A stretch of 64,000 nucleotides of DNA, from contig NC_037596.1 of assembly GCF_003073045.1 (NCBI RefSeq), positions 13,513,950 to 13,577,949 of the forward strand, given 5' to 3'. Below the pieces are notes generated by a model. The model did not search any database. It worked only from the letters and a program-made list of their open reading frames with translations, and was not told the DNA's origin. Made by a program: the position numbers and the translations under genes. How positions within the stretch are numbered: position 1 is the first letter of the stretch; each line of letters opens with the position of its first letter. Shown piece after piece: positions 1-64,000 of the stretch. This DNA comes from Pomacea canaliculata. Taxonomy: Eukaryota; Mollusca; Gastropoda; Architaenioglossa; Ampullariidae.

Positions 1-17
1 GGTAATGCAGGACAAAC

Positions 18-3000
18 CTTGCGAATGTTATAGAAATCCCTGTGAGGCACCTCCTTTTGCTCTGCAGACTCCTTCAGTTCATTTAGCAGAACATGCAGTT
101 GGAACTTAGATGACAGGTAGCTTAATCGTCGGAAGCTAAAGGATTTCCTGTAAAATACCATGCACACACACATAAATATATATGTGCACATAACAAAGCT
201 TTATTGCTATGAGCTAACATAAGTACAAAGAAACTTAAAATAACAGATGTGTTGCATGATCTTGTAGCATGAGCTATGCTCTCTCTACCTTGGTGTTGTT
301 TGTGAATCAAACTATAAATCCTTCCTGAAACCTTTCCCACAACACCAGCAAAAGAAAGAAGCAGAAACATACACAGAGAGATCAGAAGAAAAAGAGCAAA
401 ATAAAACATTTTAATACACCACACTTAATCTTGTGTACACCAGTGATATGCTGGCTACAGAGATGAAGATTTAAAAATAAAAACAAGGCCTCTGAGGCAT
501 GAGATCAATTATACATTTGAATCCCTTACAAAGAAAATATTGATGATGTTCAGCATACATTATCTTCACCATCAATACAGCAGAATCCTGTTATCTAAAG
601 GTACAACAATCCAGAAATGTTAATATACAGAATATACAGTGTCAGCCCTGTTTCCATTATTCCTATAATTTCTAGCTCCTGACATTTTGTTTTACCTGCT
701 TTCCCTAAGCAACCCTTGGATACTTTGCAACACAAGTATCTACCAATGATATCATTATAATATAAAATAAACAATTTCCTTAAAACTTGGCACCATATAC
801 GATTAGTCACGGAGGGAAGAGAAGAGGAATAGAATGAGAGGACAGAAAATTCTACCTGCATGGCAATGAAGTATTTTCAAAACAATCGACATCATCAGAT
901 CACAAGAACTGTCTTACAAGATAGAATTCTTATATATATATATAATTATGTGTGTGTGCAATTTTCAACACTGTATTACTTCTACCCTTTGTAAATGGTC
1001 TTTATGCCACTCTGAACATCTGGCACCATAGAATATTCCATATTTCATTAAGAATGCTGTTTACATTTTACACCAACACTTTATCTCATTATCTCATTCA
1101 ACTTGGTGCCAAAATTCAAATTTTCTCATAAATTTCTGGGACCCATGTACTACAGCAAGGATTAGTGGCTCAAACCAGCAGGGAAGATTATTTTTTGAAA
1201 ATGCATTTCAAAGCAAGAAATCAAAAGGAAAAGTTTGGTTAACAAGGTGTGGCTGTACTGTGCAATTAACCCCAGTAGCCGAGACTCACAGTGGTCCATC
1301 AGCAATGAAGGTGTAGAGCAGGTTCTGGTCCTTGAGGAAGGTCTTCAGGTCAGGGTACACCCACTCTAGCTGTGTGCCACTGTCAGCGTCCGCCTGAGTG
1401 CGATACACATGCATCACTCCCTCCTCCATTCGTAGAACACACCCCACTGACTCCTGATATTCACAGCTGAATGGGTCTCCACTTCTGGGTGGGGGGTGGA
1501 TTGGGTGTTCTGTCAGGTGGATTGGTCAAATATTCATCAGCCACTAATTTCTTGTGCACAAATGGTATTATAAGCAACAAAATCTGGTTTATCAATACAA
1601 CATATATGTTGAAAATAGTTACTCAATTCATTATCTAGAGAGGGAACAAAAATATAATATGTTTCCTTTATGGAACCAGTACATGCAAGGTATAATTTAA
1701 CATGTCCCCAGCCTCAGTGCTGCTAAGCAAGCCAATCTTTTTTTCCCTCCTAACCTCTTAACAGATTACTAGAATTAGCTTGCTTTTACACGAAAATGTA
1801 AAAAGTCATTACCATAATTGTTATAACAGCAATTCTTTCCACAGTCAAACAAGTATATTGTCATGTTATGCACAAATACACATTGCATTTATCAATCCCA
1901 TTCAGTCCCATCAGGCAGACATTAAGTAGGAAAGAAATTAAGCTTTACAGAAGGCAAAACAATATAAAATAATGTTTGTTTTACAGTTAAACTGTATAAT
2001 TCTTTTCTGCTTTGATAAATTATGACCAAACCAACACATGCATGTACTAGCGACTACACTCTACAAAACCTCCTACAGCAAAAGCAAGATATGAAGACCT
2101 ATTGTATTTTTTTTCAATCACAACAATATTCTTTATGAATTTTTTTGTCCTGTGTGTGTGCGCAATTATGTTTGCATCGGTTTAAGTAAACAGTAGTATG
2201 TTCTGATAGAAAAAAAGGCAAATCTTTGTAAATATTTAAACAGGGTTCATGAACAAAGTCATCTTTTCACTTATGACCAACTATTGGGTTTTTATTGGTA
2301 ACAGATCACAGAATGACAAACATCAAGCTCTGCAATGAAATAACACCTGCATACCACTTAGCCTAAGGTATTGCTACTTAAGTGTCAAATCTATCACCAG
2401 AAAATTTACAATGTTCCTCAAATAAGCCCTCTGCTTGAGCAGCAATGCACTGTAAAACTCCATTATTCTGCTTGAACACTGTAAGAACTTCACTCACAAT
2501 CTCCCTTTTATATTTTTAAATCTATCAAAGGAAAAAAATCAAAATCAGGAAACACAAACAAAAGCTAGGCTCAGCTTAAAGAATCAGTTTGGAAATAACA
2601 TGAAAAGAAGTGGTAAAGGGTCAATCTTCTAAATATAATAAAAAACACAATAAACACGAAAATGCCAAAGCAGGTTTTAATTATGAATATAATGAAGCGA
2701 AGCTAATTGTTTTATTCCTTACAAACACATGACTTCTGATTTAGAAAATCATGTAGTCCACTGAAAAAAAGGCATCAGTTCACTCACTGCACACCCAACT
2801 AAAACTTCTTCAAGTAGGATGATATACAAAGTAGGTTAAAACAACTGTACACTACTCCACATATCCACATGTTCTCAATGACATAATGTTTATTCGGGAA
2901 TAAGAGAGAGTGAGCGCAAGGGAAAAAAGGGAAGAGATTTTCAGTTTGCCCTAAGCACTCTCTTTTGTTGCCCTTTTCAAATATGAATACCCTCACATTA

Positions 3001-6000
3001 CATCCAGGGCCACTGAAAACCAGCACGGACCCTGGAGCAGACGACCTTTTCAGGCCCCTTGCATTAATCATGAGTTGTAATTGTTTATTATTTTTCCAGT
3101 ATATAACAATAGAACTGTGCAAGAGGTCACTGAGGGGAAATGATATAAAAAAGATCAAACTATTTGAGCCTTTCGACAGGAAAATATCACCAGTGGACGA
3201 GAAGGACTTGATAGATTAAAGAAACTAAGATTAAAGACAATACAAGGTTTATATCCTTCACCAAGATATCCAGCCAAGAAGGGCCATTAGAGCTGAAAAA
3301 AATGTTGGAGACTCTGGGGATTTTATTTTTAAACATTCTATATCCACTAATATTTTTCAATTGTAAACCACAAAAACTCAAACATATGAACTTTTAAAGC
3401 TTATTTCATAAAATATTCTTTTTTTTTACTGCTCATTCTTAGTTGGTCTTAAATCAACAGTTGTTCTTTTTTTGTCTCTTGATAATGCTGTGTAATGGTC
3501 ACAGGTTAAGGGAGGGCTTATTCAAGTATTAACTTGCTCTCCTACTGAGGGCAATGTCAGTGATCTCTTGTTATAATTCTGCTACTGTCATGGAGTCATA
3601 CTAAAATTAGCAATGAAGCTCTTGTTTGAAGCAGTAAAACTGTCATCTATGCTCTTCCAGCTGTGTCTCTATTAACTAGGCCACTTAGCGTCTCTACAGC
3701 TGAACAACACTTCCCTCTAACCTGACTGCAATCTTCGGAAGTAGGTTACCTCTTAGTAAGCATATTCCTTCAAAACTTTCTGTTGGTTTTAAAGTCTTAC
3801 AGCATGACCACTAGTCTCCTCAGAAAAAAAACTGATGTCCTTCGACAGACCTTCAGCACTTTTGTGGTAACAGTGAAACACAAAAAGAATTTCATGGCAT
3901 TTTAGTTGTTGGTGTGCCATTTAGTGCAATTTTGTGATGGAATCTTAGGGAATATTAATGCTTGCAATAGTGCTGATAATTAAAAATACAGCTTAAAACT
4001 CTCTTCAGAGACGAATATGTTTTGCTGCCATGCTTTAAAAGAAAATTGGGAAAATGCGTAATATTCCAAAAGGAAGCTCTGATACTCCGTTCAATTTTTA
4101 ACAATTAGCAGAGAAAATGCTGACCAAAGTAGCTCAACATAAATCCTTGCCTACACTGATGTTTACCTTATGTCTCTGAGCTGCTTCTCTGTGTGTGTGT
4201 GTGTTTTTGTTTTTAGTGCAAGCATGTACGTGTGTTTTGTGTGCAAACTGATTAACACCATTAGCTTTTGATGCTTACAGAAGCAATCATGACAAAATAG
4301 CAGCATAAAAACACTAAAGCAATCGGTGTATATACCCACTTGAATTTAAAAGGTAAACTTTGTCACCAACAAAACAGGTATTAGGGACTTCTAAGTCTTT
4401 TGCAGCTTAGCATTATAATTCCTTTCCTTTATGAACCTGTGATCTGTTTAGATAATATCTAATACAACATGCAAATTAACAATAATATAAATATAAATGC
4501 ATTAAAAGTAAAAGTAAAAAGAAACATGTTAAATACTGGCAAATAATCTCAGGAAAAGGGACTCATTTCAAGGAAACAGAAGTGCCTCAATTTTTAAATG
4601 CCTTTACTTTATTACTGACATGGGAAACCTTTGCAAACAAACCCCCTTCTTTTTTAACCTTCATTGCATCCTACCATCTAAGATGTGTTTTGGTCTTGAA
4701 AGCCTAGAGCTATTGTATATTAGGCACTGCTACCTCAGTCTTGTTGCCACCCAACACCTCTGTCTCGTTTGGCTTGTCAACTTTCATGTCTGGATAGTGT
4801 TCAGTAAAGTCACATCTAGTCTCTCCATGATTTTGCATGGGGGCAATTTAGCAGAGGATGATAGTTTAACCTCTAAAGGATCTAAAAATAAGGCAGTCAT
4901 TAAGCAAATATCTACACTGGATGGCAAATGCTTAATGCATATAATAAGGCATATAATGGATGGCAAATGTTTAAATGGAGTGAGACACTAGCTTCTCAAA
5001 ATGCTGCTTTAGTCCCATTAATCTTTAAATACATGTACAACCAAACTGGTAAAGGTGATTACCTACTTAAAGCTGATCAAAAGACATCAAGACAGATAAA
5101 GAAAACTTTGCTTATGTTCAAAATGAAGTTCTGACAACATGCATCAACACCCAAATGACAAAGAAGACCAGCAGTAAAGACCTGCTTAAATGCCTACTTT
5201 TTAAAAGGTAACAAAATGAACTGAACAGTAAAGTCTTGAACTCAGTAAACTGTAACTGCAACTCATGAAGAAATCTCTTCGCATGGCTTACTTGGTGTAC
5301 ATGCAAGGAGTAGATCTTAATGCAAGGGGAAAAAAAAGAAGATAAAAATGCAAAGTAAGCTGAAAAATGACTACTATAAAAATAAGTGTAACTAATGGAG
5401 ATGTTAGTGGTTGGAATTCTTAAGGACAATCAAAAGTCAGTAAACAAATCACACACAATCTCACGACTCCACAACAAAGTGTCAATGTTCTAGTTTAAAG
5501 GTGGAGTGGGGAGAGGAAAGAAAGCACTATTACCAACTGTATCAGTAACAGGCAATAGGATTGTCATCTGGAAATATTGCAACAAATACTGTAGTACTGT
5601 TGGAAAGGTAGGAATCACTGGAAAAAAGCACTACACTCACATCTAAAAGGTTATGCAGAAAGCATTTTAATGAACTTGACTGTCTATTAAAAGTACCACT
5701 TCTCTAACAGCTCATATATCAATCTTGATACTTATTGTGAAGGCTAGATAGTATGTACTCCAAATCAAACTAATGTAACTGGTTTTTAATGGACACTTTT
5801 CATGGAAACATTCGTGCTAACAACCAAGTGTATGCATATGTGCACACGCAAAAACACATACGTGGGGTGGGGAGGGGGGAAAGAGAGAGAAGGGAGAACA
5901 AATAAAGAAGACTCTACCAATAATACTGGAAAAACCTACAAACTGGAAGAGCATGTAATTACACTTATGAGTACTTCACAAGTTTGTTCTTGCTGAATTT

Positions 6001-9000
6001 CTAGTTCTGGTGTACCTCTTCACTTAAAAACAAAATAAAAATATGCTGAGAAAAGAACTAAGGGTAAGACACTGATAGAAAGAAAGGAATAACAAATGGA
6101 CTGACAACAAATCAAAGAGAACAAAGGGACATGAAAGCGAACAGCCATGAGTGTGCATGCATGCATTGCATTGTCAAGCAGGTTCAAGTACTGACAAATA
6201 TCCACTTTTATATACACTTGTACAGTCATGTGTTTTGCTATAAAGCATAATTTGTTGTGACCTATCAAATCTTCATAGTCTAAACAGCTGCTGTGAGTCT
6301 CAAACAAAAACACTTCTCTTTTCTAGCACATCTTGGGAGACATTTTATGCCAAATCAGCAACTAATGCCCAATCATGATAAGGGAGATGGTATTTTAGGA
6401 AAAACTTAAGCCCATGACTTCCAACCCTGTTCTTCCAAGTAAATGCCATAGCATCTGCCTCTTTCAATTCCCATTATAAAACTCACTAGTAAATAAAATG
6501 TGAACAGGTCACAGATCATGACTCTGTTACAAAGTCATCACAATTGAAATATATTTTGAACTTTGTTTTAGTGCTGGCATTCAGCTTTCTTTAGTCCTGC
6601 AACTAGATCTCTCCTATTTATCAGTCTTTGTTTATGGATGTGTATATATAAGTGGGCCCAAATGGCTGATGTTGATTGATAATGGTTGGGAAAAGATAAA
6701 TAAAAATTTAATAGACTTTGTATATAAAAAAGAACATGTCAATGACAGCTTTAGTTTCTGATGGATAACAGTTTTAATTAAAAAATGATGTTTTCAATGC
6801 ATTGGGAGACTTCCCTTCTAAATAGTCAATTCTCACATTTCAGAAACATAGGAACAATCAATCAAATGCAATCTTGGAAATGAATGATTTATGTTTCAGA
6901 GTATTCCAAGCCACGCAATTTTAAGTCAAGCAAAATTCCAGTTACGACTGAAAAAGCCCATGATAAAAATATGGCAAATTTAGTATCCTACAATGGCAGC
7001 ATATGTGATGTTAATTTATGTTGATTAATAAACTGCCCTTCAACAATTATGTGCAGCAATGACCTATTGATTTCTTCTGAAAGCAGGTTAGGTATCAATT
7101 ACTAGATGAAGGTAAATATGCATTACAAACATATTTTAAACTTGTAAATAAATCAAAATGACACACATTTCCTCAGAACCTTTCATAGCAGTGTCTACTG
7201 ACAGCAGTGTCATATATATTCTTTTGCTAACACATGTTCTATCCAACCAAAGCAAATTAGATTAAAGCAAAATGCTGTGTCCAACTAATCTGCTCAAAAC
7301 CCCTGTCAGCAGTCTGAGAAGTCTCTGATAATTGGAGGGGGATTGGTGTTTTACTCCAAGCCAGTAACTAAGGCTATATCATGGCAAGGCAGCCAACCCT
7401 GTAAACAGATGCCACATACAAAGAAAGAGCAGTGTGCCCGAGACGAGAGCTGAACCCGGGACAGCCAACCTTCACTGTATTGGTGGTAGGCGCTAACCAT
7501 TGTGATAACGGGGATTAACTTGGATGGGAACCATGAACCTTATTACATTTACAGCATGACAAATTTTTATGAAGACCTGAAAACAAACATAACTATTAAT
7601 GTGTGAACTGCCATTTAAGCAGGCAATGAGTTCTAAATTCCCAGAAATATTCCATGTGGAGAAAGGTCACTTTACAAAAGATTAGACTGTAAACTGGGTA
7701 CAAAGCTTGCTTGGGATTTTTTTTATGCAACCAAGAAAACCAAATATAGTATGCGAAATCAAACTTTGATAGGCTGAAACCACAAACTCTCTGTGACACA
7801 AAAATGACAAGCATACCCTTCTGTCCAGCAGCAAAATCTATGAGAATAACATTTTATGAACTTTTTCAAATTAAATTTGAAGTTAACAAAAGCTGAAGCC
7901 TGACCAACCAAGAAAAACAATCATTACATGTAGCTACAATGCATATTTACATTTTACGTCACTTCTATAAGAATGATAAAAAGCCAGGAACTTATATCTT
8001 TATAAAAAGTCTTAAAATCAGCTGTAATTTTTTTTAATTAAATGCTGCTGGTTATATTTTATTGTGTTCTTCTACTAGGTATGCCAGTTATCTGGGTCAC
8101 AATGGGGTTGTAGAGAGGAGAAAAGAAATATTGCACACTATTTGCACTGCACACGAGAGTATACCTCGAAGATCAACATATAAAAATTTTCCAGTACCCT
8201 CTGTAGGAAAAAAAAATGTTAGAAAATGATCAACAAAAAAGATAATTTTAAAATAAAATATATACAATGAAAGCATAAAAAGTTATGTTAAGTTCAAAAC
8301 TTCATGTAGGGACAGTAGATTTTAAAGATATGTTTGGTTGATAAAGCAGTCAAGGACCCACCTTAGCAAAAAAATTTTCTAAAAGACTGGATGAAGCTCT
8401 TTAAAAGATTCTAATCCCCAAAACTTGTGACTATTCATGAGACCTGTGCAAATACCTGTCAAATACCCATGCAGAGTCAAATATGTCTGCTACAAATAAT
8501 GAACACACACTGTCCACTTGTCTTTAGTGTTAAGCAATGCCACAACTGACTTTTTTGTTTTTAATCTATTCCTGGGCATGTTAGTGAAGGCCTGTCTCTT
8601 AAGAACAGAAACGATTATTTGCTCAGATTGGGCACATTTGTAAAAAATAAAAATAAGAATTCAATCACTTGGAACAATATGCACTATTGGGATTTTAACT
8701 GTATGTGCCAAATAAATATACCAAGAGAATCATATGTTTATATAAGAGTCCACTTATAAACCTGGTATTACTTTTGAAAGGAACCACCTATATTTCATGA
8801 ACAAGCTGAACTATTACTATATGAACTATTTTGTATTTGTCATCTCGACCCTCTTCAAACCTGTGTTCAAACAACGGTGTAACAGGCTGCAAAAGCTTTA
8901 TAAAATTCTCTCAATCCCTTAGATAACCTCAGATGTAATGAGCTTTTATTCTGTGCATGTACAATAAAGTCTACTGAAGCTGTTCTTAAACCTTTCCAAG

Positions 9001-12000
9001 TTATGCTACCTTAGAACTTCCATTTGTATATCATCAGTAAAAGCAGTTTTTAAAAATCAGCAGCTAACCAGTACAAATGATACAAGAAAAATAACATGAT
9101 AAAAGCAGAAGACATGCTGAACAGGTTGCACTTTATAAACATAAAAATATACTAAATATGCTAATCTTTGACCGTATACCCAAACAGACATAAATAACAG
9201 GTAGACAATGAGATAAGCAAGCCAAAGACAATTACACAGCAGTAAACAGTTATGTCTGATTGCAAGAGTAAAATTATTTTTAAAATTAAAATAAATGCAG
9301 TCTGCTAAACCAAATCTGTTAACATTTACACAGTGACAGATGATATCCATGATCAAAGAATTCTTACACTACCAACCTTCCAAACTTGTCTTGGAAAAGA
9401 TTTCTTGCACACCCCAAAAGTCCTCCTGGTCCTCAAGGCTCTGAAGGAAGCGGGCAGTGACCACTGGGAAGGCTTGATGTGACAGCAGCATGTACTTTTC
9501 ACGAATCAACAGCATCTCCACCAGAATCTTGGATGCTTGTTCAAGTTCCTTCAGTGGCACCTACATACAAGGAAGAAGTTAATGATTCAATGATTCTGAA
9601 ATTTCATGCCATTAATTGAGCCAATCTTTCCCTGTATTACTGATCGGTTGATTGAGTTTTACAACTTGCCAGCAATTAACCCAATATCACAGCAAGAGAA
9701 AGAAAAGTGGATGAATCCATCACCACCCTTACCCCGCTGGTGTCTTCTCCGGACACAGATACCCTTTGGAAAGTTGGCACAGCATCATATCCTTCTTCCA
9801 GCTGCTCCACTACATCAAGCGGAATGACACTGTCAACTTTCATGATTTGGGTTATCACTTTGGATGGTGACACAGGAACTACAGAATTACTGACAGAGAG
9901 ATCAACAAGACATCACTAATCAACTTCTGAGACATCATCATGCCACCTAGTTTCTACTAAACTGCTAAGAATGCCGAAAAGCAGACTATGCCGCTTTCAA
10001 ACAGACTGCTGAAAAAGGTTTTCATATATATCATTTTGATGCACCAATTTTTGGATTTGGATATCATCTTACAGCACAATCAAAGTTCACATCTTCCTTG
10101 TATGATATATATTAAGTGCTAATTGGTTATGCTATAAGGCACTAACACTCACTAGTTCAGAATCTAAATAAGAGAATTTTGTTCATTTGAAAGGCTAAAA
10201 TTTTATTACTTAATGGCAGTGGAACAAGTAACAAATAAAATTTGTAAAAGCATTGTACTGTTTACAGTTAATGTTGTACTTAGGACACTTCCCACAGTAT
10301 GGTGTAAATGACACTTTCAATTAACAAAGTCTAAATGAATGTAACTGAGGAAAAGTAAATGGAAAATTTCAACATGCCCTTTCAAGAAAAACATCTTACT
10401 ATTATGTTTATATAGAAAAAAATAAGGCAGCTGAGTGCTGCAATACTATTTTAACTTAAGATTTAAAACTACACTACACCGAACATAAACACTCATCAAC
10501 GATGCCTGTTACTATATATTAAAATCATTTGCTAGTATGAACACTACAGATATGACATGGTAACATATGTTCCTATAACATAATCATTGTATTAATGATT
10601 GATAAAATGTGACCAGATACCCTATGCCCATCTGCAAGTGAATTTATATGTGAAGAAACAAATATGCACATCTTTCAATTTAACAATTTGTCAACCACAA
10701 CAAACTTTAGTCAATGATATACACTTCTATTTTCTATGCATAGGAAAAAAACAGAACACCATGAATAAAGTTGGTTAATAAAAATGAGCACCGAAGCTCA
10801 CAAAAAAAAGTAAATAAATAAAAAATGCTATGACAAAGGCAAGCAACAAGATTAAAAAAAAAGATTAATGGAAAGAAAACTTAGCTGCTTTGAAAGGCAC
10901 ATGCCAGATTAATGTTTCAATAAATATCTGCCAACTTAAAGGAAGATACTAATTTCCATTTGGGAAAGGGGGGTAAGGGAGGGTAGGGAAAAAAATCACC
11001 GGTGGCAGTGGGTGCCAGCAGTAGCCGAGTGGTCTGTATCCACAACCCTGAAAGTGAATTGAAGAATTATGTACACTTGATTTATGCCCATGAGCACTTT
11101 ACAAGACCATTAATTTCCTGCTTTTCTACATTTCATGATGTGAATAACATTTGGAAGCTGGAATGGGTGCTTGAACTTCAATGTAGCTGTGACTACATTA
11201 TAATAAAACTTTAACAATGCTGTCTTGACATTGAAATGTCAGGTTAAGCTGAAAGGTGAACAAATTACAGCAATAATCTAAATATTAAATACCAACACCA
11301 GACTCCAAGAACCTAACATATGAAGCAGGACAATGGATGAGACAAAAAGTCCCATGTCACTGTTAGTTCTTTGGTTTTTTTTATTTTGCCAGAATAGGCA
11401 AAACTTGATAACATCTTATTCATGCTGTATGGTTCTGGCAGTCACGTTGCACTTTAGTCTTAGCTTCAGGCATTGTCCTGGTTCATATGCCAGGATGGAG
11501 GAACTATTTAAAAAATACCCAGACGCCTATGATGATGATAAAAGTACAAAAGACAAACACACAGATTACAGAAAGGAATACATGAAAGGAAGTCAGTGTA
11601 CTAAATTATCCATAGTTGCTTAGCACTAAAGATGCCTTTAAGATATGGTTATAATGCAAATAAAAAAGCATATTTTGTATGAGGATTAAAGTTTGATGCA
11701 GATCAAAATGCATCTACTACATCTGATTAATAAACGTTTCCAGGAAAGAAGCAATAAATGAATGCACATAAATAAGACAACACATGAGTTGCCATCACAA
11801 AACTAAAAATGCCCAATTCCCTCTGTTCACATACAAGCCAATTAGTTGTGACAATGAGGCCAAATTAGAAAAAGGAGAGAGAGAGATAAAACAATAGGCT
11901 GAAGCAATTCAATACTAAAGCAAAGCAGACATACAATATGATCGTGAAACATACATGCAGTAACAATGAAGCAGGACAACAAGGGATGATCCCAGAAATT

Positions 12001-15000
12001 CAGGAGATGGCATGTTAACAAAATTCCCCTCTCAAATAGAACAAAAATGACCTATGACCACACAATGCATTCTTGTTTCTGCTTTCTTAAAATATATTAT
12101 TCCTGCAAAATAAGTCTGTTATGGACGAGTTTTAATGGTTGCCTAGAAATAACACACATCCTTTATTTGGTGTTTTACTGGCAAAAAATCATTGATAATA
12201 ATCTAAGACTGACTGCAAAGTAATGAACAGTTCCTGGCCAATACTGCCCTTTCAGCAAAAACCAAGCCTAATACTACTATGAAATAATGAAATGACTGAT
12301 TTCGTTTAATTTGTCGCAGCAACTAAAAGCTGGATGCTGCTAAAACTGCAGGTCATGGTACATGGCTGGAAAGAAGCACAAACAAGCACTGAAGCCTGCT
12401 GAAACAGAAGTTATTTTTACCGAGGATCAATAGACAGAAATAACCCACACAGCTCACCACTGTTGGAGTGAATAGGCTTGAGCGTACAGTCCTTTCTAAT
12501 GATAAGAATCGTCTAATTATTCCTTTTCGAATAACATTATCAGAATTTTTATTTGGAAGAGTTTGATGACAAATGCTGCAAAAAACTGGAACATCAAAGA
12601 TTTGAGGGCAGTATGGTTGTATCTATGTTCTGTGGCTGAAATGTATAGTACTTAAAATGAATCCTATCAGTATGCTTCAGAAGCAAAGACGTCACACAAA
12701 GAAACAAAACTGCCAGAGACATTAACAGAATGTTACTCATAAAATACTGTAGTTTCCTGACACATCTACGAAGCCCTCTTGATAAAGCATAGAGAAAAAA
12801 TACATCACATGAATACAATATTTATATATACAGCAAATATATTAAAACATTAATGCAGCTTCATTCAGTGAGAATGAATAATATCACTAGTAAGCTTTTA
12901 CCACAAATGTTCAGATATTAAACAAAATTCATGATGCAGGAATTGTGAAACTATTAATCAAAAAGATGTGGTCATAAATTACAAGACCATGTTCCTTATT
13001 TTTTTCTCTTACCCCACTCAAATTCTATCAAGTTTCTAGTGGAGAAAAAGTATAGTTTGAAGTATGTAACAAGGTTAAACCTTTTTTTGACTGTAAAATC
13101 TTTCTCTTCAACTTTTCCCACCTCTTTCCATCTTCTATTTTACATACTTCAAGACAGGTCTTGAAGGAAAGAAGGAAGAAAGCTTGGTAGTTTATAGTTT
13201 GCATTTGTGTTGCTGCCATCAAATTTATTTTAAGCATCAGTTCTAAGCTACATGTTAAAGTCTTGAGTTAGAAATCAGCAACAGCTAAAAAGCAGCATGA
13301 AATCAAAAGACTTTTCCCTCCTCCACTAACAATCACAATGAAAATAAAAGCATTTTTAAGAGACCAACGCCTGCTGCCTACTGCAGAAAGCATTATTCTC
13401 GTCCAGTCCTTGATGAATGTGTTGAGAATGCTATGATCATAATATTAAAATGTTGTCGTAACAACTGCTTTTCCATTATTGCCATCTTTCATGTAAACAC
13501 AACATAATGCCTTTACACACATCTGATGATGGCACATTGCTCTTCAACAGACTCCAGCTCTGTGTGTGCGTATACCCTTCAGTATGCATGAACAAGGCAA
13601 ACATATTTGTCACTTCAGTAACATGCTGCTCAGCGAAGAAGTAATTTCATTTACATACTATACATGATGAACGTCCTCCATTAGCATGTATTCATTTATA
13701 GTGGTTATCAAACTTGAAGCCTGTGGTAACAGATGCGACACTACTATCACTGAATCACAACATCTGAACAACACAGATGTTTGTCGAAACATCTCACAGA
13801 AATTATGACACTCTTTTAGCTAGTTTGGCGCTTAACAAGTTCTTGGTAAAGTGTTGTTTACTTCCAGAAACCTGCCTGTGACACATTAAATCTGCTGCTT
13901 TAAGGTTCATATGCATACCAGCAGCAAGGGTGAACATCTGTCTTGACAGGCTTCCATTGGGCCTCTTTATCATCAGCTCCATCCTCACTTCCTCTGCAAC
14001 CTTCAGAGGACATTTCTGCACTGTTTGCTCAGCTGGAAAGGTCACTCTCAAAGCCACAATCCATTCTGGGATTGATTACTTCGCTTCCTGGAGGCAATTT
14101 TTGCAATAACCATGGTAATTAGCTTGCCTTTTTCGATTGCCAGTGGCATCAAGCTTCACCCACAAATATCTTCCTGCACCTGGGCAGTTTAGGCAGCAAG
14201 TGAGTCACATAAAAAGCACAGACAAAACAAGAGCTGTGGACTGTCCTGTTTTTCATCAACTCAGCATAAACCAGGCTGCCTGGATCAACCCGCATGATGA
14301 TTAAATGCTCAAATCTTAGTTTTGATGAGCAAATCAATTTCTTTTTTTGTATTTTAAAAGGAAAGCATTTCTCTAATTCCCCCCCACCCCAAATTTGAAT
14401 ACAGAAATAGATGTGACAAAGCAAAATATATTTAAAAGAAAGGGGTTAATTATACAACATTGAGCCAGACAGATAAAACACTGCACACATTAGAGAGGGA
14501 ATAACAATGCTAATACAAAGTGCTTTGTAAGTAGACTTGTCCTCTACTTGTCCTACAGACCATTAAATTGGTATATTAACATTCATTGAATGGAAACCAA
14601 GTCCATTATTTACCCATTGGTCATGACCGTATCTCCCTCAGGATCGCCATTCTCGAAGAATAACCCTGAAGATCTGTCCCAGAAACAAAACAACTATAAT
14701 TATAAGGTGTTCAAGCAATCCTCTGTCACAAGTACCTTGGGCACAAGACTTCCAGCAGCATCACTTAAATCCCAGCTCTGATGGTTTATTGTACCGTTGT
14801 TATTGATTCTATAGTTTCTTTAATATACAATAAGGAATGGAACTGTGCTAAGAGAATCTGTCTTTGTGTGCCTTCACAAGTGGGAATTATTAAAGATCTG
14901 TGCACAGATAATTAAAAAACTTTAGAAATTAGCAGATGCAAACTCTGTATTATGGTTGGACAGTAAGCAACACAAATGTTCAATTAGTACAGAAAAAAAT

Positions 15001-18000
15001 AAAAACATCAATGCATGCTGACAGTACTATAAGGAGTTCTAATCTAATATAGCACACAATAATGTTTGTAATGAGAAAGTGGTGGCTATTACTTTTATGA
15101 GAACAAAAGAATAATACTTTCCCAAACTGCATTACAACATGGACACATTGAAAATCAATAAATTTACATCATGGCATATTTCAAACCAACCTCTTAATTT
15201 CTTTTAATACAAAGTTTCTAAGATCTCCGCAAATCTTTAAGACGTAGTCAAAGACAGAATCCCTCTACCTCATTATCATTCACGATTTTCACTCCAACAT
15301 ATTGTCTGGCCAAAAGATGTACAAGTATCCATACATTCTTCTCATCAAATGAGCACTCAAACTCCAGCTTGAGGAAAGAAGATGATTCGCTCATCAAGTG
15401 GAATATTTGTTAAAAGAATACCAATATATGTACAATCAAATCACACTACTACAATCACACTACACCCCCTCCAGTGGAGATTGGCATCTAAAGCAAATAA
15501 ATTAAACCATATCTTCAGGAACCGAGTTCCAATGATTTCAAGTCAGATAGTTTCCTCAGTTTTGACAGATGAACCAGGATAAATATATACCTGACGCTTA
15601 AGTTAAAAAAAACAAACAAAACAAAACACCACCATAATTAACAATGCCATTAACCATGAGTCCCAGCTTGCAAGGGCACACAAATATGAAACAAGAAAGA
15701 TGTTATTGTTTATGAACAACAGGGTTGCCATAAGTCATCCCCAATACATTCAAGAAAATAAGCACAATTATTTGAATTTAGTTTGCAAAAACATATGTTC
15801 TGAATTTTTTAAGTTGCAACATTCCAATCCATCTTTTCCAAACCCTCTCCTTCTGGCAATTTTCCTTCACTAATAAATCAGATCCTCATTTCTGGTGCTG
15901 GGTGGGCGGAGGTGGCGGGTGGGAGATTTCAGACACAGGTCCTACCAGACCTTGAACCAGTGACCTCCTGCTCTACCACTGGGTTGTGCACTAACCAGAA
16001 GCTTAAGGAACCTCTTCATTCTGAGATTAAGAAGAGAATTTTACAGTGTGCTAGGGCTGGTAGATATGATAATATTAAGGCATCTTTGAAGAATGTGTGA
16101 TCTATCTGATAAGAAATCAATCATGGCTTGTTCAAACATTACAAATACATGTATATTTTTACCAATTACATTAGAAAATGGTTGCTGTCACTTTTTTTCA
16201 GGAAAATAAAGTTTTTTCTACCTTTACTAGTAGCACCAGCAGTAAAGAACAGTGAGAATAAATGTTATTTCTTTAGAATGACTATTAATATTGCGAGCAT
16301 ATGAGTACTGCCTTGTGGACTATTAATAAAATTATATTGGTTAACTTCAGAATGACACAGAATTAAAATATACTATTAACTGGAACCTAGTTTGCATTGA
16401 ATAGTGAACCCTCCAACAGTCACAACTGGCAGTGAGATTATGTCTTCATCAAAAACTAGTGCTAGATTGTTAATTCTGTGCATATAAATATGTGCCAATT
16501 TACTGTGTGACTTCTGATGAGGTACTGTCATAGTCAAGCCTCAAGCCACCACTCTTTTAAAAAAAAAAATATGAGACCAGCCATTCCTGGCAAACAAGAC
16601 TATCCTCTGAGCAGGACAGAAGACACATTGGAATCATGTACACATCGATGCTTGACACATGTAATACCACATTACAAAAACTGCAAATTCCTTTTTCGGG
16701 TGAATTTCTTGCTAAAATCTACTTTTATAATTAACTCTTCAAGCGCTTCAAAACATCATTAAACTTTACAGTCTGACCACACACAACTGAATGTACTGTG
16801 TGTTGACAGAAGAGAAATGGGTGAGAAATTAATCTTCGTTATTAACTGATCATGAAATAACATGCTCATAGTCATGCCCCAAAACACTATCAATGCAGCT
16901 TCCACAGACAGTATTTGTATTCTTTGTAGAAGGATAGAATAGCTAGGGGCTAGGAGACAAGGACTCAGGGAAAAAAGCTGCCACAAGATAAATGCTACAG
17001 CTTACAACATAGCACATTTCACAAGATTTGCCATTAATCTAATGCAGGGTTACTAACATTGGCTTCTACAAAACATGACATGCGCACATTAACTGGGCTG
17101 AGGAAGGGAGTGGTACAATGTTCAATAAGTGTACAGTTGGACTCCCAAATTTGTGCTAATAAAAAACAATGGTCATGCAGCCACTGACGTGCACACAGCT
17201 ATGTGATCAGCCACTTAGCATGTAAACAGCCAATATGCAAAGGCAGGCAAACTCACTCAGAAACTGTGTTAAAACTGAGGGAGCAATCAGAAGACCTGAA
17301 AAGGTTCAGTAAAGAAACATCTATCAGATCCCCTCAAACATATTGGCTGAATTGCCCATTGGAGAAAGAACAGCTGTTATTGTTAAAAGTTCTAGTGATG
17401 TGTACTTTTTTTTTCTGATGAGTGGGTAAAGCAAGATACTACTCAAAATCTGGGTAACCACCTTCTGTTCTGGAGACACAAGCCTTCTGACATTGCTATG
17501 CACTGGTCAAGGTCAACCCTGTTGACAGCAGGACTATATATTGATATGTTTATGTTGTGAGGCTACAGTAATTGGGGAGGGGGTGGGGAAGGGCAATGGT
17601 GTTTTACACCGAGCCAGCAACTAAGACTATATTAGGGCAAGGAAGCCAGCCCTGTAAATAGAAAGAACACTGTGTCCAAAACAAGAGCATAGCCTAGGAC
17701 AGCTAATCCTTACTCTATTGGAGATTGGTACTATTCGTTGGGCCACTGGACGGCCCTTGGAGAGATTGAAGCCTATGTTAAGGAAAAACATGATGTGATG
17801 TTTGATCTCTTCATGTGCATGGTGAAGAGTTGGAATTGGGACAATAGAATTTTGCACTAAGTTTTGCCCAGTCATCAGAAAAAAATTGTCCCCACTCGAC
17901 CTTTATTCAGACAGATAATGATAAAGCCATATTCAAAGTTAAAGGTTTAAGGCTGTAAAAATAATGGGTGGACAAATGAAAATAAATGTACACCTTAAAT

Positions 18001-21000
18001 AAATATAAATGCTGCAATCATGCCAGTCTTTTCTGTATAGAATCAATGCTTTGCTGTCAAATGTTTGGCTACTTTGATTGGTGTTACTCTTTACTTTGGA
18101 CACTTTTTCTCTCTTTCCTAGAACTAAAATCTGTGATGACCAAATGGCCCATCTGATTTTCCAAGTCTTCTGTCACTTGCACTATTTTCGATCAATTGCA
18201 ATTCTTCAAAACACTTGTCTCCACTATCAAAACTAGGATAATCTTTTTTTCAGTTCACTCTAACATGTGCAATCAAAAAATGTTCACTAAGTGGATGAGT
18301 ATGACACTCTGAACTGAAAGAGTTAAGGATTGTGGGCATGTTTATTTAAGCGTGCAATGCTGCACTTTACAAACTTTATAATATTTATACATATATGTTA
18401 TATGTATATATGTTAGTGTGTGAACATTTACGTGTGATTTATATTCTAAATGTATATTGCGCTTTTCCTCATATGCTCGCACATAATTGATTTTGTGTAT
18501 ATCACAGACTTTGCCATGAAATGAGGTATGGTCTAAATTTTTTATCATTACCAATAAAAGTAATGGGAAGAAAAAGAACTAATATGGAAAAAACTGAAGG
18601 GTTCAACAGTGATTTGCATAGCAACTGTGGGGTGCAAAGAGGAGAAAAATGAACAAACCAGGTGGATGTCAGTAATGAGCAGGTAGAGATGGTTACAAGT
18701 GGCTGATGACTAAAGACAATTTTGTCTGCATAACAACCCATACCCAAATAACTAATCATTCACTTAGACCTTGTTATCACTGTACAAATAATCTTCTAAA
18801 GAGTAAAAATATCTACGCTGCATTTTAATGTTGAAATTTCAATGTGCTGACACTGAAAAGTCAATTAGTCACGGATGCTGGCTTTGCTGTCCAGGTGGTT
18901 ATAACCAATCAGAAGCTGGGCATGCTGCTTGTCTATGCTAATAACCAATAACTAAGTTTGCCATGTTATCTAAAATTACAATTTTCTGAAAGTTTTTCAT
19001 ATCTCATTGCATATTAGAGGAAGGTATTTTGCTCCATTTCTTTCCAGTCTTAGATAAAGTATTTGAGCAAAAGAACTACAGACTCATTTTACCTCAGTGT
19101 CATTATATGTCTTAAAAACTCATATTTACACTGAAAAAAATGATATTTAACCCTTGGTTATAAGCACAATCTTCATGTGTCTAAGTGCCACATAGAACTT
19201 ATGTCTAGATATTCTAGTTAAAACATGTGTTAATACTAATGACACCAATGACAAATTACCCATCACCTTTCATCACTCTCTCTTACCACCAAGTCCAAAC
19301 TTATGCATTTTTTTAAAAAAAGGATTTCCCTTTGAGGCTGTCCCTAACATGAGCATGCATAACATGTCTGTATTTACCTTGTATATGAATAGGTGTGTCT
19401 GTTGTAGAAGTGAGCAGGTCTGTCACATGCAAATATGGATGCATGGTATTAAGTGATTCTATTTAATGTGGATAGGTCTATCACTTCTGTAAAGCACTCT
19501 AAGCAAATCATTGGAAAAGTGCAATACAAATGCTTCTTCTTATTATTATTATCATCATCATCATTATCATCATCACTAGTGAGAAATTACTAATATTTAC
19601 ACTTTTAGTGCTCTTCTTTAGCACTGTTTTGGATCATTTTATTTGTGTATTAAAGATAAGCAACCTCAAGATCCTTAAAGTGCATACACTTATAAGTGCA
19701 TATCATGTAACAAGTAAAATATGCATAATAAAAAAAAACAATTCATGTGCCTAATGTATGCTCTGACACTAAGACACTGAATTGCTTCTTCTTGTCTTAC
19801 AAACACATTATACACATGCTGATTGCCAGGTACCTTCACATCTACACTAGTAAATGGAGATGTTCAAAAATTGTTAGTTGACATTTAATAAAACTAATTT
19901 TTATAATTGGTTTATCTATGTGCCCAAGCAATGTAATCACTGCCTTGTAATAAATTATTGTGCATTAAAGGCACCGCATTTAACAACAAAAAAAGGAGAA
20001 ATTTTAAAAGTGTTTTATGAAAAACAGAGAAGCAAGGTTTCATACACACTCTCAAATATATGGACAAAGGAGTGAAAGATGTGTTTAAAAGCTTCATGTA
20101 ACTGTTCACCTTTGGGAGTACTGACGTTCAAAGTACTCTCTCTCTTCCTTCTGTTCGATGGGATATTCAGGCATTTCGTAAACGGCTGATGCTATGCTGG
20201 CTCTATGGTCAGATCCATATTTAATCCGTGGGAGAATGGCTCCAGCAAGCTCCACAACTTTTTCATCGACTTTGGATTGTCTCTGTTTCTGGAGTTTCAG
20301 TTTTGAAGGTGTAAACCTTGTAGATACCACATCATCTGTGCCAAAATAATGATAATAAATCACAATATTATCATTCTCTTATATTTATTACTTCATGTAT
20401 TCTAGATAACTTAACCAACGAAGAAACTTTTTATGTAAACATATAGGATTTTTTTGTGGATTTTTTCAATGACCAGACAAAGATTAGCGCAAGATGCTGT
20501 TTCTCATAATCTGGATAAATACCCTTCTTCCATTCTCCAGAAACATGCCTACAACCATCACCATGTACAGAAAGAGGTCAAAAACACAGAGATATATTTA
20601 AGCTGATGCAACAGCCAATAGGAGAGTTTTTAGCATATATAACTATGTTAATAGATGAATCTGTGGACAAACATGACATCATGAGTTTCATTTCTTTCTG
20701 TGCATAATGATGTTTTTACAATTGTATCTTAAGAATATAGGGAAGAGTCACTCATCCAGATTTGGGGAAATGGCTTCCTGTACAGCATTAGGTGAAAATA
20801 GGTTATTAGGAATCCCAAACTTTTATAATCATGAAATAGCTGATAACAATAGTGTTATGAACCAGCCTGGTTCAAGGCCAGAACTAAACAGTTGTTTAAA
20901 TCTATGTTAATTATAGGTGCGTGGTGGTCACTACAACGGTCAGAAGGGGAAGCCTTTCTGTCTGTTTTTAGGAAATGATAGCCCACAGAGATGTATGTTA

Positions 21001-23607
21001 TCGACTGTGGGCTTAGATATGTGGGGGGTAGTACAGAGGGTTTTTTTCTTTTAGGACATAGGCAGAGGTAGGAGGACAGGGCCTGAACTTGAAAGGCACA
21101 AGGTTTTTATGTTTGACATGTGGAGATAGTTTGCGGTTATTTTGGTTTGGATGTGAGGAAGGGGTCATGTAGTCAGCAAACCAGTTAGCTTTAGAATTGG
21201 AAAAAGGGTAGTGACAGGGCATTTCCTATTACTCCAGCAGGGACTACCATCAAAATCTGAAAGTTTGTCTTTGCTCACATACCCATACAACATGCAGCTC
21301 AAGGCAGTGTAAAACAACAACCTTGACCAAGGGCCTAAAGCACTGCTGAGAAACATTGTTCACACGAGAAGCCCACGACAGAGATTAGTACATAGAGAGG
21401 ACATGATCTATCCGTTGGGATGAGAACACCATGCACTACTTACTAGCACTTGTAGTCTCTAACCTCGCTGGAACAGTCGCGAAGCAAGAGGTCTGCCTAG
21501 TGGAGGCGTCGGCGATCACAGAACGTGAGAAGAAAGAAAGACACGACCGCAGAGCGTTGGCGCGAATACTGATAACAGCAACACTGCAAGGCAACCGCTG
21601 TGAGGTAGTGACTGGCAGAATCTATCGTGTCTCCCTGGAATTCTTGGTCATCTGAAGCCAGTGCCGGACACTGCTGTTGCCTAACAATCTTCACTGCAGC
21701 TGCTGTTTGATGCCTAGGGCAACCAGCTGGAGCAGCCGTGTAAGTGGCATTGGGGGCGGCATGTCAGAGGCTAACTTCATCTTCGTTGCCACTGTTTGTT
21801 GACTGGGATAACTGTGTGCAACCAGCAGTGATCTCCGCCAGTAGTTTGCCAGGGCTATTTTGTAGATGTACTACTGGTTGTCGAGGAGGCAGTCAGTTGT
21901 GAGGACACTGCCATACTCCCAGCTGTGTGCAAGGCTGGGCAGGTGTTTACGTCTCAGGAATGTAAGGGTGAATTCGTCTGCCCCATTTCAAACTCAGAGC
22001 CATAAAGAATACCATGCTATGAGGGAACTGTTTCTTTGTTTTGTTTTGTATGCATAGCATGTAAATCTTACTTGCCTGATAGCAGGTTATTTTATTAGTT
22101 ATATATATATGATTCTATCGTGCTCAACATAATTTTTTGTTTGTATGTTAATAATGTGTTGTCAGGTGTTCTTGCACACACAAGTGAGAAGAGAATATTT
22201 GAGCGAGGCATGTGGATGTGCGAAATCAGGGGAAAGGAGCGTGAAAGGGTGAAAGTCAGGCAAGGCAAGCCATCAGAAGTGTCCCCTTTATTCTCAGGAT
22301 ATTTAGTCTATCCCTTCTCCTCAGCATTTTGATGTCAGTGGTTGTAATATGGACCATAGGTGCACTGGTTCAATGTTCATGTGATATAGCAAACTTGATG
22401 CACCTGTCAAGACTACACCTGACCATAAAGGGTTGGGGAAGGTAAGGAAGAGAGAAAAAGAGATTAGCACTACCTTCAAATAATGCTGGCCCCAAGTAAA
22501 GTATGATCTCTAACATCTCATTCCCTACAGACCAAAAGGATAGGTGATGACCTTTACCTTCTACCAGGTAAGGCAATGAAGTCAAGGGTTATGTGTACCA
22601 ACAATTTTTTACCAACATAAACTCCAGCATAAATGGTTACCCATGAAGAAGCAAGTAAAATAACCAGTAGGATAACAATGAAGTATTGTTCTGGGTTCTT
22701 ATTAAGAAAGCCAGTGGGAAGGATAACAAATAAAAAGTGGAAAAGTCTATTAAACACAAATGAAGATAAAATGTTTTAAATAAAATCAACAGTCAAATAA
22801 GATGATGGATTCTCACGAAAATGTACTTGTGCTATTCAGTGATGTAATGCTCTGGAGTGTGAGGCATCAAGGTTGGCACCAGGGGATGTGAGTGACTTAG
22901 AAAGGGACATTATTACATCAGAGAATGTGTGTGCACTTATTCATTTTCATACTGTTGATTGTTCAGCCAGTTGTCAAGATATGTCCACTATCCTAGCAAT
23001 TTTATTATTTTTATCAATTTCATTGGCTCTGAGCTTCAGCAATAACAGCAAACAAACTCTGAAGACTGCATGGGGCTATATATGCAAGGTGCAGCATTGT
23101 AAGAAAACAATACCCCATTAATGGTCATTTGCTTTTGCAGAACAGGAATATAAACCAATGGTCAGAGAACAAGCAAGGTAAAGAGACTGAGAAGGGCGGA
23201 AAATGACAGTGAGGTGTGGGACAGGACTAGCAGGTGACTACACTAAAAGCCTTGTGACACATTTATCAAGCACCAGTTGCATAATGTATTTTCTCCGACT
23301 TTTTAAAACTTTCCTCTCACTTTTTACCCGAAAACTTACAACCAAACTTCGTTGTTAAACATTAACTCATGGTGTCACGAATGTTATGTACAAATCTTAG
23401 TGGTATTATCAGAGGATAAAACTGTAAAAGCTTTCCTATAGACTAAAAGATGAAATTAAAAAAAAAAAACTGGACAACGCAGACAAGCGTTTCTGTTTTC
23501 ATTACCATGGAAAAATTAAAATCTTATAAGAAAAAAATTTATAAATTTACAAACTCACTCTTTTTTGTCTTTGCATCTTCATTGACAACATGTTCTGTTT
23601 CTTCCAT
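18..23607 (-). CDS. AMPD2: AMP deaminase, AMPD2-type, N-terminal six coding exons (partial)
   Basis: AMP deaminase converts AMP to IMP and ammonia in the cytosolic purine nucleotide cycle. Exons on the complement: 23559-23607 (ATG at 23607), 20110-20335, 9733-9889, 9377-9560, 1290-1509, 18-147. All junctions have GT/AG sites and matching phase, giving 322 codons; the rest lies beyond the left edge. Landmarks recalled from human AMPD2: [10 protein letters not shown] early, [23 protein letters not shown] followed by [13 protein letters not shown], a stretch ending in FIADGPLKSF, and [14 protein letters not shown] up to [10 protein letters not shown]. The next family residues would begin the metal-binding catalytic barrel (VDTHIH), so no active-site residue is visible here. 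The AMPD2 paralogue is favoured by [14 protein letters not shown], close to human AMPD2. Introns reach 10 kb. It shares its upstream region head to head with the lectin gene. Uncertain: extra or alternative 5' exons, since AMPD2 genes often have several starts. Confidence 0.93.
148..1289. other. AMPD2 intron 5
   Basis: AT-rich intron between the coding exons at 1290-1509 and 18-147. The donor GTGAGT at its right end and acceptor TTTTACAG at its left end, read on the minus strand, fit phase 2. I see no other feature. Confidence 0.75.
1510..9376. other. AMPD2 intron 4 (7.9 kb)
   Basis: AT-rich intron with many short poly-A and poly-T runs and a GT microsatellite near 4190. The only recognisable insertion is the tRNA-derived SINE at 7338-7512. 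Short ORFs here have no coding character that I can support. Confidence 0.7.
7338..7512 (-). repeat. tRNA-derived SINE, minus orientation, near full length
   Basis: Read on the minus strand it begins with a tRNA-like head. A box A-like TGGTTAGCGCC lies near 7490, and a box B-like GGGTTCAGCTC lies near 7450. The body then contains CAGGGTTGGCTGCC and ends in GTAAAACACC near 7345. The same body recurs at 17576-17755, 29412-29495 and several places right of 49 kb, which establishes it as a dispersed family. It probably depends on a LINE for mobility (known for tRNA SINEs). It lies in AMPD2 intron 4. Confidence 0.75.
15930..15995 (-). repeat. tRNA-like SINE or tRNA pseudogene fragment
   Basis: On the minus strand it reads a box A-like AGTGGTAGAGCAGG followed at tRNA-like spacing by a box B-like TGGTTCAAGGTC. 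The acceptor stem and cloverleaf cannot be closed, so this is more likely a tRNA-derived repeat than a working tRNA. Its sequence differs from the main SINE family of the window. Confidence 0.45.
17576..17755 (-). repeat. tRNA-derived SINE, diverged copy, minus orientation
   Basis: It shares the body of the 7338 copy in the same order (GCCAGCAACTAAG, then GGGCAAGGAAGCCAGCCCTG) but the box B region is decayed. The decay relative to the 7338 copy points to an older insertion. It lies in AMPD2 intron 2. Confidence 0.65.
20336..23558. other. AMPD2 intron 1 with a GC-richer, CpG-bearing block at about 21390-21990
   Basis: Intron between the ATG exon and coding exon 2. The middle, about 21390-21990, is clearly richer in G, C and CpG than the flanks. 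It contains short ORFs on both strands but no family I recognise. It could be an alternative AMPD2 first exon with promoter, or a decayed mobile element whose wider limits may be about 20850-22350. The rest is ordinary AT-rich sequence. Confidence 0.4.
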
Positions 23608-24075
23608 TTTGCACTAAGTCAAACAAACACGCAGCTTCTAAAGAAAGGTACTTGCGCTGTACACAGCGAAGATCAGCTGTTGCTTTTCTGTTCGGCTGCA
23701 AGCACTATCACGGGGAGAAATCCGTAATCATAATCATATCCCCTAATTATGATAAATGTTATGACCTTAAATAACATGACGTTTAACAAACAGTCTAATA
23801 AATAGTTAAGAATCTACATTATTTAAACAATGAAGAAAAACTTATTATTTATATTATCAAAATAATTTGTTTTGCAGAAACCTCCCTACTTAAGAGGAAG
23901 GAAAACAGTTGCGTAATTGTATCTTATCAATAGTATTAATATATTAAATTACTTTAAAAACAAGTGGTACAAAGGAATTACATTCTTAAGGTTATTGTAT
24001 GATTTATTCCACACAGTTGATTTAGAACACAAAGGTCACATACGCAACTGCGTCTTTAAGCAAATCTCCGAAAAA
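23608..24075. promoter_or_regulatory. Shared head-to-head promoter region of AMPD2 and the H-lectin gene
   Basis: Only 468 bp separate the two divergent start codons, so both 5' UTRs and both core promoters must overlap here unless one gene has an upstream non-coding exon. I see no clear TATA box at a fixed distance from either ATG, unlike the peptide genes at 43-58 kb. That would fit a broadly expressed bidirectional promoter. Confidence 0.5.
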
Positions 24076-27011
24076 ATGGCTGATGATATAACAATCAACG
24101 GTTCTAACGACGCTACCGATATGATAGAGGTAGCAATTTGTCAACCAGACCACCCCAATCAAGCCATTTTTATTACGAGTCTGGATATCAAACTCGAGCA
24201 TTTTCGCACTTCTATCACGCAAAATGGTCTGATTGTGCCAGAAGAGTGGGTTTTCATGACTCGTCTAGGCAGTTTGATTTCTGAGGACCAAGAAGATCGT
24301 ATTCTCCTGAAAACAATAACAAGACACCACGATGATTCTGGCGCTGTAGATGTTATGGTAACCCCAGCACTTTCAGAGCATGAGCAGTCGGAGAGGCGTC
24401 CAGGCAATACTTCTGGCAGAAACGAAGTTTTGTCTTCTTTTGCAACGATAGTGGCAGCTGTTCGAGATATTTACGTCACATCAATTCAACCAAACCTCCA
24501 CGAGTTTATTAAGCCACTGGCTATTGCAGCAGGAGTGGCGGCCGTCCTCACATTTGTGCTAACATTTTTCGTTGCTATGGTATATCACATATATTTCTAT
24601 TACAAAGATACACAAAGATACACATTCACTGGATTTCATCATATACAAAAAATGATAGGTTACATATGATACATGTGAATTATTTGTTCTGTTGAATTAC
24701 ATTTTTAAGTTTCCTGAGAAAGATTTAGTCGCTTTACAAGAATCTTTCACATTAATATGAATCATAACACACTATGCTCAGGTTCTGTTCTTAGTAATTA
24801 CATGAATTAACTTGAATCATTTCTTGTTATTTGCAGTTACAGCTATGTCTAATTGATAACTGTTCTGTACAGTTATATGTGTTCATGCAGACCTGTATAC
24901 CTTAGACTTAAGCAAGTTAAGATTTGAAATTAATGTTCAAAGTTTTGTTACTCTGTTGCAGAACTTTGGTGTTTTGCATGGGTTCATACAAAAATCATCA
25001 TTGTCTACCTTTCTTAAGCGTCATGTTTGTGGTATTCCTGGTGACATCGATTTTGTGACAGAACTAGCCAAGATGCAGCGAAAAATAGATGGTAATGATA
25101 ATATCAGTAAGAATTTAATGAAATTTATTTAAAATATGTCTAGACCTGACAATTGAAGTCATGTAGTATAGTCACATATGCATACAAATATCAAGAGGGC
25201 AGTGAAATGTTTTGGCTCCTCATTGAGTTGCCTGCAAAATGTGTTCATGAGCCATCAGAAAAAAAGCGATGCAAATCCACCCATATAATAGTGAAGTGCC
25301 AAGATAATCCACTGTACATCAGCTTTCACAGATTAGTCCTTGTCCACAGAGCAAATTGTCATAGATAAGCTAGGATAATCATGTATCAAATGCAAAGTCC
25401 TGAGTTTTAGATCAAACATTAGATCTGCGAACAAGAATGACACAATTGGAGAAAGATACAGTGAAACCAGAATAATTGTTGTGTACAACAAAGTCAGTCA
25501 TAATTTAAACAACTGCACACTAGCACAATGCCTGACGCTGGCAATGCTCCGAAGTCTGCATGATTTTTTTGGTCGATAACAAAAAACACAGCAGAAATTA
25601 AAACTCAATCAGTGTTGAACTCACAGGCACAAACTGCAGTGACAACCAAGCATATCAAGAAACAGTAGTGGAACACAAGAGCTGTCATGCCAGTTAGGCA
25701 CAGCACATTGTGTCCTGGTCTGGTTTCTTTTACCAAGGATTGTATCTTTCCTCTTTAAATTCAGCTCATACAGACAATGCTATTTTTTAGAAAATACTAC
25801 CTTTTCGTCACTTCGTTTTCTTGACAAATCTAGATGCAGTTAAGAGAAAAACAATAATATAATATTTCTTGCACCTCTTCATAAAATACCACCAGAATAT
25901 GTTTTTGTGATACTCTATTTGCTGCAACTTTCACTGAGCACATATGTTGGCCTTTAAAACCTATCTTTTTCAGAAATACTAAAATATTAGTTTATCATAT
26001 TACTTTCTCGTCCTTCCTCACTCTGTGTTCCTTCGTGCTACCATTTACTGCACATATGTATATGTGTGTTTGACTGATTGTTATCCCTTGTGTCATAGAG
26101 CATTTAAATGCGCTGCCCCTTGCATCAGTACATTAAACTTGCTCCCATGTGGGAAAACATGTTATACGTTCCTTTTTTCTGTAAGGTAAATGGAAGCTGT
26201 CAAGACCCTTCTTTGTCTATCTAACTAAATAAACATATAATTAAAAAGGTTTGTAAGCAGTTTGCTACTTTCTTTCACAGATTTCTTGTCAGAAAATATT
26301 TTTACTTATAAAGTTTGCTCATAATTTTTATGTTTTCATTTGTATTCTTTCAGTAAAAAGAATGTGAAGCTGTTGTTAAAGAAGTCTACTAATTTTCCTA
26401 GTTGCTATAGACATATCAGAATTAAATTTTAATCAATTACAATGAAATGAGATACATTGTGTTGAAATTTACAGATCTGCAAGAGCACGTTAGCAAGATG
26501 AAACAAGGTAAGAGTGGCCTATTAAAATTGTTATACAATCACATGTAGTTGTGACTCTTCATGTGGTGTCCGTACAACTAAATGTAAATAATCGCAAGAT
26601 GATAGTAGGGGCTATGTTGAAGACTACCATGATAGTTTCTTGTAATGCCAAAATAGTTTTTTGGTTTTTTTTAAACTTTAATATATATATATTTTTTTGC
26701 AGTCATGAGCTTGGTTGGGTGGTTGTCTCTAATGTATTGTTTTATTAGTGTTTTATTATTTTGCAGTGGAAATGGGTTATTTTGACTGCAATGAGGAGAC
26801 CTACAAAGTTCAAATCAGCTTCCGGAAAGTCAACTTCACAGAAGTTCCCCAGGTTATTTTTGCACAGAGTGGTGTCAGTAATGGAGGCGACTTGTTCTCC
26901 TTCGAGATGGATGATGTACATGTGACTCAGGCTGGCTTTAGTGCACAGTGCTCTGTCCGTGACAGAAGATTTAGCAGCCTCACAGTCAGCTGGATTGCTG
27001 CTGGAAAATGA
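24076..27011 (+). CDS. Type II membrane protein with C-terminal H-type lectin domain
   Basis: Exons 24076-24579, 24962-25091, 26475-26507 and 26767-27011 join in phase to 303 aa. The ATG was chosen for its AAAAAATGG context; the frame is open further upstream without support. Residues 1-143 are hydrophilic and unrecognised. Residues about 144-168 form one hydrophobic membrane segment (LAIAAGVAAVLTFVLTFFVA). Residues 169-222 form a stalk whose end (ELAKMQRKIDDLQEHVSKMK) looks like a short coiled coil. Residues about 225-303 match the H-type lectin fold: FRKVNFTEVPQVIF, then AGFSAQC, and SLTVSWIAAGK at the end. This family in snails binds GalNAc-type sugars and usually forms trimers. There is no signal peptide, so I infer an anchored type II protein with the lectin outside. 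Secreted agglutinins are the commoner form. The ligand is unknown. Confidence 0.88.
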
Positions 27012-28217
27012 TCAGATAATCTCAGAAATGGTTCAGATGAAAAAAAAGTTTTTAGGTGTTTAAAATAATGTAGTCATGGTTAAGGAACTTTATACATATT
27101 TTTAACTCCCCGTGTCATATCAGAAAAGAAATTTTAACAACAGTCTTATCTAGAAAGTTATAGTAATAACTTGTCTATGGTTTGTGGGCTTCTTGTACTT
27201 GTCATTTATTTTAACATTTCTTAGATGCTGCTGCAGAAGTGATGTGATAAATGCATTTAAATCTAACTGGATCATCACTGTGCTTATAACTATCGTGCTC
27301 CTTGGGGCCTTAGTACACCAGATCTGTGACACTGTTATTTGAGCTAATCGGTTAAAGTAAATGTGATGTTTTTTGTGAGTTTTGCTGTTCCTTTGTTATG
27401 TCCCTTGACTTTTTTCCCTGTTTTAGTTACAGCGGTCTTGCTTCTTTGTGTTTTTGATTTTTTTTTAAATGAGATATAAGTATTATTTTATTAACAAAAC
27501 AGTGATTTTGGTTACAGTCTTGAATTTTATTTCTCATGTACTCTTTAATTTATGGATTTCACAGATCAGGAAAGACATTTGAGTTATTTATGGTTATATT
27601 TTATAATTCAAATGTCATCAAAAAAATAAAACCACAAATTCTTTTCCTGGATATTTAGAATATGAACAGTAAAACATCCACATCAGGAAAGTTACTATTA
27701 AATGCTTTTTAAGTTGTGCAACGTATTGAAAGAACAAATTCTTCTTCTTTATTACAATTATTTGTGCATATGATTTGTGCTTTAAACCTTCGTTTTTATG
27801 AAATCGGTTTATTTTCTCGCATTGTATATTTACTGTATACATTTTTAAGTTTTGTGGTTTGTAGTTTATCATTTATTCCTCTTGTGTTGTTAAAGTGTAT
27901 AATTTATTTAGAAGGCATCTGGAAATGTTTTGCATTATTTTCCTCTAAATAATTTTGCATCCCAGAAGAAAGTAAACGGGTTATTTGTATTTTTGAACTG
28001 GACTTGCAAGCAAATGTCTTGCTTTTGCCTTGAATTATTTATAAGAAGCAACTGACATGGTTTTGGAATGATACTATATAGCTTTACAGATTAGAAAGTA
28101 ATCAAAATCTTGAAACTCTGTTTGGAAAGATTGCATCTTTTTTTATTAAAACAGGTATTCTGGTGCAGATAAATATATTTTGTTGACACTGATCTATGGT
28201 ATATGAAAGTTACATAT
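27012..28217. other. 3' UTR and intergenic region after the lectin gene
   Basis: AT-rich sequence. The 3' UTR of the lectin gene must start here; several AATAAA-like motifs occur, for example near 27625, but the real site cannot be chosen. No other gene is recognised. Confidence 0.5.
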
Positions 28218-28615
28218 TAAGTCTTTCCTTCTGTATGGATCTGAGACATGGCGTGTGACAAACTATCACCAACAGGATTCAGACATTGGTTAACAGATGT
28301 CTGCGCCACATCCTCAACATCAGATGGTCCAAGATGATCTGCAGTGCAGACCTTGGGAAGAGAACCAACCAAAATGGCTCCCAATCAAGACTTCAAAAAG
28401 CACAAGTGGGGCTGGATTGGTTACACCCTGTGAAAGCTGGCTAACAATTTATAAAGACTACAGTGCTGAAGGGGATCGGTCCACTGGGAGGCAAAGGCAG
28501 CTAGGATGACATGGACTAAACTGAAGAAGGAAACTCAGAACCTGAGCCGCTAGCGTGGTTTGGCTGCAGCCCTATACTCCACTGGTGGCTAATAAGACTA
28601 AGAAAAATTAAATAT
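28218..28615 (+). mobile_element. Decayed 3' end of a non-LTR retrotransposon (LINE)
   Basis: Conceptual translation shows the C-terminal signature of a LINE reverse transcriptase ORF: FLLYGSETWRVT, then in another frame RIQTLVNRCLRHILNIRW, and an ALYSTGG-like ending near 28575. The pieces lie in different frames with stops, so it is a dead fragment covering only the thumb and the region after it. The clade is not certain; the LLYGSETW and CLRxIL pattern is typical of RTE- and CR1-like families. It is the only LINE coding remnant I see. Confidence 0.75.
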
Positions 28616-29955
28616 TTTGTGGGAAGTTTTTTTTGTGGTATATTTTCTGCATTAAGGAACATTACAAGTTTGGATGAAAGATCTATCAAAAGCTATTGAA
28701 AAGCAGCCAGTGGACTGTCTGCAGTTAAAAATCTTTCAGATCTTGAGCCCAGGCCAGGTAACAATGTACTAATGGTTGTCTGCCTTACCCGTCTTTTCCA
28801 TTACAAATAATTTGATTATTAAATTTCAGTTATGCTCTGTTCTGGCCTACAATCTGAATATGTGAATGTAGGACACAATTCTTTATAAATAAAATTTTCA
28901 TTACTCTTATGAGATGTACATACTTAAAATTTAAATAACTAACCCATTTATCTTTATTATCACATGCAGATTAGCTGGTCTTGTGTTAAAAATTCAGCAA
29001 CATGGGTTTGTTGTTCTCCATCTCAGACTTGTTTAAATCTTGTGAAGACTTAAATTTTCAGACCTTTGCTGTCTTACTGCAAATCTCGTTGATTGAGGAA
29101 AATAAATTTTGAATTAGAAAATACAACAAAATGTAATTGTGTAAATTTGCAGGATATCCCTATTTTGGGTACGAAAATCTTTTACTTGCTTTAAATGTCA
29201 TAATGTTGAATTTTCTGTCATGAAGGGATGTAATATGAGAACCAATACAGACAGGTGAAAGTCCTTAACTGCTAAACTTCACTGTGTTATGACTAGGACA
29301 AATTGATTCAAGAGTAGACATAGTTTTTCTTCTTTGCATAACATTTTGATGACAGAATATTTGTTTGTGCAAAGATGCATTGTCTACACACATATTCTTA
29401 TACATAAGCCCTGCATGTGGCATCTGTTTACAGGGCTGGCTGCTTGCCGTAATATAGCCTCAGTTGCTGGCACGGCGTAAAATACCAATGCCCCCCTTAT
29501 ACATAAGCCCACACACACATACAAAAATTATAAAATGAAGTACTTTGATTGGTTTGGTTCTGAATGAACAGCTAATCACTGAAAAATTTAGTGAATGGGT
29601 AGAAAAACAAATGTATGAATGAATGTAAATCACTAAAGACAGGACAGAATGAAAAATCCTATTTTATTAGTATTGAAAACGTACATTTTTGGAATACATA
29701 AGTATCATGACTGATTAGAGATGCTACAGAATGTTTTGAAGTACAGAGAGAAACAGTGTAACATTAATATGTAATTAAAAGCTAGCCCAGACCGAAATTG
29801 ATCATAAAAAAAATTAAAGAAATAGAATGCTGGGCATCCAACAGAGTACTGTATGTTAACAAACTTTTACTACGCCATGTCTTGGCTCGAACACGCTAGC
29901 AAACTGAAAGGGGACGGCGAGACACTACAGGCAGGGATGATACACAACTTCATCT
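28616..29955. other. Intergenic region between the LINE fragment and ependymin-related gene A
   Basis: AT-rich sequence holding the truncated SINE at 29412-29495. It also contains the 3' UTR of the minus-strand gene that ends at 29956. I see nothing else. Confidence 0.5.
29412..29495 (+). repeat. 5'-truncated SINE flanked by a 15-bp target site duplication
   Basis: These 84 bp match the 3' half of the SINE family (CAGGGCTGGCTGC and GCGTAAAATACC). The same 15-mer, CTTATACATAAGCCC, lies on both sides (29397-29411 and 29496-29510). Exact duplications and a missing head show a LINE-driven, 5'-truncated and fairly recent insertion. Confidence 0.85.
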
Positions 29956-32900
29956 TCATGGGCGAAAGAGGTTGTTCATGACGGAAGGCAGACCAGCACC
30001 TGTGGCCGACCGACGAAATCTCTGTTACAAAACCGAAGGAAGAATAATTACTGATAAGTGTGCACTAATGTCCATTGGTTTTCTTCTACGTTGATATTTG
30101 ATTTGAGATGCTTTTAAAAATTGCATTTGATTGATTACTGATATGAAAGTATCTTTACAGAATGTATAGTGGCTTTCAGTAATCTGCAGTTCATTAATAA
30201 TAATAAAAGACTACCTAAACAACACATTTCTTTACAGATAACTAGCTCAACGGGATTTTAAAGGAGAATGACGCAAAAGACATAAAAGGGAAGAATTCAG
30301 AAATGGGATATGATAGTCACATGGTGTGAAAAAGACAACCAGTACATGAGCCTGGTGTTGTTTGTACACAGTTGAAAGTCTCATCTCATGTTTTCCTACA
30401 ACTGTACGCCCAAAAGGCACTAATGTCATCAGGTAAGGACATAAATTACACACATTCACCTGAGAACATGTCATTAAATGATTTCAATATTTGTATCTTT
30501 ATGTAACACCAGTGACACGTGTATTTGTCATTGTCTTTGTCACATAGACAAACTCCACTCTTTATTATTAGCTTGTGTGTATGCATGCTTATATGTGTGC
30601 CTGTTATGTATGTCTGTGCGTCTAAGGACAAGTAAAGAGGTTTATGTACTTCGTTGTGTGTGCCTATATGTCAGTGTGTGTTGTGTACAGAAATGTAAGT
30701 CAAAAGCCTCTGTGTGTTTGTGTGTGTGTTTGCAGTACACATAGTAAAGTAAAGATATATATATATGCATCTGTGCGCGCGCATCATCATCTCATCTTCC
30801 TACGCCTGTCCTATACCAAAGGTGATATAATCAGATATATTTAGCCCACGTTATTTACCTGTGTCTTGGTCTCGACCTCCGAGACACCTTGACACTCAGG
30901 TGGCACGTTGAAGACCGAGGGTCGGGAGATGCCAGGCCTGATGTTCGTATAACCCGTCACTTGCATCACAGGCTCTGTAGCGGGTGACAATGAAAATAAA
31001 AGGTCAAAGAAGAAATTGGAAACCAGACTCACGTATCATCATCATCGCTGCACAGCGTTTGAAATTATTTGTTCAAATTAAACATGTTAAAGTACAGACA
31101 TGATAAAATCTTTATGGACGTCACATATCTTCTCTCCCATCGTCTAGTCCGCTCTCTCGTTCACACTTGCTCGCTTGCCACCTTCTCTCTCTCACACACA
31201 CACTCTCTCCGTCTCTCTCTCACACACACACACAGTCGATCTCTCTTCTCTCTCTCTCACACACACACCTCCTTCTATAGCTCCAGTGACAAGCTGGGTG
31301 ACCGGGACGCAGCTTCCGTCAGCCGTGACAGTGAGAACGACTTCCAGTTTACTGCCAGCCACTTCTTGGAGAAGATGGTAGGCGACAGCGTTGAGAGGGT
31401 TAACGGACGTGCCAAAGAAGATGTCGCTGAGCTTGGTGGCGTTATCTGCATTGAGGACAGTGATGCAACAATATACGTCAAACAGGCTTCTTATTTCCCC
31501 CAAAATATACAATAACGATAATATCGTTCTCACAGACGGAAGACAACGGGGGCAGAGAATTCCAAGTGTTGAAGTCGGAAAAGAAGGAGGGTCGGGTTCC
31601 TTTCTCTCGTCTAAGACAGGTCAGCACTATCACTTCTATACAATTCTCCCTAAATTTTCTAATGGTAGGAAATTAGTTCAGTAGATGACGTCTGCTTCAC
31701 TTAAAAAGACAAACCAATTATTATATGGAAAATATTTGCGATAAAAGTCATACCAGGTACACATGCTCCACTGAAAGGCAATGAGGACACTTGAAGAGTG
31801 CATTTTCTTGTTAGCAAATCTAGTATGTAAATCCTCCCAACCTGAACAGAAACACACGGCCAACGCAATTTATGTTTGATACAATAATAATAATAATAAT
31901 AACTAGAAGAAGAAGCAGATGTTAATAATCAAAATCAAAATCAAAACAAACTTTATTGTCTGTCGAGGATACCCAGGACAGAAATTATGACTGGGAAATA
32001 GAATTTACTCATCGGTAATACACCACAAAATTCTGCCTCATAATACGTATTATCCTTTGCAGTGTTAAAAACTATTATAGCTACAACATACAACAAAAAT
32101 AAACAGCGATAATAAATACAATAATTGAAATGTAGTAAGCACACAGCTTTCGAATTCGCATTGTAGTCATTTGAGGTGTGTAAACTTGGGACACCTTTGG
32201 TCTAAACCAGGGATGCACAACCTACGGCCCGCGGGCCATATCCGGCCCGCGACGCGGTGCCATCCGGCCCGCGAAACTTCTGCCCACAGTGCAGGAAATC
32301 GGCATATTAGTAATGAAAGAAGACCATAAAAAACGAAAAAAAGGAAAGAAGAAGTATTTATCCCCACGTAGGGGCGTCTCTCAATCTTTTTTTCGATGGA
32401 CGAACATTTCGATTCAGTGCTCCGACTTGTGTCTGTACGATGAGGCGGACATTCAGAGTTGGTTTCGGGAAAACAACTTCAAATATCCCACTAATTACCA
32501 CATAATTAATGGTAAGTACAACTTGTTTCTAATTAAAAAAATGGTATCTGCTCTATTTTTTTTTCCTTTTTGTATTTTTGCGGTGAAGTGGCCCGCGACA
32601 CGGCTGTCCGAAATGGATATGGCCCGCAGGCCGAAAAAGGTTGGGCATCACTGGTCTAAACGATTCATGGACAATGTCAATATTAAAGATTTACTATGGC
32701 GCGATATTTCTGATGATTGAGAAAAGTGAAATGCATATAAATTGCTATTTCCCCAAGTCTAGGTCAATACTCCCTTCCCCATAGACGTCATGATTGTACT
32801 TTTATGTTGCAAAGGCTTCAAAGTCCTTCAGTGAGATCCCTGGGACCAAATGTTAATTAGAAATATGTGTGTACAAACATCACGATTTTTATATCTTTTT

Positions 32901-33707
32901 GTGGATGGTATACAAGATCAAAAGAGAAATATTAGCACAGATTTGGGAAAACAATATCTTATATGGAGCCTTCCTAAGCCATTACCAAACTACATGTAAA
33001 TCGTTAAGGGCTGAAGGGCTACCTCTTACTGACTCTTGTACTTACAGAACCTGTATAAACCTCCAGGAAAAAGTTCTCGGTATTTTCGGTTGGTGAGGTA
33101 GTGTTGAGAAAGGCCGCAACACGACGGTTGGTGGAATCATAGTAGACATAGCTATCTTCCTGAAGAATACAATAAAGAGAAAATACAAGAAAGTCCATTT
33201 TCATACAGTGAAAATAACAACAACTGTTCTTTAAGCTGATCACGCGCAAGGTGAAACTCATATTTATATCTCATTGGCTCCACAAACATCCACTCTCCTG
33301 GAAACCAATATAAAGTTACAGAGAATGAGAGGGACTATTAGCTCTTTCTCGGAAGCTTGAACGGGACTAAATAGCTAAAAGCTAAAATTTTAATTCCTTT
33401 TGTGGCTAAAAGTTTTTTCCAGAAAAAGATGACATACAGTTTCATTAACAAGAAAACAAGTGTTTCATATCACTCGTGTATTAGCTGAAACTCTATAACA
33501 GCGATGAATGCAAGGAACATTCAATAAAGAATGAATAAAGAATAAACTGCTTACCTTAATTAAAGAGCCTACACCATGAGGTGCTGTTCCAGTAATTCTA
33601 GATTGAAGTCCTTCCCACTGGTTAATGGAGCAGCAGTATTTGGTTTGGCCATTTGTTAACCCCACCAACATCACAAGGATCAGTATCCAAGCTGAGAAAC
33701 TTCTCAT
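29956..33707 (-). CDS. Ependymin-related protein A (MERP family), secreted
   Basis: Six exons on the complement: 33555-33707, 33046-33159, 31754-31841, 31269-31445, 30859-30974, 29956-30021. They join in phase to 237 aa. It opens with a signal peptide ending near LVGLTNG, followed by QTKYCCSINQWEG. Family landmarks follow in order: YVYYDSTNRR, RIYILDLLTRKC, a central GACVP, LTVTADGSCVP, and GYTNIRPGISRPSVFNVPPEC. Conserved cysteines and the N-glycosylation sequons NTTS and NATK are present. Length is usual for ependymin-related proteins, which are secreted, often Ca- or lipid-binding and abundant in mollusc tissues. The last exon encodes a basic tail (RFRRSATGAG to LFRP). It was found by its similarity to gene B and is the least certain part; without it a stop occurs at 30841. 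It is tandem with gene B, same strand. Confidence 0.88.
31187..31268. repeat. CT/CA compound microsatellite at the intron 4 donor of gene A
   Basis: Alternating CT and CA runs abut the exon 31269-31445. On the minus strand the intron begins GTGTGTGTGTGTGAGAGAG, so the donor GT is the first of many tandem GTs. Confidence 0.9.
31926..32070 (-). repeat. 3' end of a LINE- or SINE-like element with TTTTGA-rich tail
   Basis: On the minus strand the sequence runs through GACAGACAATAAAGTTTG into tandem TTTTGAT units at 31926-31950. This tail type is common at 3' ends of mollusc non-LTR elements. Its 5' limit is unclear. It lies in intron 2 of ependymin-related gene A. Confidence 0.45.
32208..32653. 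mobile_element. Non-autonomous hAT-like element (446 bp)
   Basis: The ends are inverted (CAGGGATGCACAACCT at the left; the right end reads CAGTGATGCCCAACCT on the minus strand), and both have GGCCCGCGGGCC-like motifs just inside. An exact 8-bp duplication GTCTAAAC flanks it (32200-32207 and 32654-32661), the hAT hallmark. The inside has no transposase, only a short open frame without known domains. It lies in intron 2 of ependymin-related gene A. Confidence 0.88.
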
Positions 33708-36627
33708 TTCTGTTAGTTACGTGACGACCTGCAATATGAAGACGTTTTACTGAGAGCGAGGACAGACACATGTCAGATAAAATAGATGTGACATTCCTAG
33801 AGACAAACTGTAGGTTGCTAATTACCCCGAAGGTAAGAACACCTGTTAGATCAAAGCAAAAATCAAATAAATAAATAAAATACCTATCAAGTGTAAAGCA
33901 GCTTTATTACAACCTGATGACGGGGGAATCCTGGGTTGTCTTAACGTGATCGAAAATTGTTTCCAACATTTGATCATTTCACACTTTGAGGACAGAAGTA
34001 ATAAATGGAAAGGGAATATAAATGGTTCACCGTTGCCAACAAAAGGGATGGTAGAGAGGTAAGCGGGTATATAACGACGATATAGAATAGGGGAACTAAA
34101 AAGACTATAACAAAGCTTGCATCGCTGCAATAGCTATTTAAGAAACAAGAGATAAAAAATTTGAAAACTATACTCACTTTAAGGGTAAGCACAAAATGTC
34201 ATGTAGACACCAACTCAGTGGATGTAACAAGAGCAACAGTGACAACTCACCTGTGCCAAAATCTGTCCTTACCTGCACTAAAGGTGCGCGGACTTGCCTT
34301 TTATTAGATATTTCAAGTGGCTGGGAGGTCACGAGAGGCTTCGTCAGGGTATTTCCCAATCCCCAGTACCTGCTATCACGATATGAAAAAATAAATTGAC
34401 CCGAATTTTTTTTTTCAGACTACTTGCTTAAACGATAAAGGGTAGTGATAATATCAAATATTAAGGTATCCATGCACAAGGACATGAGAACCTACTGGCA
34501 AAAGCTCTCACTTGAAAATTTCCCAGTACTCATGACCTCAGCATCAAGATTTCAAACTCGGGTCAATATATTTTTCTTAGTTTAAATTACTTGCTCAGAC
34601 ACTCGAGCGCCAAGTAAAGTTAACTTCAGATATTCAAGTATCCTGTGATTCATAAACATTCGAGAACCCGCTGACAAACCCTTAGATGTATTTTTGTAAT
34701 GTTGTTGCCAAAACTCTCTGTGTATTATGTATGTTTTCATTTATTTTTATTGTGTTTGTATGTGCTATGACAACGTCTGCTTTAGTGTCTTCAAATACAT
34801 TTTCTTTTTCGTAAAGATTATTCAGCAACTGACCACATTTTCATACTTGTTCTATGATAGGACAATGGTTGTAGCAACAACGGAAATGTGAACTTCACTT
34901 ATCCTTGATAGATTATTGCAAACGTGACCTGAAAACAGGTATTTCGCAGTCTCCACGACCTCAGGGTCAAGGTAAGAAACAACAACAAATCTGGGTCAAT
35001 CTTGTTTGAGTTTTAAAATACTTAGTTAAACATTTCGGCGACTGTAACGTGCATGGTGATGATGTCCTTAATTCCAACTTTTCTGTCTCTTTATCAAAAT
35101 CTCGATGTTTCACTTTTATTAGTGCAAGAATGCTCTAGACGTGGCTTAGTCCCTAATCATCTCGATTGCGGATCAAAAGGTATCTGGTTCAAGACCTGCT
35201 CCGACCTGTAACACCTAAAATATCCAGAACTTGCTTTGCATGAATGCGTAATTGATGTATTAGTGGAGGTAAAGATGACAGAAGAGGACTGGTAAATGTA
35301 ATTAAGTTATAAGGGAAGGTGAAAGCAGAGAACATTCTTTCCTTATCATTTATCGGTAATGACATTTCATCAAAGTGGAATCACGTGCCGGTTAATGTAT
35401 GTGTTCCTCTGCTTATCTCTACTCATTTTATTTCAAGTTCTCAAAAAAAAAATTATATTTAGATATCAATGTATATGTTCCAACGCTTATCTCTACTCAA
35501 GTTCTCAAAAAAATGTATTTAGATATCATTAGAATTTAGATATCAGTGTGTGTTTGTGTGTGTGCATGCGTGCAAAGGTGTGGGTCGTTTAGATGACTCA
35601 CGAATGTAGCTTTTATGGTCAAATTAAATGAACCCTCGTATCCGACTAATAAGTGTCTGGTTTTTTTTTTCCACTCGGATGTAGGAGTAATTAATTTCCA
35701 GGACGTACTAAGTGTACTCAGAAGTCTTTTATTCATTTTTATTTTTTTTTTTCATATATTTTTAAGTAGCTGTATCTAGACTTTTGAACGGAGTAAGTGT
35801 GCAGCGTGAATAGATGTTACATGAGTGCACAGTGTTTTCAAAACAATTTGTTATTTGCCAGCCAGGTACACTGATTTTCTGGGGTTGATTTCTGCTGGTA
35901 GTTCTTCTAGTTGTGACTGTATTGTCAACTTTTATTGTGACTATATGGAGGTGGTAGCCATGTAGTGAAACACGCGCTCACTTTCCGCTGCTCATATTTC
36001 GGAAATAACAGACCTCGCTCTTTGCAGACTTGTACCGAGTAAAGAAAAATATTTCCTGGGAAATTATCTTTCTTGCAAAAAAAAAAAATTTAAATCTTCC
36101 TTGAAGACGCTTTCAAGTCATTTATGTAATAATTTGTAGACTATATTGAAAGTTTTTTTCGCAAGAGGAGAAGTGATATGTAATGATCTTTTGCCATAAT
36201 TTTAGTGTGACTTTTAACAGATATATAATTTTTTCATGCAAACTTCTGTATGGAAGAATGTGTTTTCACATGCACATACGCATCACTGACACACACACAC
36301 AAAATAAATAACAATTATGATAGAGACCAACACCAGGTCAGATACTGTAACCTGAATGAATAACTTGCACATACAAAACATTCTCTCATGTAAATTACGA
36401 TCAAAGACAAGTAAATTGAAATAATTCATTTATTACACCTTGAAAATGTAAACACTACTCAGCGGCTTAGAATAATAGGAAATAGGAGTTGGAGGTCGGG
36501 TATAAGGTCCGGATGGACACAAAAGACTAAAAGCTAAAAGCTGCTAACCATTGAAGAAAACGCCAGTGGAATGTCGGAGGAATTTCATTTCTGGGTGTCA
36601 GTCGGGTTGATGGTAGCAGGGTCCTTC
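33708..36627. other. Intergenic region between ependymin-related genes A and B
   Basis: It contains the promoter and 5' UTR of gene A (right of 33707) and the 3' UTR of gene B. A tRNA-like fragment lies at 35138-35215. A short imperfect tandem duplication at about 35405-35545 repeats CTTATCTCTACTCA and TTTAGATATCA. No gene is recognised. Confidence 0.55.
35138..35215 (+). repeat. tRNA-like SINE head fragment
   Basis: A box A-like GTGGCTTAGTCC is followed about 50 bp later by a box B-like TGGTTCAAGACC. The flanking stem does not pair, so it is probably a tRNA-derived repeat rather than a gene. Confidence 0.4.
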
Positions 36628-39080
36628 TTAAGGGAGGAAGAAGCTGTTGGAGACAACACTGGCCGAGCGTCGTCGACTCTGTCAAAGGACCGAAGAATGA
36701 ACATTCGCTGACCGGTATGCACTAGTCTACATGATTTATTTCATCTCATTGTTTCTTTGGGGATACAATAATTTACTTGTGTAAAAATGTGTAGTTTGAG
36801 TCATGTTATACTTCATTTACATCAAAGTTAATTTAATGACCTTAACATTATGCAAGGGAAAGTGTGGTGTGGTGTGTGTGTGTGTTGGTGGGTGAGTGTG
36901 TTGGTGTGGCTGGGTGTGTGGGCGTGACGTCACAAATAATTTAGATGATAATATTTACTGCCCTGACCTCTGGAGCGCCTTGACACTCTGGCGGCACGTT
37001 GAAGACAGAAGCGTCGGAGATGCCGGGCCTGATGTTCACATATCCTGCCACAAGCAGCAGCGGCACTGGCACGATTGTCAATGAGAATCATCATCAATCA
37101 ATCAATCGTCAATCAATCATCAATCATCATCATTATCATCATCAACGGCATTGATGCACAGCGAAAATGTGTTTAAGGTCAAAGGTAAAGGTAAAAAGTA
37201 AATTTGTGTGATAGTGCGTGATCATCAGCATCATCGATCGTGATCGTCCGTGACCATTATTCCTTTGTCATCATCATCATTCAGTCATAATCACTTCGTC
37301 CGTTTCGTTGTTGGATTTATTTTCAAGACTGAATCATCCACTCACCCGCTTACAAGTCTACTTGTTGTACTACCTTTTGGCGTGTCCACTCACTCACTCA
37401 CCTCCGTTTAAAGGTCCAGAGATTACCAAGGAGATCGGTGCACAATCGTCGTCAGCCGTGGTAGTGATAACGATTTCCAGTGGACCCTTGTCCGTGTCTT
37501 CTTTAAGCAGGTAAGCTCCAGCATAGAGAGGGTTGTCAGTCGTGCCGTATGAGACGATGCCCATCTTCTCAGCTTCATCTGAAGGAAGGACAAAAGCAGG
37601 GCATGAAACACAACTGTCTTTTTAATCCTTACACTTCTACCCCTCGATACAATCATCTTCCTACCAAAGATACTGGGTACAAAGTAGCAGGAAAGGGTTA
37701 ATATTTGATACAAATACAGGGGAGTTATGTAGTTTATCTTCCACCGTTTCCTTCTTTCTCAATTTATCACACATAAAATATAACCGCACATTACAACAGG
37801 AAACACAACTGCGAGAGGTAAGATAGTAGCGTTCTGTGGAGAAAGAAGATAAGGTCAAAGGATCAAGTTTAAAGAACTTTCGATTTACAAAAAAACACAT
37901 GACATACCAGGAACACAATGTCGTGGAAAACGTTCTGAGTTCACTTCTACACTGCAGTCTCCCGATCGCAAATTCTTTTTGTAAATCTTTGCGCCCTGAC
38001 CAAAATAATCACAGAAATATATAAAGCATCCAGAGTCATTAAAGTGTACAGCTTCTTTTTTTATAGTCATAAATCACATAATATTGGATGAAAAAACAAT
38101 AGGCATTTGCTTGAAGTTGTTAATTCAATGGTTGGACTTTCAGTGACATCAGTAGACAGAAGTTTGAACAAAATAACAACAGCACTGTGTTCTGTCAAAC
38201 AGCAGAAAATTTAATTAAATAAATTCTGACTCATACTAGTGTTAACGTATGAAAGGAGATATCTGAAAATACGAGGAAGAAGTCTGAGGTAAGTAAGAGT
38301 CGGTGCAGTCCCCTTATACACAGTGTTACGTCCCCTTCTGACTTTCCTACTTCATACTTACAGTTTCTGTGTACAGCTGCAACACAAAGGACTCGCTGGT
38401 TCCACTCGGAGTTGTGTCGTTGACAAACATCGCAAAACGATTGTTGGTGTAGTCGTAGAAGATATAGCTGATGTTCTGAACGATTGCGGAAAGCAAAAAT
38501 ATTCTTAATCTTTTCGTTTCCTTTATGATCACGTCAACAACAACAACAATACTAATAATTAGCCAACACGCAGACGAGCTTAATACGCTTTACAAAGGCA
38601 TCACAATCAGGCAATCATACAAACATACATACACACTGAACATGAGAGGAGAGGGTGTAGAAAGCAACAGTCCTGGTAAACCACTGGACTTACTCGCTTT
38701 TTTCATTAAGAGTTTACCAAATTTTTTGCCAGATTTGTTTTTAAATTTTATATTGTGGGAATATTTCTTACAAATAAAGACTAGCCAAACACACACATAT
38801 ATATAATAAAAAAATATATTCATTGCGCCGATTACGAGGAAATAACAATGGGAGTCCATTGACTAACCAAATGATGACATGTAGGACATGAAGGGTTAAA
38901 ACTCAATGAAAGAAGTAAACCGCTTACCTTAAAGAGACCGTCAACACCACCGACAGTGGTTTTAGTCACGCTGGACAACACTCCCTCAAACTGATCAAGA
39001 GAGCAGCAATATTTGGTCTGACCTTTTGTTGACACCACCAGGACCAGGACGATCAACCCGCAAACTGAGAACATCTTCAT
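36628..39080 (-). CDS. Ependymin-related protein B (MERP family), secreted
   Basis: Six exons on the complement: 38928-39080, 38362-38475, 37908-37995, 37402-37578, 36959-37065, 36628-36678. They join in phase to 229 aa. Exons 1-4 have exactly the lengths of gene A (153, 114, 88, 177 nt), so the two are tandem duplicates. The signal peptide (MKMFSVCGLIVLVLVVSTKG) is followed by QTKYCCSLDQFEG. Next come YIFYDYTNNR, RHCVP, ITTTADDDCAPI and YVNIRPGISDASVFNVPPEC. The last exon encodes SRRRSASVV and ends FFLP, matching the RRSA tail of gene A; the shared GTAAAT donor before it supports this end. Reading through that donor instead gives a stop at 36941. Proteins are well diverged outside the landmarks, so the duplication is not recent. 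The role is unknown; the family is extracellular. Confidence 0.89.
37086..37150. repeat. ATCA-type microsatellite
   Basis: Tandem ATCA and ATC units lie in the last intron but one of ependymin-related gene B, just beyond the exon 36959-37065 acceptor. Confidence 0.8.
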
Positions 39081-40794
39081 TTCCGCTGGTGATACGAAAG
39101 TCTGAAAGGTATTAAGCACTTTGACAATCTGTGGATCAAACTTTGTTTGTGTTAAAGACAATGAAGATAATAAAAACAATAAATATAAAGAGATATAAAG
39201 GTGCGGAAAACTGAAAGCTGTTTGAATATTGGAAACTGCACACTTACAATAAGCTTATTAAAAAAAATACAGAAAGTAATAGTATTTTAAATATTTTTTT
39301 AAATTTTGCTAAAAGATTTCGTAGCCTTGTAGTCAGGGCTATCATTTAAAGCAGTAGACTCATCTGAATGTTTACAACTATTTAAACTAACAGCTACAAA
39401 TGAACTGGAACTAAAAGAACAAAACATAAATACAAACAAACCGAGGACAAGAAGCAAACAAAACACAAGCTTGTCACTGCAACAGTTTTAGAAGATTATC
39501 TATATAAAAATAAATGAATTAAAGAGTATTTTCCTAACAGTAGTGTGGTTAGGACATCATAAAAGTTATAATAATTCAACATAAGTCTGAGAACAAATAC
39601 GCGATTAGTTATGATGGGGTCCAGATGAATCACTCAGACATCTGTCTTCCGGTCATACCTCTCTCCTGTGTGCTTCCAAGACTTCTCTTCAGAATTGCCG
39701 CAGGACTGATGTTTGGACCTTTTCGCTTTTTTGAAGTTGGCCGTACACTAAAGATATTTAGTTTCAGTAGACATTATATACATATGTATTCGCATTCATC
39801 ACACATTACCTACGCAATAAAGACACTGTAGTACAGGTGATGGTGAGATGTGATCAGCATCATTCATTCACCCCCTTCTTCAACCTCCCTTCCCCACTTT
39901 CTTTACAGTGGTGGCTGCTCTACTTGCTGACTAAGTGTAAAACATCAGTCCCCCTTCCCAAGCTACTCTCTTCATGGCGGGGGATCATGTCATCTAGTCT
40001 CCGAAAAGTAATGACATCCAAACCTGCTGCTGTGTTGTGGATGCAGCTTTCCAACTCCATATCAAGATCAGGATACGTGTGTCAGAAGCTAAAACGTTTT
40101 CAGGAAAATAACAAATGTTTTTCTTTTATTGTTCTATTTGCTCCCCGGGGATACAAACGCGGGAGGCAACAAACAATTTTTGTTATTTTTAGTAACTTTT
40201 AAGTGGAAATAATGAGCCTGTGCTTGATACAGGCCGGGCTGTAACTTTTGCAACTAAACAAAATATTTGCTGATTTTTTTTTCAACACGCGAGACACCTG
40301 TAATAACAATGTTTGTATGTGTGAAATGTTATTTCTGCAGTGCGTTTATTTGAAATACTTATTCGATCACCTTCCCTTTACTTATCCGATGTAATCATTC
40401 CGAACGTTGTAATGTTTTTGTTTTATATACAATACATCAATGATGAATCCAGAAAAACATTACATTGTACTAAACAGTAATATGGACAGTCCACACATTA
40501 TGACAAAATTACAGATGTTTTATTAAATATATTTTTCTTTGATTATTACTAGCATGTATGGTTAAAGAAGGCAGGCAAGTAAATTTGAGAAGTTAGATGT
40601 TAGAAATTAGAAACCCAAGTCATCTCGAGGCCAGCATTTTTTTACGACTGTGAGATGTGAGATGTTAGAGACCCTAGTCATTTTTGAGGACGGTGCCCTT
40701 CTTTTTCCCTTTGCTCCATCATCTTTACCAGCCTCTAAGGAATGAAGTACATATATCACCGTAAGTCAGCTGGAAGAAGTATTCTGCGTTCTAC

Positions 40795-40853
40795 AGGTAT
40801 CGAACCGACTATTGTTCGGGTTTGAACTACGGTTGAGCTAACCACTCGATTTT
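40795..40853 (-). repeat. tRNA-like fragment
   Basis: On the minus strand it reads GAGTGGTTAGCTCAACCG (box A-like) and, at tRNA spacing, GGTTCGATACC (box B-like). It is a tRNA pseudogene or SINE head; no closed cloverleaf could be drawn. Confidence 0.4.
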
Positions 40854-41825
40854 CCAATTATAAATTTATAAACGGACAGTAGTTGAAACCAGAATCAATA
40901 AAGTTTTTTTTTTTAGTTCACTATTTATCCTAATATTATCTATGTCTCAGTTTTCTGTTACTTTATTTATCAGCCTCTTTCCTGCTTAGCAGCCAGAGGT
41001 ATAGATAGGCAAAAGACAAACACCTAAAAGAATCAAAAGTAAGAATTTATAAAATTGATCGAAGTTACTCTCAGCTCTTATTCTTGTTATTTGGTTCCTC
41101 TTTGCGTTTTTCTGTATTTGATTTTATTCTTCGTTTAGTAATTTCTTTTATTCTTTTATAGTTCATGTTCATATGTTGTTTGTTTTCCTGTCCCTCGTAT
41201 GCTGTCCATGTTTCGTTTTTATTTTTAAGTGCTAAGAGCGTGCTCCTTAGGTGTGTGAGTATGTGTTATGCAAATTTTGCATTTGTTATTATAAAGAGGC
41301 ATTAGCTATCCACCTAGCAACAGCTAGGTTACTGTGCACTTGGTATTTAAATATAATTAAATATATTCTTCTACCTCTCCAGCCGCATCATAGCCGACAA
41401 CAAACAGCTTGGCTAAGGACGTGACAAGATACGCACCCTTCTATGTAAACAGCTTGTTTACAGATTTTTATTATTTACGGTCTCTTTATTAACGAACTGT
41501 AGAGATAGAAAATTTGCAAAACACCTGCAATTCTTTGGCGCCTGCGTGGTGAGCGGATAGTTATCAGTGACAGACAAAATGTGGCAAAGCATTAACCTTT
41601 CTGACATACCCTCCCAACAACAAGGTCTTTGTGTTAATGAACAAGCTCGGGAAAACAAAGTTGATAATATTGACTGCCGCACCTGCGCTGTTGGCAAAAA
41701 AGAGAGAGAGAGAAATCAAATAAAAACTCGCTGTTGGAAGCATGAAGGTATGATCTGATTACGTTTTTCATTTAGTCTTCTGAGGCTAATGGCTTGTTTT
41801 GCAGAAAAAGCAGACTGACATCAAG

Positions 41826-41858
41826 GTCTGTGGTGGTGGTGGTGGTGGTGGTGGTGGG
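41826..41858. repeat. GGT trinucleotide microsatellite
   Basis: About ten tandem GGT units in intergenic sequence. Confidence 0.9.
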
Positions 41859-42966
41859 GACTGGGGTGTGTCGGGATGTTGCTGATGTAAAGCTGGGGAA
41901 TATATATTCAATGGAGGAGGGTGGGGAAACGAGGAAAGGGTGGTGAAAATTAATGTCGTATTTAATTACTGCAGTTTCATTTTTTTTTATGATCGACTCT
42001 CTACTCTTGTAATTATTAGACTTTTGTTTCACATCTCAACGAGGGCGTTGTTCTAACGTAGTTCTTTGCTTGTTTGCTTTGTTTGTTTTGTTTATTTTTA
42101 TTTACTTTATTTATTTTTAGTTTATTATGTTTATCAAGATGATGATTATTCCCCAAACACATAACGAATATCCTCATCATGAATACTTGCGTGTAGCAAG
42201 ATTCCATCACCATTACATCTTTTATCCAAAGCACTCATACTTACAGATCATCATTAACTTTTAGTTTTCAAAAACAAAAACAAAACAAGTTTTCTTATGA
42301 TAACTTTTTCCTACTCAAGAAAAATGTGGTGGAGATTATGCTTAGTTCATCAGAAACAAACGCGGAATTTTTCTAGAACTTACAAACTGGATGAATATTC
42401 AGGAACAGAAATTTTCGATAAATGTAGTTTTCATTTATTTCATAATCCGAGAATGACAGACATCATAAAAATCAAAACTAAGAATTGCAATTCACATGTT
42501 GCCCTTTGGTTTTATTTCCATTTGGTTATTTTGCTTTCAATGAAAATAAACAAATATTTTTGTAGTCTAATGCTTGCTTGAAAACACATTTTTTACAATA
42601 AATAATTCGTTTTTTCACCTTTGCTCTAACCTTACCCTAGGATGTTTCGTGGCGATGATTTAGTAGCTGGATGAAAAGATTGAAGCATGGTGGACAAGTT
42701 ATTCCGATATTTTCACCGTCGATTCTCGCTGTTTTGATGTATGAGGATTCGCCAATAGAAATATTGTTATCTGATATATTTTATAAGACCAATGATCTAC
42801 AGTGTGGTGTCGGTTACACGCTGGAGGATCAGCCTCAGGTAGATAGCCATCTCAAGCTCATCTGGAATAACGAATATCGCTCTGTCTTGCTGCCATCAAG
42901 ATGTCAAAGAGCCTACCATGCGACTGGCTGCTACTCCGGCAAATTTGTGACAAATAGACATAGATG

Positions 42967-42973
42967 TATAAAA
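42967..42973 (+). promoter_or_regulatory. TATA box of peptide gene 1
   Basis: TATAAAA lies 96 bp before the ATG. The following CTTGAGCTTTACTCTGAAT resembles the 5' UTR of peptide gene 5, which supports a shared core promoter. Confidence 0.7.
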
Positions 42974-43062
42974 CAAGGTGTGAGATTTCCTTGAGCTTTA
43001 CTCTGAATTCTGAGCTCTTTTGAGTGTACAGAGTATTTGCACCTAGAAGAGAAAAACGAATC

Positions 43063-45196
43063 ATGAAGACCTGCATCGTTCTGGTTATCGTCTGCATCGC
43101 CATAGACTCGATAGTCACCGGTGAGTTTGTCTTCATTAGTTACAATAAGCTCGACGGTGTTTGGGTAAGAATATACAGTGATACCTCGGTTCTCGAACAT
43201 AATTCGTTCCGGGAGGACGGTCGAGAACAAATTGTTCGAGAAACGAAGCAATGAAACCCATAGGAAATAATGGAAACTCGTTCCAAGCCCAGAAAATGCC
43301 TATTCTGGCTAATTTGTATATAATATGTAGAAAAACATGAGTCTCAACAAGAAATAAGAAATAAAGTGTATTTATTAAAACAAAAAAAAATAAATAAAAT
43401 GTACTGTACAGTACAGTCTGTACCTCTACAAACTTTATGGCAGGAGGGAATGAATGTGGAGGGAGGAGGGAAGGGGGATGGTTATTGTATTGAAGGGAGT
43501 CCTCTTCAATAAAAAGAGGTAACTATATCAGAATCTTGCTCTGCAGTTTGCTTGTCTGATTTCTTTACGGAGAGTGGACATAACTTGTCATTAAAATGTT
43601 AACTGCTATGTTGTTCAACAAAATTTGCGATTTCTGCTTTGTGGGATTAATGAACGCCATTCGGCTCAACTCGTTTATTTGTTCGATTCCAAGACAAATT
43701 TGAATTTCTGGTCGAATACCGATTTGGTCGAAAACCAAGGCGTTCGAGAACCGAGGTATCACTGTATATGTATACATGTATAGGTAAGTCATGTTATGAC
43801 TGAACCGAGTTTAAACTGGGATCAGAAAATTCCAGTTTCATATTCCTTGCTAGTGTGCTTCCAAGGAGAACTTAATGTATTGAAATTTGTACAATGTATG
43901 TTCTGATTAAGAAATATTAGGGGATGTTTCGACACACTAGAACACATTTAAATATGTGAATTGATGTGATATTTTGATTACAGAAAAGTGTTCAGAAGAA
44001 AGAACACACTTGATGGCTTCTTACATTCCTCCATCTATCTCTCGTGATCTTGAGTGTTTTACCTCAGCGTATTGTTTTTCGTTCTTTATTTACCAGTCCA
44101 TTTCTTTACATTGTCTATTATTATATTTTTTTTTTACTGCGGTTTTATTTGTTCCAGTAGAGAGATAAAGCCAGCGCGCGTAATCGTAGTCGTATCCTAA
44201 GCGTAACATTTGCGTGAGAGGTCAGGTCACGAGTTCAATGCCCGCTGAGCTGCTATTCCTTCGTTTGTTTGGCCAGAAGAGCGAGAAGTTTCTCATTTTT
44301 GACAAATAATATGTTTTAAAGATAATAGAGTTATATGTCCCACTAGTGCAAAAGGTCTTATATATTTTTTTCAATATTACTTATAAGAATTGAGATGGCT
44401 TTCTAGCCGGTTGTCGAGCGTGGTGTTGGAGCTTTGTGTTCTTCTGGTCAGCTGCACAACCCATTCCTAATTTTGAACACATTCTAGCCTTAAATCTGTT
44501 TAGATAAACAATTTTACTTAATCACAATGCACAATACATTTTAAAAACTTTAAAACTAAAATTGTTTTAAATAAGAAAAAATGCCCCGCTTTAACAAGAC
44601 TTTCTGTCCTGACAATACAACCAATCTAAGTGAGATGGAAGCTATGTTTTTCTCCGACAAAACACAGTACATAATTAATGGTTTTATGTGCTTTCACTAA
44701 TAAAAAGTGCAATGGCTTACATATGATGTCATTAAGTTTATTCGTTACCACGTTAACAAGTCTACGTATCCACAACAATTTTAGTTCTGAAAGTTTAATC
44801 AACTCGATTAGAAAACATTCGATTAGTCTGACATCAGTAGGAGTTTATGAAGCATGTAGAAAATTCCTGACAACTTTTATTTGCTGATGAGGGTCTAACG
44901 GTAATCATTACCAATTTGTTTGCTAATTAGGTTACATACTCCCCAAGAGGACCGCTGAAGAAGTTGAGACGAACCGTCGAGAGGTGGAAGCAGTCGCAGG
45001 GAATCTCTTGCACGCCAAGCGAGACCTGGAAGTTGATAGCGGCGTCATGGCCAAAAGGGGCCTTTTCGGTTTTGGTGACGACGACGACGACGACGACGAT
45101 GATGATGATGATGATTTTGATGATGATTTTGATGATGATTTTGATGATGATTTTGATGATGGCAAGAAAAAGCGCAAAGAGGCGATATTTGCTTGA
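43063..45196 (+). CDS. Peptide gene 1: secreted precursor with Asp-rich tail
   Basis: Exons 43063-43120 and 44931-45196 encode 107 aa. Exon 1 is a signal peptide (MKTCIVLVIVCIAIDSIVTG) and the intron is phase 1, as in the four later copies. Exon 2 has evenly spaced dibasic sites: GYILPKR, TAEEVETNRR, EVEAVAGNLLHAKR, DLEVDSGVMAKR. GLFGFG and an acidic block then follow, first about 13 Asp and then DDDF units. It closes with GKKKR and KEAIFA. A polyadenylation signal is at 45355. Cleavage at the dibasic sites would release short peptides plus the polyanion. I do not recognise the family. It could be a peptide hormone or defence precursor with an acidic spacer, or an Asp-rich matrix protein. It is the most diverged member apart from gene 5. 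Its intron carries a mariner-like MITE. Confidence 0.78.
43176..43764. mobile_element. Mariner-like MITE (589 bp)
   Basis: Ends are perfect inverted repeats over at least 23 bp, starting CAGTGATACCTCGG, with further inverted similarity inside. TA duplications flank it at 43174-43175 and 43765-43766, as for Tc1/mariner. It has no transposase ORF. It lies in the intron of peptide gene 1. Confidence 0.85.
44205..44255 (+). repeat. tRNA-like SINE head fragment
   Basis: A box B-like CGAGTTCAATGCCC occurs with a weak GTGAGAGGTCAGG before it, in the intron of peptide gene 1. It is too decayed to assign. Confidence 0.25.
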
Positions 45197-45760
45197 GGCT
45201 ATATTTAAAGACGGGGTATGGTGGTATTTCTTGCTGAACTTTGTGCACTGCAAAGGAAGAATTGTTTTTCAATGAAAATTCTGTCTGGTAACTTTCGCTG
45301 AAGCTAAGCAAGCTGAGACTGCTCCGTACAACGCCATCAACATACGATGAACGAAATAAACTTATTTAAAAACATCACCCGTTGAGTCAAAATTTTTTGT
45401 GGCTTGAAAAAGATGTGAAATGTTAAATAAAGCAAAAACAAATAAAGATTGCTCAAAGTCATCCTTTTAAAAAAATATTTGAAATGCTGACTTCAAACAC
45501 AAATAATCAGTTTTTTTTAATCTTCGCTTAGGAAGTTTAACAAATCTGAGTTGCTGATATGACAGTGGCTAAAAGAGTCAACCTCGTGATGTGTCCAGAA
45601 TTTCTGTCTGACATTTTTGGACAAGAAACGACTGACATCTGCCATCCACACACACACGCACGCACCCACGCACACAAACACACACATACACACGCTAAAT
45701 TAGTGATGATGTAAAAAAAACAAAACGAAAGGATCAGTGTCAGCTGGGAGTTCCACCCCG
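45197..45760. other. 3' UTR of peptide gene 1 and spacer
   Basis: It contains the AATAAA at 45355 and an AC-rich microsatellite at 45648-45696. The recent duplicated block begins near its right end. Confidence 0.55.
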
Positions 45761-46589
45761 TTGAAACAGGGATCTGATCCTCCTCTACCTATTAGCCATG
45801 TTTTGACAACAGAAAATCTATACCGTTCCGCATGACTGCTCATGACTTCTCCACAATCATTACTCGACAGCCACAAGCCACATGAAGGCCTGGTAATGTG
45901 AAGCTTGGCCACGACCTGGAATATTGCGCTAAATTAAAATTATTATTATATTTTTGCTTTTTGCACACATTTGAAAGAAAATATTTTATCAACTCTTATT
46001 GAAGAAAAGGTTAAAAGGTCTTGCCCAAACCCTTTTTTAAGCCGTTCGGGAGTGAGGTGTTGCACATGAGGTGTTTTATCTTTCCTAGGGGCCACATGTC
46101 TCTCCGCTTTCCCTTCCCTAACTCTCCATGGTACCCGACAGTTGGGTTGACTGGGGAGGTGGGACCCAGGGCTTGGAAGCCACTCTGCTATGCCCACCCC
46201 ACTCCACCCTTCAACACACACACGCTGTTTGTGAACTTCTTGTCAACAAAGATGGCACGATATGTTGACAAAGGTTTATCGAGTTTCATCGCATCATCTC
46301 TTTGACTCATCGCATGCTTCAAAAGCAACACTCGTGCTTTTGTCATGTTGACAACTCAGCATGGAAGCGCTTCAGGCAGAAGATGACAGTAACGCATTTA
46401 GGAAACTAAAATTGATAATCGGATGTTGTTATTTTTCGTCAAAACAAAGACCTCGTGTTCCAAACTACTTGCCTTTCCCTAACGCTCTATTTTACTATTT
46501 ATTATTACTAGCACGTCACAGTAATATTTTGTTCTATTCTTCCATCGATAAAAACTGATTTCTTTCGTTTTACTGTTGTCTTAATAAAG

Positions 46590-47092
46590 CTGCTTTCACA
46601 CTGTTAGCCAGAGTTGGGTTGCATGTGACGTTTTGCTAAGTCTTAAATCGCCGTCGCTCTCACTAAGTCGACTTAGCTAAGTTTGGTCTCACGAACTTGC
46701 CATTTAAGACCGACAGCTACAGACGCCTTTTCATGTCCTCACAAGCGAACAAACCAACAGCATTTTTTGGAAATTAAACAAAACACCTCTAGGCTTAACT
46801 TCCAAGACTAACCCAGTCAAGGATATATATATATGTGAGTTGCCAAACTATCAGCAATTGATCAATATTCGGTAAAACATGCCAATAAATATTTTACCGA
46901 AAAATTTAAAAATTCAATATTTTATTTAATTTATTACATCCAATCAAATTCTTTAGCTTGTGTACGTAATCTACTCGAATTACAGATGTGAAAGAAATAC
47001 GATTTCAGCAAAGCATTTGATTCAAATACTCTTTCTCTTTTTTTCTGTTGCTGTATGCTTCTCTTTCTCTCTCTTTCTCTCTCTCTCTCAAG
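46590..47092. mobile_element. Copy-specific insertion of about 503 bp, family unknown
   Basis: The sister copies read straight through this point (TTAATAAAG, then TATTAA). The extra segment is flanked by AAG on both sides, a possible 3-bp target duplication. It contains the palindrome AAGTCGACTT and ends in a CT microsatellite. No clear terminal inverted repeat was found. A short target site and no ORF suggest a small DNA element, possibly of Harbinger type. Deletion in the sister copies is less likely because both lack the same segment. Confidence 0.5.
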
Positions 47093-47678
47093 TCCATTAA
47101 CGTTGTCCTTAAATATTTCAATACGATGGCCTGTTTCTAAGAGCGAGCAACAATATTCTGGTTAAGAAATGGCTCAGATGTTTCTGAAGATGTTACTTTA
47201 GAGCCGTCCTATGAGATCTGCAGAGCTTAATTTTAAAAACTATTACTAGTTATATATTCTGAAAAAACTGCATAAGCATACAGTTGAAATGAATATGTAC
47301 ACTGACTACACTTTTTGACAAGTGGTTAGCGCATGCAAGTGTAAACGGACTTTCTCTGGCCACTCCGAAAACATCGTTGGCATATTATTCGGATGAATGG
47401 ACTCATGTCTGGTACAGGTGTTTCCTGTTATTCCTGTTACAATGAACGCTCACGTCTCGATATAATTAGTCTAGGGCTCATATGCTGCGAGCTGATCCTA
47501 GGTTTTGATAAAACCCCAGGAACAACAATCTACACCACAGGTCAATGGGATTGTACTTTGAAGATAACAATCTAACCATACAAGAGCAAACCTATCTTAC
47601 TGTGCTTCTGACGCCAGTTGCCCGCGGGTGTTTATTATTTTATAATTTTTTTGAATAAATCAGAGACAATTTGAAAAG

Positions 47679-47686
47679 TATAAAAA
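47679..47686 (+). promoter_or_regulatory. TATA box of peptide gene 2
   Basis: TATAAAAA lies 88 bp before the ATG, inside a block nearly identical to that of genes 3 and 4. Confidence 0.8.
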
Positions 47687-47766
47687 GGTGAGAGAAAGTC
47701 CTCATAGCTTCATACCGAGTCCCAGATTCTTCTGACAGGTAGAAAATCTTCTCAACACAAGCCAAC

Positions 47767-48777
47767 ATGAAGGTTTGCATCCTTTTCGTGGTCGTCTGCA
47801 TCGCACTGGTGACGGCGAAGTCCAGTAAGTACAGTTATATTGAATCATATTGCCAGGACTTAATAGACTAACATTTTTCATCGGATTTTAAGTAGGGTGG
47901 TAAGAGGGTTATAACCTGGACTTGACAACCAGTTTCAGACAGAATCTTTGTATTTCTGCTTTACAGACATTTGTGGTCTCTAAGTTTGCTTGAGTGCCAC
48001 ATTTTCCAAATAGGATTAAGGGAAACCTTCCTTTGTAGGACTTGTTTCACTCACAGAAATGTGAGGTACTCTCCCATCCTAGGCCGCAGTGATGAAGCGA
48101 GGTAAAGCATTGCCCCGGGGACAACATGAGGCAGAGTGCAGACACCACGGGAATTGCTTTATCTTACTTTTATTTTACCCTAGGGTATCTTTACCACTGC
48201 TTTATTCCCATAGTCCCATGGTCAAAGATTCCATTGGTCAATCAAGGTCTTCATGAACATCATTACACTTGTTTTTATTGTTAATGACTGTTCTTGTTTG
48301 TACTATAAAAAGAAGGTTGAGTCTATAAATCCTGCTTTTGCCTTTCTATGTAAGTACAATTCTGACTGCAGACATGTCCGATTCTGGATTCTACGAGGCA
48401 CCAGTGATAGAAATATAAATTTGTGTGCGTGCCTGCGTGCGTGCGTGCGTGCGTGTGTGTGTTGTTGTTGTTTAGTTCCAGAGATGGTTGCTGCAAAGCG
48501 TTCAGAGATAAGCCGTCGAGAGGCATTACCAGCGGCCAAACCAGATTTGCATGACCAAAAGCGCAGGGGCTTAGATCTCGACGACGATGATGTCGACGAT
48601 GATGTCGACGATGATGTCGACGACGATGATGTCGACGATGATGTCGACGACGATGATGTCGACGACGATGATGTCGACGATGATGTCGACGATGATCTTG
48701 ACGATGATGTCGACGATGATCTTGACGATGATTTCGATGATTATCTTGACGACCTGCTGGACGACAAAAAGCGCTGA
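47767..48777 (+). CDS. Peptide gene 2: secreted precursor with DDDV-repeat tail
   Basis: Exons 47767-47824 and 48476-48777 encode 119 aa. The signal peptide is MKVCILFVVVCIALVTAKS. Exon 2 starts IPEMVAAKR, SEISRR, EALPAAKPDLHDQKRR. About 60 residues that are nearly all Asp then follow, broken by single Val and later Leu or Phe (DDDV, DDDL, DDDF), ending LLDDKKR. The tail is written in GAC, GAT and GTC triplets and probably grows and shrinks by slippage. Dibasic sites would free EALPAAKPDLHDQ from the tail. The acceptor follows a GT and GTT tract. A polyadenylation signal is at 48907. The family is unrecognised. The tail's composition is like Asp-rich shell proteins such as aspein (known example), which suggests calcium binding, but an acidic propeptide is equally possible. 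Confidence 0.8.
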
Positions 48778-49075
48778 GATTCTGCAATCGGCTGCTGCCG
48801 GGTCATGCTGACCTTTAACCTTTGTGCACAACAATGGAGGAGCAATTTGTGTGTAAACATTCGGTCGTGGCTCCACGCTTTCAAATATGCGTCATAAACA
48901 AAACCGAATAAATAAACTATTAATGTGTCGATAAAGCATTTGTGTTTTTTGTTTAATTCAAATCCTTTACAACAGCTGTGTGTTTGCTGTTTATATTAGA
49001 GGCAAACTTATTGCCCTTTGCTCACGTTAAAAAGGGTCCGGGAGGGAGAGGAGTGTTTATCGTCGAATGGGCAAC

Positions 49076-49165
49076 ATACCTTGATCACATGCAGAAAAAA
49101 ACCCAGCGTGCTCGAGACGAGATCTGAACCCAGAACAGCTATTAATGGTTCTGAACATGCAGACA
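49076..49165 (-). repeat. SINE fragment
   Basis: On the minus strand a box B-like GGGTTCAGATCTCG and the neighbouring body match the SINE family of 7338. The same fragment sits in the matching place at 55466-55560, so it was copied with the segmental duplication. Confidence 0.6.
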
Positions 49166-50813
49166 CATTGTATGTTTCCGTTCTACTTTGTTTTTATATT
49201 TACTATCATTTGTAACTACCCAGGGTACCTGGCCTCGCCTCCAGGTCGATGTCTGCTACTCAACTATGAAATCAACTCACACTTTCCAATCTTTCTCCCT
49301 TGCTCGCCCTCCCTTTATGCACTTCCCTCACCCCTCTGTGTCATCTGTTACATCTAGAATGACAACGTCTGTTATTCTTAATAATCTAAAGCTTTATCGT
49401 GAAACGGATCTGATCCACCTCTACCTACTAGCAATGTTTTGACATCAGAAAATCGATACCGTTCCGCATGACTGCTCATGACTTCTGCACAATCATTACT
49501 CGACAGCGACAAGCCACATTAAGGCCTGGTAATGTGAAGCTTGGCCACGACCTGGAATATTGCGCAAAATTAAAATTATTATTATTATATTTTTGCTTTT
49601 TTGCACACATTTGAAAGAAAATATTTTATCAACTCTTATTGAAAAAAAAAGGTTTAAAAGGTCTTGCCGTAACCCTTGAAGCCGTTTGCGAGTGAGGTGT
49701 TAGAGATGAGGTCCTTTTTCTTTCATCGGGGCCACATGTCTCTCCCCTTTCCCTTCCCCTAACCCTCCATGGAACCAGACAGTTGGGTTAACTGGGGAGG
49801 AGGGACGCAGGGCTTGGAAGCCACTTTGCTATGAGCCTCCCACCCCATCCTTCAACACACACGCACAGTTGATGAACTTCTTGTCAACAAGGAGGGTAGG
49901 ATATGTTCACAAAGGTTATCGAGTTTCATTGAAAGGCTATCGGTACATCGCATCATCTCTTTCACTCATCGCATGCTTCAAAAGTAACTCTCGTGCTTTT
50001 GTCATGTTGACAACTCAGCATGGAAGCGCTTCAGGCAGAAGATGACAGTAACGCATTTAGAAAACAAATCGGATGTTGTTATTTTTAGTCAAAACAAAGA
50101 CCTCGTGTTCCAAACTACTTGCTTTTCCCTAATTCTCTATTTTACTATTTATTATTACTAGCACGTCACAGTAATATTTTGTACTATTCTTTCATCGATA
50201 AAAACTGAGTTCTTGCGTTTTACTGTTGTCTTAATAAAGTGTATTAACGTTGTCCTTAAACATTTCAATACGATGGCCTGTTTATAAGAGCGAGCAACTA
50301 TATTCTGGTTAAGAAATGGCTCAGATGTTTTTGAAGATATTCTTTAAGAGCCGTCCTATCAGATATCTGCAGTGCTTAATTTTAAAAACTATTACTAATT
50401 ATATATTCTGATAAAATTTCATAAACATATACTTGAAATGAATATGTACACTGACTTCACTTTTTGACAAGTGCTTAGCGCATGCAAACGTAAACAGACT
50501 TTCTCTGGCCACTTCGAAAACATTGTTGGAATATTATTCGGATGAATGGACTCATGCCTGGTACAGGTGTTTCCTGTTATTAATGTTATAATGAACGCTC
50601 ACGTCTCGATATACTTAGTCTAGGGCTCATATGCTGGAACTGATCCTAGGTTTTAATAAAACCCCAGCAACAACAATCTACACCACAGGTCAATTGGATT
50701 GCACTTCCAAGATCACAATCTAAACTAACAAGAGAAAGCCTTCTGACGCCAGATGCCTGTGGATGTTTATTATGTAATAACTTTTTTTAATAAATCAGAG
50801 ATAATTAAAAAAG

Positions 50814-50820
50814 TATAAAA
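50814..50820 (+). promoter_or_regulatory. TATA box of peptide gene 3
   Basis: TATAAAA lies 85 bp before the ATG in a block shared with genes 2 and 4. Confidence 0.8.
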
Positions 50821-50898
50821 AGGTGAGAAAAAGTCCTTTACGATTCATACCGAGTCCCAGATTCTTCTGACAGGTAGAAAATCTCAACACAAGCCAAC

Positions 50899-51853
50899 AT
50901 GAAGGTTTGCATCCTTTTGGTTGTCGTCTGCATCGCAATGGTGACGGTGAAGTCCGGTAAGTACAGTTATATTGAATCATATTGCCAGGACTTAATAGAC
51001 TAACATTTTTCATCGGATGATTTTAAGTAGGCTGGTAAGAGGGTTATAACCTTATAAGAGGGTTATATAGTCATAGAGCAGGGGTGGGCAATTAATTTTC
51101 CCAAGGGGCCGCATGAGAAATTGGAATGTTTTTAGAGGGCAGGACTAATATAGTTAACTCAGTTTTACCCAATACTGTATATGTAGTATATATACTGGTG
51201 GGCGGGTCATCGGGCAGGCCGGTCAGAGACAGGAGGCGGGCCGAATCCGGCCCGCGGGCCGGCCTTTGCCCAGGTCTGTCATAGAGGGTTATATATAGCC
51301 TGGACTTGACTACCAGTTTCAAAGCTTTCAGACAGAATCTTTGTATTTCTGCTTTACAGACATTTGTGGTCTCTAAGTTTACTTGAGTGCCACATTTTCC
51401 AAATAGGAATAAGGAAAACCTTCCTTTGTAGGACTTGTTTCACTCACCGTAGTTTGAGGTACACTCCCATCCTGGGCCGCAGTGATCAAGCGAGGTAAAG
51501 CATTGCCCCGGGGACAACATGAGGCAAATGGTGAACAGGTGTCTTGTGAAGCAGAGTGCAGACACCACGGGCATTGCTTTCTGTTACTTTTATTTTACCC
51601 TAAGGTACCTTTACCACTGCTTTATTCCCATAGTCCCATGGTAAAAGATACCAATGGTCAATCAAGGTCTTCATGAACATCATTACACTTGTTTATTGTT
51701 AATGACTGTTCTTGTTGTACTATAAAAAGAAGGTTGAGTCTATAAATCCTGCTTTTGCCTTTCTATGTAAGTACAACTCTGACTTCAGACATGTCCGATT
51801 CTGGATTCTAAGAGTGATGGAAGTATAAATTTGTGTGTGCGTGCGTGCGTGTG

Positions 51854-51889
<36 letters not shown>

Positions 51890-52243
51890 GTTCCAGAGAT
51901 GGTTGCTGCAAAGCGTTCAGAGATAAGCCGTCGAGAGGCATTACCAGCGGCCAAACCAGATTTGCATGACCAAAAGCGAAGGGGTGTTGATGACGACGAC
52001 TATGGTCCTGAAGATTATCCTATCTATGATGATGACGATGATACTGACGATGATACTGGCGATGATCTTGAAGAGCATTTCGATGATGAACTTGAAGAGG
52101 ATTTCGTTTATGGTCTTGACGAGTATTTCGATTATGGTCTTGACGAGGATCTTCACAAGGATCCTGACGATGATCCTGACGATGTTCCTGATGATGATCT
52201 TTACGAGGATCCTGACGACCTGCTGTACGGCAAAAAGAGCTGA
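50899..52243 (+). CDS. Peptide gene 3: secreted precursor with diverged acidic tail
   Basis: Exons 50899-50956 and 51891-52243 encode 136 aa. The signal peptide is MKVCILLVVVCIAMVTVKS. The first part of exon 2 (VPEMVAAKR, SEISRR, EALPAAKPDLHDQKRR) is identical to gene 2 except the junction residue. The tail is acidic but no longer a simple repeat. It begins GVDDDDYGPEDYPIYDD and continues with Glu, Tyr, Phe and Pro among the Asp (DLEE, GLDEYFDY, DPDD), ending LLYGKKS. So the dibasic-flanked segment is kept while the tail changes quickly. The acceptor follows about ten GTT units. A polyadenylation signal is at 52373. The intron carries a hAT-like element. Confidence 0.8.
51079..51278. mobile_element. 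Non-autonomous hAT-like element (200 bp)
   Basis: Ends are inverted (CAGGGGTGGGCAA at the left; CAGACCTGGGCAAAGG on the minus strand at the right) with GGCCCGCGGGCC inside. The 8-bp duplication TCATAGAG flanks it at 51071-51078 and 51279-51286. Gene 4's intron shows the empty site with a single TCATAGAG at about 54370. It is of the same broad type as the element at 32208. Confidence 0.92.
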
Positions 52244-52437
52244 GATGCTGTAATCGGCTTCTGCCGCGTCATGCTGACCTTTAACCTTTGTGCACAACAA
52301 TGGAGGAGCGATTTGTGTGTAAACATTCGGTCGTGGCTCCATGCTTTTAAATATGCGTCATAAACAAAGCCGAATAAATAAATTATTAATGTGTCAATAA
52401 AGCATTTGTGTTTTTTGTTTAATTTTTGTTAAATTTC

Positions 52438-52507
52438 AAACAACTAGAACTGCACGCGCATTACCCACAGAAGCCACAGACGCACTGCTACATTATTATT
52501 ATTATTA

Positions 52508-52559
<52 letters not shown>

Positions 52560-52815
52560 GTGGAAGTTCCAGCCAATGAGACACTAACAGCCATACGAAA
52601 TTGCTGCAAAAAAAATAAAATAAAATAAAATAAAAGCCTCAAATTCCATATGCAGTTCTATAAAAGAATGCAGTGAAATAACTACCTAAAAATTACCAAA
52701 GGCTTTAATTACGAAGAAATCTTCTCTCGTTTAGTGAAAATAATATATTAACTACATAATAAGTTTTCTTGACAGGCTTTATGACACTCGTTTGCGTACA
52801 GCTGTCTCATTTGTC
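52438..52815. repeat. Fragment of an unnamed repeat also at 55.8-56.6 kb and 63.4-64 kb
   Basis: It shares CAACTAGAACTGCACGCGC, GAAGTTCCAGCCAATGAGAC and GTTCTATAAAAGAATGCAG with 56360-56540. An ATT microsatellite has expanded inside it (52494-52559). Confidence 0.65.
52494..52559. repeat. ATT microsatellite
   Basis: More than twenty tandem ATT units with one imperfection. Confidence 0.95.
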
Positions 52816-52854
52816 CCATTCTAAGATTCCACATAGTTGCCCTTCCAAAGTAAT

Positions 52855-53000
52855 CATGGCTATATCACAGCCAAGCTGCCGGCCCTGTAAACAGATGTCA
52901 CATCCAGAGAAAAAAAAAGGTGTTCGAGATGAGATCTGAACACAGGAGAGATCTGAACAGTTTCCGCGCTGTTAACATACAGACACAAGGTGTGTTTCCA
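52855..53000 (-). repeat. SINE fragment
   Basis: It contains GCCGGCCCTGTAAACAGATG and a minus-strand box B-like GTTCAGATCTC, in the order of the 7338 copy. A near-identical fragment lies at 57108-57255, so this pair was probably duplicated with its surroundings. Confidence 0.65.
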
Positions 53001-54187
53001 GTTTCTCGAACAATACGGTTATCTGTGGAACAAATTACAAAAGTGAAGGGGAAACGTGCGCTAAATAAAAGTAGTAGTAGCAGTTGTTGTTGTTGTGAGC
53101 TTTGAGCCTCCGACCCCACCCCACCCTCCAACACACACACACACACTGTTGATGAACTTCTTGTCAACAAGGAGGGTAGGATATGCTCACAAAGGTTATC
53201 GAGTTTTATTGAAAGGCTATCGGTACATCGCATCATCTCTTTGACTCATCGCATGCTTCAAAAGTAACTCTCGTTCCTTTGTCATGTTGACAGCTCAGCA
53301 TGGAAGCGCTTCATGCAGAAGATGACAATATCACATTTAGAAAACTAAAATTGATTATCGGATGTTGTTATTTTTTGTCAAAACAAAGACCTCGTGTTCC
53401 AAACTACTTGCTTTTCCCTGATGCTCTATTTTACTATTTATTATTACTAGCAAGACACAGTAATATTTTGTACTATTCTTTCATCGATAAAAACTGAGTT
53501 CTTGCGTTTTACTGTTGTCTTAATAAAGTCTATTAAAGCTGTCCTTAAATATTTCAATACGATGGCCTGTTTATAAGAGCGAGCAACTATATTCTGGTTA
53601 AGAAATGGCTCAGATGTTTCTGAAGATGTTACTTAAGAGTCGTCCTATCAGATCTGCAGTGCTTAATTTTAAAAACTATTACTAATTATATATTCTGATA
53701 AAATTTCATAAACATATACTTGAAATGAATATGTACACTGACTACACTTTTTGACAAGTGGCTAGCGCATTCAAGTGTAAACAGACTTTTTCTGGCCACT
53801 CCGAAAACATTGTTGAAATATTATTCGGATGAATGAACTCATGCCTGGTGCAGGTGTTTCCTGTTATTCCTGTTACAATAAACGCTCACTTCACGATATA
53901 ATTAGTCTAGGGCTCATATGCTCCAACTGATCCTAGGTTTTGATAAAACCCTAGGAACAACAATCTGCACCACAGGGTCAATTGGATTGTACTTCCAACT
54001 TCCAAGATCACAATCTCCACTAACAAGACTAAGCCGGCTGCCTGCGGATGTTTATTATTTTATAATTTTTTTTGAATAAATCAGAGACTATTTGAAAAGT
54101 ATGAAAAGGTGAGAGAAAGTCCTCATAGCTTCATACCGAGCCGCAGATTCTTCTGACAGGTAGAAAATCTTCTCAAAACAAGCCAAC

Positions 54188-55312
54188 ATGAAGGTTTGCA
54201 TCCTTTTCGTTGTCGTCTGCATCGCACTGGTGACGGCGAAGTCCAGTAAGTAGAGTTACATTGAATCATATTGCCAGGACTTAATAGACTAATTTTTAAT
54301 CGGATGATTTTAAGTAGGCTGGTAAGAGGGTTATAACCTTATAAGAGGGTTATAAGAGGGTTATATAGTCATAGAGGGTTATAGCCTGGACTTGACTACC
54401 AGTTTCAAAGCTTTCAGACAGAATCTTTGTATTTCTGCTTTACAAACATTTGTGGTCTCTAAGTTTGCTTGAGTGCCACATTTTCCAAATAGGAATAAGG
54501 AAAACCTTCCTTTGTAGGACTTGTTTCACTCACAGAAATGTGAGGTACTCTCCCATCCTGGGCCGCAGTGATGAAGCAAGGTAAAGCATTGCCCCGGGAC
54601 AACATGAGGCTAAAGGCGGACACGTGTCTTGTGAAGCAGGGTACAGACACCCCGGGCATTGCTTTATCTTACTTTTATTTTAATCGAGCTTGACGACTGC
54701 TTTATTCCCATGGTCCCATGGTCAAAGATTCCAGTGGTCAATCAAGGTCTTTATGAACATCATTACACTTGTTTTTATTTTTAATGACTGCTCCAGTTTG
54801 TACTTACAAAAAGAAGGTTGAGTCTATAAATCCTGCTTTAGCCTTTCTATGTAAGTACAATTCTGACAACAGACATGTCCGATTCTGTATTCTAAGAGGT
54901 AGCAGTGATGGAAGTATAAATTTGTGTGTGTGCGTGCGTGCGCGCGTGTTGTTGTTGTTTAGTTCCAGACATGGTTGCTGCAAAGCGTTCAGAGATAAGT
55001 CGTCGAGAGGCATTACCAGCGGCCAAACCAGATTTGCATGACCAAAAGCGCAGGGGTGTTGATGACGACGACTATGGTCCTAAAGATGATCCTTTCGATG
55101 ATCCTGACGATGATCCTGACGATGATACTGACGGTAATCCTGAAGAGTATTTCGATAATGATCTTGACGAGGATTTCGATGATGATCTTGACGAGGATCT
55201 TGACAAGGATCCTGACGAGGATCCTGATGATGATCTTGACGAAAATCCTGACGACCTGTTGCACGCTAAAAAGCGCTGTGATGCTGTAGCGGGCGTCTGG
55301 GTTTGTGTATAA
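54188..55312 (+). CDS. Peptide gene 4: secreted precursor, acidic tail and extended C terminus
   Basis: Exons 54188-54245 and 54963-55312 encode 135 aa. The signal peptide equals that of gene 2. Exon 2 begins IPDMVAAKR, SEISRR, EALPAAKPDLHDQKRR, so the dibasic-flanked peptide is unchanged. The tail opens GVDDDDYGPKDDPFDD and runs on in DPDD, DLDED and NPEE units. Where gene 2 stops after LLDDKKR, this gene has LLHAKKR and reads on for ten residues (CDAVAGVWVCV, two Cys). Its TATA position reads TATGAAAA (54100), weaker than in the other copies. These changes suggest relaxed constraint, though the frame is fully open. A polyadenylation signal is at 55392. Confidence 0.76.
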
Positions 55313-55465
55313 CAATGGAGGAGCAATTTGTGAGTAAACATTCGGTCCTGGCTCCACGCTTTCAAATATGCGTCAAAAACAAAACCGAAGAAATAAATTA
55401 TTAATGTGTGAATAAAGCATTTGTGTTTTTCTGTTTAATTCAAATCCTTTACAACAGCTGTGTGG

Positions 55466-55560
55466 GCAACATGGTTTGATCACATGCAGAAAAAAACTAC
55501 CCTTTCTCGAGACGAGATCTGAACCACGTTGTTTACATGCAGACACAATGTGTGTTTCCG
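55466..55560 (-). repeat. SINE fragment
   Basis: Minus-strand box B-like GGTTCAGATCTCG; the counterpart of 49076-49165 after gene 2. Confidence 0.55.
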
Positions 55561-55844
55561 TTCTACTTTGCTTTTATATTTATTATCAGTTGTAACTACC
55601 CAGGGTACCTGGCCTCGCCTCCAGGTCGATGTCTGCTACTCAACGTGGAAATAAACTCACACTTTCCAATCTTTCTCGCTTGCCACCCTCCCTCTATGCA
55701 CCTCCCTCACCCCTCTGTGTCATCTGTTACATCTAGAATGACAACGTCTGTTATTTCTAATTGTCTAGAGCTTTAACGTGTAACGGAGAAAACAGAAACT
55801 AAAATCGCAAAAAGCATCAAAAAAGAAACATTCTCTGGTGAAAT

Positions 55845-56650
55845 ACACACCATATAACATTTTCCCTGACCTAGACATATATTCCAGAAATTGCTAATTA
55901 TTATCTCTTCTATTATCTGGTGTCAGTAAACTTCGGTGGGATTTTATTGTAAGTGGAGATCGCTGGATCAAGGTTACAAACTTATTCAATAATAAAATAG
56001 AATGCGGTCAGAATAAGCAGAAAACAAGCAAACGACGTCCGTCTTCCTTTTTTCTGCATTCAGGTGTTCACATCTTTTTATGTTTTAATTGCCGTCACAT
56101 AGACAAATACATTTTTTGTGATATGTTTAACATTGGAACATATGTACGTTGATCATCATATTTTAAACCTAAAGCCAGAACATGGCAAACCACCATAAAC
56201 ACAAGTGAACTTAAGATTATTAAACTACAGAAATACACTGATGACATGGATAATTACTTTTGGCATTACTTACCAAGCAAAGTGCACTTAATGGTGTCCC
56301 CACCACAGTTGCCGACAACGTGAATAACCCATTGAAGTCTGCGAGTTTTGTAATTAAATGTCGGACAACTAGAACTGCACGCGCACTGCCCACAGAAGCC
56401 ACAGACGCACTGCTACATCGATGACAAATATTGATAACAATTATTATGTGGAAGTTCCAGCCAATGAGACACTAATAGCAGTAGGTCGACAAAAATAAAA
56501 GCCTCAAACACCATCTGTGGTTCTATAAAAGAATGCAGAGAAATAACAATTCTTCTCTCGTTTTGTGAAAATAATATGTATACTAGGTAGTACATTTGTT
56601 TGACAGTCTTTATGACACTCGTTTGCGGACAGCTGTCTCTTTTGTCCGAT
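55845..56650. repeat. Unnamed repeat, fullest copy
   Basis: It aligns over about 550 bp with 63440-64000 (ACATATATTCCAGAAATTGC to the right end of the window) and in part with 52438-52815. It may hold a small gene (see 55986-56412). Confidence 0.7.
55986..56412 (-). CDS. Possible cysteine-rich two-exon fragment
   Basis: On the minus strand the segment 56274-56412 sits between an AG acceptor and a GTAAGT donor. It reads a frame with nine Cys, including CVCGFCGQCACSSSC and NCGGDTIKC. The next segment, 55986-56053, follows a TGAATGCAG acceptor, joins in phase and ends in a stop after RILFYY. No signal-peptide exon was identified, although a hydrophobic open stretch lies at about 56444-56514. 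The related copies at 52.4 kb and 63.9 kb are interrupted by stops in the Cys-rich part, so those are not coding. Density of Cys and good splice sites are the only support; chance is possible. Confidence 0.3.
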
Positions 56651-58040
56651 GTCTTTTGATTGCAGGTCAAAGACCAAACTGAATGGATGCCAAGTGCGAA
56701 TCGAGTACTTTGCTGGCGGATAATTAATTAATGGAAAGGTTTTTGAGGCTGAAATTTACGTATTAGTTTTATATCGCATATATCTACTGATATTTAAAAA
56801 AACGAAAGCCGTTCAGGTTGATCTTTAATGTCAAAAGTGGATGAAATGAAAGCTGAATATCAGATGATCCCTTTTACATTGTTTGCCTGTAGTCGCAAGT
56901 ACGAGTTTTGTGTCTATCAACAATATATAACTAATATTTGGCAGGAAAGGTCCAGCAGATGAAAAAGCCGCGGTTCAAAATTAGAAGTCATTGTTTGAAC
57001 AGCAAACTCATTTCTGATGCAACTTGGTATTTTTCATCTATTGCTTTAGTTACGATATACTAAAACTCACATGAGGAGGATTTCACCTATTTGCCCTTCC
57101 AAAGTAACCGTGGCTATATCACAGCCAGGCTGCCGGCCCTGTGAAACAGATGTCACATCCAGAGAAAGAAACAACAACAATGTGTTCGAGATGAATTCTG
57201 AACACAGGAGAGCTCTGAACAGTTACCGAGTTTTTAATATACAGACACAAGGTGTTTCCAGTCTACTTTGTTTTTATTCTACAATCATTCGTAATTAAGC
57301 AGATGGTGAACCTGTCCGCGCCCCGAGGTTGATTTTTGCTTTTCAGAGTGGAAATAAAACTTTTATTCTTCTTACTGCCGAAAATGAGTCTTTTTTTCTA
57401 AGTTCTTTCCTTAGTATTTACTTACAGCATAGTGATCATTTTTAACAAATTTTTTTTTTTTTTTTTTTATTAATCCTACCGAAGTCGTGACTATTCCTTC
57501 TCGTCAAGACTCTAAAGGTTTCTTCGCGCTGAATTGTAAGAATTCAAACTAAACCAGATTAATGAATGTTAAATACTACTGGTCAAGTACCTGCGCCAGG
57601 ACATTTTGTAGAATAAAGATGTGTCAACGTAAAAGGTGATGTTGATGCCGACGAAGTATCGCGCTTCTGTAGAAAAAATATTTTCCTTACCCACGAAAGG
57701 AACCAATAAAGATGTAAAATTTTTCACTAATCTTTACGACCAGCTACATTTGCGCAGACTGTCAGAAGTTCCGTGGTTCTGACACGGCAGAACAGTTTAA
57801 TAAAAATTTCGTATGAACAGTTTCTAATGATATTGCTAGCTGAAAATATTTTCAAGAAGACTACCGCAACAGCAGTTTATTCAAAGGGTTCAATTAATAA
57901 GCACACGCTTGGTCGTAATTAAATAAAAATAGAAAGATCAAAAGTAACACGATACCTGTATATGTTGCACTGTTTCCTTTGTTAAACGGGTGTTTATTGA
58001 TTGGATGATTTTCTCGCAGATAGGAGACTAATTAAAAAAA
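56651..58040. other. Intergenic spacer before peptide gene 5
   Basis: It contains a SINE fragment (57108-57255) and a T run near 57452. No gene is seen. Confidence 0.5.
57108..57255 (-). repeat. SINE fragment
   Basis: It shares GCCGGCCCTG, CAGATGTCACATCCAGAG and GTTCGAGATGA with 52855-53000, in the same order and with similar flanks. Confidence 0.62.
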
Positions 58041-58044
58041 AAAG

Positions 58045-58052
58045 TATAAAAA
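58045..58052 (+). promoter_or_regulatory. TATA box of peptide gene 5
   Basis: TATAAAAA lies 85 bp before the ATG. The AAAGTATAAAAAGG context and the CTTCTGAC of the 5' UTR match genes 2 and 3, although exon 2 of this gene is quite different. Confidence 0.8.
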
Positions 58053-58129
58053 GGTCGGTTGAGTCTTTGAGCTTCATTCTGAATCCGGAGGTCTTCTGAC
58101 TGGTACAGAAAATTAGTGAAAACTGAAAC

Positions 58130-59131
58130 ATGAAGGTTTGTGTTATTCTGGTTGTCGTCGGCATAGCCATGACGAGTGCGGAATACGGTAAGAACTTTAC
58201 TTTGAGTTTAGTTGAATTGTTCTGGTGGTCGGGAAGATTTGATACCTAGAGCACCTAACAGCGTTCGCCACAACGACCTTTGCTAAAGGCCAGCATAAAG
58301 GTTCTTCGTGATAAGCTCTGTTCATTGTTCTACGTTTGCCATACAGGTTTTTCTAAAGAAATCCCATTTGGCTGGTTTATTTCTGTTTTCTCCGTTCATA
58401 CTAAAGATTTTTTTTTACTTGTCAGAGTTGTTATCATTGCATATACTTCTGACACTGAAGTTTGTTGTTCTTGAGGTTTGTTGCTATTGAGTACAGTAAG
58501 GTCATTGTCGACTGTGAGGTGAATGTTTGAAATACGTCTACCGATGGAGAGAGTATATTCTTTATGAAGAATTCCTTTTGGTGTGTTCAAAAGATCGTAG
58601 GGAGGCCTCTTCAGGTGTGGACTGGGCAGCCAAAGAACGCAGAGAAGCCTCTTCAGGTATGGACTGGGCAGCCAAAGAACGCAGAGAAGCCTCTCCAGGC
58701 TTTGACTGGTTAACCAAAGAACGCAGAGAAGCCTCTCCAGGCTTTGACTGGTTAACCAAAGAACGCAGAGAAGCCTCTCCAGGGTGGTACCCGGTCGCCA
58801 AAGAACGCAGAGAAGCCTCTCCAGGTTGGTACCCGGTCGCCAAAGAACGCCGAGAAGCCTCTCCAGGTTGGTACCGGTCGCCAAAGAACGCAGAGAAGCC
58901 TCTCCAGGGTGGTACCCGGTCGCCAAAGAACGCCGAGAAGCCTCTCCAGGGTGGTACCCGGTCGCCAAAGAACGCAGAGAAGCCTCTCCAGGGTGGTACC
59001 CGGTCGCCAAAGAACGCAGAGAAGCCTCTCCAGGGTGGTACCCGGTCGCCAAAGAACGCAGAGAAGCCTCTCCAGGGTGGTACCCGGTGGCCAAGGAACG
59101 AAGAGAAGCCTCTCCAGGCTGGGGACCATAG
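58130..59131 (+). CDS. Peptide gene 5: multi-copy peptide precursor with KERR spacers
   Basis: Exon 1 (58130-58187) encodes the signal peptide MKVCVILVVVGIAMTSAEY. Exon 2 most likely starts at 58594, giving a phase-1 intron like the other four genes. Exon 2 is an array of about thirteen 42-nt units. The units read REASSGVDWAAKER, REASPGFDWLTKER and then REASPGWYPVAKER. Each boundary has KERR, a furin- or Kex2-like site. Cleavage after RR would free copies of EASSGVDWAAKE, EASPGFDWLTKE and EASPGWYPVAKE. This is the layout of multi-copy neuropeptide precursors. The array is not one continuous frame: about half of it reads in phase with exon 1, and the later units keep the peptide sense in another frame that ends near 59131. 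Assembly error, a decayed gene or a real alternative end are all possible. Function is unknown. Confidence 0.68.
58603..59120 (+). repeat. 42-nt tandem repeat array inside peptide gene 5
   Basis: About thirteen units of 42 nt (14 codons), recognisable by AACGCAGAGAAGCCTCTCC. Units at the left differ in the peptide core and those at the right are nearly identical, so the array grew recently toward the right. Long ORFs on the opposite strand are by-products of the repeat. Confidence 0.92.
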
Positions 59132-59384
59132 GCCTCCGAAAGGCACAGGCTTGTTGGTGTTGAAAAATGCAACAGTTAGCCTGCATGCAAAGTATTCCAC
59201 TTCACATGAAGGCTCTTTTCTAGATTAAAAAAAAATCAGTCGTAAAGTTGCTAAATGTAGACAATCCCCTTCTCCTCTCGACTCGAAAAGTAACAATGTC
59301 ATTGAAAAATCCAGTAAACAAATCAATAAAAGTGACAGACCTGTATGATTTGTGAATTACATTTTTTGTGAGATTCTGTGTGAG

Positions 59385-59537
59385 CAGTGGCGTAGGAACA
59401 GGGGACAGGGCAAGGGGGACAGCCATCCCCTCAAAAAAGATACTAAAGAGGCAAGAATGTGAATGTCGTTGACTGTCAGCATGAAGTTTGCCCTACCTCC
59501 TCCTCTCCACAAAGCTGAGCATCTTCCTACGCCACTG
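59385..59537. mobile_element. Short MITE (153 bp) with perfect 14-bp inverted ends
   Basis: Both ends read CAGTGGCGTAGGAA on opposite strands. GTGAG occurs directly outside each end (59380-59384 and 59538-59542), a possible 5-bp target duplication. There is no ORF. The superfamily is uncertain; CAGTGGCGTAG ends are known from hAT- and other cut-and-paste families. Confidence 0.75.
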
Positions 59538-61960
59538 GTGAGTGTGAGATGTGAGCAGTCTGGTGAAGGGACAAGAAAAAGATTTTAATTACACTATAGT
59601 TTCTGCAAAGCCAGTGTTTCATTGAGACAAATGTTTATCTGGCATATGTATCATATCGAATTAATATAAACATTCACATTATTTCTCAATAACAAAAATA
59701 TGACTAATTAATGCAAGTAAGTATATAAATAATTAATATACACATTCACATTATATATTTGCAAAAAAAGATAAGTACAACTAATTAATTCAATTAGTTC
59801 TTGTTAAAATAAGTATAACTAATCAATTCCTATTAATATAAACAATAACATTCAGGTAGTTGACTTTGCCGACGGTTATTACGACCATTTGATGTAAACT
59901 GTTCAGCCTTGTAACGATGTAATCTAAAGGTTAATTTTTTCTTTCTTTTTTTTTCATAAAAATAAGTATATACAATTATATTCTCTTTTTTTTTTCCGTC
60001 TGTAATTGAGACAGATTTCTAGTTGAGCTATATATCCAAAACGGTCACTGCGAAATTTGATGTATGCTGAGCTAAGAATTTCGAATAAAAAAATAATAAT
60101 TTCCGCTCCAACTCATTCTATACATACTGTAATCATTTTTAAAAGGTAACCTAAAAATATTCATTAGAAGAATTTGGTAATATTTGAGATTACCTGTGTG
60201 ATCTGTTTCTTTGTTACTTTCCTGGGATTTAAAAAAAACTATTTTCTTTTACTAACAACTTTCCGGACCTGTATTTGTTAAAATCTCCTTTACGAAACAC
60301 TCCATCTTCAATAAAACATGTGTCAAGCGTGAATAACTACCTTATTAACCAGCGTTTAAACAAAATCAATGAAAAATCTTTATAAGTGTTATCTCAAACA
60401 AAGTTTTCAGTGATAGTCGTCGAGATCCGAAAACAATGGCCGATCCAGGGATGTCCCAACAGCTTCAAAATTGAACAACAAAAAACCCTATATAGTCGTT
60501 TTGCCCTGAAATAACAAGTCACAAAATTTGACTAGGGTTCGTATGGTTTCAAAATGCATGCACTTGCTGATGCTGTTAAATGCAGAAGGTAGCTGGAATG
60601 CACTGATGCACAGCATTCCACTGCAAACGACCTTTTCCTCCTCTCAAGCCTATTGATGGTAGAAGATTTCTCATCGAAGGGAAACAATCCAAAAAGGCGC
60701 CCAAACAAACATTTTAAAAAGCACGAAACTTCGTCAATTTTGTGAGTAGACTCAAAATTTTTTTTAAATAGTTACATAAAAGACAGATCTACAATCGTAT
60801 GACGGGCATTTTGCAATATCGGCTTAGTTTTTTATGAATTTTTTTTTTTTTGTTAAACACTTCAAAAGGACAAAACTTTTTATTGACGAGAGATATATAG
60901 ACCTGCAATTTGGTAGAGTGTTTCTTCATACAAATTTAAGCATTTCCATTAGAGCTCTTAAAGAAATATTTAGTAGTTTTGCAACATATGATTCTGAAGC
61001 CACCATTTTAACAGCACTTGATGCATGCTTTCCTGTACCATCAAATTGTAAATGTCACAAAAAATAGCAAATAATCATTAAATAAACATAATCTCAAATA
61101 AACAGCCTCTGATTTAGATAAAAATCTTAAACTTACACTGAATAAATTACCCCAGCTTCTTTCTTTGTGTGACAAACCTGTTTGGTTCCACTTGTGTGTG
61201 CAAACTGACAACACAGTTGTATAAACAACATCAAATTATTATTAAAGAAAAAGGTTAGCAAGAAATCTGTGACATGTTCTCAAATTGTTAAAAATTACAT
61301 GAGTATACAAATTACAATATAGTATGTAACTGTGCTCATGTGTATGGAAACAAATCCTTATAAGAATTTGTTTTTATTTTAAGAAACATTTTTTATCAGC
61401 TCGCATTGCAAATGTCAAGCAAGTAGAAAGTATATAGTATAAGAACAGAAGTGTGAATGTTTCAGTCATTGACTGTTACCTTGTTTTGTTCATGTGCACG
61501 ATAGCTATGACTAACATTTTGTCATGAACATACTGCCTGGCTTCTCCTTCCACCAGGTCAACAGGATTTTCAAGGACCAATAAGGTTGATGAAATGTCTA
61601 CTATAATTTACCTTTTTTTGTGAGAAAACTTAATGGTGAACATGTAGTAATATTGAACTTCAGTTTTGAAAATATGGTTTTATGAAAGTGCCTGCACCTG
61701 TGCTTGAGTAGTAGTTAACCCCCCCACCCCCATGTGTAGGGTTAGTATTAATAACTTAAGACATTAACAAAATAATTATAACTACAAATTAAAGTTCATC
61801 ACAGTATGACAACAGATGATTTTGTGAATCATGCTTCAAGAAAATTGGTAGTCTTTCACCCATATAATAGATGGTGAGAAAAGATTAGATGTTTAGCATC
61901 TGGCAAGGAAAAAAAAAACTGATTGCATTGCACATTCCTAAGCATCTTTAATGTACAAGA
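59538..61960. other. AT-rich intergenic region
   Basis: Short dispersed repeats such as AATATAAACATTCACATTA occur at 59665-59760. The 77-codon ORF at 60834-61067 has no recognisable domain. Nothing is supported as a gene. Confidence 0.45.
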
Positions 61961-62140
61961 TGGGATGATTTGAAGTCTCTTCAGATGAAACAATCTGAAC
62001 AAATTACTTTGCACCTCGATGTAACCAAGGTTATTGTTGAGGACCAGTCCTGTGTTTATCTAACTGTGGGTTACAAAGCTTTTCTAAATGGATCTGATGG
62101 TAGCCTGAAAGTGGTGCATGCACCATTTCACATTGATTAA
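61961..62140 (+). CDS. Possible terminal exon or gene remnant of unknown family
   Basis: After an AG at 61958-61959 the frame is open for 59 codons to a TAA. Its composition is protein-like (LHLDVTKVIVEDQSCVYLTV, then GYKAFLNGSDGSLKVVHAPF). No upstream exon, promoter or homologue was recognised, so it may be a chance ORF or a decayed gene. Confidence 0.22.
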   Translation, partial: WDDLKSLQMKQSEQITLHLDVTKVIVEDQSCVYLTVGYKAFLNGSDGSLKVVHAPFHID

Positions 62141-63439
62141 GGCTCTTCTTTTTGAAATGTATTTGTCAACATTGTAATCACCTCACTAAGCTTATGCTTT
62201 GTAAATCCTTTAATGAAAACTTTATCCTTTATCTTAAGGGTTCCCCTTATATGTAACACGTTGTAATTTAATTAAAGATGTATTTTTGGCTTGATTGATT
62301 TTAATAAATATTTCTCCAAATGTAACTTGCATTTGGCTCAAGCTCTTGACGTTGATTGAAGGATGAGTATGTTCTGAAAGATGTTTACAGCTTTACTTTT
62401 TTACTTACAACTATAAAACTTTGAATTGTCAGTTGGTACAGAGGTTGCTCTCCTATAAGATTTGTTCATATTGCATGAATATATTTATGGTCGGCAATTC
62501 TGTTTAGCATGCTGATATTTTCAATGCATAGTTCACAACTTCAGATTGCAGCCCTGCCTCCCAAAAGACCTTCATTTATTTTGGCAGTAACATATGAAAC
62601 AGACCTATCTGAAATTATGTACATCAGACTAAAGTACATTAAACACTAAAAACTTTGGGGGGTATGGGGACAAATACTTTTTGTTGCATGTGCTGTTCAT
62701 TTGATGTCTCACATGCAGAACGACATTTTTTACCATAAAAAGTTCCAGAATAGTCATAAAAACAAACCTGAGCTAATACCAAATTTTCGTACTTTTTAAT
62801 AGGAACATTTTAAAATAAAATATACTTAACTACAACAACTTCCTGTTGACTCATCACCTATTACACTTTTGGATACATACTAAAGTGGCATACAGATTCC
62901 TTCTGGAAAGGGTGAGATTATTTATTGATGCAATTAAATGCACTACTGGAGCTAACCATGTTTACAGATGAAAAAGTTGTGGGCTCTATGCTCTTTTCGC
63001 CTGTAGCAGAAGTTTTTCGTTAAACTCTGTGATATCTTCAGTCTCTAAATTATACAAGTTTGAGCATTCAAACACAATCACAGAGGAATTGGTTCATCAG
63101 AAAATGTCTTCCATGCTGCACTATGGGAGGGGAGAAAACCCTCGACAGCTGGTCCTGTGAAAGGCATCACACACAAAAGAGTGTCCCGAGACGAGATCTG
63201 AACCCAGGACCTTTTACTCATGATGTCGAGTTTAGTTCTGAAAAGAAAAATATATCTTCATTTAAAAAAAAAATTTATCGATATATTTGTCGAAATTGTA
63301 ATCACGTCAAGAGATGCAACCAATTCCACCTTAACTGTGGTACTGTTGGTAATATGATAACTATTGGTAATTACAACAAGGAGAGTAAAAAATCACGACA
63401 ACGTAACAAAATATGGAAGCAGCAAAACACTTCTTAACC
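62141..63439. other. AT-rich intergenic region with a SINE fragment
   Basis: It holds the SINE fragment at 63112-63235. The ORF at 63060-63437 overlaps that repeat and is not taken as a gene. I see nothing else. Confidence 0.45.
63112..63235 (-). repeat. SINE fragment
   Basis: The minus strand carries GGGTTCAGATCTCGTCTCGG, matching the box B region of the 7338 SINE, with a decayed body. Confidence 0.6.
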
Positions 63440-64000
63440 GAGACATATATTCCAGAAATTGCTAATTATTATCCTTTCTCTTATCTGGTGTCAGTAAACT
63501 TCTGTGGGATTTTATTGTTTAAACTTTTTACCATCAAAGTTGGATACCACGGTCTATTTCGCTTGTAAGTGGAGATCACTGGATCAAGTTTACAAACTTA
63601 TTCAATAATAAAATAAAATGAGGTCAGAATAAGCAGAAAACAACCAAACGACGTCCGTCTTCCTTTTTACTGCATTCAATTGTTAAGACCACATCTTTTT
63701 ATATGTTTTAATTGATGACACATAGACAAATACATTTTCTGAACATTTTTTGTGATATGTTTAACATTGGAACATATGTGAGTTTCAAGTTAATCATCAT
63801 ATTTTTAACCTAAAGCCAGAACAAGGCAAACCACCATAAACACATATGAACTACAGAAATATACTCAAGACATGAATTTTGTCATTACTTACCCAACAAG
63901 CTGGACTAAATGGTGTCCCCACCACAGTTGCCGACAACATGAATAATCCATTTAAGTCTGCGAGTTTTGTAATTAAATGTCGGACAACTAGAACTACACG
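63440..64000. repeat. Unnamed repeat, second long copy, running off the window
   Basis: It aligns with 55845-56390 in the same orientation, apart from an extra stretch of about 45 bp near 63520. It suggests that the duplicated region continues to the right. Confidence 0.7.

What the first reader, a model, noticed from the sequence alone, without database searches (positions are those of the whole stretch)
42967..59131. Undescribed five-gene family of secreted precursors with a constant signal exon and a variable second exon
Seen: five plus-strand genes, each with a TATA-type box 85-96 bp before the ATG, a first coding exon of exactly 58 nt, a phase-1 intron and one second exon rich in KR, RR or KRR. 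Signal peptides are clearly homologous (MKVCILxVVVCIA), while mature regions range from almost pure Asp to Trp/Tyr-bearing repeats. A conserved signal with a fast-changing product is known from secreted peptide families such as conopeptides and antimicrobial peptides. I recognise no family.
Basis: partly seen in the sequence, partly recalled or inferred. Interest (0 to 1): 0.88.

Follow-up and report, generated by a model that had tools for sequence, protein, structure and literature searches.

The report
Apple-snail cluster of hypervariable repeat peptides
A probable apple-snail genome carries one cluster of small secreted-protein genes that share a promoter and a signal exon but encode very different products, either strings of short peptides with a changing core or long runs of aspartate, and they match no known family in the libraries searched.

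Summary
They are the left end of a larger cluster: 14 such genes (4 poly-Asp 'D', 10 repeat 'W', one degenerate) plus 5 related 'X' signal exons, one strand, about 240 kb, found nowhere else in the 440-Mb genome, by size Pomacea canaliculata. Promoter and signal exon are homologous between D and W (E 7e-15 or better; reversed control 0.53). 'Variable second exon' is half right: in the W unit RR-EA-SP-G is constrained (pN/pS 0.14) and the next four residues are not (1.27); in D2-D4 the start of exon 2 is the most conserved stretch and the acidic tail varies. Window gene 5 changes frame inside its array in this assembly; W4-W9 do not. Best reading: precursors cut at dibasic sites, the W type built like fungal KEX2-processed repeat proteins with XA/XP dipeptides before a variable core. 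No family, structure or paper found matches. Expression, processing and function are untested.

The parts
42967..42974 (+). TATA box of D1 (gene 1), -96 from the ATG
43063..43120 (+). D1 exon 1, signal MKTCIVLVIVCIAIDSIVT(G), 58 nt, donor gtgagt
44931..45196 (+). D1 exon 2: ..PKR TAEEVETN RR EVEAVAGNLLHA KR DLEVDSGVMA KR + poly-Asp tail (45059-45193, net charge -20)
47767..47824 (+). D2 (gene 2) exon 1, signal exon 58 nt
48476..48567 (+). D2 exon 2 conserved part: IPEMVAA KR SEIS RR EALPAAKPDLHDQ KRR
   Evidence: 97-99% nt identity among D2-D4; 13-mer identical in all three
48568..48777 (+). D2 acidic tail (DDDV)n, net charge -44, ends KKR-stop
50899..50956 (+). D3 (gene 3) exon 1
51891..52243 (+). 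D3 exon 2: conserved part 51891-51982, acidic tail from 51983, net charge -40
54188..54245 (+). D4 (gene 4) exon 1
54963..55312 (+). D4 exon 2: conserved part 54963-55054, acidic tail from 55055, net charge -36
58045..58050 (+). TATA box of W1 (-85); the same box at -85 or -86 in W2-W9
58130..58187 (+). W1 (gene 5) exon 1, signal MKVCVILVVVGIAMTSAEY
58594..59131 (+). W1 exon 2: array of 13 RREA-led units (RREASPG[W/F]xxxxAKE type); the unit at 58848-58888 is 41 nt long, so the frame changes there in this assembly

Best explanation
This is a tandemly amplified family of small secreted precursors made from one promoter plus signal-exon module joined to two kinds of second exon. SHOWN from sequence: homologous promoter and signal exon; phase-1 intron models; coding frame of the repeat under constraint; dibasic sites constant; a four-residue core free to vary; recent duplication and broken copies. 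INFERRED: the signal peptide is removed; a proprotein convertase cuts after RR/KR; a carboxypeptidase trims the basic residues; and, as in fungal alpha-pheromone precursors, a dipeptidyl peptidase may remove the constant EA and SP dipeptides, leaving G-[W/F]-xxx-A-[K/Q/E]-E peptides whose core differs between units and genes. On this reading the constant part of the unit is the processing signal and the variable part is the product. The D2-D4 genes release one fixed 13-mer (EALPAAKPDLHDQ) and a polyanionic tail likely to bind calcium or other cations. The high turnover points to an outward-facing (exocrine) peptide mixture, for defence or chemical communication, rather than a conserved neurohormone.
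For: Single-strand, single-locus cluster: 13 places within 3 mismatches of the signal-exon pattern in 440 Mb, all C7 plus strand, plus one degenerate copy. Cross-type promoter/signal homology (reversed control). 50 units of length divisible by 3 from nine W genes, 22 different peptides (each read from its own RREA start, also behind the breaks of W1 and W2). Over 27 unique 42-nt units, codons 1-7 have pN 0.039 and pS 0.276 (0.14), codons 8-11 pN 0.475 and pS 0.375 (1.27); in the +1 and +2 frames the constant stretch shows pN above pS. R1, R2, E3, A4 and E14 are invariant in 27 of 27. Amino-acid diversity is 0.08 in codons 1-7 and 0.72 in 8-11, and this contrast stays when any one of the eight genes with such units is left out. 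W4-W9 have 30 of 30 unit spacings divisible by 3, including units of 39, 45 and 75 nt. No fold is predicted for a W second exon (mean pLDDT 43.8). The genome encodes proprotein-convertase and DPP-IV-type domains. Fungal precursors with KEX2 sites followed by XA/XP dipeptides are described in PMC9769878 (passages).
Against: No transcript, splice read or peptide was seen. The RR sites sit in KERREA, which could also be helical and uncut. The acceptor of the W genes (ttttggtgtgttcaaaag) has a poor pyrimidine tract by eye, and the frame ahead of it is open in several copies, so the start of exon 2 is uncertain. Over the whole unit the frame contrast is weaker: pN/pS 0.63 against 0.83 and 1.37 in the shifted frames, and one minus-strand frame also shows low pN (0.058 against pS 0.216). 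W units are related by tandem duplication, so 27 unique units are not 27 independent events. W1 and W2 are broken, W3 truncated and W10 decayed as assembled. The outward-facing role rests on turnover alone. DPP-type trimming has no direct support; 2 of 27 unique units read SS instead of SP.
Confidence: 0.5

Rival explanations
1. Matrix family: D genes are acidic calcium-binding matrix proteins and W genes uncut structural repeat proteins of mucus, shell or the vaterite egg capsule.
For: Acidic tails of net charge -20 to -44 resemble acidic shell proteins such as Aspein (recalled). If the host is P. canaliculata, it makes calcified egg capsules of vaterite (PMC13394694, abstract). The shared promoter suggests one tissue.
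Against: The main text of the capsule paper has no hit for 'aspart' (passages; its supplements could not be read here, and it has a group of proteins without known domains, section 17). D2-D4 carry a conserved 13-mer bounded by RR and KRR, unexpected if only the tail mattered. The W core shows no constraint and no fold is predicted.
Confidence: 0.22
2. Neuropeptide or peptide-hormone precursors of the usual molluscan kind.
For: Signal peptide, many dibasic sites and multi-copy short peptides; D1 has Gly before KKKR, D3 Gly before KKS, possible amidation signals.
Against: All 22 distinct W unit peptides end in Glu, none in Gly, before the next RR; the core is hypervariable; young and broken copies, unlike conserved hormones.
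Confidence: 0.13
3. Host-defence (antimicrobial) peptides, like the mussel myticalins: conserved signal, dibasic site, anionic C-terminal extension.
For: Myticalin precursors have a conserved signal, hypervariable mature part, dibasic site, anionic extension and a phase-1 intron (PMC5577615, passages).
Against: The seven predicted peptides examined are anionic (-1 to -3), not cationic; the intron lies after the signal, not after the mature peptide; in D2-D4 the short peptide is constant and the extension varies.
Confidence: 0.1
4. Repeat expansion without a product: a 42-bp minisatellite and GAY triplet runs that happen to be open.
For: The W arrays are the longest tandem arrays of period 18 or more in the fetched 264 kb; frames break in W1 and W2.
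Against: Frame-specific constraint; 30 of 30 spacings in frame in W4-W9; promoter, donor and signal retained.
Confidence: 0.05

Closest known systems
Fungal KEX2-processed repeat proteins (KEPs) / ascomycete alpha-pheromone precursors
   Same: Signal peptide, tandem short cores between dibasic sites, XA/XP dipeptides directly after the cut site (PMC9769878, passages); here RR|EA-SP|G..., in D2-D4 RR|EA-LP|...
   Different: Animal gene with an intron after the signal; convertases of another lineage; no sequence homology shown or tested; processing not tested.
Myticalins and modiocalins (mussel antimicrobial peptides)
   Same: Conserved signal, dibasic site, acidic C-terminal extension, phase-1 intron, multigene family (PMC5577615, passages).
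   Different: Intron position and exon order differ; the peptides examined here are anionic; the extension here is poly-Asp and the more variable part.
Conopeptide superfamilies
   Same: Fast-changing secreted peptide genes in a snail (PMC10561478, passages); their conserved signal is general knowledge.
   Different: Mostly three exons there; here two exons in the models, multi-copy linear units and no cysteine framework.
Aspein/Asprich-type acidic shell proteins (recalled)
   Same: Secreted, Asp-rich.
   Different: D genes carry several dibasic sites and, in D2-D4, a fixed 13-mer; no shell evidence.
APGWamide precursors (recalled)
   Same: PGW string in repeats.
   Different: No PGWG followed by a dibasic site in any of the 22 distinct unit peptides.

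Membership tests
Fungal KEP / alpha-factor type | signal peptide plus tandem cores between dibasic sites | tested here: met
   W4-W9; the signal itself judged by eye, no predictor run
Fungal KEP / alpha-factor type | XA/XP dipeptides after the cut site | tested here: met
   position 4 Ala in 27 of 27, position 6 Pro in 25 of 27 unique 42-nt units
Fungal KEP / alpha-factor type | cleavage by KEX2, KEX1 and STE13 and fungal descent | not testable with these tools
   snail genome; only works-like is claimed
Myticalins | cationic Pro/Arg-rich mature peptide | tested here: not met
   the seven peptides examined have net charge -1 to -3
Myticalins | signal and mature peptide in one exon, phase-1 intron behind them | tested here: not met
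   intron directly behind the signal in the models
Conopeptides | cysteine framework in the mature peptide | tested here: not met
   20 of 22 distinct unit peptides have no Cys, two have one
Molluscan neuropeptides | C-terminal amidation signal (G before dibasic) | tested here: not met
   W units 0 of 22 distinct peptides; possible in D1 and D3, so not excluded there
Acidic shell matrix proteins | presence in a mineralised matrix | not testable with these tools
   no proteome data readable here
Any Pfam or NCBIfam family | score above the curated cut-off | tested here: not met
   Pfam: three D precursors and six W second-exon pieces, best 20.9 bits against a cut-off of 43; NCBIfam: four second exons, none; D4 was not scanned

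The most novel reading that the evidence does not exclude
An animal has evolved, independently of fungi, an alpha-factor-like peptide system: a promoter-signal-exon cassette tandemly amplified into about ten genes, whose units keep a fixed processing code (KE-RR-EA-SP) around a freely varying, mostly aromatic-led core, giving each individual a changeable cocktail of short secreted peptides for chemical communication or defence, with poly-Asp sister genes released from the same cells.
Probability: 0.25. Interest if true: 0.85.

Novelty: new variant of a known kind. Interest (0 to 1): 0.6.

Why it matters
If the units are cut as they look, the cluster is a natural experiment in peptide diversification: the processing signals are constant while a four-residue core changes between units and genes. 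It would also be a peptide family so far found only in this one genome, apparently that of an invasive snail, with possible relevance to its mucus, eggs or chemical signals. The prediction is directly testable, since peptide masses can be computed from the genome.

Tried and rejected
Known-family matches: Pfam, NCBIfam and PDB sequence searches gave nothing over cut-off. A paper search for six peptide strings found none; searches for Pomacea with neuropeptide, shell/egg-capsule, pheromone and shell-protein terms and for Asp-rich proteins showed no title or abstract start describing this family. Those listings were capped where many papers fitted (20 of 1,041, 12 of 60, 12 of 39); only open-licence PMC papers are held and supplements could not be read. 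Rfam gave nothing in the window. Ependymin-related identity of the minus-strand gene at 38832-39254 was suspected from memory and not supported by Pfam. Second exons of the X-type signal exons were sought by comparing the open frames of one X region with the other four and not found. A structure prediction of the W6 second exon (seven-row alignment) gave no confident fold, so no fold search was run. Conopeptide, myticalin and APGWamide membership were considered and rejected on the features listed.
Full report
WHERE IT IS. The window lies at C7:13513950-13577949 of a 440,159,624-base, 24-contig genome. This fits the published golden apple snail assembly: 440.1 Mb, 14 chromosome scaffolds, long reads (PMC6129957, passages). 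The name Pomacea canaliculata is therefore an inference from size, not given by any record.

THE OBSERVATION. All five signal exons are present and exactly 58 nt long. Genes 1-4 (here D1-D4) join in phase 1 to give open precursors of 107, 119, 136 and 135 residues. TATAAA stands at -96, -88, -85 and -85 for genes 1, 2, 3 and 5; gene 4 has TATGAA. AATAAA follows the stops of D1-D4 by 79-158 nt. Gene 5 (W1) has a 42-nt array of 11.8 copies, but one unit is 41 nt, so the frame changes midway in this assembly. The assembly is from long reads and the site lies in a repeat, so an assembly error is possible; it was not mended.

THE FAMILY IS LARGER. The W1 signal exon has nine further matches, all on C7, plus strand, up to 220 kb downstream; the last is degenerate. 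D2-type gives three places, D1-type one. A 30-nt signal pattern with up to 3 mismatches gives 13 places in the whole genome, all in this cluster and on one strand (reversed-pattern control: 1). The W repeat protein gives 23 matches, 22 in the cluster and one weak (E 0.002) on C6. D4 exon 2 matches only D2-D4, and a 48-residue part of D1 exon 2 only itself. A profile of promoter plus signal exon shows a third type, X (MKVCIIVATMCVAVAVAS), five copies in the genome; two are intact and nearly identical, three look broken by eye; no second exon was found. I fetched 208 kb downstream of the window (L009-L029). The 11 kb between L028 and L029 (13777950-13788949) and everything beyond the fetched ends were searched only by the whole-genome queries, whose counts are lower bounds.

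COMMON ORIGIN. A W-only profile of -110..+64 finds D1-D4 at E 3e-16, 4e-15, 2e-18 and 7e-15; a D-only profile finds W1-W9 at 4e-25 to 3e-20 but not W10 (the rows come from one joint alignment). The reversed sequence yields nothing below 0.53 with the joint profile. Shared 5' regions imply shared regulation; that is inference.

WHAT VARIES. Among D2-D4, nucleotide identity is 91-98% in exon 1, 92.5-94% in the intron, 97-99% in the first 92 nt of exon 2 and 72-88% in the acidic tail; the 250 nt behind the stop are at 78-82%. So signal conservation here hardly exceeds the general youth of the copies; the 13-mer EALPAAKPDLHDQ, identical in all three, is the conserved product. In the tail, D3 and D4 differ by 24 nonsynonymous and 3 synonymous changes (pN 0.133, pS 0.072), D2 against either by pN 0.23-0.24 and pS 0.46-0.47, so the evidence on selection there is mixed. 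Among W genes exon 1 is more constrained (3 of 58 variable columns against 91 of 385 in the intron and 18 of 99 just upstream; 8 genes, W2 left out for its exon-1 deletion), although all three variable columns are nonsynonymous (read).

THE REPEAT UNIT. Nine W genes hold 50 complete units of length divisible by 3, 22 different peptides. Each unit was read from its own RREA start, also behind the breaks of W1 and W2; units of other lengths or over 54 nt, and the last unit of each gene, were dropped. The commonest are RREASPGWYPVAKE (9), RREASPGWDDWAAKE (7) and RREASPGFSPVAKE (5). On the 27 unique units among the 40 of 42 nt (the ten of 39 or 45 nt left out, so W7 is not represented), codons 1-7 have pN/pS 0.14, codons 8-11 1.27, codons 12-14 0.44; the whole unit 0.63, against 0.83 and 1.37 in shifted frames. 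Residue 8 is Trp or Phe in 22 of 27. In the other two plus frames the constant stretch shows pN above pS; one minus frame shows a weaker copy of the pattern, as its third positions coincide. Leaving out any one of eight genes keeps the amino-acid contrast (0.06-0.09 against 0.70-0.73). W4-W9 have 30 of 30 unit spacings divisible by 3; W1 has 1 of 12 and W2 3 of 13 that are not. W3 has two units and an unrelated end.

MECHANISM. The W precursor reads signal - EYD - RR - [EASPG(W/F)xxxA(K/Q/E)E - RR]n - EASPG... The natural reading is convertase cutting at RR. What follows each RR is EA-SP (EA-LP in D2-D4): X-Ala and X-Pro dipeptides. Fungal KEX2-processed repeat proteins carry just this motif, removed by STE13, as in alpha-pheromones (PMC9769878, passages). 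The selection pattern fits: constant processing code, free core. The genome encodes proprotein-convertase P domains (7 matches) and DPP-IV N-domains (5 matches, all over cut-off), as animal genomes generally do (general knowledge), so this is permissive only. AlphaFold finds no fold in a W second exon (mean pLDDT 43.8, shallow alignment).

FUNCTION. Young tandem blocks in the cluster region (up to 12 kb at 98%), unequal unit numbers (2 to 14) and broken copies are birth-and-death, usual for exocrine peptides that face enemies, mates or prey and unusual for hormones (general knowledge). The seven predicted peptides examined are anionic, against classical antimicrobials. The D tails could bind calcium; the capsule study of this species reports chitin-binding proteins, sulfatases and calcium-binding proteins, has a third group without known domains, and its main text has no hit for 'aspart' (PMC13394694, abstract, section 17 and passages; supplements not seen). 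I put exocrine peptides first, matrix second.

NOVELTY. No library or paper listing seen names the family. No other eukaryotic genome was available, so restriction to this species is not shown. The kind (dibasic multi-peptide precursor) is known; the combination of a shared promoter-signal cassette, poly-Asp and hypervariable-core branches, and an alpha-factor-like dipeptide code in an animal appears new to me.

Noticed in passing
C7:13608649, 13651183, 13676086, 13753562 and L029:7391: Five 'X' signal exons (MKVCIIVATMCVAVAVAS in two intact copies) lie 2.6-9 kb behind W genes; promoter and signal related to D and W genes, second exon not found, three copies look broken.
   Followed up: partly
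C7:13682263-13694289 and 13765751-13777756: Two 12-kb blocks 98% identical, and further blocks of 1-6 kb at 81-98%: very recent segmental duplication of the cluster region.
   Followed up: no
window 43171-43769: Perfect 28-bp inverted repeats 543 nt apart inside the D1 intron, like a small terminal-inverted-repeat element.
   Followed up: partly
window 38832-39254, minus strand: Open frame with a signal-like start (MKMFSVCGLIVLVLVVSTKG) and several Cys; no Pfam match above cut-off.
   Followed up: partly
window 23917-24669, plus strand: 250-residue open frame with a likely C-terminal membrane segment by eye; no Pfam or NCBIfam match above cut-off.
   Followed up: partly
C7 about 13755190-13755960 (chrom offset 241242 on): Open frame resembling a LINE endonuclease (ILQWNAEGVYNKK...) just behind an X exon, judged by eye.
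   Followed up: no
W genes, upstream of the exon-2 acceptor: The frame GECLKYVYRWREYILYEEFLLVCSK stays open and similar in several W copies ahead of the presumed acceptor, so exon 2 might begin earlier.
   Followed up: no
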